DNA from: Limnanthes douglasii subsp. nivea
Taxonomy: Eukaryota > Streptophyta > Magnoliopsida > Brassicales > Limnanthaceae
Assembly (NCBI GenBank): GCA_036936605.1
Contig: JAUPFV010000001.1
Location: 166,990,643 to 167,054,642 of the forward strand
DNA length: 64,000 nucleotides
Reading direction: 5' to 3'
The notes below the pieces were generated by a model. The model was not told the DNA's origin. It saw nothing but the letters and a program-made list of their open reading frames with translations, and did no database searches. The position numbers and the translations under genes were made by a program. Each line of letters opens with the position of its first letter. The stretch's first letter is position 1. This document shows, one piece after another, positions 1 through 64,000 of this stretch.

Positions 1-75
1 CTACAATCTTCATTTTCACTCTCTCTAGAAATACGACTATATTCAAAACCAATTAAGAATTCTTCAAACTTAACA
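1..75 (+). repeat. 3' end of the 5' LTR of element A copy 1
   Basis: The first 75 bases match 11240-11314 of copy 2 almost exactly. The LTR is taken to end with TTAACA at 75 because a primer-binding site follows directly. The LTR start lies outside the window. Confidence 0.65.
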
Positions 76-93
76 TTAGCGACCATAGTGGGA
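76..93 (+). other. Primer-binding site of element A copy 1
   Basis: The bases TTAGCGACCATAGTGGGA follow the LTR end. The antisense elements B and B' carry a related site (TTGGCGACCA...GTGG type) directly inside their LTRs. This form is familiar from Tat/Ogre elements primed by an arginine tRNA; the tRNA identity is inference. Confidence 0.6.
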
Positions 94-165
94 TATCGCA
101 AGGTACCTAGATTGAAAATTTAAAACTAGAAAATAAGAGATTGGTAGCTAGAAATATTGATTGTA

Positions 166-1680
166 ATGGATCAGGAAAGAGCAAGAACTGATCCTACAAC
201 TCATGAAGCAATTGAGGACATTTTATAAGATTTACACATGGAAGACGTTAAAGGTGATAGTCAAATTCCAGAGCAGCATGATCAGTCTAATATTAAAAAT
301 TAAATAAATCAATTGTAAGAAAATAATTGTTTAAATAATGAATACGTTAGAAGAGAACAACAAATTCATTATGGTAGGTTGAGATCCAAAGTACGTCTAG
401 TGAAGAAAAAAAGAGTTGGAAAATCAATCTTATAAGTTTTAAACTACTCATCGAGTTCGAATTGATCATAAGAAATTGCGTTTTCAATCAGACAAAAATA
501 AATGTTCTTCTCCAAAGGAGAAGAAGGATAAGTATCGATATATCACATTCAGTGATAGTGAATTTCTAGCTCGAATTTTGAGGCTAATTCGTTTAAACAA
601 AGGAGATACCGAGATTCTATGAAAAGAGAGGAGAGTTGATATCGAAAGTCAAGAAAAATTATAAGCCAAAAAAGAATATTGAACCTCGAAATGTGGGAGG
701 AGCTTCATGGCATGAAGGTAAAATGTCTAACCTGTACATCGATACGACATATCAAAACTTTTATGCGGTTATTGGAGCCGGGGGGTGATCAATACATGCA
801 AGGAGTATATTGGAGAAATTGTCCTTTGTCTGCTGAAATAAGGTCAATTTCTTTGCCAAGGCGTTTTGATATTTCAAAAGTAGAAAATTTTGATGAAATG
901 CAAGATTTCGATAATCATATTGAGCAGTTAATATTTATATGATAAATTTCGAGGACGATGAAAGATTGGTGCGCAGAGCTTTTTCAAAAACTTTCAAAGT
1001 TTGTGAGAAGCAAAGAAATATGAGCTAATGGTGATACAATATTACAGTGTAAACAAAACACTAAAAGATTATAGAAAGCGTTTTGTGTTAATAAAAGCAG
1101 GGTTGGATGATTGTGAAGAGCTAGTTGTAATGGAAGATTTTAGGAAAGAATTGTTGTCAGGTGATTTAGCGAAGCAGAAAAAACGAAGGGCATTAACTTT
1201 TGGAGCATTAACTTTTAGAGTTCAATGAGGAACAAGTTCAATTCAAAAGAGTTCAGGGCAGTCATTTTCTAGTCAGGGAATTCAAGGTAACACTTCAAAT
1301 TATCAAGCACCACCTCTTTCGATGATCAACAATAATTTGCCTTTTCGAGCAAGGGGGTTTCAAACCCAAGTTGCAGATTACCAATCTTATAGACCAAGGC
1401 CAAATTAGTGGATAAGCCAGATTATTTTGCAGACTTGACTTACAATGTAATTGTTATTTTTGAGAAGTCTAAACGTCATGTAAACTTTAGAAAGTCGGCT
1501 TATATAAACGGACCAAAAGAAGAGTGAAATAATAGGTTTTGCAAGTATCATAATGATATTGGGCACGACACTGCATATTGTATAGTGCGAAAGATATATA
1601 TATATATTGATAGAAAGTGGCAAGTTAGCAGCCTTTATTAAAAAACACAATAGTGGATCAAACAATCTGAGGACGTCAAT
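166..1680 (+). pseudogene. gag of element A copy 1 (broken)
   Basis: A gag start is likely at ATG 166, where the frame opens MDQERARTDPTTHEAIED and then meets a TAA. The conserved gag core appears at about 820-930 as LPRRFDISKVENFDEMQDFD followed by HIEQL, matching the cores of elements B and C. A degenerate zinc-knuckle-like motif CKYHNDIGHDTAYC lies at about 1537-1578. Many stops and frameshifts interrupt the frame, so no capsid protein can be made. Copy 2 shares nearly all of these breaks. Confidence 0.8.
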
Positions 1681-4600
1681 GTTGTAATTTATGAATTCGA
1701 ATTAGAAGCAAGAAAGAGCATTAATGATTCTAGATTCTAAACGTCACAAGTTTTTTGCAGCCTCGGAATATTTAGACGTAGACCAAGATCAGTTAATTCC
1801 GTTAGTTGTAGATGAACTAGTGGTGCAAGGACAATTTCGAAGTTTGTGTGAATATTTTGAATCATTAGCAATTTTCGAATGAGATTCTATAGCTGGCAAT
1901 ACTAATAGTTCCAGGAAAAGACATGTAAGGAGTTTAGCTACTCAAATAGAAGGAATAATATCTTCTCATTTATATGGAAATAATGACACTCTTTTTATCC
2001 ACTTTGATTAGGATGATTTTAGAGGGATAACAAAACCTCATGAAGGCGTAGTTGTTATAGGGGCATATATTGTTGGAACTGAAATTCGACGTGTTTTGAT
2101 AGATACGGTGAGTTCTAGTAAATGTATTGTTTAAGTCTACGTATTATAGGATGTGTAATCCACCTCAGATTTTTTGATCTGACCGTACTATAATTGGGTT
2201 TACAGAAGTAACTTCTCAAGTGATTGGTGAATTCAAAGGTGAGGTGTGTTTGGGAAAAGGTTCTTTCAAGAAGAAGGTCCAAGTCTTATTTATGGTAGTT
2301 GAGTGTCCAACCATTTATAATGCTATCTTTGAGAGATATTGGCTTTCAATGATGTATGCTATTATTTCTACTCTTCATCAATGGTTAAATTATATCATTG
2401 GAGATTGTGTTGGGTGTTCCAAAGTGACCAAAAGGTAGCCAGAGAATGGTATGCAACAACTCTTCGTATTCGGGGCTCTAGTTGTGACGATCAGATAACT
2501 GAATAACAACTAGGAGGGTTGACCTCGAATTAAGAGGGAATATATGATCCTAGAAAAACCCAGGGTTCTTTTAGTGAGTGAGAATATCGAGGAGTATACT
2601 TTTTCTAATGGGAAGACTTTACGAATATGGATGTTATTGTCACCTACTTTGCATGATTGGTTGTTACAATTCTTGTTCGATAATTTGGATGTTTTTGCTT
2701 GTAAAACAAAAGATGTAGTAGGTGTTCCACCTAAAGTAATATGTCACAGCTTAAATCTGAGGATCAAGCCTGTTATTCAGAACATACTAGGTTTTTCTAT
2801 GGAGAAATCATAGGTTATTGTGGTAGAAGTGGATCGTTTATCTAGGGTCGGACATATTCGGGAGGCACAATCTTCTTTATGGACTGTTAAACATAAAATG
2901 GTGGATGTGTGTTGATTTCAAATATTTGAATCGTGCATGACCTAAAGATTCGTTTCATATTCCTCGAATAGATCAGTTGGTTCATTATACTTTAAGGAAT
3001 AAAATTCTCTCTTTTATGGATGCTTTTGTAGGTTCAACTACATTCAGATGGATCCAACAGGTCAGGAGACTACTATGTTTATCACTGATCGAGGATTAAA
3101 TTGTTATAGATTCATGTCATTTGGTTTGAAGAATGCTGGAGAAACATACCAGAGATTGGTGAATAAGGCATGTGCTTCACAGATTGGAAAAAACATGGAA
3201 GTCTGCATTGATGATATGTTGGTTAAAAGTCAAGCAGATTGTGAACACTTGAAAGATTTAGAGTAAACCTTTTTGAATTTAATAGTCATCAAATTAAAAT
3301 TGAATTCAGAAATATATACTTTTGGTGTAAGGTCAATTAAGTTTCTAGGGTATATCATCAGTGGAAAAAGGATAGAAGTTGATCCTGATCAATTGAAAGC
3401 CTTGGCGTCAATATATTCCCCTCGAACAACAAAGAAGGTGCAAATTTTGACACGAAGGTTAGTTGCACTCAATCGATTTATTTCTCGATTTTCTAACAAG
3501 TGTGTTATTTTCTTTCAAGTTTTACAAAGGAAAATAGAGTTTTTGTGGACACCAGAATGTGAAATGGCTTTTTTAAGTTGCATTCATGGATATTACTACA
3601 GGAAATTCCTTTGATTTTGATGCGATCATAACAATGTAAATATGCTGAAGAAGTGTTTGTCGCTCCAGAGATAGTTTGAGGAGACTAGCGGTCTGACATA
3701 ATATATTTTTTGCTTTGAGGTGTTTTAACTCAAGATATTAAAGAAACTCAAATATTTAGATACAATTCTCATTGTTATAGAGTTTTAGATGGAGTGTTAT
3801 ATAAGAATTTAGTAATCATACCACTGTTAAGATATTTGGGTGAACAACAGTCTCAAGAGATTTATTTGAGTTACATGATGGGGAAGGTTCAACTAATATT
3901 GGGTTTAAGTCTTTGACACTAAGGGTTTTATTGACATATTATTATTGGCCTTCGATTATAAACGATGTTATAAATTTAGTTCGAGGCTATGATACCAGCG
4001 GTACCACTTACTTCTATATCTGAAGCAACATCCTTCAATAGGTTGCGGATAGATTTAGTACGACCATCACCTATGGCTTCTGTTGGGCGTCAAATGATTA
4101 TTGTAGTAGTGGATTATTTTTTGAAGTGGAGTGAATTTAAACAATTATCTGATACAAGAGCCAAGAATGTTATAAAGTTCATTATGAATAATATATGTTG
4201 TCTCTTTGAAGTTCCTCGACATATTACTACAGACAACGACCCTCAGTTTAACAATATAGAAATGACTTATTTTTGCAATTTGAGGGTTATTACACAGAGT
4301 TTTTAACACACTGTCATCCTCAAGAAAATGGCCAAGTGGAAGTAACTAATAAGTCTATTTTAGATGGCTTAAAGAGATATTTAACAGGTGATGTTGGGAA
4401 ACGACCTAATTATTTGCAAGAGGTGTTGTGGGCTTATGGAACGAATCATAGAGAGGATATTCAAGAAAATCATTTTGCCTTGGTGTATGTAATAGATGTT
4501 GTAATTCATGCTGAATCAACTTTACCTTCTTACAAAAAACTTCATTATTCATAAGAGCCAAATGAAGAGGCAAAAAGAACACATCTTCACTTAATTGAAG

Positions 4601-4879
4601 AGAAAAGGGTAATAACGCATTAAAATTCGACTCATTATCAAGCTTCGATGAGGTGCTGCTATAATTTGACAGTAAAATGGATAGAGTTTAAAGTGGGTGA
4701 TAAGGTCTTGAAAGGTATTTATCCACAGAATGAATAAGCGGCTTGGGAAGATGGCTCTGAATTAAGAGGGTCCTTATGTGGTAGTGGAGTGAGTCAAGTT
4801 AGGTCCATACCACCTTCACGATGAAAAAAGGAGACTTGTACAACACCCATGGAATATTGAGCACTTGAAACTATATTGA
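1681..4879 (+). pseudogene. pro-pol of element A copy 1, lacking RNase H
   Basis: The protease active-site region reads IDTVSS at about 2100 where IDTGSS is expected. The domain tail GEFKGEVCLGKGSFKKKVQV follows from 2226. RT pieces lie at 2544-2813 and 3048-3266, with CIDDMLVKS where the catalytic motif is normally YIDD, and at 3273-3614. After about 3600 the sequence passes within about 100 bp to the integrase zinc-binding region (LHDGEGSTNIGFKSL), so RNase H and the second RNase H are missing. The integrase core shows D (IDLVRP), D (TTDND) and E (PQENGQVE). Pol ends at the TGA at 4877-4879. Several stops and frameshifts make it non-functional. Confidence 0.85.
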
Positions 4880-5134
4880 GAGTAATTGTTTCTTTCTTTT
4901 TTTATTTTTTATTGTTATATTATTTTACTATGTCTATATAAGTGGCATACTATTTCCTCTCCTATTGGGCCCGGGAAAGTTTTAATGAGGTGTCACATTT
5001 ACATTCACAGCTATTAAAAAACAATTCTTGGCCAATGATTATTTGAGAAAAAATAATTTTTAGTTATGTTGGGAATTACACAAAGAATGATCATCGTTGG
5101 GGTAGTTAACAAAAAGTAATTTACGTAAATATTT

Positions 5135-5430
5135 TATTTGAGGTATTGTACGCTCATTTACAACACATATTTGAGGTTATAATATTATTTAAGGTGTTAT
5201 AGGTTCTTTTAAAGCACATATTTGAGGTCATGATTAGATTTGAGGTACTATACATTCACTTAAATGAAAGATTTGAGGTAATTGTTTAATTTGAAGTGCT
5301 AACGTCGTTTAAATACACTACATGATTCAAAGTGCTAAGGTCCTTTAAGCGCACTCTTTGATTCGAAGTGCTAACACTCTTTAAACGCACTATTCTAGTT
5401 AATAACAAAGTTTGAGGTGTTAAGGCGTTG
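5135..5430 (+). repeat. Degenerate TTTGAGGTGTTA-type repeats between pol and antisense ORF, copy 1
   Basis: Seven or so imperfect units of about 35-55 bp each carry a TTTGAGGT(G/A)TTA or TTCGAAGTGCTAA core followed by a TTTAAA...CAC segment. The tract lies between the end of pol and the antisense ORF and recurs in copy 2. Confidence 0.6.
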
Positions 5431-5552
5431 TTTTTATAGTGGATAAATAGCACATGAAATTTAAAGCTGGCTAATAATTGAAGAATTATTAAAAGGAAGT
5501 GTTCATAGGATATAAGTTCGGGAATTACAAAAGGAGTTTAAGTGTCAAGTGT

Positions 5553-7174
5553 TTAAGCACTTACAAAAACAGTAAACAAATAGTAACTAGTGATTTCACA
5601 AAAACAAGGAAAAATAAATTCAATTTTATAATCCTCTTGATCTTCTTGAGTAGAGTGATCTGAGCTTCCTTCCGATGAGCTTTTTTCTTGATCAGAAGTG
5701 CCTTCATCTTCTTCTGACTCAGTATCTTCAGAAGAGTCTTCGGGTACTGGGTCAAGTGCTTCAATTGCATGAATTTCATGGGAATTAGTTTCCACAAACC
5801 TGATAGATCTGCATTTGGAAATGCTACATGAAATTCACGAAGTAGAGTGATTGTCTTCTGCTTCTCGATATTTTTAACAAAAACAAGGATGTTGAGACCA
5901 CTTTGAGTTTTGGCAGCCTTCAAAGCAAGAAATTTGTCTTCTTCAAACGTTTTCTTGAGTAATTCCATCTCATGAGCTAGTTTCTTTTTTTCCTCCCCAC
6001 TTATGTAAAATGACTCTTGTTGAGATGAATACTTCTTTTGTTCTCGGATACCTCTCTTTCATGTTTGGTCTTGAGCTTAGTTAGCTTAGCTTGATGAGAA
6101 GTTTTCAGATCCGTTGTTTCTTGTTCATGAATAACTCTCAAATGGCATTTGAGTGATTTTGAGATCTGCTTCGAATTGGCAGTATGACTTTGACATCAGT
6201 TGCTAGTAATCTCTTCACATTGTCGTCTAGGTTTGGGGGTTCCATCAAATCTTCTAGGGCAACAGTATCGGAAGAGATTCTCCATAAATGATTTTTGATG
6301 AAATTTATGAGTATATGTAACTAATTAACCCACGCATTCTCTGTCCAGGTAGCCAGCTTGGCAAAGATGTCTTTGGAAGTCTTCATGTGAGCTTTGTACA
6401 TCCTCAAAATTCTTGTATATGGTACCAATACATATAAACAAAAATAATTGACATATAAGTCATGAAAAATAGAAGAAAAGAAAAAGAGAACTTAATGATA
6501 CTTCTCTAGATGAGGTTAAGTTTTGATGGGTTCTCCTTCAATATTTCCTTACCATTCTCCCATGCTCTGGAAATAAAGAAGAACTTTTGTTTCAAGAACT
6601 TGTTAGCTTCAAAAAGATCATCAATTATCTTGAAATCATCTCCAAGAGTCAGATCATATAATGATAATACTGGATTTTTTGAAAGACTAGTCAGGCAATG
6701 AAGTCTTTAATGGAGAGAGGAATCTTGCTCGGTCTAGAAGCCATAATCACTTAGAGGAGCTTGAACTCATAAATTTAGTATTTCTTGTGTTGCAAACAGG
6801 TCAAGGAGCTTGGAGTACTCCACTATCATTGGGTCCAGTGTGAATTGAAGTCCTCAATTGATGATCTCATGATAGACCACCAATTAATCTGATCCACAAG
6901 AAAGTACAGTCTCTCCTCTTACTCGTAATCAAAGCACCACATTGTCTGGCAGCCCCATAGTTTCCTTAGTCGTTCGGACAGTTCTTGACTGTAATATTCA
7001 TATGTCACATTCTTCAATGACATGATATATTCGAAGAGGACTCATTTTAAGTTTACACTTAGAGTGGCAGCAACATCTTCAGGAAGTTCAATAGACTATT
7101 TCTTTTTCCTTTCTTTTTTATCTGCTGCCACCTTCTTTGAAGCATCACCATCGGTTTCAGAAGTAGCATCTCTT
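5553..7174 (-). pseudogene. Antisense additional ORF (aORF) of element A copy 1, 5'-truncated
   Basis: On the minus strand this region encodes pieces of one long protein. The C-terminal part reads VPEDSSEDTESEEDEGTSDQ and is very acidic and serine-rich. It is preceded by a lysine/leucine-rich part (5968 downward), then by FAKLATWTENAW and, at about 6743, MASRPSKIPLSIKDFIA. The part near 6800-7000 (GLPDNVVL, GLQFTLDPMIVEYSKLLDLF) resembles the 'putative gypsy type transposon' (Transposase_28-like) proteins encoded antisense in Tat elements. Frameshifts, stops and perhaps one intron (about 6380-6510) break it. The upstream end and promoter found in copy 2 are missing because the duplication stops at 7174. 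Confidence 0.6.
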
Positions 7175-7267
7175 AAAAGAACCTAAAAACAAGAAGAAAA
7201 GAGGTTCATTAGTTATCAAGTATTTGAAATTTACATAGCCTCAAATATCAACTCTTAAAAGTTCTAT

Positions 7268-7513
7268 ATGATCAAAGTTCTCAATTGGAACATTGGAGGG
7301 ATTGACATCAAGGATTCTTTATGCATGCTAAGGTCTATTGCCCTCAAAGAAAATATCAAATTTCTAGGTATCCAGGAGCCCTTAATTAAATTTTATAACC
7401 TCATGATCCTTAATCAATCTCTTTATTGGCTCATCATGGTGACATTAGCTACTGGATTACGGTTATCAGCAAATGAAAATCTTCATCAAAGCTTTTTTAC
7501 AATCTTAATCTGA
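7268..7513 (+). pseudogene. LINE (non-LTR retrotransposon) endonuclease fragment
   Basis: The frame opens MIKVLNWNIGGIDIKDSLCM and continues KFLGIQEP. This is the usual N-terminal end of an APE-type endonuclease in plant LINEs: the VLNWNIxG strand, then the LGIQEP strand with its catalytic glutamate. Downstream similarity fades into stops, and no reverse transcriptase follows. Either a 5'-fragment of a LINE or a heavily decayed copy remains. Confidence 0.6.
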
Positions 7514-7893
7514 TTCGAGCTTGGTGTGTCAAAACAGAGTGAGTCTATAATTGTAAGTTGTTTGCATAAAAGTTCTTCTACCTATTCTCCATTCTGCTAT
7601 CCACATAAATTTTTGAATCTAAGATTGACCATAATTAAAGCTTAATTGAAGCCTTCTGTTGGATCTTCCTTTCATCATTTTCTAATTGAAATTTGATAGC
7701 TTCTACTTACATTCTGTCGAACACTTCATATGCCTTTTTATGTTCAATTCTGATTGTGGAGTTGACCCTTCCAAAGTGATTATTCTTCTTCTATATTTCA
7801 GAATCTTTCTTTGTTTGTGCATAGGAATACGTATATCATTTGGCTCACTCCATTTGGATTCCAAACTGGCATTTTTTCACAAATTCAAATATG

Positions 7894-8009
7894 CGAAAGC
7901 ATGTTAAATGCAAACAGAAGGACTGTACCGGTAATGGCTTTTACTTAAACTCGAAAGCATCTGAAATGCAAACAAAAGGACTATACTGGTATAGGCTTTT
8001 ACTTGTCTT
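7894..8009 (+). repeat. 58-bp tandem duplication
   Basis: Two head-to-tail units start with CGAAAGCAT at 7894 and 7952. They share AAATGCAAACA...AAGGACT and GGCTTTTACTT with a handful of substitutions. Confidence 0.7.
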
Positions 8010-8259
8010 CGTATACTACATTTTCTATTTTTAATAATAACTTACCACAATAATTTTATAAAAGTGAAAAGTAGGCTACATAATTAAAATTTAAAAAGGA
8101 AAAGAAACCCAAGGAAAATTTGAAGTGACGCGAACTGTCGAATGCAACGGTGGCAGTCACCGCACACGACCTTTATTTTTATAATATTTTTTACTATTAA
8201 AGAGGGATTTATTTCATCACTAATAAAAAGAAAACTAGAAAATTTGTAGTGGTACCATC

Positions 8260-8475
8260 TTACGATGTTTTGAAGTTTTTTTTTTCTTCTTCGGAGGGAA
8301 CCCGCAGCCGCTACTCAAAGTGCAATGAGTGCACAGAGGGTAAACTCTCAGTCTGACGCGATAGCCTGCAAACCAACGCCAGAAAGTAAACCACATAAAG
8401 TGACAGGCTCAGCCGAGAAAATATATGTAGATGGACTCGAACTCATGACCTTCTGGTCATAAGAATACCATAATT
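8260..8475. repeat. GC-richer dispersed-repeat-like segment
   Basis: This roughly 200-bp segment is clearly richer in GC than its flanks. It has no reading frame and no visible terminal repeat. Its texture (counts of CGCAGCCGCTACTC, GGACTCGAACTCATGACC) is that of a dispersed plant repeat, but no family can be assigned. Confidence 0.35.
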
Positions 8476-8479
8476 GTCG

Positions 8480-9640
8480 TGAGTTGTATTAAAATTAATT
8501 AAACTATATTATTTCTTATAATTATATTTTATCGAGTTCAATTTAAAATGAGATGAAAATATAAGGTCATAGATTATTATGAGTAACAAGAAAAAAGATT
8601 TAAAAAAACATTGTTGCATTTTATGCAATAATTGTATTTTAAATTACACTAGTTATTAACTTTTTTTATTTTTTAACTTTTTGAGTTTTGAATTTCGAAT
8701 CAAATTATTAGATTATTATAACTGTAAAATTTCAAAATAATATTTAAATAGCTATATTTTTTTATTAGCTAACCGATAAAAGCATAAAAAATAACTTAAT
8801 ATATTAAATAAATCTATAAGTAGAATATAAATTTAAAAATATAGAAGTTTTCTCAAAATTTAAAAAGATAAAAATAATATTTTTTTGAAAAAAAAAACAG
8901 CAAACAATTTAAAAGATAGATATAGCTAAAAAATAAAGAAATTCATAGAGATAGATTTATAACATGTTTGGTGGAATTTGGATTCATATATACTTCTTCC
9001 CTAAAAATGAAGACATTGTTTTTTTCGAAGCAATTGGTTCATCGACCACTACAACTACTTGTCTTTTATGATTTGTCGAGTGTTGATGTTCAGCCGTCGC
9101 ATGTCAAGGCAAATTCATGCACTTTTTTTTATAGATTCGAAAATTTATCTTCATCAATCATGGTTGAATTTCATTTTCAAAGAATAACAGTCGCTTGTCT
9201 AATGTCCAATGTTATTATAAAAATTTCAAATTAGTGTTTGTCTCTCTGTCATTCGAACAATATATCTTTTTTGGTCGACGATGCTCTATTGCATATGTGG
9301 TTTTTTCATAGATGAAACCTAGTTATTTAGGTAACAATGTGTTAGGTCCCTTGTTAATTTGTTCTTTCATTCGGTTAATGTTGTAACTACTGTTATCGTT
9401 TCTTTTAGGCGTCTCTTAATCTATAAATTTCATTACAATGTCTTCTTCGTACCGATACTTTAGTTTTGTTATGTCTGGAATTCAAAATCTCATGATGGGA
9501 TTTAAAGTTAACATGTGCAATCAGTTCATTGGATTTTGTCAAATGATGGCATCGAATGGTAGTCATTTGGAATCATAGTGTCTTCTTTCATCCTCGCTCA
9601 TACGATATCTTCCATTTTAATTTGGCTATCTATATGAGAC
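8480..9640. other. AT-rich stretch, no gene recognised
   Basis: Translations in both directions are full of stops. A frame at 8968-9234 (plus) shows no recognisable domain. Nothing else was identified. Confidence 0.5.
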
Positions 9641-9649
9641 AATAAATCC

Positions 9650-10098
9650 CGAATTTATGCATTTTTTTAAAATAGGTTATGTCGCTTCTACCAAATCATA
9701 ATAATATGGTGGATTTTTTTTTCGTTTCTAAGAATCTCTTTGTGTAGTCCCTCAAACTCTCATTCGGCCTCTGGTTACAATGTATAATACAGTCATCGTT
9801 CTTGCAATGACTTTTGAGCTAATAAATAAATTCCTAAAGACAATCCACAATATCTTGAAACTTTTGTTGCTGCTTGGAGGAACACTTTTGAACCAGGTTA
9901 AAACACTGTCTATAAAAGCCGTATAATAAATTTGTCATCTGCTCTAAACTGATCTATGGGGTTGTCAAGATCATTTTTTCCATTATACTTAGTCATTTTA
10001 TAATTATTGAATTTCGGTGACAGGTCTCCATACAAGATCTCTGGAGCCATTGGAGTTTTGAAGTGAATGAGACTCTCTTCATTAGGATATGGGCTCAT
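9650..10098 (-). pseudogene. gag relic of another Ty3/Gypsy element, antisense
   Basis: Reading down from 10098, the minus strand gives SPKFNNYKMTKYNGKNDLDN, then PIDQF. This aligns with the gag cores of elements B (RFDNTKMEKYDGSKDPDNHL) and C. After frameshifts it continues with WFKSVPPSSNKSFQDI and QRPNESLRDYTKRFLETK, which match the later gag helices of Tat/Gypsy elements. No LTR or pol could be linked to it. It is a decayed fragment in opposite orientation to element A. Confidence 0.7.
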
Positions 10099-11103
10099 TT
10101 TGGTTTCATTATTTTCTTTAAAGTGAGGGTTGATTTGTTATTACATCTAATGTATAGGCCACTACATAGCCGAAGGTGCAAATATGACATTAGTTTGATT
10201 TATTTATTAGTAGATGTGAGGTAGCTGAGTTGTTGGTGCAACATGGTAAAAGTTTGTTTGTGCAATAGTAAGGACTCCGCAAGGGTTATGCTAATTTACA
10301 TAAGAGTGGAAAGGAGGAGTTCTATTGGTGGAACTAGGGCATTATTTGTGTGTATTGTTTGGTAGACTATTCAATATAAGGGAAAATTTTGTTGGTGTGT
10401 TTAAGGGATTTGGCTGAAGTTTGGTTGAGCCTCTTACTAAAGTGAATGATCTCTATGAAACTTTATTTGGACTAATGAACGATCTTGGTGGTCATTCTTC
10501 TGAGGTGGTGAGTTCCTACCACGGTCATTCTATTTATATAAATACACGTGATGCTCAAGGATATTTCATTTCATTATTCTACAATAACAATGACGATTGA
10601 ACATTTTATTCTTGTTAGATGATATTTTATCTTAGTGGTGTTTGACATCATCAACTTTAGGTGTGAAAGTTAGCTTGCATTGTTTTTTGAATATTCTTGT
10701 AGCGTTACTCCCTTAAAATGAAGTTTATGGATCACTCTCTTCTTCATTATATGTCCCATAGATATTCAATTACATATCGCAGGTGCGGTGTTGGGGTTTT
10801 TAGCATGAGTTACAAAGCTCTTAACAGAATGGCTTGCTCTTCTCCAACTTATTTGATTGATAATGAATGTACACATTGTGAACATATAGAGTAGGAAGTG
10901 CAACATGTACATTATGAGGACTAAGTGGTCCATTAGGCATTTATAGATCGACTAGTTGATCGATATAACAATTCAACATTATTGATAAGGATAAGAATTA
11001 TTAGAGCTTTATTTAATTATATTAAAGTTATTATAGATAAATTGTAAAGTTATGAGAGGAAATTAGTATTAATTTCACATATAAAGGACTAATATGCAAT
11101 TTG
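10099..11103. other. No gene recognised; probably includes the upstream half of the A2 LTR
   Basis: No coding frame was recognised. The 5' boundary of the A copy 2 LTR should lie in the right half of this stretch, but no start could be fixed because no second LTR is present to compare. Confidence 0.4.
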
Positions 11104-11314
11104 TCCTTTTTTGTAACTGATTTGGTTAAAGTTTCCACACGCACCTATAAATAAGGGGTGGGGGTTGATGAATAAACGACGACTTTTACTTTCTGAATTA
11201 ACCTCTTACTTTAAATTTCTCTCTCTCTCTCTCTCTCACTACAATCTTCATTTTCACTCTCTCTAGAAATACGACTATATTCAAAACCAATTAAGAATTC
11301 TTCAAACTTAACAT
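11104..11314 (+). repeat. 5' LTR of element A copy 2 (TATA-to-U5 part)
   Basis: The segment holds a TATA box, a CT microsatellite and a 75-bp end shared with the window start. It ends TTAACA at 11314, directly before a primer-binding site. The LTR extends upstream by an unknown length. Confidence 0.6.
11146..11153 (+). promoter_or_regulatory. TATA box of the A2 LTR
   Basis: TATAAATA lies 169 bp before the LTR end inferred here. It is followed by the (CT)n leader, as expected for a U3-R promoter. Confidence 0.55.
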
Positions 11315-11332
11315 TAGCGACCATAGTGGGAT
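11315..11332 (+). other. Primer-binding site of element A copy 2
   Basis: Identical in sequence and position to the site in copy 1, directly after the LTR end. Confidence 0.6.
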
Positions 11333-11404
11333 ATCGCAAGGTACCTAGATTGAAAATTTAAAACTAGAAAATAAGAGATTGGTAGCTAGAAATATTGATT
11401 CTAA

Positions 11405-12830
11405 TGGATCATGAAAGAGCAAGAACTGATCCTACAACTCATGAAGCAATTGAGGACATTTTATAAGATTTACACATGGGAGACGTTAAAGGTGATAGTC
11501 AAATTCCAGAGCAGCATGATCAGTCTAATATTAAAAATTAAATAAATCAATTGTAAGAAAATAATTGTTTAAATAATGAATACGTTAGAAGAGAACAACA
11601 AATTCATTATGGTAGGTTGAGATCCAAAGTACGTCTAGTGAAAGAAAAAAAGAGTTGGAAAATCAATCTTATAAGTTTTAAACTACTCATCGAGTTCGAA
11701 TTGATCATAAGAAATTGCGTTTTCAATCAGACAAAAATAAATGTTCTTCTCCAAAGGAGAAGAAGGATAAGTATCGATATATCACATTCAGTGATAGTGA
11801 ATTTCTAGCTCGAATTTTGAGGCTAATTCGTTTAAACAAAGGAGATACCGAGATTCTATGAAAAGAGAGGAGAGTCGATATCGAAAGTCAAGAAAAATTA
11901 TAAGCCAAAAAAGAATATTGAACCTCGAAATGTGGGAGGAGCTTCATGGCATGAAGGTAAAATGTCTAACCTGTACATCGATACGACATATCAAAACTTT
12001 TATGCGGTTATTGGAGCCGGGGGGTGATCAATACATGCAAGGAGTATATTGGAGAAATTGTCCTTTGTCTGCTGAAATAAGGTCAATTTCTTTGCCAAGG
12101 CGTTTTGATATTTCAAAAGTAGAAAATTTTGATGAAATGCAAGATTTCGATAATCATATTGAGCAGTTAAGATTTATATGATAAATTTCGAGGACGATGA
12201 AAGATTGGTGCGCAGAGCTTTTTCAAAAACTTTCAAAGTTTGTGAGAAGCAAAGAAATATGAGCTAATGGTGATACAATATTACAGTGTAAACAAAACAC
12301 TAAAAGATTATAGAAAGCGTTTTGTGTTAATAAAAGCAGGGTTGGATGATTGTGAAGAGCTAGTTGTAATAGAAGATTTTAGGAAAGAATTGTTGTCAGG
12401 TGATTTAGCGAAGCAGAAAAAACGAAGGGCATTAACTTTTGGAGCATTAACTTTTAGAGTTCAATGAGGAACAAGTTCAATTCAAAAGAGTTCAGGGCAG
12501 TCATTTTCTAGTCAGGGAATTCAAGGTAACACTTCAAATTATCAAGCACCACCTCTTTCGATGATCAACAATAATTTGCCTTTTCGAGCAAGGGGGTTTC
12601 AAACCCAAGTTGCAGATTACCAATCTTATAGACCAAGGCCAAATTAGTGGATAAGCCAGATTATTTTGCAGACTTGACTTACAATGTAATTGTTATTTTT
12701 GAGAAGTCTAAACGTCATGTAAACTTTAGAAAGTCAGCTTATATAAACAGACCAAAAGAAGAGTGAAATAATAGGTTTTACAAGTATCATAATGATATTG
12801 GGCATGACACTGCATATTGTATAGTGCGAA

Positions 12831-12898
<68 letters not shown>

Positions 12899-12970
12899 AT
12901 AGAAAGTGGCAAGTTAGCAGCCTTTATTAAAAAACACAATAGTGGATCAAACAATCTGAGGACGTCAATG
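11405..12970 (+). pseudogene. gag of element A copy 2 (broken)
   Basis: It starts at the equivalent ATG (11405) and carries the same early TAA as copy 1. The gag core is at about 12060-12170. One longer open stretch (11858-12181) exists because copy 2 has CGA where copy 1 has TGA near 11876. The zinc-knuckle-like motif at about 12776-12817 is YKYHNDIGHDTAYC, having lost its first cysteine to a TGC/TAC change. An (AT)32 run has expanded in its 3' part. Confidence 0.8.
12833..12896. repeat. (AT)32 microsatellite inside gag of A copy 2
   Basis: The run is 64 nt long. Copy 1 has only 14 nt, (AT)7, at 1594-1607. The 50-nt difference fully accounts for the change in offset between the copies. Confidence 0.95.
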
Positions 12971-15900
12971 TTGTAATTTATGCATTCGAATTAGAAGCAA
13001 GAAAGAGCATTAATGATTCTAGATTCTAAACGTCACAAGTTTTTTGCAGCCTCGGAATATTTAGACGTAGACCAAGATCAGTTAATTCTGTTAGTTGTAG
13101 ATGAACTAGTGGTGCAAGGACAATTTCGAAGTTTGTGTGAATATTTTGAATCATTAGCAATTTTCGAATGAGATTCTATAGCTGGCAATACTAATAGTTC
13201 CAGGAAAAGACATGTAAGGAGTTTAGCTACTCAAATAGAAGGAATAATATCTTCTCATTTATATGGAAATAATGACACTCTTTTTATCCACTTTGATTAG
13301 GATGATTTTAGAGGGATAACAAAACCTCATGAAGGCGTAGTTGTTATAGGGGCATATATTGTTGGAACTGAAATTCGACGTGTTTTGATAGATACGGTGA
13401 GTTCTAGTAAATGTATTGTTTAAGTCTACGTATTATAGGATGTGTAATCCACCTCAGATTTTTTGATTTGACCGTATTATAATTGGGTTTACAGAAGTAA
13501 CTTCTCAAGTGATTGGTGAATTCAAAGGTGAGGTGTGTTTGGGAAAAGGTTCTTCCAAGAAGAAGGTCCAAGTCTTATTTATGGTAGTTGAGTGTCCAAC
13601 CATTTATAATGCTATCTTTGAGAGATATTGGCTTTCAATGATGTATGCTATTATTTCTACTCTTCATCAATGGTTAAATTATATCATTGGAGATTGTGTT
13701 GGGTGTTCCAAAGTGACCAAAAGGTAGCCAGAGAATGGTATGCAACAACTCTTCGTATTCGGGGCTCTAGTTGTGACGATCAGATAACTGAATAACAACT
13801 AGGAGGGTTGACCTCGAATTAAGAGGGAATATATGATCCTAGAAAAACCCAGGGTTCTTTTAGTGAGTGAGAATATCGAGGAGTATACTTTTTCTAATGG
13901 GAAGACTTTACGAATATGGATGTTATTGTCACCTACTTTGCATGATTAGTTGTTACAATTCTTGTTCGATAATTTGGATGTTTTTGCTTGTAAAACAAAA
14001 GATATAGTAGGTGTTCCACCTAAAGTAATATGTCACAGCTTAAATCTGAGGATCAAGCCTGTTATTCAGAACATACTAGGTTTTTCTATGGAGAAATCAT
14101 AGGTTATTGTGGTAGAAGTGGATCGTTTATCTAGGGTCGGACATATTCGGGAGGCACAATCTTCTTTATGGACTGCTAAACATAAAATGGTGGATGTGTG
14201 TTGATTTCAAATATTTGAATCGTGCATGACCTAAAGATTCATTTCATATTCCTCGAATAGATCAGTTGGTTCATTATACTTTAAGGAATAAAATTCTCTC
14301 TTTTATGGATGCTTTTGTAGGTTCAACTATATTCAGATGGATCCAACAGGTTAGGAGAGTACTATGTTTATCACTGATCAAGGATTAAATTGTTATAGAT
14401 TCATGTCATTTGGTTTGAAGAATGCTGGAGAAACATACCAGAGATTGGTGAATAAGGCATGTGCTTCACAGATTGGAGAAAACATGGAAGTCTGCATTGA
14501 TGATATGTTGGTTAAAATTCAAACAGATTGTGAACACTTGAAAGATTTAGAGTAAACTTTTTTGAATTTAATAGTCATCAAATTAAAATTGAATTCAGAA
14601 ATATATACTTTTGGTGTAAGGTCAATTAATTTTCTAGGGTATATCATCAGTGAAAAAAGGATAGAAGTTGATCATGATCAATTGAAAGCCTTGGCGTCAA
14701 TATATTCCCCTCGAACAACAAAGAAGGTGCAAATTTTGACACGAAGGTTAGTTGCACTCAATCGATTTATTTCTTGATTTTCTAACAAGTGTGTTATTTT
14801 CTTTCAAGTTTTACAAAGGAAAATAGAGTTTTTGTGGACACCAGAATGTGAAATGGCTTTTCTAAGTTGCATTCATGGATATTACTACAGGAAAGTCCTT
14901 TGATTTTGATGCGATCATAACAATGTAAATATGCTGAAGAAGTGTTTGTCGCTCCAGAGATAGTTTGAGGAGACTAGCGGTCTGACATAATATATTTTTT
15001 GCTTTGAGGTGTTTTACCTCAAGATATTAAAGAAACTCAAATATTTAGATACAATTCTCATTGTTATAGAGTTTTAGATGGAGTGTTATATAAGAATTTA
15101 GTAATCATACCACTGTTAAGATATTTGGGTGAACAACAGTCTCAAGAGATTTATTTGAGTTACATGATGGGGAAGGTTCAACTAATATTGGGTTTAAGTC
15201 TTTGACACTAAGGGTTTTATTGACAGTTTATTATTGGCCTTCGATTATAAACGATGTTATAAATTTAGTTCGAGGCTATGATACCAGCGGTACCACTTAC
15301 TTCTATATCTGAAGCAACATCCTTCAATAGGTTGGGGATAGATTTAGTACGACCATCACCTATGGCTTCTGTTGGGCGTCAAATGATTATTGTAGTAGTG
15401 GATTATTTTTTGAAGTGGAGTGAATTTAAACCATTATCTGATACAAGAGCCAAGGATGTTATAAAGTTCATTATGAATAATATATGTTGTCGCTTTGAAG
15501 TTCCTCGACATATTACTACAGACAATGACCCTCAGTTTAACAATATAGAAATGACTTATTTTTGCAATTTGAGGGTTATTACACAGAGTTTTTAACACAC
15601 TGTCATCCTCAAGAAAATGGCCAAGTGGAAGTAACTAATAAGTCTATTTTAGATGGCTTAAAGAGATATTTAACAGGTGATGTTGGGAAACGACCTAATT
15701 ATTTGCAAGAGGTGTTGTGGGCTTATGGAACGACTCATAGAGAGGATATTCAAGAAAATCATTTCGCCTTGGTGTATGTAATAGATGTTGTAAGTCATGC
15801 TGAATCAACTTTACCTTCTTACAAAAAACTTCATTATTCATAAGAGCCAAATGAAGAGGCAAAAAGAACACATCTTCACTTAATTGAAGAGAAAAGGGTT

Positions 15901-16168
15901 ATAACGCATTAAAATTCGACTCATTATCAAGCTTCGATGAGGTGCTGCTATAATTTGACGGTAAAATAGATAGAGTTTAAAGTGGGTGATAAGGTCTTGA
16001 AAGGTATTTATCCACAGAATGAATAAGCGGCTTGGGAAGATGGCTCTGAATTAAGAGGGTCCTTATGTGGTAGTGGAGTGAGTCAAGTTAGGTCCATACC
16101 ACCTTCACGATGAAAAAAGGAGACTTGTACAACACCCATGGAATATTGAGCACTTGAAACTATATTGA
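12971..16168 (+). pseudogene. pro-pol of element A copy 2, lacking RNase H
   Basis: The layout is as in copy 1. It has a protease remnant with DTVSS, RT pieces with CIDDMLVK at about 14490, and a direct jump from the end of RT to the integrase zinc-binding region. The integrase pieces are at 15278-15595 and 15562-15843. The same RNase H deletion and the same CIDD substitution are present. Extra stops at about 13949 and 14776 are transitions typical of methylated plant repeats. Pol ends at the TGA at 16166-16168. Confidence 0.85.
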
Positions 16169-16424
16169 GAGTAATTGTTTCTTTCTTTTTTCATTTTTTT
16201 ATTGTTATATTATTTTACTATGTCTATATAAGTGGCATACTATTTCCTCTCCTATTGGGCCCGGGAAAGTTTTAATGAGGTGTCACATTTACATTCACAG
16301 CTATTAAAAAACAATTCTTGGCCAATGATTATTTGAGAAAAAATAATTTTTAGTTATGTTGGGAATTACACAAAGAATGATCATCGTTGGGGTAGTTAAC
16401 AAAAAGTAATTTACGTAAATATTT

Positions 16425-16720
16425 TATTTGAGGTGTTGTACGCTCATTTACAACACATATTTGAGGTTATAATTGTATTTAAGGTGTTATAGGTTCTTTT
16501 AAAGCACATATTTGAGGTCATGATTAGATTTGAGGTACTATACATTCACTTAAATGAAAGATTTGAGGTAATTGTTTAATTTGAAGTGCTAACGTCGTTT
16601 AAATACACTACATGATTCAAAGTGCTAAGGTCCTTTAAGCGCACTCTTTGATTCGAAGTGCTAACACTCTTTAAACGCACTATTCTAGTTAATAACAAAG
16701 TTTGAGGTGTTAAGGCGTTG
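16425..16720 (+). repeat. Degenerate TTTGAGGTGTTA-type repeats, copy 2
   Basis: Same tract as in copy 1, in the same place between pol and the antisense ORF. Confidence 0.6.
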
Positions 16721-16842
16721 TTTTTATAGTGGATAAATAGCACATGAAATTTAAAGGTGGCTAATAATTGAAGAATTATTAAAAGGAAGTGTTCATAGGA
16801 TATAAGTTCGGGAATTACAAAAGGAGTTTAAGTGTCAAGTGT

Positions 16843-18838
16843 TTAAGCACTTACAAAAACAGTAAACAAATAGTAACTAGTGATTTCACAAAAACAAGGA
16901 AAAATAAATTCAATTTTATAATCCTCTTGATCTTCTTGAGTAGAGTGATCTGAGCTTCCTTCCGATGAGCTTTTTTCTTGATCAGAAGTGCCTTCATCTT
17001 CTTCTGACTCAGTATCTTCAGAAGAGTCTTCGGGTACTGGGTCAAGTGCTTCAATTGCATGAATTTCATGGGAATTAGTTTCCACAAACCTGATAGATCT
17101 GCATTTGGAAATGCTACATGAAATTCACGAAGTAGAGTGATTGTCTTCTGCTTCTCGATATTTTTAACAAAAACAAGGATGTTCAGACCACTTTGAGTTT
17201 TGGCAGCCTTCAAAGCAAGAAATTTGTCTTCTTCAAACATTTTCTTGAGTAATTCCATCTCATCAGCTAGTTTCTTTTTTTCCTCCCCACTTATGTAAAA
17301 TGACTCTTGTTGAGATGAATACTTCTTTTGTTCTCGGATACCTCTCTTTCATGTTTGGTCTTGAGCTTAGTTAGCTTAGCTTGATGAGAAGTTTTCAGAT
17401 CCGTTGTTTCTTGTTCATGAATAACTCTCAAATGGCATTTGAGTGATTTTGAGATCTGTTTCGAATTGGCAGTATGACTTTGAAATCAGTTGCTAGTAAT
17501 CTCTTCACATTGTCGTCTAGGTTTGGGGGTTCCATCAAATCTTCTAGGGCAACAGTATCGGAAGAGATTCTCCATAAATGATTTTTGATGAAATTTATGA
17601 GTATATGTAACTAATTAACCCACGCATTCTCTGTCCAGGTAGCCAGCTTGGCAAAGATGTCTTTGGAAGTCTTCATGTGAGCTTTGTACATCCTCAAAAT
17701 TCTTGTATATGGTACCAATACATATAAACAAAAATAATTGACATATAAGTCATGAAAAATAGAAGAAAAGAAAAAGAGAACTTAATGATACTTCTCTAGA
17801 TGAGGTTAAGTTTTGATGGGTTCTCCTTCAATATTTCCTTACCATTCTCCCATGCTCTGGAAATAAAGAAGAACTTTTGTTTCAAGAACTTGTTAGCTTC
17901 AAAAAGATCATCAATTATCTTGAAATCATCTCCAAGAGTCAGATCATATAATGATAATACTGGATTTTTTGAAAGACTAGTCAGGCAATGAAGTCTTTAA
18001 TGGAGAGAGGAATCTTGCTCGGTCTAGAAGCCATAATCACTTAGAGGAGCTTGAACTCATAAATTTAGTCTTTCTTGTGTTGCAAACAGGTCAAGGAGCT
18101 TGGAGTACTCCACTATCATTGGGTCCAGTGTGAATTGAAGTCCTCAATTGATGATCTCATGATAGACCACCAATTAATCTGATCCACAAGAAAGTACAGT
18201 CTCTCCTCTTACTCGTAATCAAAGCACCACATTGTCTGGCAGTCCCCATAGTTTCCTTAGTCGTTCGGACAGTTCTTGACTGTAATATTCATATGTCACA
18301 TTCTTCAATGACATGATATATTCGAAGAGGACTCATTTTAAGTTTACACTTAGAGTGGCAGCAACATCTTCAGGAAGTTCAATAGACTATTTCTTTTTCC
18401 TCTCTTTTTTATCTGCTGCCACCTTCTTTGAAGCATCACCATCGGTTTCAGAAGTAGCATCTCTTTCTGTAACTTCGAGGTTGGAATCTAATTCTGTCAT
18501 TCCATCTTATTCAGATGTTTTTCAGAAGCTTCATCTCGCAGTTGAGGAGGATTATAGCTTGCTGCTAGATTTTGATGTTGAGTCTTCAAAGGAGTTTGTT
18601 GTGACTCTGGGTTGGTCTCAACAATCATCTTTGGGTGAGGAGAAGATAGTTTAGGATTTTATCTGATTTTATGTATATGACTTTGTGGATTATTGTCATC
18701 TTCAAAGTCTCTCATAGCTAAAAATGGTTTTCTTTTGGGAGAGAGGTTTTGAGAAGATGAAGCCTTTCATCGAGTTTGAGATGTTTCTTTGCGTGAAATT
18801 TGAAGCAGCTCGGTGTTGACAAGTGATGGAGATTTTAT
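16843..18838 (-). pseudogene. Antisense additional ORF (aORF) of element A copy 2
   Basis: On the minus strand a continuous reading frame begins near 18838, where an ATA sits in the expected start position (probably a lost ATG). It runs KSPSLVNTELLQISRKETSQ, then through ASSSQNLSPKRKPFLAMRDF, a proline/glutamine-rich part and TELDSNLEVTERDATSETDG to the lysine-rich DKKERKKK. A Transposase_28-like middle and the acidic C-terminus at 16843-17085 follow. It is interrupted by stops (CGA to TGA, a TAA, a TAG) and a few frameshifts. A role in the element's cycle is not established. The preserved domain order and upstream TATA box suggest it was once a real gene. Confidence 0.6.
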
Positions 18839-18935
18839 GATTCCCTATGAAAGTTTTGGTGAAATAAGGTTTTCACGTTGCTCTCTTTCTCTCTCTAGAA
18901 GTTGAATAAAAAATAAAAATAACTAAAGAAGAGGT

Positions 18936-18943
18936 ATTTATAA
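18936..18943 (-). promoter_or_regulatory. TATA box facing the antisense ORF of A2
   Basis: On the minus strand TATAAATA lies about 100 bp upstream of the aORF start codon position. A CT/GA-rich leader follows, which would give a 5' leader of about 70 nt. Copy 1 lacks this segment. Confidence 0.5.
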
Positions 18944-18947
18944 GAGG

Positions 18948-19185
18948 ATGATGAAAAAGTGATGAAATAGAAAATAGTCATAAGAATATTAATGGTTGAT
19001 GATGGTTATTGGAGGGACAAAATGGGAAAAGAGGGTGAATGGTTGATTGACAGTTGTTGAATCACGGGCACTCTGGACTAGGATATGTAGAATAGATCAC
19101 CTTGAGGACGACATCTGGCTATGTCCGACTTCTGAGAATTTCACCACCATCGCGTTCCGTCTGGGCCTGGCGCTTTCATACCAGG
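18948..19185. other. No gene recognised
   Basis: The segment starts AT-rich and becomes GC-richer after 19060. It includes a purine-rich stretch (19015-19038) that could be a polypurine tract, but no LTR start could be confirmed. Confidence 0.35.
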
Positions 19186-19426
19186 TGTTGGGAATGAATA
19201 TGGGGGCTCGGTCCGCATATTCCGTCTCCATATATAAGTAAGAACAACACAATCTCAACACTAGTATGATATTGTCCACTTTGGCGCCCGAAGGCCCGCA
19301 CGACTTTGGTTTTGGTCTACTTCCAAAAGGCCTCATACTAGTTGAGATATGTTATTACTTATATACCACGGATCCTTCCGATGTCTAACCGATGTGAGAT
19401 ATGAGACTTTGGTCGCCACCCTAACA
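19186..19426. repeat. LTR-like segment TGTTGGG...CCTAACA
   Basis: The 241-bp segment has near-inverted ends (TGTTGGG and CCTAACA), as solo or terminal LTRs do. No matching target-site duplication was seen (ccagg on the left, aatcc on the right). Orientation is uncertain. Confidence 0.45.
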
Positions 19427-20184
19427 AATCCTCCTCTCGAACAAAGAACCACTTTAACCTCCTCTCAATTGACTTCCATTCATCCACTCTAATCAGGTTG
19501 GCAGTCTACCTGACTTCTAGAAGCACTACGGATGTTACTGCTCACCTCCTATTATAGCACTTGTCATGGGCTTAACTATTCTGCCTGTGCGGCGCCTATG
19601 TCGAGCGCACGTTATGGCACAAGCCAGCCATTCCCATATGGCACGCAAGTAGTTATGAGAGTTGGATATGAGGGATCGAGTATAAGTACCTGCATATGAA
19701 GACGTCTGTTAGTACTGGCAGGTCGTAGGAGCATATGAAGATCTGCATGGAGAAAGTCAGGCCGTGACACTCTACCACACCCAATTCGTGAGCGTCCTCG
19801 CCACAAACACCCCGACTGGATCTGGAAGGCCATGACCAAAGTCTTGTTACTTTGCCCATACTCCACAATGAGACTTCTTAAGTTGCTAGTCCCCACCTGA
19901 CATACTTGGGAAGCTCCTATGTTGGCGCACTGCTCCTCCATCCAATAATGCTTACGTCACACTTTTTTGTCGGGTGATCATCCACTCCTGGCCTTATGAT
20001 TTCCCCCCACAACCTAATAGGGTCACCTTGCGCACTCCGTACTTACTCCACATGCCTCTCTTGGACCTTACAAGGTAGCAGCCATCTCCGCACGCATTCG
20101 TTATTATTAGGCCCCACGATGAGGAGTCATCTTGGCGCATCCCGATCTCCATACATGCCTCTCTTGGGTCTTATAGGGGAGCCG
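19427..20184. other. GC-richer non-coding repeat, probably the body of a non-autonomous element
   Basis: The segment is about 760 bp and distinctly GC-richer than the regions downstream. It has no recognisable protein in any frame. It ends where the B' gag begins at about 20185, so it either inserted into or replaced the rest of B'. Confidence 0.4.
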
Positions 20185-20193
20185 ACCTTAATT

Positions 20194-21515
20194 TTATTTT
20201 AGTTCAGCAAACCACTCCGGTTGAACCCAAGGTCCTCGTTTATGTCTAGATTGCTGGCTTTGAGCTAGGGCAGCTGGGTGGGATTGAGCCTTGACCCTGT
20301 TCTGACCCTGTCCGGCTTCCTTTGCCTTGTACCCGGACTGATTCTGGTTTTGATTAAGTGCAGCTGGAGAAGACCTCACCTGCCGGTGCACCCTGGTTTT
20401 CTTTGTTTCATCCACATTAATCTGCTTGCCGACCTGATTCAGTAAACCTCCCCACGTCATGGCCTTTTTCATGGTGACTGAATCAACCAGATTGACAGGG
20501 TTCAAACCCTGCCTTAGAGAAGCTATTGTTACTTGTTCAAAGCAATCAGCTAATCCATTTTTGGTGTTCACAAAGCGACTTATGTACTCTTTCAAAGATT
20601 CATTTGGTTCTTGGGCACAATGGATTATAGTGTCTCCATTTCCTTTAACTTCTTTGCTTCCCACGAATTGCCTCTGAAAGGCCACCCAAAAAGTGTCGAA
20701 ATTTCTAATGCAACCCTGTGGCAAACTATTGTACCACTTCAGAGCACTCCCCGTAAAATACTGGGAGAATGCTCGACACAGTAGCTTATCATCATCGTCA
20801 AAGTTCATCATAATTTTTTTGAATTGCTCCAGATGGTTATCTGGATCTTTACTACCATCATACTTCTCCATCTTTGTGTTGTCAAACCTCTTAGGAAGGT
20901 TTCTGGACAGTATTTTGGAAGATAATGGAGATTTCTCCAATTCCGTCCACGACTAAAAACGGTATCTTTGTTGGGAGTCGCAAAGATACTTGGTTCATCA
21001 TGAAAGGCAAATGGATCCATTAACAAGCGGTCTACGTGTCTCCGGCCATGACTGTGACTATCAGACGACCCTTTACCAAGATACCTTTTCAACCTTCCAT
21101 GCCTGTCCCTTTTGCTTGAGTATTTTTTAACAAGCTTATGTTTATTCTTAGAACGGCCTTCATCACTGCTGGATGACATGGATTCCTCGACTCCATCTTC
21201 ATTTGAGAAGCTGTTGGAAGATTCTGAGTCTGAATCTGAGCTCTCCACCGGTTTAGATCGGTGAGACTTCTTTGAGCTAGCATGAGTCTTTTTATTGCTC
21301 ACATGGGTTTTTGACAGCTCGTGCTCTCTTGGATTGTCAGTATGGTGAACTGCTGACACTTTTGACTTCTCTTTCACACCCAATTCTGCCCTTTTTGCAG
21401 CCCTCAAGGCTTCTATCTCAACTTTCAGTCTATCTTGCTCCTCGATAGTATATTCATCATTTTCTCCCACCACTTTTGCCAAAGCTGGTGGTATTTCCTG
21501 CTCGTCCGGATTCAT
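20194..21515 (-). pseudogene. gag of B' (one frameshift)
   Basis: The frame starts MNPDEQEIPPALAKVVGEND at ATG 21515. It runs through a charged, serine-rich region (ESSDSDSESSNSFSNEDG) to the gag core, LPKRFDNTKMEKYDGSKDPD then NHLEQFKK. The later gag reads FTGSALKWYNSLPQG and EPNESLKEYISRFVNTKNG. A 2-nt deletion relative to B near 20930 shifts the frame, so it reads as two overlapping ORFs (21515-20808 and 20940-20194). Otherwise it is the best preserved gag in the window. It would form the particle shell. The C-terminal zinc-knuckle part is missing because the unit is truncated. Confidence 0.85.
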
Positions 21516-21570
21516 CCGAACCGATCTTTCTTGATGGTTTTGAATGCTTGATTCAGGCACCTTCTTCTCC

Positions 21571-21590
21571 CACTATGGTCGCCAATTTGG
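21571..21590 (-). other. Primer-binding site of B'
   Basis: Directly inside the LTR the minus strand reads CCAAATTGGCGACCATAGTG. Element B has the equivalent site at about 28819-28838. Confidence 0.6.
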
Positions 21591-22127
21591 TGTGAATAAT
21601 TTTAGTCTGAGGGTAATTTTGTCAGGAGTTTTGTAACGTTGCAAGGGTATTTAATGTTTGGGTAGTTTGTAGTGAGAGATTTGAGCTGCCTGGTTGTATT
21701 AAATGTTCATTACCCTCATTAATGAAAGTGGTTGGGTATTTATACCCTTAATTATGGGCCTCATGGGTTTTCGGGTCAAACTCATGAAACCGGGTCGAAT
21801 TCAAAGACCCATTAGTTTATTAAGCAGGTTGGTAATTAGCTTAGTCATAAAGTGATTAGTTTTTAATACTTTAGTTCTGTTCGGATGGTTCAGTGGGTGG
21901 TTTTTGTCCGAATTTCCCCTGTCCGGTTTCTACAGTGAGTGGTGAGAATATCCGGACTCATCCGTAGCCCCTTTTTAGGTTATGTTCGAAGGCCTTTGGT
22001 AAAACCTAAAAACTCGCTCATGAGCATCTGAAATAATGTCCGGACAGATTTCGATTTGTATAACGGTTTTATCCGGACTAGCAAATCTCTCATAAGCTCA
22101 AAAGTTTTGTTCACAGATCGTGGGACA
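21591..22127 (-). repeat. LTR shared by B (3') and B' (5'), 537 bp
   Basis: On the minus strand it runs TGTCCCACGATC...TTATTCACA, a standard TG...CA LTR. It matches 28839-29377 along its whole length and homology stops at exactly the same base at both ends. By eye divergence is around 6 percent, with small indels. Confidence 0.9.
21738..21745 (-). promoter_or_regulatory. TATA box in the shared B/B' LTR
   Basis: TATAAATA on the minus strand, also present in the other LTR at 28985-28992. Confidence 0.6.
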
Positions 22128-23056
22128 GAAAACGGGGAGCAGAATGTGGAGATAGGGAGGCCAAGAAGATTAAAACCTCCAAGGGAGATGAAGTTGCTCT
22201 CCGGGCTCCAGAGTCTTTTCATCCAGTTGATCCAACAGACCCAACCCAAGCAAAGGAAATACCAAGTGATTTTCACACCAAAGAGGGCGCCGGAGGGGAC
22301 ATCAACATCGATAGAGTTGACATCAGTGGGCTTCAAGGGATTGGTCTTTACTTTAATGACCTTGAGAAGGATGATTTCGCTGGCCCTTACCGTACAAACC
22401 TAGTCAGCCATCATTAACACACTCAATTCTGACAAGGAGAGTTTGTCCAACGACCTCCTTATAATCAAGCAGAGTCTCGAGGCATTAAAGAAAGAAAATG
22501 AGGAGGTGATAAAGGGGAAGGAGGACTTGGCCACCAAACTGGCCACTTCGGGGGGGGGGGGGGGGTTGTCACAGAGCTTCAGTCCAAGTATTCTGACTTG
22601 GAGAAAAATCTTTCTACTTCGAAAGAGGAGGTGAAGGCCAAAGATAACGGCATTCAGACCCTGACAAATGAAAAAATATCGCTTGAAGATGCTGTGTCCT
22701 GGGCTAAGCAAGAGAAAGATGACTTGCTAAATTAGCAGGAAAAGACAATCCAAGCTAGGATTGATGCATATACCAACGATGTGATCGACTCCCAAGAACA
22801 AAGATATGATGAGGTCAAGTTAGACATGATCCTACTCTTTCATCAGAAATTTCCGAAGAGGACACTCGGGGACTTATGGCGATTCGTGGAATATGTAGAC
22901 CTTCATCACCATACTATGGCTGATGGTGATAAGAACGGTTATTCTAGTGGTTAGGATGACACCACTGATGAGGATGAAAAGACTGGAGAAAGTCCAGATG
23001 AGGAACCCATCGATCCCAAGAAAAAACCAAGTGAAGCTGGGACATCTAAGAACTAA
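22128..23056 (+). pseudogene. Antisense coiled-coil ORF of element B
   Basis: On the plus strand, opposite to B's own genes, a frame begins at the LTR edge (KRGAECGDREAKKIKTSKGD) and runs through a proline/acid-rich part. A coiled-coil stretch follows (LEALKKENEEVIKGKEDLAT, then LQSKYSDLEKNLSTSKEEVK). The C-terminus is acidic then lysine-rich and ends PKKKPSEAGTSKN at TAA 23054-23056. A frameshift near 22400, another at the 16-nt G run (22550-22565), and two TAG codons (22733, 22952) break it. No in-frame ATG was found at its left end. It occupies the same position as the aORF of element A but has a different sequence. Confidence 0.6.
22550..22565 (+). repeat. 16-nt G homopolymer within the antisense ORF
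   Basis: The frame before the run is offset from the frame after it, so length change in this run explains one of the frameshifts. Confidence 0.9.
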
Positions 23057-23278
23057 AGTCCTCAAAATGCCAACTATCTTTTAATTTTGTGTTTGAACTA
23101 AAGTCCTTGATGGCCAAGGCATTTTTGTAATCGTGTCCGGCACTTTACCGGACAAACCTTCTCTCTTAAAAACTTCAAAGTCCTTGGATGGCCAAGGCAT
23201 TTTATATATTTAATATCACTCCCCGGTATATGTCGGGCAATTTTATCTTACATATTATTTAATTTTGATGGCTTGTGT

Positions 23279-26200
23279 TCAAATGGATTTTAGCACCTTA
23301 TCACCTAGTTGAAAATCCTTCCTTTTGATTTTAGAGGCAAACCTACTTCTCATCAAAACCTGATAATGTGTGGCTCTGAGGTGAGCGTGAACTCTTCTTT
23401 CATCCATCAAATCAAGCTGGTTTCTTATGGCCACTTCGTTAGCTTGTTTGGAAAATTTATGGACTTGAAATGAAGGGAGAGTGGCCTCTATGGGAGCTAT
23501 AACATCCATCTCATCTACTAAATCAAAAGGAGACTCTTGTGTTGCATCCCCATGAGTGGTTCGGTAGGCCCATAATACTTATTGTAGATAACTTGGCCAT
23601 TTTCCAGCAGCTCCCTCTAGATTTTTTTTAGACCAGACAGGATAATCTTGTTAGCCACTTCAACTTGACCATTTTCCTGTGGATGGAAAGGAGAGGAAAA
23701 ACAATATTGAATGCCTCTAGTAGCACAGAAATTCTCCATCTCATTGTTATCGAATTATGGTCCATTGTCAGTAGTTATCTTTGTGGAACCCCAAATCTAC
23801 AACAAATGTTAGACAGGATGAATTTTATAACAGCTTTCGAAGTAGTTCCTGCCAATGGGGATGCTTTGAGCCGTTTTGAGAAGTAATCAATAGCAACAAT
23901 TATAGTTATGCACCCTCCGGACGCTATGCGTAGAGGTCCTACTAAATCGAGCCCCCAACAAGCAAAAGGTATTGGCTCAGAAATTGACTCTAAAAGGACT
24001 GCTGGAATATGGATTTCATTACTGTATCTTTGGCAAGGATCACACTTCTTCACCAATTCCTTGGCATCTTGCATTATGGAGGGCCAGTAGTACCCAGCCA
24101 ACAAAACTCTTCTAGTTAGAGCCCTGAATCCACAATATGTTGATCCCTCGCCATCGTGTAATTGGGAGACCACTATTTGGGATTCTTTGATCCCCGCACA
24201 TCGTAAGAGAGGTTTACTGAAGGATCTTTTATAAAGAATGTCTCTTAAGATGCTAAAACCACGAGCCTTGAATTTCACCTTCCTTGCTACTGCTTTTTCC
24301 GGAGGCAAGATGCCATCTGAGAGATATTGGAGAAGAGGAAATCTCCAATCTTGGGGTTGTCTTACTTGTATATTCAAGCTCCCTTCTGCCTTATCCGGAT
24401 TGATTTGAATGGATGGGCACTCTAACACATGAATCCAAGGGTAAGACTCAGTATAGGCTATGGTTTCCAAAGAGTCTGCTAGCGTATTTTCTGTTCGGGG
24501 TATGTGCTCATAAGTGATGCTTTTGAAATTAAGTGCCACTTTTTTTAGAACAAACAAGTATTTAACCAGTTGTTCCTTCTTGGCTTCGGATTGACCTTGT
24601 GCGTGATGGATAAGGAGTTGAGAATTGCTCATTAACCTGACCTTTTTGGCTCCACAAATAAGAGCTAATTTCAAGCCAACTATAGCAGCTTCATATTCAA
24701 ACTCATTATTGGAAGCCCTGAAAGCAAAACATATAGCTTGGTACATATTGTCGTGGTACAGAGAGGTTAAACATATCCCAGCACCACAACCCATGGTACT
24801 GGATCCACCATCAGTACGGATAACCCATACCTTTTTATCTTTTTCACCGGTTGCTTGCTTAGTGCCTTTGTCTGAATGGAATTCAACCAAGAAATCAGCT
24901 ACAGTTTGAGCTTTGACTGCCGTTCGAGGGGGAATTCAATATCATTGTCTCCCAGCTCCACTGACCACTTGGTCATTCTTCTTGAAATGTCTGTTTTTTG
25001 AAGAACATTCTTCAAGGGAAAAGACGTCCGGACGATGATCGAATGAGACTGAAAGTAGGGCCTCATTTTCCTAGCAGCAATTACTAAGGCCAGTGCTAGT
25101 TTTTCAAGTTTCAAGTATCTTTTTTCTGCATCAATCAAGCTCTTGCTGATATAGTATATTGGTGGAGGATAATTATCCACCTCCCTTACTAGCACTGTAC
25201 TCAAAGCACACTCAGAAACTGCCAGGTATATGTAAAGTGTCTCTCCATTAATAGGTTTAAACAAAGTTTTAGGGGAGGATAAGTGCTTCTTAATTTCATC
25301 AAACGTCTGGTCATACTGGGGAGACCAATTAAACTCTTTCGCACCTTTCAAAGTTTGAAAAAACGGGGCACACTTATCCGAAGACCTTGAGATAAAATAG
25401 TTTAGAGCAGCCAACCTCCCTGTCAATGTTTGTACTTCTTTAATATTCTGACGAGGCTCCATTTGTAGCAAAGCATTAAGCTGGTCTGGATCATGATGTC
25501 TCCCTTTCTCACTTATTACATACCCTAAGAATTTCCCAGAATGTACTCCGAAAACACACTTCTCTATGTTCAATTTTAAATTTACTTTCATTAAATTGGC
25601 AAAAGTTTCTTGGAGATCTGCCAAGTGTAGCTCTTCGTCCATACTCTTTACCATTATGTCGTCGATATAAACTTCCATATTTCTTCCATCTGATTAGCAA
25701 AAGCCTTGTTTACTAACCTCTGATAAGTAGCCCCAACATTCTTTAATCTAAACGACATCACCTTGTAACAATGGAGGCCCCTATCAGTAACAAACTTAGT
25801 ATGTTCTTGATCTTTTGGATCTACTTGAATCTGATTGTACCCGAAGAAGACATCCATAAAGGACAACAACTTGTTCCCGGATGTGGAGTCCACCAACTGA
25901 CCAATTCGGGGAACTGGATATAAATCCTTCAGGCAAGCTCTATTGAGATCTGTAAAATCGATGCACATACGCCACTTTCCATTTTTCTTCTTTACCAACA
26001 CCGGATTGGCTGTCCATAAAGGGTATTGAGATTCCTTTATGTGCCCCATTTTAGTAAGCCGGTCAACTTCTTGAACTATGACATCAGCTTTCTCTTTAGA
26101 AAAAGCTCTCCTCTTTTATACAACAGGTGCTATATCCCTTCGGATGGACAACTGAAGTGATATAATATCTGCTGGTACTCCGGTTACTTCAGCATTGCAC

Positions 26201-26301
26201 CAAGCAAAAACATGCTGACGGTCTTTCAAAAAAGCTAACATTTTCCCCTTTAATTCTGATGTCATCTTGGACCCAATCTTGACACTTTTTCTTTCAACCA
26301 A
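23279..26301 (-). pseudogene. RT, RNase H, second RNase H and integrase of element B (frameshifted)
   Basis: RT begins near 26301 (FAWCNAEVTGVPADIISLQL) and has KKNGKWRMCIDFTDLNRACL. After a frameshift near 25670 it has the intact catalytic VYIDDIMVKS. The RNase H that follows ends FPLKNVLQKTDISRRMTKWS. A frameshift near 24890 leads into the archaeal-type second RNase H with RTDGGSSTMGCGAGICL. It carries SNSQLLIHHAQG where a catalytic SDSQ is usual. Integrase has LHDGEGSTYCGFRAL and CDPCQRYS, with one zinc-binding histidine apparently lost, then GLDLVGP and DYFSK. After another frameshift near 23775 come the HPQENGQVEVANK region and the tail LGDKVLKSI. The domains are complete in order but cannot be made as one protein. 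Confidence 0.9.
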
Positions 26302-26396
26302 AGAGTGAGTTTCAACTTCTTCAATAGGTATTAAATGCCAGGGATCTCTCTGGGGTCATCAATTTCACCCTCTCCCCCAGAGGGCCCCTCAAATTT

Positions 26397-28763
26397 CTAA
26401 TCCTCACTGATGCGAACTGCCCCCAAAGTTCGAGGGGCCAGTGCTATTGCATAACACTCCATTTCCACCTTCTGACTGCTCCGGACAACTCCCACTTGTC
26501 CTTGCACAGCGTATTTCAAACATTGGTGGACTGTTGATGCCACAACATACATTCTAGAGATCCAAGACCTCCCCAAAATGGCATTGTAATAAGTGGGAAA
26601 ATCCACCACGATAAAGAGTATCCTGACCATCTTCTTAAAAGGGCCTTTACCTAACAAAACCTCTTCCTCAAACTCCCCGATCACATCAGTTGAGCTTCCA
26701 GTGAAACCCACAATTGACCTGTTCGAACGCTGAATTACTACTGGGTTCTTCATTTGTTTGTAGGAAGTTAAAAAGAGGATATTGGCTGAACTACCGGTCT
26801 GCAGCAAAATTCGCCTTATGGCATTGCCCCCAATGGATGCTCCTATTACGACAGCATTTTCATGGGGACCATCTATGTCCCTCAAGTCATCCTCATCAAA
26901 AACAATGAATGGAAATGGGATTTGTGATTGATAGGAAGTCATGCCTCCTTCTAGTTGAGTAGCTAGAGTATGAATATGCCTCTTTCTCGAAGAAGAAGTT
27001 GGTGCAGTCATGGTGTCTCTCCCAAATATTGTAAGTGACTCGAAAAAACTGATGAGGCCGGACACCGTCTTGCAATGCTCTGTGATAACACCCACCTTGT
27101 TTCGAGTTGGATCATGATCCAAATATTCTGATTCTACATCAAACCTCTCAATTATCACTATTGCCCCATCCGGAGCTGATGTCCCTGCGTTTTTCGGGCC
27201 AGTCCGAGGAGCATTATCACGCCTATTTCCACCTCTTCTTTTAACATGTGCCCCTAACTTCCCTCTCTCAATCAAATTCTATACTTCTTATTTCAACGCG
27301 ATGCAATCTTCAGTGGTATGACCAGTATCACGATGATACTGAAAAAAACTGTTATTTCGACTTTCTTTTGGTGATTGTAATGCAGCCGGCTTCCTGAAAT
27401 GTACTTCATCTTTCGTTTTATCATAAATGGTAGCTACATTTTCTTTTAGTTCAGCAAACCACTCCGGTTGAACCTAAGGTCCTCGCTTATGTCTAGATTA
27501 CTGGCTTTGAGCTGGGGCAGCTGGGTGGGATTGAGCATTGGCCCTGTTTTCACCCTGTCTGGCTTCTTTTGCCTTGTACCCGGACTGATTCTAGTTTTGA
27601 TTTGGTGCAGCTGGAGCAGACCTCACCTGCCGGTGCACCCTGATTTTCTTTGTTTCATCCACATTAATCTGCTTGCCGACCTAATTAAGTAAACCTCCCC
27701 ACGTCATGGCCTTTTTCCTGGTTACTTAATATACCAGATCGCCAGGGTTCAAACCCTGCCTTAGAGAAGCTATTGCTACTTGTTCAAAGCAATCAGCTAA
27801 TCCATTTTTGGTGTTCACAAAGCGACTTATGTACGCTTTCAAATATTCATTTTGTTCTTAGGCACAATGGATTATAGTGTCTCCATTTCCCTTCACTACT
27901 TTGCTTCCCAGGAATTGCCTCTGAAAGGCCACCCAAAAAGTGTCGAAATTTCTAATGCAACCCTGTGGCAAACTATTGTACCACTTTAGAGCACTCCCTG
28001 TAAAATACTGGGAGAATGCTCGACACAGTAGCTTATCATCATCGTCAAACTTCATCATAATTTTTTTGAATTGCTCCAGATGGTTATCTGGATCTTTACT
28101 ACTATCATACTTCTCCATCATTGTGCTGTCAAACCTCTTAGGAAGGTTTCCGGACAGTATTTTGGAAGACAATGGAGATTGTCTCCAATTCCGGCCACGA
28201 CTAAAAACAGTATCTTCATTGGGAGTCGCAAAGATATCTGGTTCATCATGAAAGGAAAAAGGATCCATTAACAAGCGGTCTACGTGTCTCCGGCCATGAC
28301 TGTGACTATCAGACGACCCTTTACCCATATACATTTTCAACCTTCCATGTCTGTCCCTTTTTCTTGAGTATTTTTTAACCAGCTTCTGTTTCTTCTTAGA
28401 ACGTCTTTCATCACTGCTGGATGACATGGATTCCTCGACTCCATCTTCATTTGAGGAGCTGCTGGAAGATTATGAGTCTGAATCTGAGCTCTCCACTGGA
28501 TTAGATCGGTGAGACTTCTTTGAGCTAGCATGAGTCTTTTTAGTGCTCACATGGGTTTTTGACAGCTCATGCTCTCTTGGATTGTCAGTATGGTGAACTG
28601 CTGACACTTTTGACTTCTCTTTCACACCTAATTCTGCCCCTTTTGCAGCCCTCAAGGCTTCTATCTCAACTTTCAGTCTATCTCGCTCCTCGATAGTATA
28701 TTCATCATTTTCTCCCACCACCTCTGCCAAAGATGGTGGTATTTCCTGCTTGTCCGGATTTAT
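26397..28763 (-). pseudogene. gag-pro of element B (start codon lost, several stops)
   Basis: The frame is continuous from 28763 to 26397 apart from point stops. The start ATG of B' is ATA here (28763-28761). A TAA interrupts the serine-rich region near 28467 (GAA in B'). Further stops lie near 27856 and in 27300-27750. The gag core LPKRFDSTMMEKYDSSKDPD is at about 28140. The zinc-knuckle remnant QYHRDTGHTTEDC lies at about 27340. The protease region holds LLQTGSSANILF near 26790, where VDTGSS is expected, so the catalytic aspartate is replaced by glutamine. The domain ends near 26397. Confidence 0.85.
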
Positions 28764-28838
28764 CCGAACCGATCTTTCTTGATGGTTTTAAATTCTTAAT
28801 TCAGGCACCTTCTTCTCCAACTGTGGTCGCCAATTTGG

Positions 28839-29377
28839 TGTGGATAATTTTAGTCTGAGGGTAATTTTGTCAGGAGTTTTGTAACGTTGCAAGGGTATTT
28901 AATGTTTGGGTAGTTTGTAGTGAGATATTTGAGCTGCCTGGCTGTATTAAATGTTCATTACCCTCATTAATGAAAGTGGTTGGGTATTTATACCCTTAAT
29001 TATGGGCCTCATGGGTTTTCGGGTCAAACCTATAAAGTCGAGGCGAATTCAAAGACCCATTAGTTTATTAAGCAGGTTGGTAATTAGTTTAGTCATAAAG
29101 TGATTAGTTTTTAATACTTTAGTCCTGTTCGGGTGGTTCAGTGGGTGGTTTTTGGCCAAATTGCCCCTGCCCGGTTTCTACAGTGAGTGGGTAGAAAATC
29201 CGGACTCATCAGTAGCCCCTTTTTTAGGTTATGTTCGAAGGCCTTTGGCAAGACCTTAAAAATCGCTCATAAAGCATCTGAAACAATGTCTGCACAGATT
29301 TCGGTTTGTATAACGGTTTTTTCCGGACTAGCAAATCTCTCAGAAGCTCAAAGGTTTTGTTCAGAGATCGTGGGACA
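28839..29377 (-). repeat. 5' LTR of element B, 539 bp
   Basis: TG...CA LTR on the minus strand matching 21591-22127. A TATA box is at 28985-28992. The base after its right end belongs to element C. Confidence 0.9.
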
Positions 29378-30857
29378 CGTGTCCCTTCCTGATGCGTCGC
29401 GATCCCTGTTGGTGTAGAAATCTGGAAACCACCCCCGCATCTGCTGATACTTGAACCACTATCCGTTCTGACTATCCACTCAAGAAATTCTACTAAGAAG
29501 TCTGCTAAAGCTTGCCCTTTAATATCCGTTCTCGGTTCAAAATCAATATCGAAGTCCCCCAACTTTACCGACCATTTGGGCATACGGCCAGAAATATCGG
29601 GTCGCTATAAAACACTTTTTAGGGGGAATGATGTTCGAACCACAATAGAGTGACCTTGAAAATACGGTCGCATTTTGCTCACATAGTAGACAACTTTAGG
29701 GATCATATCCTCTTCTTGAACTATAGTCGCGCTCACCGCATGGTCCGACAACGCTATATATAGGAACAAAATTTCTCGGGGTAGTGGTTTTGTCAGCAGC
29801 GTCGGGAATGATAAGTAATTTTTTATGTTGAGAAACGCTTCGGTACATTCAGGTGTCCATCTGAAATTCTCTGTATTCCTTAACACTTGAAAGAGCGGTG
29901 CACATTTGTTAGAAGATCGCGAGATGAATCTGTTCAGCGCTGCAAGTCGTCCGGTCAAAATCTGTACCTGCTTAATATATCTTGGGGTGTCATACTATTT
30001 AGGGAGTCTAACTGGGTTGGATCTGAATCTATCCCTTTCTCGCTGATCATGAACCCTAGGAATTTTCCGGACCCAACTTCGAAAGAGCAGTATTCTGGAT
30101 TCAATTTGAGGTTCACCCTTCCAAGGTTATTGAATGTTTCTTCAAGGTCAGCAAAATGATTTTCGTCTGAGACGCTCTTGACCAACATGTCGTCAATATA
30201 GACCTCAACATTTTGCAAAATTTGTTCCTCAAAGACCTTATTCACAAGCCTCTGATAAGTAGCCCCTGCATTCTTCAGACCAAATGGAATAACCTTGTAA
30301 TAGTATAAACCCCTCCCTGTGATAAATGTGGTGCTTCTATGGTCTCTTGGATCCAGCTATATCTGGTTATACCCTGCGTAAGAGTCCATGAATTATAATC
30401 ACATGTTTCCTGACCTTGAATCTACCAACTGGTCAATCCTCGGCATGGGAAATGGGTCCTTAGGACACGCTCTGTTGAGGTCCGTGAAGTTCACGCACAT
30501 TCTCCATTTTCCGCTTTTCTTTTTTACCAAAACTAGAATTGCTGGCCAGCGCGGATACTGGGACTCCCTTATATGTCATACCTTCGTTAGACTTTCAACC
30601 TCTAAAATAATTGCCTCTGCCTTTTCTTGGGAGAAAGCTCGGCGTTTTTGCGTTATTGGTCGAACACTAGGATTTATGGAGAATTGATGATAAATAACAC
30701 TCTCAGGTACTCCTGTGATATCTTCTGAGCACCAGGCAAACAAATGTATTTTTTGTCCAAAAAAATAAATCAATTTCTTTTGAAAAAATGGGGACAAGTT
30801 TACACAAATCTTCAAAACCTTACCTTTAGAAAATTCGTAAGTTTTCACAACTTTCAT
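29378..30857 (-). pseudogene. RT-RNase H of element C with start of second RNase H
   Basis: RT begins near 30857 (LFAWCSEDITGVPESVIYHQ) and continues KKKSGKWRMCVNFTDLNRAC with some stops. It has an intact VYIDDMLVKS near 30190. RNase H follows in 29958-29605 (RFISRSSNKCAPLFQVLRNT). The frame from 29583 contains PRTDIKGQALADFLVEF and then RTDSGSSISRCGGGFQ, the opening of the archaeal-type second RNase H. This stops at base 29378, where element B starts. The dual RNase H assigns C to the Tat lineage. Confidence 0.85.
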
Positions 30858-31188
30858 CGGTAAGTAATAATCCTAAGATCTCCGTAGGATCGTCTTCAGG
30901 ATCCGATCCAGGGTTCGACCCCACTAACTGCTAATCCCTTACATCAACCATCTCCTCATGTGATTTTGTTGCCAGTGCTGCTCGGTAACATTCTATCGCT
31001 GTCGTTTGGCTGCTTCCAACAATGTTGACATTATTTCTGAACACATACTTTAAGCACTAATGAACCGTAGAGATTTCGACATGCATCCTTGACAACCAAG
31101 ATTGGCTGAAAATTTCGTTATGTGATGTGGGAGCATCTACGACTATAAACAAGACCGCTATTTCCTTTTTGAAAGGCCCTCGTCCGAG

Positions 31189-32148
31189 CTAGACCACACC
31201 TTCGAACTCACCGGCTATCTCTGTCGATGATCCTGTAAAACCAATAATAGTTCGATCAGATTTCACGATCACTAGTCTATTCCGAAACCCGGAGAAAGTT
31301 GATAAGAAAATAATGTTCGCCGAAATCCCAGTATCCACCAATATTCTCCAAACCTCCTCACCACCGATAGCCGATACAATTACGATCGCGTCTTCATGAA
31401 GACCGCCAATGTCTCTCATATCATCATCAAAGCACAGAATAGAAGATGGGTTCTGGTATAAGTGAGGCGAAACTCTTGCCTCTAACTGTGTAGCCAGATT
31501 AACCACGTGCCTCTTCATAGAAGAATTGGTGATACCTGCCATTGAGTTACCCCCAAAAATAGTTAGAGACTCAAATTACTTACACAAGTCGCTTACCATT
31601 CCTCGTGCCACAGGTAATACTTCCTCAATTACTCCAATCAAATTCATGTTTTTGTCCGGGTCGAAATACTCAGTGGACACATCAAATGAATATGTGACCT
31701 CTGAGATCACCAAAGAGATTTCCCGCTTCAGCGCTGCTACAATCTGTTTAGCCGCTCTACTTAGCTAAGCTTGTTTCTTTACGTACTCGAGCAATTTTCC
31801 ATTATCAATTTTTACTTGCACTTCTTTCTTGAGCGCAATCCAATCATTGGTATCATGGCCTACGTCTTCGTGATACCGACAGTAACGATTGTTTCGTCCT
31901 TCACGAGGATTTCCGATCGGAAATGGATTCCGGAAGTGTACACTTTTCCTTGACTTGTCGAAGATAGTTGCAACACATTCGGTCAAATCAGTGAAGTAAT
32001 CAGGTCGAACCCATTTATTCGATATGGGTCGGTAATTATTTCCGTGGTAACTATTTTGTACCCTCTGAGTTTGATTCTCTAATCCTTTCCCGTTTGATTG
32101 ATGTGTTGCTGGTGCTACAGTAGTTATCGGTTGTGGCTGAGGAATCAT
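31189..32148 (-). pseudogene. Zinc-knuckle and protease region of element C
   Basis: The first frame (32148-31765) has a zinc-knuckle-like CRYHEDVGHDTNDWIALK in which the last cysteine is replaced by tryptophan. The second (31542-31189) carries the retropepsin active site ILVDTGISANIIF, with the catalytic DTG intact, and the flap-like IIGFTGSSTEIAGEFEGVV. A frameshift or stop separates the two parts. Of the three elements here, only C keeps a DTG triad. Confidence 0.8.
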
Positions 32149-32439
32149 GATTGTTTTTTGTGAAGTCTTTTGATACGTAACAACCGAAGGTTAAGTGGTT
32201 TGTTGGATTTGTGCTCCCAACTCTGATGCTTCAGTTTCTTCAATCAGGATCTACTTTTCTACCTGAGCTAACAAGGCAGAAAAGGTAAAAGCATGTTTCT
32301 TCGTTACAACTTGTTTCATCGGACCAGGCAACAAGCCTAATCTATAACCAGTCAGAGCCACACTTTCATCACAATAGTCAAGATCAGTCTTCACATCTAT
32401 AAAGCGTCAAGTATATCCCTGAAACTTTCTCTAACCTTT

Positions 32440-33509
32440 TGTCAGAAATTGACGATTGTATCTCCATTAGCTCGGAAGTTCTTAGTTCCTACAAATTACT
32501 ACCTAAACATCATCCATAACATACTAGAGTTTTTAATGTATCCCTGTGGCAATCGATTGTACCACTTTGATGCTCGGTCTTTAAATTTCATTGAGAATGC
32601 TCGACAGATCAGCTTGTCATTGTTGTCAAAGCTTAACATAAAATTCTTGAAAGCTTCCAGGTGGTTGTTAGGGTCTTTCTTTCCGTCATATTTTTTGAGC
32701 TTCGAGATATCAAAGTGCTTCGGGAGATGTCCCGACAAGATTTCATCTGATAGGGGGGATGACCTCCAATTATGGTTGAGGCTAAAAGTTCTGCCTCCTA
32801 AACCTTCTACATGACTTGCAAGTAACCCTTCTTCAAGTGGGTTTGCGAATTGGCTTCCGGCCCTGTAGCCATTAGACTGGCTCTGTGATGGAAATTGAAA
32901 CTGGGGGCCATTCTGTTGTTCCGTGTTAACTGTGACTGTACCGACCTTTTTAGCAGACGCCAGAGTCACTTTGTTGACACTGTCACCTTGAGGTTTGACT
33001 ATCTTTGCTTGCTGTGAGTTACGCCTTCGAAGTTCTCGCTCTCTCGTCATTCTTTTATCCTTTCTAAGGCATCGGAAATCTGTGTCCGGGGAAGAAAACC
33101 CACACATATCTTCCCCAATAGAATATTTTTACCCATTTTTGGCCCGAAATCCAGACTTCTTTCTTGCCACCCCGTCGAGCCTTCGCACTCGAGTTCTGCC
33201 TTTGTAAAAGTCCACTTCATCCCGATCGACAACGTGATTGGATTCTTTCCCTTCTTCACACGATCGTTCGCTTCGACCATCGAGCTGGCACTTCTTCTCA
33301 GCCAAATTCATCTTTTTCTTAGCATTTAGCTTAGCAATGTCATCCAACAACTGTTGCCTGGTCATGATTAGGGTCGACCGTTTTTTTCGGCCTCGATTAC
33401 CCTGATCGTCATCACCAAACAACTCTTCAGAGTACCGACCCTCTGAATACGACATCTCCTTGTCGGAACCTCTCTCATTTTCCTTTCCCTTTCTAGCCTC
33501 GGTATTCAT
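32440..33509 (-). pseudogene. gag of element C (frameshifted)
   Basis: ATG at 33509 starts MNTEARKGKENERGSDKEMS and continues as a highly charged N-terminal region. A frameshift between 33129 and 33107 separates it from the part with the core LPKHFDISKLKKYDGKKDPN then NHLEAFKN. The downstream gag helix is DRASKWYNRLPQGYIKN. The product would be the particle coat protein. The next part of gag up to 32148 contains more stops. Confidence 0.8.
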
Positions 33510-33593
33510 TCCTCGAATTTTAGGTTTTTTATAGGGTCGAGAATTTGGGGAACCTAATCTTCGAGTATCTCTCTTTCCCACAAACGGTGCCAA

Positions 33594-33937
33594 TGACAAG
33601 TCTCAGAATATCTAGGGTGGATTATCGGGTAACGTATATTGATAAACGGTGTCAGGCGAATAAGTACAAAGTTCTAGAGAGAGAAAGTAGTCAAAATAAA
33701 GTACCAATGATTAAAAAGTACCCTTTTTGGGGAAAAGGATCTTCCTTATATAGTGACAGTAGTGAGCTCCACTTTCACATGCTATGTTTACTCTAATTAC
33801 ATGTTAGCCCCCGTATTTACATTTATGTCTTACATTTTCTATCTTTATAAGTAATTCCTTATAGATTTACACATTATAAATTTGACCTCTTATTATCCTT
33901 AGCATTTGATGCCCTTATCAATCTTAATTACCTAACA
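33594..33937 (-). repeat. 5' LTR of element C, 344 bp
   Basis: On the minus strand it runs TGTTAGGTAATTAAG...AGACTTGTCA. A primer-binding site TTGGCACCGTTTGTGGGAAA begins at 33593, directly inside. A TATA box (CTATATAAGG, minus strand) is at 33744-33753. There is no second copy to confirm the outer edge. Confidence 0.7.
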
Positions 33938-35280
33938 TAATCTAATTTTTTTTTATTTTGCCTTTATCATTCTGTTTTATATAGTTTTAAACTTTATTAT
34001 TGTTTGGTTTTGATTTATTACTCTATTGGTTTTATTAATAAATATATATCTACATTTCTACCTATCTTATTAACTTAGATTGTTTAGCAATAATTATATT
34101 GCTAAATTTAGCTAATATCAACGTTGTAAATTGATTATGTCAATTTTATCGACATGACTAATAATATTAACATTTCAAAGAGTATATAGCCACAAAATCT
34201 TTACAACTGTTTTTTTTTGTTATGCGAAAATATCATTTGTGTCCGTGAATTTTGGAGTAGATGCAAATAAAGATTGGTAAAATATTATGCTATATTGTTT
34301 GTAACAAAAACGTTTGGGTTAAACGTGGTACAACAATTCAATTTATTTTATTTTAAAAAGAAAAAAAATATCATAAATGAGGCAATTTTGGTTGAATATG
34401 ATTGTCGCATGGAATCGTATCAGTCATCATAGGACGCTTATCTAAATAGGAAATTTCAAAATTAACTCATCATTAAAAACATAAAACAATTGAATTTCTT
34501 GAGCTTATACACATCATTCTCCAATTAATTCGGTAATGCATTAATGAGATTTGATATTTTTTTAAAAACTGAAACACTGACAATTGACAGATATAGTAGA
34601 TTTTGAATATATCTCATATTGGCAAAGAACAAAAATCAAATGTAGAAAAAAATTATATTAAAAGAAAAATCACATTTTTCAAAATACTGTTACATACATA
34701 ATCGTCCTAATATATATATATATATATGAATAACGAAAAAAAAAATTATACAAAAACCCAGCTTTAATTCTTCTAGAATGTTAATTGATAGAACAAGCTC
34801 AAATATCACGTATTGCATAATCATAAGCTCCAAATAATAAAAACATAAGATATGATCTAATTCGGCAGGCAAACATAGAAATAGGACAACTTGATATAGA
34901 TAATCATAACAATTTATCCAAACTTAAAGACTAAACAAAGAAAATAAAAACCAAACAAACCACTCATTCTGAAAGAGTGAGACGGTCAAATTGAAAAAGA
35001 AAATCAATTCCATTAAATAAAATATTTATTAAATTTGTTATATACAAACATATTCTTGTAGTGATCCTAAATAATTTGTTATATACAAATAGTAGAGTAA
35101 GAGGTTAAACGCTTATAAATAACAAAAAAAACTGAGTTAAATAGTATAGTTGAGTATATATTTGTCATCATGTCATGTGTATGAGTCATATGTATAAAGG
35201 TGTTTATTTATCACTTTCCTTTACTAACATGTAAGCAACAAAAGTTGTATAACATTCAAACAAGAAATCAGAATCTATAG
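33938..35280. other. AT-rich intergenic stretch, no gene recognised
   Basis: Short AT runs (for example 34709-34727) and frequent stops in all frames. No domain or repeat family was recognised. Confidence 0.5.
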
Positions 35281-35289
35281 ATAAGGGTG

Positions 35290-35453
35290 TCAAACGGATA
35301 TTTCGGATACAGATCTGTCTATATCCAAATCTGAATCAAAAATCTAAAATTATTATCCAAATCCGAATTCTTTCAAAAATAATATTTAAATCAATATCCG
35401 ACGTATATTATTCGGATCCGGATAATATCCGAATCCAAATATCTGAATTTTCA
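35290..35453. repeat. Degenerate ATCCGAAT-type repeat
   Basis: The short words ATCCGAAT, ATCCAAATC, CGGATA and their complements recur at irregular spacing over about 160 bp, including GGATCCGGATAATATCC. It is non-coding. Confidence 0.6.
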
Positions 35454-35489
35454 TTAAATTTTGTAGTTAATTGATCTTTTGGTTTAGTT

Positions 35490-35835
35490 ACTTTTATAGG
35501 CACTTTAATAGAAATTCATATTCCCATTTTAGATGTGGGATAAGACTAAGAAAAATATACCTATTTTGAAAAGCCACAATGTCTTTTATAGAAAATTTAG
35601 TAGCAATTGTTTTCCACATTTTAAATGTAGGATAACAGTCATAAGACTAAAAAAGTATACTTGTTAAGAAAAGCCATCATATGTTGTATAAACAGCTTGG
35701 TAGCAACTCTTTTTCCAACTTTAAATATGGGATAAGATACATTTTTAAAGAAGCAATCATCCATATTTATAGCCAACTTTGTTAGTAATTTGTTTCGCTC
35801 TTTACAATATGGAATAGCTAAAAACATGCTTAAAT
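35490..35835. repeat. Imperfect tandem repeats of about 92-100 bp
   Basis: The landmark ATGTGGGA/ATGTAGGA/ATATGGGA/ATATGGAA occurs at 35533, 35625, 35725 and 35817. Each is preceded by a TTTATAG...GTAGCAA...TTTTCCA segment and followed by TAA and AAAAGCCA(C/T)CAT. Three to four diverged copies of one unit are visible. Confidence 0.65.
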
Positions 35836-36439
35836 ATAAAAGATTATATATAATATTTTAATTTTATAATATAATTTGATTATATATTAATATTTTAATT
35901 TTATAATATAATTTGATAGTTTGATTATATATTAATATTTTAAAACCAAAATATGCAAGAGCATTAATAAATATAATATTAATATTTCACTTATTTATAT
36001 TATGTCATATAATTTTAAAAACAAGCTAGTTATTCAAGTGAAAATAAATTAATTTAGCTAAAGGAATGGAGGAAACATTTTTGTTCGTGCTACTGTGATA
36101 AGAGCGTCACCTTATATAATTTAAGATTATGAGATTCTATTTACACCTGTTTTATTTCTAATTTTATGATTTTGAAACTAGAATCTTATGTCACTTTGTA
36201 TCCAAAAATAAAATTTAACTATAAATATTTATATTACCATATGTATAAAAAAAATACCATTTGAGTATGATTGGTTAGTTTTAGGGTAAAAGTTTAATGG
36301 TTTTGGTGGTTGACGATTAAAAAACATAGTTTTTATATTTTTTAGTACAACATATTGGTAGGAAGGTTTCAAATTGGGAACCGACTAATTGGTATGTTAT
36401 TTTTAACATCAATATTTTGGAATTTTTTATATATCCGTT

Positions 36440-39400
36440 GGAAGTAGGGTTGATTTTATTCTTCGTCTTTCAGTTTTAAGTATAGTTTACGATTCGCGTA
36501 GCAGTTACTTATATTTTTTTGATAATTGACCCGTGATTTATATTTATAATGATTCATTTTAATATTTTATTTGTGGTTAATGATTCATGAATTCTATTTT
36601 AGCCATGAATCACGATTCATAATTTTTATTTTTATTGTAGTTCGTGATTCAAACTTTACATTAATAGGATCAATATGATCATCCGTGATTGTTAGTCTTG
36701 TTGATGATTATAAGCTGTTTTCATTGCGGTAAGTATAGCAAAACTTTATTTTCAATTTAGAAATATTTTCACTTATAAAGGAGATGCATGACAAAAAAAG
36801 ACCATCATATTGAAACAATTAAAAACAGATGTTCTATTGTCTTTTAAACGTTATACATACTTTTACTAAAATCGAAGAAGGAAACAATTCTATTAGCAAG
36901 GATTTGGGCTTCCTAGTTGAAATCATAAATACATCTGATAAGGAAGAATAAGCTTTCAAATGGGTTTCCAAATTTTTACAACTTAAAACCAAAGATGTAA
37001 AGACTATATTCGGGTTAAAGTATGGTAATGAAGAAGTGCTCTTAAATGCTCAAATAATGTTACACTTAAGATATCATAAGTTAGTATAATTAAAATTAAA
37101 CAATAACATTTCTCTGTCACAAAAAAAGATAACCAAGAAAATAACAACAACCACAAACAAAAATTGAATATGAGTTCACATTTTATATTTAGAAAGATTC
37201 ACATTCGTTATATATAGTACACAGTTCACATTTGGGGGTGCATCTTTCTTCGCGGTTTACATCTGTATTCTCGACTTCGTTCACTTTTTATAATTGTGAT
37301 TTATTCTTTACGTAGTTTTTCTATTTAACAATGGAACTGATGATTCGGTTCATTTTGTTGTGTCTTAGAATGAAATAACAAAAGAAATTAAAAAATAAGG
37401 AGGGGAATGAGCAAAAAATATGGGAGTACTCCTTCTATTGATAACTTGTTTAACATTATTTGGTTCAACGTCTGGTCATATCTTTGGTGTGACATGATTA
37501 CCTACATAAAAAAATATAAATCAACGAATACAATTGGGCAAAAAAAATAACGGAAAACTAATGCATTTAATACACAATAATCAACTACTACAATTATATT
37601 ATGTTTTCTTGTATTATTGGTTAGTATATCAATAAAGTTTTATTAAATAGGATAATATTCGTATACATACATGATATTATATATATATATATGTATAATT
37701 ATTCCATGTGAAACAGACAACACTTGGGGAAAGATCCGTACATAAATCCTTGATCCCAAGATGTCTAAAACTGATGAGTATGAAAACCAAAAGAGAAACT
37801 TGTTTGACATAGGTACTTGAAAAAAATCAAAGATAATCAGATATTTACTTGGAACTTTACATTTGGGGTGTTAGTTCTAATTCATGATACGCGTCTAATA
37901 AGAATTTGTGACTCACATTAGTAAGCTTGTACATTTTTATTTGGAATCATTTGCGATTCACGTTTATTAAGAGTTCGTGATTCATGATTTATATTTTTCA
38001 TATTTTAAATTTCAATCATTTACGATTTGCATCTATTAAGCATCATGATTCATGTTTAGTAAGCGTTCACATTTTCATTTTTAATCGTTTGTAACTTGTG
38101 ACTAATAAGCTTAAGTATATAAGATAAATACCCAACCACAGTCTCGTGGTCGCTTTGGATGAGGGATTGTCTCAGGTGGAGACAAAGAACAACAAGAGGT
38201 AGAAGAATAAAATAATTCCATTGGTGGAGGTAATGTAGTTAATTTAAACAAAGATGAAGATGATCCAACATATAATATACAAGTAGATGCTACTTCAGAT
38301 GAAGATGATATGAAAAATGAATTTAGATTTAAGCCAATGTGAAAACAAAAATATATTTCACCTTCAATGAAGGTTACTACAAAACAAAGAAGTCATGTTG
38401 TACATCTTGCACATCAAAAACAGTTTGCACTTCCTCACACGAAACTAGTAAGAAAATAGCTGCTGAGATTCTATCAGATAAAGTTTCTGTTTACATCAAA
38501 TATATGGTGTTGCAAGGCAAGTACTTCTCCATAGATACCAAAGTTTCTTGAGACACCAGTAACTGGGTCAATACATAATGTGAAGCTTGTGGATAAGTCT
38601 ACGATTAAATAGAATCAAATAGATGTATGAAGGTATCACTCAAGAGAGTTATGGAAGGTCAATTTATATCATTTCACATTTATAAAATATGTTTATGTTC
38701 ATATTTAAAATTTTGATTCACGATTGTGTCATATCCTGGTCCGCGATTTGTGTCTGTAATATGAAAGTATTCACAATTCGAAAATTAAAAATAATTTGTT
38801 TGCGATCCGTGTTCTTGTTAGATCTTTTTCTACAATTCATGATTTGTGTCACTAGTTAGTTTACATTCTCGTTTCGTGATCTTCATATACCTATATGCAA
38901 TTCGCTAATCTAATATGCCATTTTTTTGAAATATTTTTAGATGAAAAGTGAGGAGTTTAAAACACATGAGGCATAGAGAAAATATCTAAAGGGGGAGATG
39001 AATCATCTTGCAACGTCAAATGATGAGTTGCAACAGTTAATTCTAGAGAATGATTTACTCATTATAATAGTGAAAGAAACGTTTTTCCTTCAATATATTC
39101 TAAACTAAAACGCTTATGTTGCCAATAATTATGCATCAATCACATTCTAAAAATTAAAATGTGTTGATAATACATCGCGCTAACTATGGATCAATCACCT
39201 TGCAAAAAAACACATATTGAAGAAGATGCACGAATGCTGGTTAAGGATGAACCAATCATGGATGATCCACCAATACAGGTTGAGGAAGAATAAATACAAA
39301 AACAGGATGCACAAATTCAGATAAAAAAATCTAAGGTTGAAGTAATTTACATATGTTTTAGCTTTATGATTATATATTGACTTTGTTCGTGGTTCACGTT

Positions 39401-40060
39401 TGTAGATTGCCTAAAGGTTTATTTATTATTCAATTTATTTTACTTTGCATATTCAAAATGAACATAAAAATGTTTAGATTTAAAATAATGATAAATTACT
39501 TGATCAAGAAGATGGGATCTATGTAAAGTTGGGCGTCGATGTTATTGAACATGATGCACAACAAAAGAGGATATAGTCAAGGACAAGATTTAGGTTCAAA
39601 ACCATGAGAAAAAGAAGGAATTGTATAATGCAATATATGTTGTAAACCATGAGGTGCTATATTATGCATATCAAGATAAGCTGTATGTAAAAAGAGATTT
39701 GGTTTTTGTAAAAACGTTAAATGTGTACTCATGAGATGTTGTAAAAACCTTCTATTTATTTTCTATCGTCTTCGTTTACAATTCATTTTCTTCTTCATTC
39801 ACACTACTACTTCTTTATTTTGTTCTATAAACCTTTACGATTAAGACTTCATTCTCTTTTTCATTAAACTCTCTCCATTCACGATTTGTAACTCCTAATT
39901 TTCTCCATTTATGGTTCACATTTCCTTATATTCTTTATTCAGAATTCATACTTCATTATCGTATTCATTCACAATTCCCACTTCTATTAACTTTTTTATA
40001 TCATGTTTTTTTACAGAAGTTGACATAAGATATACATAGTGAAACTTTTAACGATAGCAT
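36440..40060 (+). pseudogene. Degenerate multi-piece gene relic interleaved with ATTCGTGATTCAC-type repeats
   Basis: Five plus-strand pieces show protein-like composition broken by stops: about 36810-37090 (SISKDLGFLVEIINTSDKEE), 38150-38580 (DEDDPTYNIQVDATSDEDD and later KFLETPVTGSIHNVKLVDK), 38941-39110, 39190-39345 (MLVKDEPIMDDPPIQVEEE) and 39480-39740 (IYVVNHEVLYYAYQDKLYVK). The gaps between them are filled with short words such as TTCGTGATTCA, CACGATTCA and GCGATTCACG. The arrangement looks like exons with repeat-filled introns. No protein family was recognised. A plant transposon-borne gene is one possibility but is not shown. Confidence 0.35.
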
Positions 40061-40545
40061 ATTTGGGGGTAGTTCGTGAGCGTGAGAAAATAGATTGGGG
40101 CGTTAATAGCAAAAAAATGACAATTGACTTAAAATAAGATCACAAATTAGCCAAGATTTACAAGGGCACAAAATAGCTAAACTAATGGAATGACTAGTTC
40201 TTAATTCTATGATACAAACTTTTATGGGTGCTTTGATGGAGGTAGCCAATAAAAACCATCTTGACTATAAGGTAGAAAATCTTCATGTAACTACTTTTCT
40301 CTTTTACTTATCAAGTGGTATATTCTCTTTATTTATATTTGATTATTATAAATGTATTCTCATCTAATTTTATTGCGCATGTGGACAATCTTACCCATCC
40401 AACATCTCTTTTTCTAAACTGTTTTTATTTTTTGTTTAACTCTATGTATATCACACTCTTCTTTCTACATAAGAAATATATTAAACCACTAGTAATTATT
40501 TTTAAGGATCTACTTTACTAGTATGAACAAAATCTAGACACAATA

Positions 40546-40566
40546 TTGGTGTCATTTACGGGAACC
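40546..40566 (+). other. Primer-binding-site-like sequence of a decayed LTR element
   Basis: TTGGTGTCATTTACGGGAAC resembles the TTGGC(A/G)CCGT-TGTGGGAA(C/A) sites of Tat and Athila elements and follows a CA-ending segment. No LTR pair or gag could be identified around it, so this is tentative. Confidence 0.3.
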
Positions 40567-41344
40567 GTTATCGCCGCAAAAAACCATAATTTCGCCACCA
40601 TTGTATAAATTGCATTCCAACCGCCATAGATGTTCAAAATATTTCTGATAATCCACCGTGAAATATGACCTCCACTAGAACAAAATATTTTACCTTAATC
40701 AAACAGCAATTTAATAAAATACTTTAAAGAACGTGGGAGACTTTTCAGCCATCAAACAATTTATCACCATCGTAATAAAACCAGTACATGCATGATCCTT
40801 CGTGTGAGTTTATTAATAAGGATCACGATTAGAAATCAACTGTAATAAGAATAAGGATCATTTAGAGGAAGACAACGGTACTTCGTCTATTAGTATCATG
40901 CATCACCAACCAACGACCAATCGGTCTCTACACCATGATTGCTCGCCACGTCACAACAATAAATAACATTATCCGTCGAAGAAATATTTGTAAGATAAAT
41001 ACCCATGAGAAAAATATGAAGAAAGATCAATTGAATATCAAGAGTTTCATCATCTAACGTATTATCGGGCTCAATCATTGAGCCAATCTCCTATTCGTCA
41101 TCAATACAAATATTATTCGACGGATATTCAGCATAATACCAGAGTGATAAAGTCTTGATTTGATGATCTTGCAGTATAGACGAACCCTCCTATCTGTCAC
41201 GTATCACTTTCTATTGGCGAGATGTGGCTTGGCACAAATAAGCAACTCACGTAAGGAAAGCAAAATTAAAAATATTTTATGGCGACATCATTGTTTGCCC
41301 AAATATAGTAGAGGAACATTTCTCGTGAGGATTCGATCTATTTG

Positions 41345-41346
<2 letters not shown>

Positions 41347-41395
<49 letters not shown>
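41347..41395. repeat. (AT)n microsatellite
   Basis: 49 nt of near-perfect AT dinucleotide. Confidence 0.95.
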
Positions 41396-41397
<2 letters not shown>

Positions 41398-43152
41398 GGG
41401 CCATGAAATATTTGGAATCACATCATCACATCGAGCATTCTTTAACTTAATGTCAAAGATCGATAATAACTATTAGGTGGTTTTTGGAATATTTTCTGTG
41501 ACTTTTCGAGGTAATAATTTGATATATTTCATTATTGAACTAGCACAATTCACACTTTCGAAATACTCTAGGCTTCCTTCCGACTAATTTATTAGCAGTA
41601 AGACAATTCATAGAGATGAAAATTATAGCATCCATTGCAAGTAGGAGCCTAATGAAGGCCACATTATTAAACTCATAAGTTTATCAGTGTCATATATATA
41701 TATATGTATCCTTGAAAGCTTCCTTGATTCATGACATGTAATCTATTTAGTCAAGTAATTATACGGGGTTTCATGTCCGAGGATGTCATTAAATGCAAGG
41801 TTTTTACGTTTGGAGAGCTCTTAATGCAAGTAGAGTATCAAATAAAAATTGAATAGACAGTGCATGTAAGGATATTAAGAAGGTCAGATGCATATCCATC
41901 ATATCACCCAACCTACTTCCAATCCAAGAATTCCCTTGTGGCTGAATTCGAATTAGGTGCACTTGTCCATAACTTTTTTATCGATTATTTTCATTCTAGA
42001 ATATGAGTTTAGAACGAATAGTCGACGATGCGCTTTAGGTCAGGATTCTCACAATCGTAAGGGTTCGAATACGAAGTAGATATCACTGAGGATATAATCA
42101 TGATCTATGACCGAGACCCAGACTCCGTCTGATTTCAAAAAAATAAAAGAAGATACAGCGGCTCAAGAAGTCCAAAAATCAAACAAATTATGTAATATGA
42201 TAACGATAATTATACATGAGATAAAATAGCCTTGGAGTACTAGATTCAATATCTCATTGACGAGGTCAAACTTTAAGAATTAGTTAAATTTCAAGCCCTT
42301 AATTCCACTAAACGAACTTAGGTAAAAGCATTCGGGTCGAGCCATATATGACAAAAACAAAAGATGCAGCGTCCTAGACCGTATCAGATGTATATAACCT
42401 CTGTCACCATCATAGAGGGTCATCACAAGGTCATACAGAGTCGAGACTCTAGTGCTTCACAAGGTAGGGTCCCTACATGCTTTAACAGAGCCGAAACTCT
42501 AGCTCTTCATCAGCTAACACTTGAAGTTTCCCTCGAGTAGAGGAGATGTACAAAAACGAAATTTAAATCTTTTTATGATAGTAGACAAACCACCATTATA
42601 CAATCTTATCCTCGATCGACCTAGCTCTGTAAAATGTTTATTACCATATCAACTATGAACCTATTCATACATTATATATTCAATAGAAAATTAGCATGAT
42701 CAGCGATAATCCCAGAGAGTGTTGTGTCACCTCCCACCCTTCACAAAAACAGGAATTAACCGGAGTAACATCATCATAGACAATTATTCAAGGTCCGATA
42801 CTGCTAGAAAATATAGATTCCCCAAGAGAGTCCTCTCGAACTATCGAGCCTGGGAAGAAGTGGAAAATTCACAATTGTCTTCAGAGTCTGCATAGGTTAA
42901 GGCCTACAAGAGGCCATGCAATCTAAAATACTCATTCTTATTCGGCAATTTGAATATCGTTTCATGGTCTACGCAAGATTTCACAAGATTTATAACTTTA
43001 ATATTCTACCACACTCAAGAAAAGATTCATGTTATTTTATTATGATATAGTGAGCCAATCATCACCGGTAATTTTCAAGATTCACCAGCTATATACAAGT
43101 CGGCAAGGGAAAATCCCTTCGAAATAACAAGGCCATGAACGTCAACAAAACA

Positions 43153-43325
43153 TAAGATTTATTTGATCTGATCACTACACTTCACTAGACAACATTCTCT
43201 ACAACTAAGGTCTTTTATGGCCAATTCCGACGGACAAATCTGAAGCTAAGATTTATTTGATCTGATCACTACACTTCACTACACAACATTCTCTACAACC
43301 AAGGTCTTTTATGGCCAATTCCTTA
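43153..43325 (+). repeat. 94-bp tandem duplication
   Basis: TAAGATTTATTTGATCTGAT starts at 43153 and again at 43247. The units differ at only two or three positions (for example ACTAGACAAC and ACTACACAAC). Confidence 0.85.
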
Positions 43326-44929
43326 ATGTTTAGACTCAGATAAATCTCTTTGATACTCAAAAATATCCATAGAGGAGAGCGTTATAAGGTACAAAGGCTT
43401 GTCATAATATATGCCAAATATGTATAAGATACAATATTAAAAATAAAAGGCGAGAGATGTCTTTTGAGAAGAAGTAACAAAGATATTTTTTATTATCATA
43501 AATGAGATATTATATTTATTTCTAGAGTTTGATGATAGATCATTCTAGTTTAAGTTTCTTGACGACACCTATTTGTTTTCATTTTCATTGGACCCAGAAA
43601 GGAAGTTCCATCTTCAAATAATGGCAAGGTATAATATTTCTTAATGTTATTTTTGAAAAGTTATTGTAAAGAATATGTCTTATGATAAAATTCTATTACA
43701 GTCTCATGAAATTGCTACTCATTATTATTCCAATTTCTAATTTCATGTTAGATCTATATTATCCTAGATCAATGACTTTAAGTTATTTCTCCAAAATTTG
43801 ATCACCTCTCGTAATGCTTGATAATGTCATACTAGAAAATGTTTTGATGAACCAATTTTTTTATGTTCACGCGTACGTTTGAGAACTCCTTTAACAAATT
43901 GATACATGTACTACCAAATTTATCTCCCAAAATTTAGTAATAAAAAAAATAAATCAATTTTGACTCGTCAAAACATCTCATTCTCATGATGAAGTAGCAT
44001 CAAACAAAACAATTTATAAAATCAAAAATGGGAGAAGAGGTAAAATAAAATAAACTCTTTGATTTTATTTTTTAAAGTTTATCTTCTTCACCAAAGTCTA
44101 AAAACCTCGGCCTTTATTTCTGAAACAAAACTGACTAACCGTTGACCGTGCTATGAAACATCAAATTTATAAGTTAGACCTTGTATTTCAAGATTAACTT
44201 TCCATGTTGCTTCGTCTACTGTAATATTCGTTATTAAAATTGATTATTATCCCATATTCCATGTGTGCAGGACTCAATATATTTTAAAGACCATGTAAGA
44301 ATCACTTTGGAATAATATTTCAAAGCTAAGAAAATATTTACATTTCACAAATAATAGATTTGGATACTACATTCTATAAATATTATAAGAAGTGGGATAG
44401 TGTATTCATTGCAAAATAAAAATATATTCGAACAAATGAAGTGGGCCAATAAAAGGCATAAACAAGTACATGAGTTAAGCCTAGTTAAGGCATAGGTTTG
44501 TTAAAATGAAAATTTTGGCGTTATATTTTCAGAAAGCACAAGTCAAATTCTTCTTCTTTTATAAACACCAACGAAAGTGTTTTCCCTTTTTTTCTTAACA
44601 TGTGATTGCATATTTGAAGAACATAAACATCAAAGGTTGAAAAACTGGATTTGAAACTTTCCAAGAGGTAATTTCTTTTATTCTATCCTCTTGAGACTAG
44701 GTCAAAATATCTTGAAGCATAAAGATATTTGTATTGATGTAGATGTATGCTCTGAGTTGATTTAGGGAAACAAAAAATATTAGTTGTAAATTTTTTCGAT
44801 ATGACACAATTAATTAATCCACATTTATCCGACTGATCATAAGCTTCTAACCGCATGTGCGTATATAACCAATTTCAAAACTTTTCATAAATGTCATGGT
44901 AGATAAATGAGCATGAGAGGTATATTTGT

Positions 44930-45620
44930 TATAATCTAACTTATGTTTCTTTTAAAGAGCTTCTTTCGCTAGTCAATTTGCGATTTGATTATGTTCACAA
45001 AAAATATGTCTGATAGACATTCTTGGTTTAATCAGTTGCCTGAAATTATCTATAAGTAAAGACATGTACCAGAGAACTCCTCCTTTGGTATGGATTTCTA
45101 ATAGAACTTTTTAATCAATTTTTATATCCAAATTTGTGATATTTTTTGCATTTCATATAATCAATCCATCCATCAGTACTCTACATTCAGCTAGGATAGA
45201 TTTTTTCTTCCCATATATTTTCACAAGCTAAAATGATATCACCTTTGTATCCCTTAATATTTCTCCGCCACTCGCCTCTCCTGTGTTTGAGCTACAACCC
45301 TCTCAATTTAAATTTATTTTATCTAAGAGGATACCAATGTACATATGAACAATATTGAGTTATTCTTTATTTAAAATAACAACAAAGTGCATGAGAAAAT
45401 TTTAAACCATCATTCCAATATGAGTGATTGAAAATATTTGTGTTATCAAGCTTGTCTATCATGATGATTATTTAAAAGAAGTAAGTATACCATTATGTTT
45501 AGCATTGTTCCTTGATTTCTATATGGACCAACAAATGATGGTAGGTAGGATTGTTCAGATGTGCGTCATTTTTTTATATATTGTTCAACATCAATCCATT
45601 GTCCAAGACTATGAAGAAGT
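44930..45620 (-). pseudogene. LINE 3' end relic with RNase H domain
   Basis: Read on the minus strand, the sequence shows KSRNNAKHNG (the segment before RNase H in plant LINEs). It continues GEASGGEILRDTK, ILAECRVLMDGLI, TNLDIKID, and finally IRHIFCEHNQIAN followed by LAKEAL. These are the successive strands and catalytic positions of the RVT_3-type RNase H of plant non-LTR elements. Stops and frameshifts are spread throughout. The reverse transcriptase part was not found to the right. Confidence 0.65.
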
Positions 45621-45855
45621 GTGACACAAATTGAACACAAACTTCACTTCACCCACAAACAAATTCATGTATTGGATCCCACCGTATTTTTCCACGGTAT
45701 CATTAGAAACCAATTGTATGTGTAGTTAATTTTTATCCCATAAAATATCCACATTCTAAACTGCATAGTATGTATATAAATTGGTATGTGAAACCAAATC
45801 AACCATACTAATAATATTAAAGTTAAAGGTTAAACACGGTGCTATGATATCTTTA

Positions 45856-45856
<1 letters not shown>

Positions 45857-45924
<68 letters not shown>
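45857..45924. repeat. (TA)34 microsatellite
   Basis: 68 nt of uninterrupted TA dinucleotide. Confidence 0.97.
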
Positions 45925-45925
<1 letters not shown>

Positions 45926-48900
45926 CCAATCCTACAATATCCACATGACTCCTTTCATTCTTCTAGATAACTCTATGTAGTATCCGCTCTTATTATTTTT
46001 GTTTGGGCTGAATTTCTTTGGGTCGTGACTTAAGTCTAAATCTTTAGCTTGACCCATTTTATTTTTAGTGAGTATCTCTCTAACCCTTAGGTTTAGATGT
46101 ACTTGGGTTTTTTAGTCGATTATGTCTAACTATTGCCTCACGCTGAACTATTCATTTTTTTACCATACTAACCATCTTTCTTTCTTCTGCATCACCATAC
46201 TTCTCTTCTCCGACTTCTACTTTATAAAATAATAGGGCACATGCTTAGGTTTTTTTTACTATTTTTAGCATACATAAGTGCGCTTGTAGATTACATCACA
46301 TCAGGAGAGTTTGTGATTTGATGTAGAGATTGTGCAGCGGCACGACTAACATCTTTTTAGCCTATTTATATAGGTAGTATTGAACGATTTTACACTATAA
46401 ATTGGTGGTTGATATATGACTTTTAAGGTAATATGTTTGTATTGCTTGATTTCTCAACGTTGTGTTTGGGCTGACAACTCAGTTAGGGAAAAATTAAAAT
46501 TCAATTTGAATGAGTTATCATAATTATCTAGCAATATATAATATTTTCTATATTTCTGTAAAATATTAATTCTCCAATATTAATTACGTCATTATTGTCA
46601 CAAACAATACTCTAAATATACATATGAATGGAAATTGTTTTAAATTATGATGATATTTGGTTTCTTTAAGATTTACTTATGTTTTTTAATATAACCACAA
46701 TCCTTTTAAATGCGATTGGTATTTGTGTATTTTACACATAGACATGTCATATGTGATTATTCAATATATATAAGCGATGGATCATATCAACTGGGTGGTC
46801 TCTGATTTGTTGAATTTCAAAAAAATAAGATTTGGATGCTTAAATTGAATTCATTACCGTATCTATTAATCCTCTATGAGATAATCTTTATGCATTCATG
46901 TGAGATTAAACATACGTCAATATTAAGCGAAGTTTTGAATATATTACAAATGATATAGGTCGGTCTATGACAATATTAGTTTGTTTTTTCAAAATAAATT
47001 GTGAAGCAACTTTGTTTTTCTTAAATAGGTTATCTCCATAAATAACATGTATTGCGTTTAACCAAATGTGATTATTAAATTTGATGATGCATGTTTAGCA
47101 AATTTCATTAGTATTTGACTTTGAACTTAGGTTCTCGTTATACCTTTTACAAATCCAAATTTCAAATTATATTAAGACTATTTAAATAGAACATACATAT
47201 GAAATATTTGTTTTTTAGGGTTTTCATGGTAGCTCTCAAACTATAAAATAGAGGAGCCCTTCCTCTTACTTTAATATTTAAGATAAGAATAAGAAAACTA
47301 TAATAAGCAGGGTAAATTTGAAACGCATAAGTGTGATGATACAATATGGAAAATATTTTAATCATATTATAATGTTTTAAGGAGTCATTAACATATTTTT
47401 AAATATCATTCCCACATTTTAGATTATCATTATTTTATTTTTCATATATTTTTAGAGTTCTCTAAATCCAAAAAATTGGAAAGTAAATTCATAGTATTAA
47501 CATTAAAATTCATTATAAATAAAGACAAAGGTAAAATTTATAAGAGAATTATGTATATGTCTAGTACAAAATCAAGTTTTAAAGTATACTATTTCGATTA
47601 ACCTAATATAAAGACATAATTATCAACAATGATCTTCAGTTTTTTCTAATTTAGTTCAGTTAAGACAAAACTCATTATTCACTGTGAACATAAATTTTGA
47701 ACAATAACATGATAAAATCTTTAGTTTGACCATTAAAAAGGCTTTAATTTTTATCTCTAAAACTATGAGAAATATTTAGTGGGAATAATAATTTAGTGAG
47801 ACGTGGTATTATATCTTATCTTCTTTAGTAAAATGTAGAACTGAACCTGATTTTTTTATGAGAATATCAAGGACAAATTTAGAAGGTTCTTAATTGTTTG
47901 GAGATATGACTCGTCCAAAAAACTTTATATCATGTTTTTGGTTTAGTCCACATGTATATTTATTTTTAAATATTAGAGAAACTTGACGTTTGATTCAGTT
48001 AAAACCATCGTATTGTCTGTTTATAGAAAAACACAATTATTTTTTATGAATTAAGTACAGATAAAACGTCTATACAAAATTCAATTAATCCTAAAAAATA
48101 TACATAAATTCCCACATAATCTTCTCAAATTTAATCATCAAATGGAAGAAATTTTATTTTTGTGTGATTTGTGGCAGTCAAGATTTATAATTAAAATTGG
48201 GCAAGTTGTTAGAACATGAATTATCCCAAGTAAAGGGATATACATTTTTTATTTAACATATTGTCATTGCACTTCCATCATACTTTGCTAATATATAGGT
48301 ACAACCGAATCACAACCGATATGTTTATCAATCTATAATTTTGTGGACACTCGGTTAAGGTATCTCTCTGAAGATGCTAGTAAAAGGTGTGATCATCAAT
48401 TCTCAACGCGTTGTTTGATATAAAAACCCTACTTTAAGCCAATATCAATCCTTAAGGGTAATATGGTTCATAAATTCAAAAGAAACCATAAAAACCATGG
48501 GAAAAATACTCTTACAAAAGAGAGTTGTAATAACAATTTAGTGACTCGGTATGTTTGGATGATTGAATAAACTTAATATTTACTTCTAAATGGAAAGTTT
48601 TTACTCAATGAAGTGGGGCTCTCGAGCCTACTGAGGTTTCAACAAGACAATTTAGAGAGGTTATGGGGTAGTATATAACGTTATTAACTCATGATAATAA
48701 AAAATTATCGTTAAAATATTTTTATGTGACTCAATAACGTTCTATTATTGCTAATAATCAACCATTTGATATATTGTTTGCTCTCATCGAGACAACAGAT
48801 TCAACCTTGCATCACTAGTTTCTCGTTATCTTCAATCATATTATCAAAGTTCGACTTATCTTTCTATGATAGTTTACAAATGTATTGGTGTTAAATTATC

Positions 48901-49110
48901 CTCGTTCTCAAGATAATCTGTAAATTTATTATATATGTTATATAAATTGGTTCATTAACTTACTATTATTTATTTTTACTCTTTTAAAATATCTTAACTC
49001 TTTTGGCTTGATTAAAAATATCAGAGTGGATGATATTTTTTATGATCAATAGACGATTTGTGGAAGTTTAATAGTATGATAATGGAGAATTTTTATTATA
49101 ATAAGCTCGA
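45925..49110. other. AT-rich stretch, no gene recognised
   Basis: All frames are closed by frequent stops. No domain, LTR or clear repeat was recognised. Confidence 0.5.
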
Positions 49111-49116
49111 CAAAAT

Positions 49117-49196
49117 ATAAGAATTCTAATGTTGGAAAATGAGAAAATTTTCGTTTAAGAATATACAATATAAGAATTCTAATGTTGGAAAATGAG
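49117..49196 (+). repeat. Direct repeat, period 53 bp
   Basis: ATAAGAATTCTAATGTTGGA, with the following AAATGAG, occurs at 49117 and 49170. Confidence 0.8.
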
Positions 49197-49719
49197 CAAA
49201 ATAAGCAAATTTTCTTTACCTTGAAAGAAACAATAGAAAAACATAAAGATGAAGTTGTAGCTAAGGCTTGGGCTGCATAATTTACTAATATCTATGAAGT
49301 TGCTAAAGGTGTGACCATCAAACATGGAGTTGTTTTTATTGATGGATATGCAGTATTTGAATGAGAAGATCTTAACATGCAATTTAATCACTTCATTGAA
49401 TAAATTCTTCAAACATATATATTTTTTATTTCTCATATTTGACCAATCATGGAATATAAAAATGTTATATATATTTGTTTTAAATTTTAAACCATTGATA
49501 ATAAACATCAAGTATAAGTATCCAATGCGTTGGAAACGTTTTTTGCTAAATTATTGCTATATTTTTTATTTTTGTTGTATTCAACTCTTTTTAAGGATTT
49601 GTATATGTCAACTTGGAAAACTCATAAAAAAAATCATTTTATTACTGTTAATGTTACAATTAACAGCCATAAATTAGCAAAATATATTATTTTTATATAT
49701 AAACGACAAAATTCTTCTT

Positions 49720-50062
49720 GGTCTAAAAATCATTACAAGTCCCCGATGCATACCAACTATCGTAAAACAATCCCTCATGTTGACTTTCGTATTACACTCA
49801 TCCCATATGTTTCAATAAGGTTGTATTTTAGTCCAATGTGTGTAATTAACGAGGATTACAAATGTAATTTTGTTAAAAAAAATAAGGGACTATTTGGTGA
49901 CATTAGAAAAACATGAGAGACTATTTGATGATATGGGATATATATGAGGAACTAAAATGCTACATTATTGAAACATGGAGGATGATTTTAATACAAAAAT
50001 GAACGTAATAGACTATTTCACGACAATTTGTATATACGAGGGACTTGTAGGGATTTTTAACC
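49720..50062. mobile_element. Fold-back MITE, 343 bp
   Basis: The left end (GGTCTAAAAATCATTACAAG then TCCCC) and the reverse complement of the right end (GGTTAAAAATCCCTACAAG then TCCCT) match over about 28 bp. Partial pairing continues inward (CCCTCATGTTGAC...). There is no coding capacity. No clear target-site duplication was found, so the superfamily is uncertain. Confidence 0.65.
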
Positions 50063-51810
50063 TTCCCGTTGTATCAAACTAGTTTATGCTATAAAAGAAA
50101 AGAGTAATTAGTCAAGTTATACATATCACAATTTGATAACTATCTTGACGAAAATATACATAATTATTAGAATCTAAATTTATTAAAAATGTAAGGTTAC
50201 TTCTTAATGTTAGTTTAAAGTATTTAAAAACTACTAAAAAAGTTCAATTGTTTCAAAAGGCTATACAATATTTTACATAGTATAAAATTTGGAGGAAATA
50301 ATAGGCAAGTGGTTAGTAATTTAGAATACACTATTGTGTCAAATATATTTTACCATACATTATATATCGCGAGAGATATGATACATATTCATTGCGATAA
50401 TACTAGATATTTCATTAGGTGGCCTAAGTGGCGCACCATGTCATAAAATATGATCCAATCGATGTAACAACAAATTCTGATTCATCTACACAATCTTTTT
50501 ATGATGTTTCAAAACATGTAATTTATTCTAGCCAATGCGGTAAGAGGTATGTCTCGCCATGTTGACATAAAAACTATGTGGATTATTTTGTCCATAGATT
50601 TTGATAACTTTATTAACTCTAGTAACAAGGTGAGTTGTTTTGTCCACATAATATTTATTATAATAAGATTGTGGTGTTTGTCTACTTCACTTATTTATTT
50701 TATTATAGTGTTTTATTAATAAAATGTGTTCAAACAATTCGAACCATTTAATAACAAAATAAAATAAAACTACGTGACACATTGCGCATTTAAGTTTGAA
50801 CATCACGATGAATCACGTGAATTATTTAGACAATTTGAACAAAATATTTATGTCTAAATATTTCAATCGGGACGCACTTTACTAAATATTATAGCAAACA
50901 TATTTGTATAAAATACTACTAACCACATCCAGATGATCTTACATTAATTTCGTGCGCTTTTTTATCTTATGTCGAATTCTAATATTTATTTTGGTTAAAT
51001 AAATAAATTTAATATTTTAAATATCCAAATATTATATATTTTTTGATAAAATTACACACTAAACTTTATTTAAAAATAAAAAAAATTAAATCAACCAAAA
51101 ATATATTAATGTCTCAATTCTTGTTTTTTTATTATTTTGTTTAGTTATCTTATTTAATTTTTAATTTTAGATATAAAAATTTGAAAATTTATTATATTAA
51201 AAAAGTTATTTAAATAAATAATGCATCTAAAATTTTATATTCAATTATATTTATGTAACCTTTCGAACAAATTTTATTAATGGTTTGTTTTGATATTCTA
51301 CTTCATTTTAAGAATCATATATTTACATATAATTTTTAAACAAACTTTCATCTATTTTCACATTATTTTTAAACCATTTCATTTTATTTTTTAAGTTTTA
51401 ATTTTTTATGTTATTCATGTTTTGTGGTTTGTTAGTATATTTTATATTTTTAGATTTTTAAAATCTTTTGTAATTTTTTTTTTCAATTTTAATATAGTTA
51501 CGAATATGTCCACTTAATCATATATCATTGTTACTTACCAACAGAAAAACGTACGTGGATCAAATTATTACAAGTTGGTCATAATAAAAGATGAATAAAT
51601 TTCAATGGAAAGGTACTAATCTGGTAAATTTAAATTAACAAAGACATAATTAGGATATTTTAAATAATAAGTATAAAATATAAAACCATAACAAAAATGA
51701 AGGACACATACCCGTTTTTAACTATGTATAGTATGTAATTTTATCTATAACCAACTACAAAAACGTTTCATCTTAATAAAATACTATAATATTCTAATAC
51801 CCCTAAAACA
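50063..51810. other. AT-rich stretch upstream of the cysteine-rich peptide gene, no gene recognised
   Basis: Very AT-rich, with no open frames or repeat ends recognised. The last few hundred bases would contain the promoter of the gene at 51894. Confidence 0.5.
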
Positions 51811-51814
51811 TATA

Positions 51815-51823
51815 ATATAAATA
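51815..51823 (+). promoter_or_regulatory. TATA box of the cysteine-rich peptide gene
   Basis: ATATAAATA is followed by a short non-coding leader and the ATG at 51894. The spacing predicts transcription start near 51845-51855. Confidence 0.55.
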
Positions 51824-51893
51824 CCACAGGTGTAGAGCTAAAAATATAAAATTAAGCAGAAAACAAGATTATCATAAAGATTATAATTAGATC

Positions 51894-53330
51894 ATGAAAA
51901 CACATATCATATTGTTGACGTTGGTTCTCTATTTTACTATTCACTCGTTCGTGTTTGCTGTTTCTGAAGGTCAAAAGTTTTTATATTTCATTTATCCTTA
52001 ATGATCTAGTTACATATTTTATTTGTTCTAACTATTTAAGTTTATAAACTTAGATGATATAATTAAAGATACTTTGTATATCTACTTGTAGTTATTATTT
52101 CTAATGTAATTGTTCAAGATGCCCTAACAATAATAAAATATTAATATTCTGCAGGAAAAGGTTTTAGTGCGGTAGTTTCTCATGGAGAGTGTGCGGGCAA
52201 AGGTAATTTAATAAACGATTCTAAATTTAATATTTTAACATATCTATCTTCGAGACACGATATTTGGTGAGAAAGATGTTTGGGTTTGATCCATCCGTGT
52301 CCTACTAGAATAACATTCATATACCAAAACTATAATTTGAACGGCCATCTCCTGGTCAATCGAGAAAATAAAAAAAGAGTATTCATAAAAATTATTATGC
52401 TGGAAATAATAAAACTAAACCGAAAGTTATCATAATCAAGGCCACTAAATAATTTATCTAAACACACTAATTTAATTTGTGGTTACCAACCTTTATAATA
52501 CTCGTGTAAAAAATATTATAAGTACTTCATGTTTGTCAGTTGCCTCATTTTAATCTTTTTTTTTTTTATTTTTGTATAAACCGGTCTCCTACGTTTTAAA
52601 AAACGTAACAAACATATCATTTTTTGTAATAAACAAGTCCCTCATGTTTGTAATAAACAGGCCTCTCACGTTTTCAATTTATAATAAAAGAGGTCCCTCG
52701 CATTTTAAAAAATGATCTCTTTGTTACATTTTTAAAACGTAGGGGACCGGTTTATTACAAAGACAAATAATAGGGACTGATATGTTACAAGTGGCAAACA
52801 TGGAGGACCTACAGTGTTTTTTACCCTAATATTGGTATTATGTATCAAAATATATAATTAAATTCCAAACAAAGAATATGTTATGTTATTAAGATTTAAG
52901 TGTACCATAATAATTTTGGCAAGTAATTTATATAGGGTATGATTAACAAATTATAAAAAAATCGATATGATAATCTATAATTTAAAAATATTGGGTTGTC
53001 AACCCATTTTAAATTTACATACAAATTTAACTAGTTTTACACAAAAACTTTCAACTATTAAAAAATTTAAACAATAGATTTGTTATTGATAGTTATATAT
53101 ATTTTTATTGAACAGTAAAATTGTGGACTTTAAAAAGAGAAATTTTCGATGGCATATGTAGACCGATAGCTGGTCCATCAGACTGTCGGAGTGATTTTGT
53201 AACGAAATATGGTGAGAGATATGTTGAGAAAACCAAGCTCAAATCCTGCACATGTCATGAGAAAGAGAAAGTTGGAGAAAGATACCAACGTTTGTGTCGA
53301 TGTTTAGTGTTCTGTGATAATAACTCATAA
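51894..53330 (+). CDS. Secreted cysteine-rich peptide (defensin-like class, family unassigned), three exons
   Basis: Exons: 51894-51969, 52155-52202 and 53116-53330 (stop TAA at 53328-53330). Both introns are phase 1 with good borders (GAAG|GTCAAA...CTGCAG|GA and AAAG|GTAATT...AACAG|TA), and the joined frame is open for 112 residues. Residues 1-22 (MKTHIILLTLVLYFTIHSFV, then FA) form a signal peptide. The mature part has eight cysteines, at about 38, 56, 65, 86, 88, 102, 104 and 108. The spacing is C-x17-C-x8-C-x20-C-x-C-x13-C-x-C-x3-C. The final CxC-x3-C recalls plant defensin-like peptides, but the usual CxxxC is absent, so this is a distinct cysteine-rich peptide. The many charged residues suggest a soluble extracellular signal or defence peptide; that role is inference. 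A MITE sits in intron 2. It is the only undamaged gene in the window. Exon 2 could be skipped without changing frame. Confidence 0.7.
52504..52826. mobile_element. Fold-back MITE inside intron 2 of the cysteine-rich peptide gene, 323 bp
   Basis: The left end (GTGTAAAAAATATTATAAGT, then ACTTCATGTTTG) pairs with the right end (reverse complement GGGTAAAAAACACTGTAGGT, then CCTCCATGTTTG). Inner arms also pair (AAACCGGTCTCCTACGTTTT near 52580 with its complement near 52740). Flanks TAATACTC and TAATATTG may be a diverged 8-9 bp target duplication, as Mutator-type MITEs make. Confidence 0.7.
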
Positions 53331-56300
53331 TGTCTATTGTTTACAGTTGACTAACTATCTGAGTTAAACAAAATCTATAATTTTATCAAACAAAACATAA
53401 TAAGTTCTATTATTTAGAATTTTATGATTTTAGTGTTGGTAAACTTATATCATCCCTTATTATAGTCATATAAATAAGCTTTGATATTTTTTATACCCTC
53501 TTTTTTGTTGAATATTTTTTATGAAAGTAATTGGTAAAAAAGGTTTGTTACATACATATGGATATTGTTTAGTAAGATTAAAATATTTAGTTACATATCA
53601 ATCGGGATAATTTTTGGCAAAATAAATACATAGACATGTCAAATAAAATGAATATGAAAAACATATGTCCAAAATAAAAAAAACCTGAAATAAACGTCCA
53701 TACAAAGAAAAATAATTATGGTTAATAATTATGGTAATAAACTTTGGAAACAAATACCTCGATGGTTTACCATTAGCGCTGTTTGATAAAAAATGAGGCA
53801 AAAAACAAACAAGAGTGTGTCCCTGAATCGATGGAGGTGAGAACAAATTTTATTTAAATCCTAAAATTAACACTTTAATAATTTAACATTCTCATTTTTT
53901 TTTTGTTTTTAGTCTAACATCAATATATATCAAATATTTTCTTTTTATAAAATTCATTGGTGCCAATATAATTTTACTAATAATAAATAAAAAGTTACGA
54001 ATTGAAAAAAAATATTAGACCAACCCTTTAAAAGAGATATAAAAAAATATCATGCAATAAACAAAACTTACTTCTAGACTGAAAATATAGAAGTTATAAA
54101 AATCAAACATGATTTTTAAAAAAAATTATAACATAACCACCTGCAAAAGATTTAAAATAGTACAAGACATGTTTATCACATGTAGAAACAATCTCCTAGA
54201 CTTTAAGATAAATAACAATAGATGAGTAGAAACCTAATTACAATTGGAGTTTAAAAAGTCATAAATATGTAAAATATAGATATAGAGAGTATGAATATGG
54301 AATTAACAAGAAAACATAACATCAATCCAACATGGTAAGAGAGCTTTAACTTTTTCAACAAGAGGTTGAAAGAATCATATTTTAGCTCAGCCTTAAAACA
54401 AATGAGCACATAGGTAATTTGTTGGAAATATTATAGTCTATATACTAGTAAAACAAAGGATGTTCTCATTCTTCTAATATGTGATGGATTTGTCAAAATA
54501 TATATGGCTTTATTTTTTGTAGTGACTAACACCTTATACATCTCTAACAAATTATTTGCTACTTTTACGCTAGAATATCCTTTATTCAATAATAAAAGAA
54601 ATTCATATGCATAGTAAATTAAAAACTTGAAACATCAAATAAACATATTAAAAAATTTATATACATTAATTACAAATATAAAAAATGGATAAATAAATAA
54701 ATTTAATCTTTAATGATGAGTGGTGATCCATACCTCAAAGCCAATAACTCTTGGTTTTTAACTAAAAAATTTAATACTCTCTTATATATTTGTTAATAGA
54801 ATTACAAATGATATCATTCAACTAATTTCATCCACAACCATTTGTTTATTTGTATTAACCATAATTTTGATGGTAAACCCATCATCATAGATTACGTCCA
54901 AAATATTTGATTATCACCATGAAATTATTGATACGAAAGCTTACCACTTCAGACATATATAGTTGTAGCAGTAAGGAACAAGCTATATACCAGAGGTATA
55001 CTGTATGTTTTTTTCTCCATTTGATGTTATTGTTTTTATATTTGAATTTATTTCGTTATTATTTGAATTTATTTTGGTTTTTATAAAATAAGATTCTTAA
55101 TTTCAGGTTATCAGATACAATACGATAGGTGACTTAACGTGTAAGAAAATCAGACACGCCATAAGAGAGTTCGGATGCTGGTAAAACTATCATCCGCAAA
55201 ACTATTGGTAAAACTATCATCCGCAAAACTATTGTCAAAGTTTGACCACAATGAACGATCATGAGAGAATGCCATGTTTAAAACCAAGAATAGCCAATAT
55301 AACATTCATATAGTGTCAGCGTATCGTGATACAATGATGCTTTGTATCGGTACCGAACCATCAACGAGCCATTAAAACGGCCAAAGTCTAACTTGCCAAA
55401 AAGTGGTAGCAATGGAGTTTTTGAAAAATATTTGACCAGATTCTTGTCTCATTCAGTAGAAGACAAAGAATTCAAGGAAGTTTTACGATTTCATAGACGC
55501 CAATTATATCCGAATATGTTTTAGTTTAAAGGAGTACAATGTGCATACAACCATGATCGAAGGGTAAATTTTTTAATACTTATAATTTTTTAATACTTTA
55601 CTTATATTTACATGTATTAAATTGTAAAATCTCTTTTTCCAATCATGTTACAGTCTCGAACTAGTTCACACATCCATGCTCATTACTCGTTATTGTCCAA
55701 ATATGAAATATCTTGGGAGAGAGCGATAAAGTTCAACATGAACCCAACGTGAACAAAGACTTTCATAAAGAGATGGTAATAAATACGAATACATTTTGTT
55801 TCAATTTCGTGGAGATGACTATCAGGCTCGATATTTTATATATGATAACAAGTCTACTGGTGGAAGTTAAGTGGTTGACATACGTACCTCACGATACTGA
55901 GGATGATATGTATAAGGATTACACAAAATTATTGTGAGTTAGTTTACATGATATCCGTCGAAAAATTATTTGAAATCGGATCTACAGTTAGCTTTAGGCA
56001 TAGTTGACTTGTTATTTTCGGCATCGTTGGTACTTGGCTTTGTGTGTCGTTGGTACCAGGTCCTGTATTTTTATGTTTGGAGAGACTATATGTAAATACA
56101 TTATTTAAGTACCATTGGCAAAATAAGCTAGTACCATCGGTACCGCGCCCTACCTGTCGACGGTACGTGATCATTTTGTGTCTAATACACTAACATTACA
56201 TTTTTTGTAACTCTTTGAAAATTGGGTGCTTAAATGCTGATGGAAATATAACATGGTATCATTTTTATAGTTCTTTACCCATGACTGTACTTGGATATTT

Positions 56301-57380
56301 TGTCATTGATACGTAAGCAATACGTTTCCAGAGACTGTTCCTAAAGTAAGGATGAGGTATTGAAGACAAAATAACATGGTGTTGTAGGTTGCATTTTTTG
56401 CAATGTACCACGGGGAACATCTCCATGTTTAATACATTATTATCTCTCTAACTATAATATTTAATTTGTGGGTACATACGGTTACTCTATGGTTGTTTTA
56501 TTCAGCTTTATCAATCCAATCTTATTCATAGCTATGTTAACCAAATCCATCATATATAATAAATCCATTTTATATCTCTATCTAGAAAAATTTAAAAAAT
56601 AAAATATCTAATATTTATAATATGAAATGAACTACGCAAGAATATAACTACATGTTGAGAGTCGCCGTCATTGTTAAAGAAACAATCGTAGATGAAACTA
56701 TACTATTTTTGGATCAAGTAGTCTGCAAAATACATTACATGTATGATATGAATTATACATGCTTGATAGTGCATACAAAAGAATGTGATGAAGTCTTCAT
56801 CAGGTTCAAATATTTTAAGTCGGTTCCAAGGTTTCAGATTTTTTAACGTAGATACGATATCATACAAAAGGCATACGAGGTGTTTTCTTTTCGTATTAAT
56901 GATACGATTAAAAAAATATACATGGCATGGGTTGGACTTGAACCTTGTTGAAAATAGATTGGAACAAGTGGAAGAGAATGTTTAGCTCCGAAAAAAAGAT
57001 ATGAAAGGATATAAATCTGCATAAAGTGTTCTGTTATTTGTATTTTGTACTTTAGTTTTTGATTTTATGTTCTTAAACTATTATATTTGTTTCTAATTAT
57101 CTTTTTCATTGTATCATAATATATCTCGCTTTACAGTTTATGTTTAATATATAAGTTTGATCTTTATATATAAAGTTTTTTCTAAACCAAATCCAACAAG
57201 TCTTTAGGACAAATACATTACAATGACTCCAAAACAGATTGAACGTAATAATTAAACAAATATGTCTAAATCGGTCATTTAAGGGTTGATTCGGAGGCGA
57301 AAGATTTTCAACATCTAGATATATTTTTCAAAACGGTATAATTGATAGTTCCCAATATGTCGTTTCTTTTCTACACAATA
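53331..57380. other. AT-rich stretch, no gene recognised
   Basis: No intact gene was seen. Short protein-like frames at 55342-55524, 55713-55937 and 56652-56846 (plus) have mixed composition and may be exons of a decayed transposon gene. No family was recognised. A 27-bp tandem repeat lies at 55180-55233. Confidence 0.4.
55180..55233 (+). repeat. 27-bp tandem duplication
   Basis: GGTAAAACTATCATCCGCAA, with AACTATT, occurs twice head to tail without mismatch. Confidence 0.9.
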
Positions 57381-57384
57381 TGAA

Positions 57385-59930
57385 AAAGCAATGATATACT
57401 CGTGTGGAGGGTGGGTTAGTCACAATAAAAAGATATATAAAAATTTAAGTAAATGAGGATGTCAGTGTCACCTAAGTTAAACAAAAAACTTCAATTATAA
57501 ATAATTAAGATAAAATGATTGTTATCAACAAAACCAAACCGGATTTTGTTTTTTGAGAAATCATAGGGGGTACATTTCGTAATGGTAGAAAATATCATCA
57601 TATTTTGCGATACAAAATGGATTAGCACTCAAACTTTGATATGATTAAAATTCCTAATGAATATATTATCATCCAATGTTCTATACATATAGTTACCTTT
57701 AGTAACCTATCACCAACATTAAATATCTAGATATAAACTTGAGAGTTATTCATAAGATTGTGGTGAAGGCTTCTTTAACTATGTTCAACCTAACTTACTG
57801 GCCATAAAAGCCATACAAATATTCTCAGAATTCGCAATGACCATCGTATTGAACGTTGTTAAATGAACATATAAAAAGTCAATAAAACCCCGAAAAATGT
57901 TGTATGAAACGTTTTTGGATAACCAAATATTAGTTTTAAACTAATATTATGGTTCATTTCTCTCAATATTAACGGTTCATTATGACCAATGTTGTAGAAA
58001 ATACAACTACTGAATGTTCCTAATACACCTGAATAGTTTAACTAACTTGTATTTTTATTCCAACATGAAGGCAGAGTTCTGTTCCGTCTTCACATTTTGA
58101 CCGATGGAGTTTAAAAATCTTTCCTAGCGAATGTGCACTTACTTTGTCTGATTCTAGCACGTGTTTGAACTGTTATTTATCGCATTTAGTGAAGGACACA
58201 AGTGATAATTTACATTTGATCGATTTATGACAACAATGTTTCCATTTATCTAAAAGCTCAAAAATGGTAGATATTATCGGATAAACTATTTCAAACCATT
58301 TCTTGTAAATATGTTGTTTACCTTCTGTATAGTTGGTTTCTTTAATAACCTTAAAAAAATCTTATATTTTTTTTTCTTCAAGAGCTCTATCGCTGTTCGA
58401 TTGATATATATTAATATATCTACCTGTTTCTACTGTGATCAATTTTTTTAATAAGTTCGCGAATCTCGTGCCAATACCGAAAACCATATATTAATTTTAT
58501 CTGAAAATTTTAATTAGTATACGCTAGTTAAATATCTTTAGAACTATATAAATATTTCAAAATAATATTTAAACTGGTGTTCGAGATAATACCTTTGGTT
58601 TTCTTGAATATCATTTGTTTAAAAGGTTGTGCTATAAAACGAATCTTTTCGAATGATCTTTTAAGTATTCCATGTTACATCTCGCTTAAAAATGCATCTT
58701 ACAGAAAATATTAATTTTACTCGTACCAATAAGATATTTTAGGATATAATAAATGTTCTTAACCTCGTTCGTGATTATGTTTCCAAAATGCATGACTTTG
58801 TTTATTTACCGTGTGATAATGTACGGAACTAACCCATAGTTAGCGATGTATTCAATTACTCGAGGAGAATCTTCAAACTCACGTTTAATCTCATTCTAAC
58901 TTCTTTTGATTTCATGTTTGGTCTCTAAATATATTATCTCATTTCACAAGTTTATAAACAATTGGAAACTTTTTACCCTTTTATATATTTAATTTATATA
59001 TGCAAAGAAGATCATGTTAATGTGTCATTGACATAATATTTGTGTTATTTTCATTAATACTAAGTCTTTTATTCGTTAAGAACATAGTTGCTTCTCCATC
59101 AAGTTAGTTGTCATCAATGACTTCAAATTATCTAATACCTACTTAAAACTGTTAGATTTCTCCATGGAAATAAACACAAATCCGATATAAAAAGTCATAT
59201 CGGTCAATTTGGCTCTGGTGATTTGAAATAACATCTCTTACTTTATTATCTTTTAAGTGTTATCCATTATTGGCACTTTTAAAAACATCTGTTACAAATC
59301 CATACTAAGTGGATGTACAAAGAAAATACATGTAATGATATCCCTTTGATCTTAGTTGGATATATGTCATTTCCAATAATTTAACTTTTGGAGTTTGTCC
59401 AATGTGTGTTTCAATTGCGATTGATCGATGTTCTCTAACATCCGTGGTTTTTTTGTCGAGCATTATATACAATTTCATGCACGATACTTGTTTATTGTTT
59501 AATTTTTACATTCCGTTCAAAATTTCTCTAGGTCGATCTCTCATGATGGTAGAATGGTTATGAATTCCAACTCTTGCTTTCGAAAGAGTCCCGCGTACGA
59601 ATGACCTTTTGGGTGTTTTGTAACTGGATGGTTGTGCATCCCACATATAACCTTAAAAGACCACTAAACTAGAGTGCAAATAGTTCGCTTAAGCTTGAAA
59701 ATACATCCATATCTTTTTTATCTAAATAGAAGTTCTCTTAATATCATTTGGGTCAACCAACATTTTATACCATCCTGATCTCTAGCATTAAAAGAATATT
59801 TTATGATTGTTTCTGATTTTCGCGTGATTGTGACACTAAAATATAATAACCAACTCGTTTTATTTACTTGTCCCCTTAACTCACTCACACAATTCATCTT
59901 GCATATAATACGTCGTTGTGAAAACACATT
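57385..59930 (-). pseudogene. Mutator-like (FAR1/MULE) transposase relic with OTU-like C-terminal part
   Basis: Read down the minus strand with many frameshifts, landmarks appear in the order of plant FAR1-related MULE proteins. WSFKVICGMHNHP then HPKGHSYAGLFRKQELEFI lies at about 59560-59650 (zinc-binding WRLxxxCGxHNHP-type region). IVHEIVYNARQK follows at about 59460. The MULE core has LTDMTFYIGFVFISMEKSN near 59200 and HIN near 59010. MHFGN is near 58790 and RIRFIAQPFKQM near 58650. Near 57530, IRFGFVDNNHFILI followed by a histidine-containing tail resembles the OTU-type protease domain seen at the end of some of these transposases. No terminal inverted repeats were located. It is non-functional. 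Confidence 0.7.
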
Positions 59931-59934
59931 ACTA

Positions 59935-60960
59935 TAATCTACAATGCATTCAACATAAACTCGGGTGAGTTAATATTTGGATTCACTAAGTAATAAAGAA
60001 TGTAGAGAGAGAAATAGATTCTAAAGAGATAAAGTCAAATAGCAAGAATAATTTATCACAAAATTCCGAGAGCTTTATTAGATCAGCTCTGGCTATTATA
60101 TAGAGGCGCAAAGAATTAGCTTAAACTAAAACAGTTACAAAAAAGTTTTAATTACACCTTAGTCCATGACCAAAACATAAAACTCTAATTATCTCCTTTG
60201 ATTATACAATATGTCATAATAAGTTTTATTCTTTTATATTTCAATCCTCGAAGTACTATTTTCTTATCAGGTTTTCTCCAAAAAAAAAATTAGAAACATA
60301 CATAAATAGAAAAAAAACCAAACCTAAATATAAAACAAACTTTGAATATGGAGGTATGGACCCTAAGTACTGCGAGTAACTCGCACCGTTAGTACCATCA
60401 TGTGGTACTTCTAATATCTCGCGGTACAACATGATGGTCACCCGACTTTGGTCGGAAATTTTCAATTTTACATTGACACACGTCTTATCTCATCCATGAT
60501 TTAAATATGATTTCGTTCCTGTTATTTTTTAGTTTTTTCAAAAGATTTTTTTTAGAAAAAAAACAAGATTTACGATGTGTTTCAAATTCAAAGTTTCTGA
60601 TACTTTCAAGTCCAATTCTTTTTTTCCAAATTTAAAATTTTTTATTTTCAAATTTAAAGTGTATTTTAGTTCAGATATACGTTGTGCTTTTTAAAGAATA
60701 AAAACTAATCAAAAGATAGTCCAATGGCGTTTGTGAGAATAGTTAAACTCAATTTTGGACTATCTTTTAACCTAAGCCGTATTTACATCCGCTTTGAAGT
60801 GATTATATTCTGGGAATTGCTAAAAAAAATTCATTTTACTCCACGAAGTAGTTTTTTTCTGATTTTCAAAATTACCTATTTTGTTGGACCATTTTTCCCT
60901 TAACGAAACCATATATATAAAATTACTTTGTGAAGGTACCATAATTTCCAAAAAAAATTA
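59935..60960. other. Possible LTR fragment and AT-rich spacer
   Basis: The minus strand at 59970-60250 has a TATA-like CTATATAATAG (about 60093-60103) followed by a CT-rich leader, which looks like a retrotransposon LTR, but neither edge could be set. The remainder holds nothing recognised. Confidence 0.3.
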
Positions 60961-61898
60961 CAATTTCGCTACCTTCTCTCAAAAAAATCAAAAAATTCAA
61001 AAACCCTAATATAAAACTTAAGCAACCTAAACTAAATAAACTACTAAAATTAAAACTAAATTATAACTAAAATCTAAAATATTTTGTAATTCTAAAGTTA
61101 ATTAAACCTAAGACTAAACTACCCTACCAAACCGACCCTCTACCTCTACCTTATTCAACTAAACCCATACATTATAAACTATCCTAACCACACCAAACGA
61201 ACTCACGAACCATCAACTAACCTACCCAAACCAAACCCACCTTCTACCTCACGAACCACACTTTTACCTCGCCAACGAGCAGCCGGAAAGCACCCACGAC
61301 GAGCAGATCCGAAACCGCCGACCATATTAGAAACCCTTAGACGAACAGATTCGAAACCCAAGCCAATGTAAGTATATATTGTTGTTTTTTAATGGTTCAG
61401 TAAGGTTTATGGTTTCGAATAGGGTCCTAAATTGTAGCTTAGGGTATTTTGTAGACATGTTAAGCTTTGCCTCTGCTCGTTCTGGCCGTACATGTTTTTC
61501 GTTAGCTTATGGGGAAGAACACACTGTTTCTGCCAACCTGTTGCGGAAACAAAGGTCCCTACACCATCTGTATGTTGTGTGAAATCAGGTCATCGGATTA
61601 TTCCGGGACCGGTTTAATTATCTTTGTTGGTGTGGATTATCCGCTATTTTTGTTAGAAAAATAGCTTTTCAATTGACATTTAGTATTTCCACATACGAAT
61701 TCACATTTAGTGTGTTTTTATTTTCAGATTATGGAGTTAGGTATGAAATTTAGTTTAAACGAAGACCATTGTTTACTTCAGTCTGTGAAGTTTGTTAAGC
61801 TAACAATGTCCAATGATACAACCCATATTTTTTTCGATCGAGTGCTTTGTAGGAAGTTTTATGATTATGGCCGATTCGGGATTCCAATCGTATGAAAT
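60961..61898 (+). pseudogene. Spliced-leader-like remnant with a short ORF
   Basis: A C/A-rich, G-poor leader (about 61090-61367) ends at a consensus donor GTAAGT (61368). A 360-bp interval closes at TTTTCAG (61727). Directly after it an ATG at 61731 opens MELGMKFSLNEDHCLLQSVK, which continues with THIFFDRVLCRKFYDYG and stops after 55 codons (61896-61898). This is the layout of a gene with an intron in its 5' leader. The short ORF and later stops suggest a broken gene, possibly from a transposon. No family was recognised. Confidence 0.35.
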
Positions 61899-62272
61899 CT
61901 GAATCGCTGCAGCGTTTTGTCCAACTTGTCTTACAAAATTCAGAAAGTTGCACTTGAAAAGTGGAACCTGTTCAGGACATATTTCATCACTAGAGATAGT
62001 TAGTTTATCTCGAGAGTAGGGTTGTTGAGATAGAGGATGGCATTACGAACTTTGGACCTGTTCAAGAGAATATGATATACAATTTCGACTATAAGATTAT
62101 ATTTCACTATGTACTGTTGTAAATCTCATATTGCTGTGATATTTTTTAATATTTATATTATGTCTCAAATGTAACATTTTAAAAATTTTCTATTAATATC
62201 ATATTATTGTGAGGTTGTTTTATTTATATTATCACTATTACTAACATAATTAATGATAATATCTTTCCAAAA

Positions 62273-62324
62273 TTATTATAATAATAATATTATTATTATT
62301 AATAGTAGTATTAATAATAATAAC

Positions 62325-62384
<60 letters not shown>

Positions 62385-62450
62385 GTTAATATTATTATTA
62401 GTAATATTATTACTACTATTATTAATATCATTATTACTAGTAATATATTT
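62273..62450. repeat. (ATT)n microsatellite with imperfect flanks
   Basis: ATT triplets run almost without break from about 62325 to 62381, flanked by mixed AAT/ATT triplets. Long isoleucine-rich frames on both strands are artefacts of it. Confidence 0.95.
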
Positions 62451-62786
62451 ATTACAATATCCATCCAGTTGTAAATTTATTAAGGTATTCTTTTTTTGTC
62501 ATGTTCGTTCTACTTTTGACTCATTCGCTCATCGAGTCTAAGTTATACTCGTTGTGAGTCTTGAAATGATAGGCATAATCAGAAAAACGAATTGTCTCAT
62601 CTGTAAGAAGTATACAAATCAATTAGAGCGGAATTGCGGATAAAGCTAGCCCTTTACCCCTGGGCTATAAGCCTATAACGTGCATGACCTTGCCTAGCCA
62701 TCTAGTGGTGTACCAGACCGTCGACACTCTACGTGGGTGGCGTAGAGAGGGGTTGGCACGCCAAGAGATGGCGTGAGTAATGTCCT

Positions 62787-62809
62787 CTTCGCCACTAATG
62801 TTGGCGAAG
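62787..62809. other. Perfect 8-bp hairpin CTTCGCCA / TGGCGAAG
   Basis: The arms at 62787-62794 and 62802-62809 are exact reverse complements around a 7-nt loop, inside a GC-richer patch. No T-run follows, and its role is unknown. Confidence 0.5.
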
Positions 62810-64000
62810 AACACTTCCTCGACGGCAACGTATGGCAAACAACACAAAAAAAAATACCTCTTCGGCGTCTATGTTGGTCTGCAGGGGAACTGGTTCCTCC
62901 TCAATTTCGGTTATGTTATGAAAGTTTTCAAAGAATAGGTTTATGTGGTTAGAGTTTTGAGATTTTTGGTAGTTTGGAGAAGACGATTGTAGTTAATGTT
63001 TGAAATTGTGTTTGCAACTTCAGAGACTCAATGGCCTGTGTTATATTTTTGGATTTTTTGCTTAGCAACAATTTTATAAGTATCGGAGAAAAAAAAATTA
63101 CTTCACATAAAAAATGACATTTTTTTTTAACAATTCTTATATTTTTTTTCTTCATAAATTCATAATGTACCCGCTCCTGACTCAAATTAAAGATATCTAT
63201 TATGACCTCAGCGTTTATATTAACAGTAGTAAAATGTAGAATTCGTTGGTAATGATCTCAAACATATTCTACCATATACCATTTTAACGAGATTTTGGAT
63301 TTTATTATAAAATCACCACAATTATATTTGTTATGTTATGGTTATTATCACAAACACCTAAAAGTTTACGAGTTTATTTGGATAGATTAATTTTGAGATA
63401 TGCCTTGAATTCATGTATTCATTATTTATTATACTCTTTAAAAATCATATTATTTTTCTTCTGATCAATACCTCTTCTCTCGAGGCTTCTCAAGCATAAA
63501 AGAAAATATTTACTTACTGTTTAAACCATTTCGAAATGATGGTCGAGCTACATTGTCAATATCTTGTACCCTTCGTATACTATATTGTCATTACATCTAT
63601 TTTATACTTATACACTTTTCTATTAAAATGAATGCGAACACTCTCCCAATTATATCATTTATTTATATCAAATATAGCACCGTTAAACTTATATCAATGA
63701 TTTATATTATATATAACCTTTTTTATTTTACGTGGCTCAAGTGATGATCAGATCTTTAATTTATTATATTAATCCATTATACACATGTAAAAACTTATAA
63801 GGAAATCAACAACCGAAATTCTAAATTAAACGTAGTTTTTAAAAGAGATTACGATAGAATACAACGATGCATATACTATCTAACCAGGAGTTTAATCAGC
63901 ACATATAAATGGTTCTTTAGTTTAGAATAGGTGTCAACTATAGTTCAATGTCTGAAGCCAACAACCTCGTTCAAAAGTTCTAATTCTACATCTCTTACAA

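Follow-up and report, generated by a model that had tools for sequence, protein, structure and literature searches.

SCR, the male determinant of the S locus, is described as the pollen ligand of SRK (PMC13033167). The marks given for it are eight cysteines, with glycine in the C1-C2 interval and an aromatic residue in the C3-C4 interval (PMC6355930), and the connectivity reported for SP11 is 1-8, 2-5, 3-6 and 4-7, i.e., the first cysteine pairs with the eighth (PMC10624595). The layout published for SCR and SCRL peptides from three Brassicaceae species is CX(9-10)CX(7-10)CX(13-23)CXCX(10-27)CXCX(3-7)C; the same account places 34 SCRLs in the pollen coats of three species and, from a public RNA-seq set, lists 15 SCRL genes with expression specific to mature anthers (PMC9856046). 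In Leavenworthia, the SCR-like gene LaSCRL was found by eye from eight cysteines in short open reading frames. As described, it has two exons and shares an S locus with LaLal2, a receptor kinase gene (PMC3653793). PCP-B/ESF1 peptides and plant defensins (PCP-A) are likewise small secreted peptides with eight cysteines, and they are recognized by signatures of their own, CxCC and a core CxxxC, respectively (PMC9856046).

We compared with these systems a gene in a window of 64,000 nucleotides (the whole stretch of Limnanthes douglasii subsp. nivea DNA that was analyzed). Like the SCRL family of A. thaliana, A. lyrata and B. oleracea, it has a signal-peptide exon, a second cysteine in GxC, aromatic residues between C3 and C4 and a CxC-CxC-x3-C end. 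It differs from that family in its first cysteine, which is carried by a 48-nt cassette exon and not by the last exon. The order GxC2, C3, aromatic, C4xC5, C6xC7, C8 is also that of SCR/SP11 (S8-SP11; PDB 1UGL, 6KYW), although SP11 is only 20% identical to exon 3 in an alignment and obtains at most 2.3 bits from the profile of Limnanthes relatives introduced below. LaSCRL is likened to the gene by description, differing in its two exons and its S-locus setting with a receptor kinase gene. The SCRL family itself is already known; the small cysteine-replacing exon is the unusual part.

Gene Model and Family Membership

The original prediction held that positions 51894-53330 carry a single intact gene with three exons, matching phases, an open frame and perfect splice borders. 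Exons, phases and frame are exact. On the + strand, exons of 76, 48 and 215 nt are joined across introns of 185 and 913 nt, both GT-AG and both in phase 1, to give 112 open codons, including eight for cysteine, and a stop. The splice borders are perfect as far as GT-AG is concerned, but the intron 1 donor, GTCAAA, is weak, with a score of 1.9 on approximate matrices; the donors of two relatives score little better (L018: 2.1; L016: 2.5). A candidate TATA box, TATAAATA, was spotted by eye on the + strand at 51816-51823, 70 nt 5' of the ATG. Exon 1 (51894-51969) encodes MKTHIILLTLVLYFTIHSFVFAVSE, accepted by eye as the predicted signal peptide, and ends in phase 1. A signal peptide on a separate first exon, as expected of an SCRL, is seen by eye in the relatives too, and their first exon measures 73-85 nt in 16 of the 17 other modelled copies (64 nt in the exception, L042). 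Its phase 1 in these copies was a condition of the caller itself and thus lends no independent support.

Intron 1 (51970-52154; GTCAAA...CTGCAG) leads to exon 2 (52155-52202), a symmetric cassette exon (phase 1-1) that encodes GKGFSAVVSHGECAGK and is the source of the first cysteine, the one that brings the peptide to eight. Its splice score of 14.8 is equalled in none of 200 shuffled introns, and similar exons occur in relatives. Intron 2 (52203-53115) contains an inverted-repeat (MITE-like) element at 52506-52826, to which no strand is assigned. A DNA search of the plant's own genome finds this element in at least 39 further places on five large contigs (83-88% identity), a lower bound because 40 of 1758 candidates were scored. 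By model, alignment and profile, exon 3 (53116-53330, stop TAA) comprises the SCRL domain with cysteines 2-8, in the order GxC (as DGIC), aromatics between C3 and C4 (F, Y, Y), CxC, CxC and C. This C2-C8 layout occurs once in the six frames of the window and in none of 150 Markov-simulated 64-kb sequences. The gene at 51894-53330 is real and not a chance pattern.

The cysteine spacing had been predicted exactly (C-x17-C-x8-C-x20-CxC-x13-CxC-x3-C, or 17-8-20-1-13-1-3) and was held to be unusual. From C2 to C8 (8, 20, CXC, 13, CXC, 3) it lies inside the published SCRL ranges, so that six out of seven intervals fit and the two CxC pairs are not novel; the C3-C4 interval of 20 falls in the B. oleracea range only. 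What does depart is the first interval, 17 residues across an exon junction versus the published 9-10. The eight cysteines, the glycine and the aromatic residue that mark SCR are all present. The claimed departure from the plant defensin pattern is borne out as well: no CxxxC is found in the core, where defensins have one. The wider statement that the peptide lacks CxxxC goes too far, as C7-x3-C8, the only cysteines three residues apart, is a CxxxC.

Direct searches recovered little. The 112-residue model found no candidate sharing three words among 5.8 billion protein sequences. Against Pfam, neither the whole protein nor exon 3 matched anything at E up to 10, and a repeat with exon 3 again gave nothing at E up to 1. 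When the model was searched against its own genome, an assembly of 1.78 Gb whose five large contigs measure 293-405 Mb, 13 places had an E of 10 or lower, its own three exons included. The last exons of five out of seven relatives pass the PF06876 cut-off of 23 bits; the window protein does not, and relatives L012 and L021 are likewise without a PF06876 match. In the genome, PF06876 gave 28 listed matches, every one of them above the cut-off, distributed over three of the five large contigs; the window copy is absent among them. Contig C112 carries 11 of them at 308.8-309.0 Mb and three at other places, contig C334 has four at 250.7-250.9 Mb and one at another place, and contig C1 has nine. 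The 11 on C112 lie in tandem on one strand (308.85-309.04 Mb), and the four of these copies that were read (L046-L049) consist of two exons around an intron of 82-100 nt, with all eight cysteines on the last exon.

Membership is decided by a profile of 15 same-genome relatives above the PF06876 cut-off, from which the window copy was left out. It matches exon 3 with 43 bits (E 2.1e-12), while the next-best open reading frame of the window reaches E 0.02 and 200 shuffles of exon 3 with fixed cysteines reach at most 13.6 bits. The window gene is thus a divergent SCRL member by descent, not by the Pfam cut-off. The novelty that had been claimed for it as a family is thereby removed, by the rule laid down with the claim itself that a strong profile match to a known family would do so. 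Three other searches were set aside. The PDB sequence search gave three weak matches (best E 0.062), treated as chance. Pfam on 141 open reading frames of 34-64 kb in the window yielded 30 families with an E of 1 or lower, each with one open reading frame and with a best E of 0.019 among 25 of the 30, and these were also put down to chance. A single-sequence structure of exon 3 was all-helical (mean pLDDT 74.8; five models from 41 to 75), which is unbelievable for a cysteine-rich peptide, and was discarded.

Cysteines on the Second Exon

In the two-exon relatives, the last exon carries the first cysteine, mostly as Trp-Cys and nine residues N-terminal to the cysteine of GxC (L011: VWCPKTEVFEGTC; L047: FWCPYQIVFPGTC). 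The equivalent in the window is LWTLKREIFDGIC: in the alignment, the first cysteine is gone and the C1 site is now Thr (W-T). Exons 2 were called in relatives by splice-score rank, a length of 27-78 nt divisible by three and an open frame, blind to cysteine; the caller permitted a longer C2-C3 gap, by which L019 was found. As a separate observation, the last exon of L041 (the continuation of L019) is an SCRL copy that lacks C8 and in which a long, serine-rich insert separates C2 from C3. For most copies, the score of the called exon 2 is reached in 0-3 of 200 shuffled introns, and the calls are weak for L043 (9) and L052 (14).

Counting cysteines on exon 2 plus those on the last exon, five copies are 1+7 (window, L018, L012, L044, L050), four are 2+6 (L019, L043, L052, L051) and two are 0+8 (L016 and g162, the latter with exon 2 called by eye and exon 1 not found). 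The other totals are seven in g77 (1+6), nine in L042 (3+6) and six in L021 (0+6). Left out of the count were g152 (no credible exon 2, with 106 of 200 shuffles as high), L046-L049 (no room in their introns), L014 (a stop from the chosen ATG in exon 1), L015 (a duplicate of L016) and L045 (no exon 1 in 2.1 kb). In L017 and L020, which come from the own-genome search, the pattern is absent.

A sum of eight thus occurs in 11 out of 14 copies (p 1.5e-4 when the exon 2 numbers are permuted among copies), where the permutation overstates independence because the copies are related, and where candidates had partly been seen by eye and through a cysteine-requiring search before the cysteine-blind caller was written. 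The proportion is 10 out of 13 without the window copy (p 5e-4) and eight or nine out of 11 without close duplicates (p about 2e-3). The weaker test for an even total gives 12 out of 14 (p 0.011), or nine or ten out of 11 once duplicates are removed (p 0.046 or 0.015). Copies whose last exon lacks one of the eight cysteines all carry one on exon 2 (5/5). Where both C1 and C8 are missing, exon 2 carries two in four out of seven copies, and one, three and none in the others. These counts, set against the loss of C1 and C8, are roughly what replacement of a terminal disulfide would look like in sequence. The original prediction had the gene itself right and missed the oddity that its first cysteine sits on a separate cassette exon, where it appears to replace one lost from the main exon.

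The exon 2 peptides are mutually alike (none of 300 shuffles as good) and resemble the start of their own last exon (none of 1000 shuffles), each in 11 copies with L042 left out. The clearest case is L018, with REVFNGQC against TELFNGHC; in the window copy, the likeness is limited to GxC. This resemblance suggests that the start of the last exon was duplicated in tandem long ago. In a poorly resolved tree, the best supported group of relatives (98) unites L051 (2+6), L016 and L015 (full last exon) and L021 (0+6), and these mixed cysteine states imply that the state changed within the group. The last exons of L015 and L016 (C112:114.2 and 151.7 Mb) are one residue apart with 37 Mb between them, a recent dispersed duplication. 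Some of the relatives' copies may be pseudogenes.

Selection, Surroundings and Alternative Readings

Survival of an open gene amid decayed sequence had been taken to suggest selection or a recent origin, and signs of past selection are indeed found. All 112 codons are open although the four relatives compared share just 37-46% identity. The nearest is L012 (46% identical over 57 codons), with identities of 0.58, 0.67 and 0.49 at the three codon positions; third positions are the least alike versus three out of four relatives and equal lowest versus the fourth. When neutral change was simulated over half the distance to each relative, in a simulation that is generous to drift because it includes no indels, 194-311 out of 5000 exons stayed open, and only 5-20 out of 5000 were open with at least six of the seven cysteines. 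Codon positions and simulation support past selection on the window copy.

The gene is single inside the window but not beyond it. In the surrounding 254 kb, four SCRL exons lie in tandem on the + strand of contig C1 and span 120 kb (167.043, 167.077, 167.152 and 167.163 Mb), the three extra ones being 34, 109 and 119 kb downstream of the window copy. The same flanks hold 22 open reading frames of at least 170 residues outside the window. Among the 19 scanned whole, nine have retroelement domains and ten no family; of the remaining three, one was scanned in part (no family) and two are of low complexity. No S-domain kinase was found among the 19 whole-scanned and one part-scanned of these 22. 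Within the window, positions 1-7174, a decayed retroelement-like stretch, are directly repeated at 11239-18465 with 99.1-99.3% identity, a recent duplication. Positions 18001-34000 form a block of 40-44% GC (23-35% around it) with broken retroelement open reading frames (RT, RNase H, integrase and gag domains) and a 94% repeat (20191-22127 / 27438-29377). A search with one retroelement open reading frame of this genome gave 82 hits of no more than 50% identity; those that carry a name are scattered across eudicots and include no Brassicaceae, and several are unnamed.

With decayed elements all around, the gene could be an SCRL pseudogene whose decay is recent enough for the frame to look open: the C1 of the family is lost, the donor of intron 1 is weak and a MITE-like element sits in intron 2. 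Against such divergent relatives, however, the complete frame, GT-AG at both introns and the rarity with which neutral simulation keeps frame and cysteines together render this quite improbable. A reading with somewhat more to it, yet still unlikely, is that of an ordinary SCRL gene in which exon 2 is a splicing remnant, the mature peptide having the seven exon 3 cysteines, or a linker with an incidental cysteine. Since exon 2 is symmetric, skipping it preserves the frame and leaves seven cysteines; moreover, two-exon relatives exist (L011, L046-L049), and SP11 allele S46 is reported to have seven cysteines (PMC7530648). Against this reading, relatives repeatedly show an exon 2 with usable splice signals, its cysteine number tracks the loss of C1 and C8 in 11 out of 14 copies and its sequence resembles those of other copies beyond shuffles.

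The layout also fits the definition of SCR itself, which would make the gene the male determinant of a non-recombining S haplotype that is filled with transposons and includes a linked SRK. S loci are described as transposon-rich, and SCR genes were spotted there by eye from their cysteines (PMC3310759, PMC3653793). The absence of an S-domain kinase from the flank open reading frames scanned leaves a claim to be SCR unsupported, and four tandem SCRL exons with matches on three of five large contigs contrast with the single SCR per haplotype described in PMC3310759; we regard this identity as very improbable. The chance of another cysteine-rich class is close to negligible. Size, secretion and eight cysteines would suit PCP-B/ESF1 or PCP-A/defensins, but the core CxxxC of the latter is absent, PCP-B/ESF1 was dropped on its missing CxCC (signatures as given in PMC9856046), no other Pfam family matched and the profile match to SCRL relatives contradicts it.

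Proposed Role of the Peptide

We favor, at a probability of roughly 70%, a divergent SCRL gene (PF06876 / CRP0830) for a secreted SCR-type ligand, likely passing from the anther to the pollen surface, in which the terminal staple is re-made by cassette exon 2. The ligand would have about 90 residues and a C2-C7 core folded like that of SP11/SCR. With C1 lost from the last exon, the symmetric exon 2, which probably originated long ago as a copy of that exon's start, would be translated and bring a replacement cysteine that pairs with C8. The occurrence of SCRLs in pollen coats and mature anthers, together with SCR as the ligand of SRK, points to release from the anther to the pollen surface and to a receptor in the stigma or pistil on which the ligand would act. 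A role in pollen probably holds here, by analogy with the SCRL family as studied in Brassicaceae. The original prediction had named pollen-pistil signalling as a frequent role of such peptides, in keeping with what is known of SCRL/SCR peptides in pollen-stigma signalling.

A tentative extension, which we consider possible but on balance doubtful, is a switchable terminal staple: where C1 and C8 are gone from the main exon, the cassette exon would either restore the disulfide between the N- and C-terminus (one cysteine) or form a small loop of its own (two cysteines). If true, one gene could yield two differently stapled ligands, with exon 2 in or skipped, and new recognition specificity could arise in this way. 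A cysteine-bearing cassette exon was not found for any SCR-type gene in the literature searched, mostly at title and abstract level and with few subscription journals. SCR-type peptides hold their fold while nearly all other residues vary. A family whose cysteines move from exon to exon while most members retain eight in all would, if true, show the rewiring of such a conserved scaffold, and the matches show SCRL gene clusters within a large, transposon-rich plant genome.
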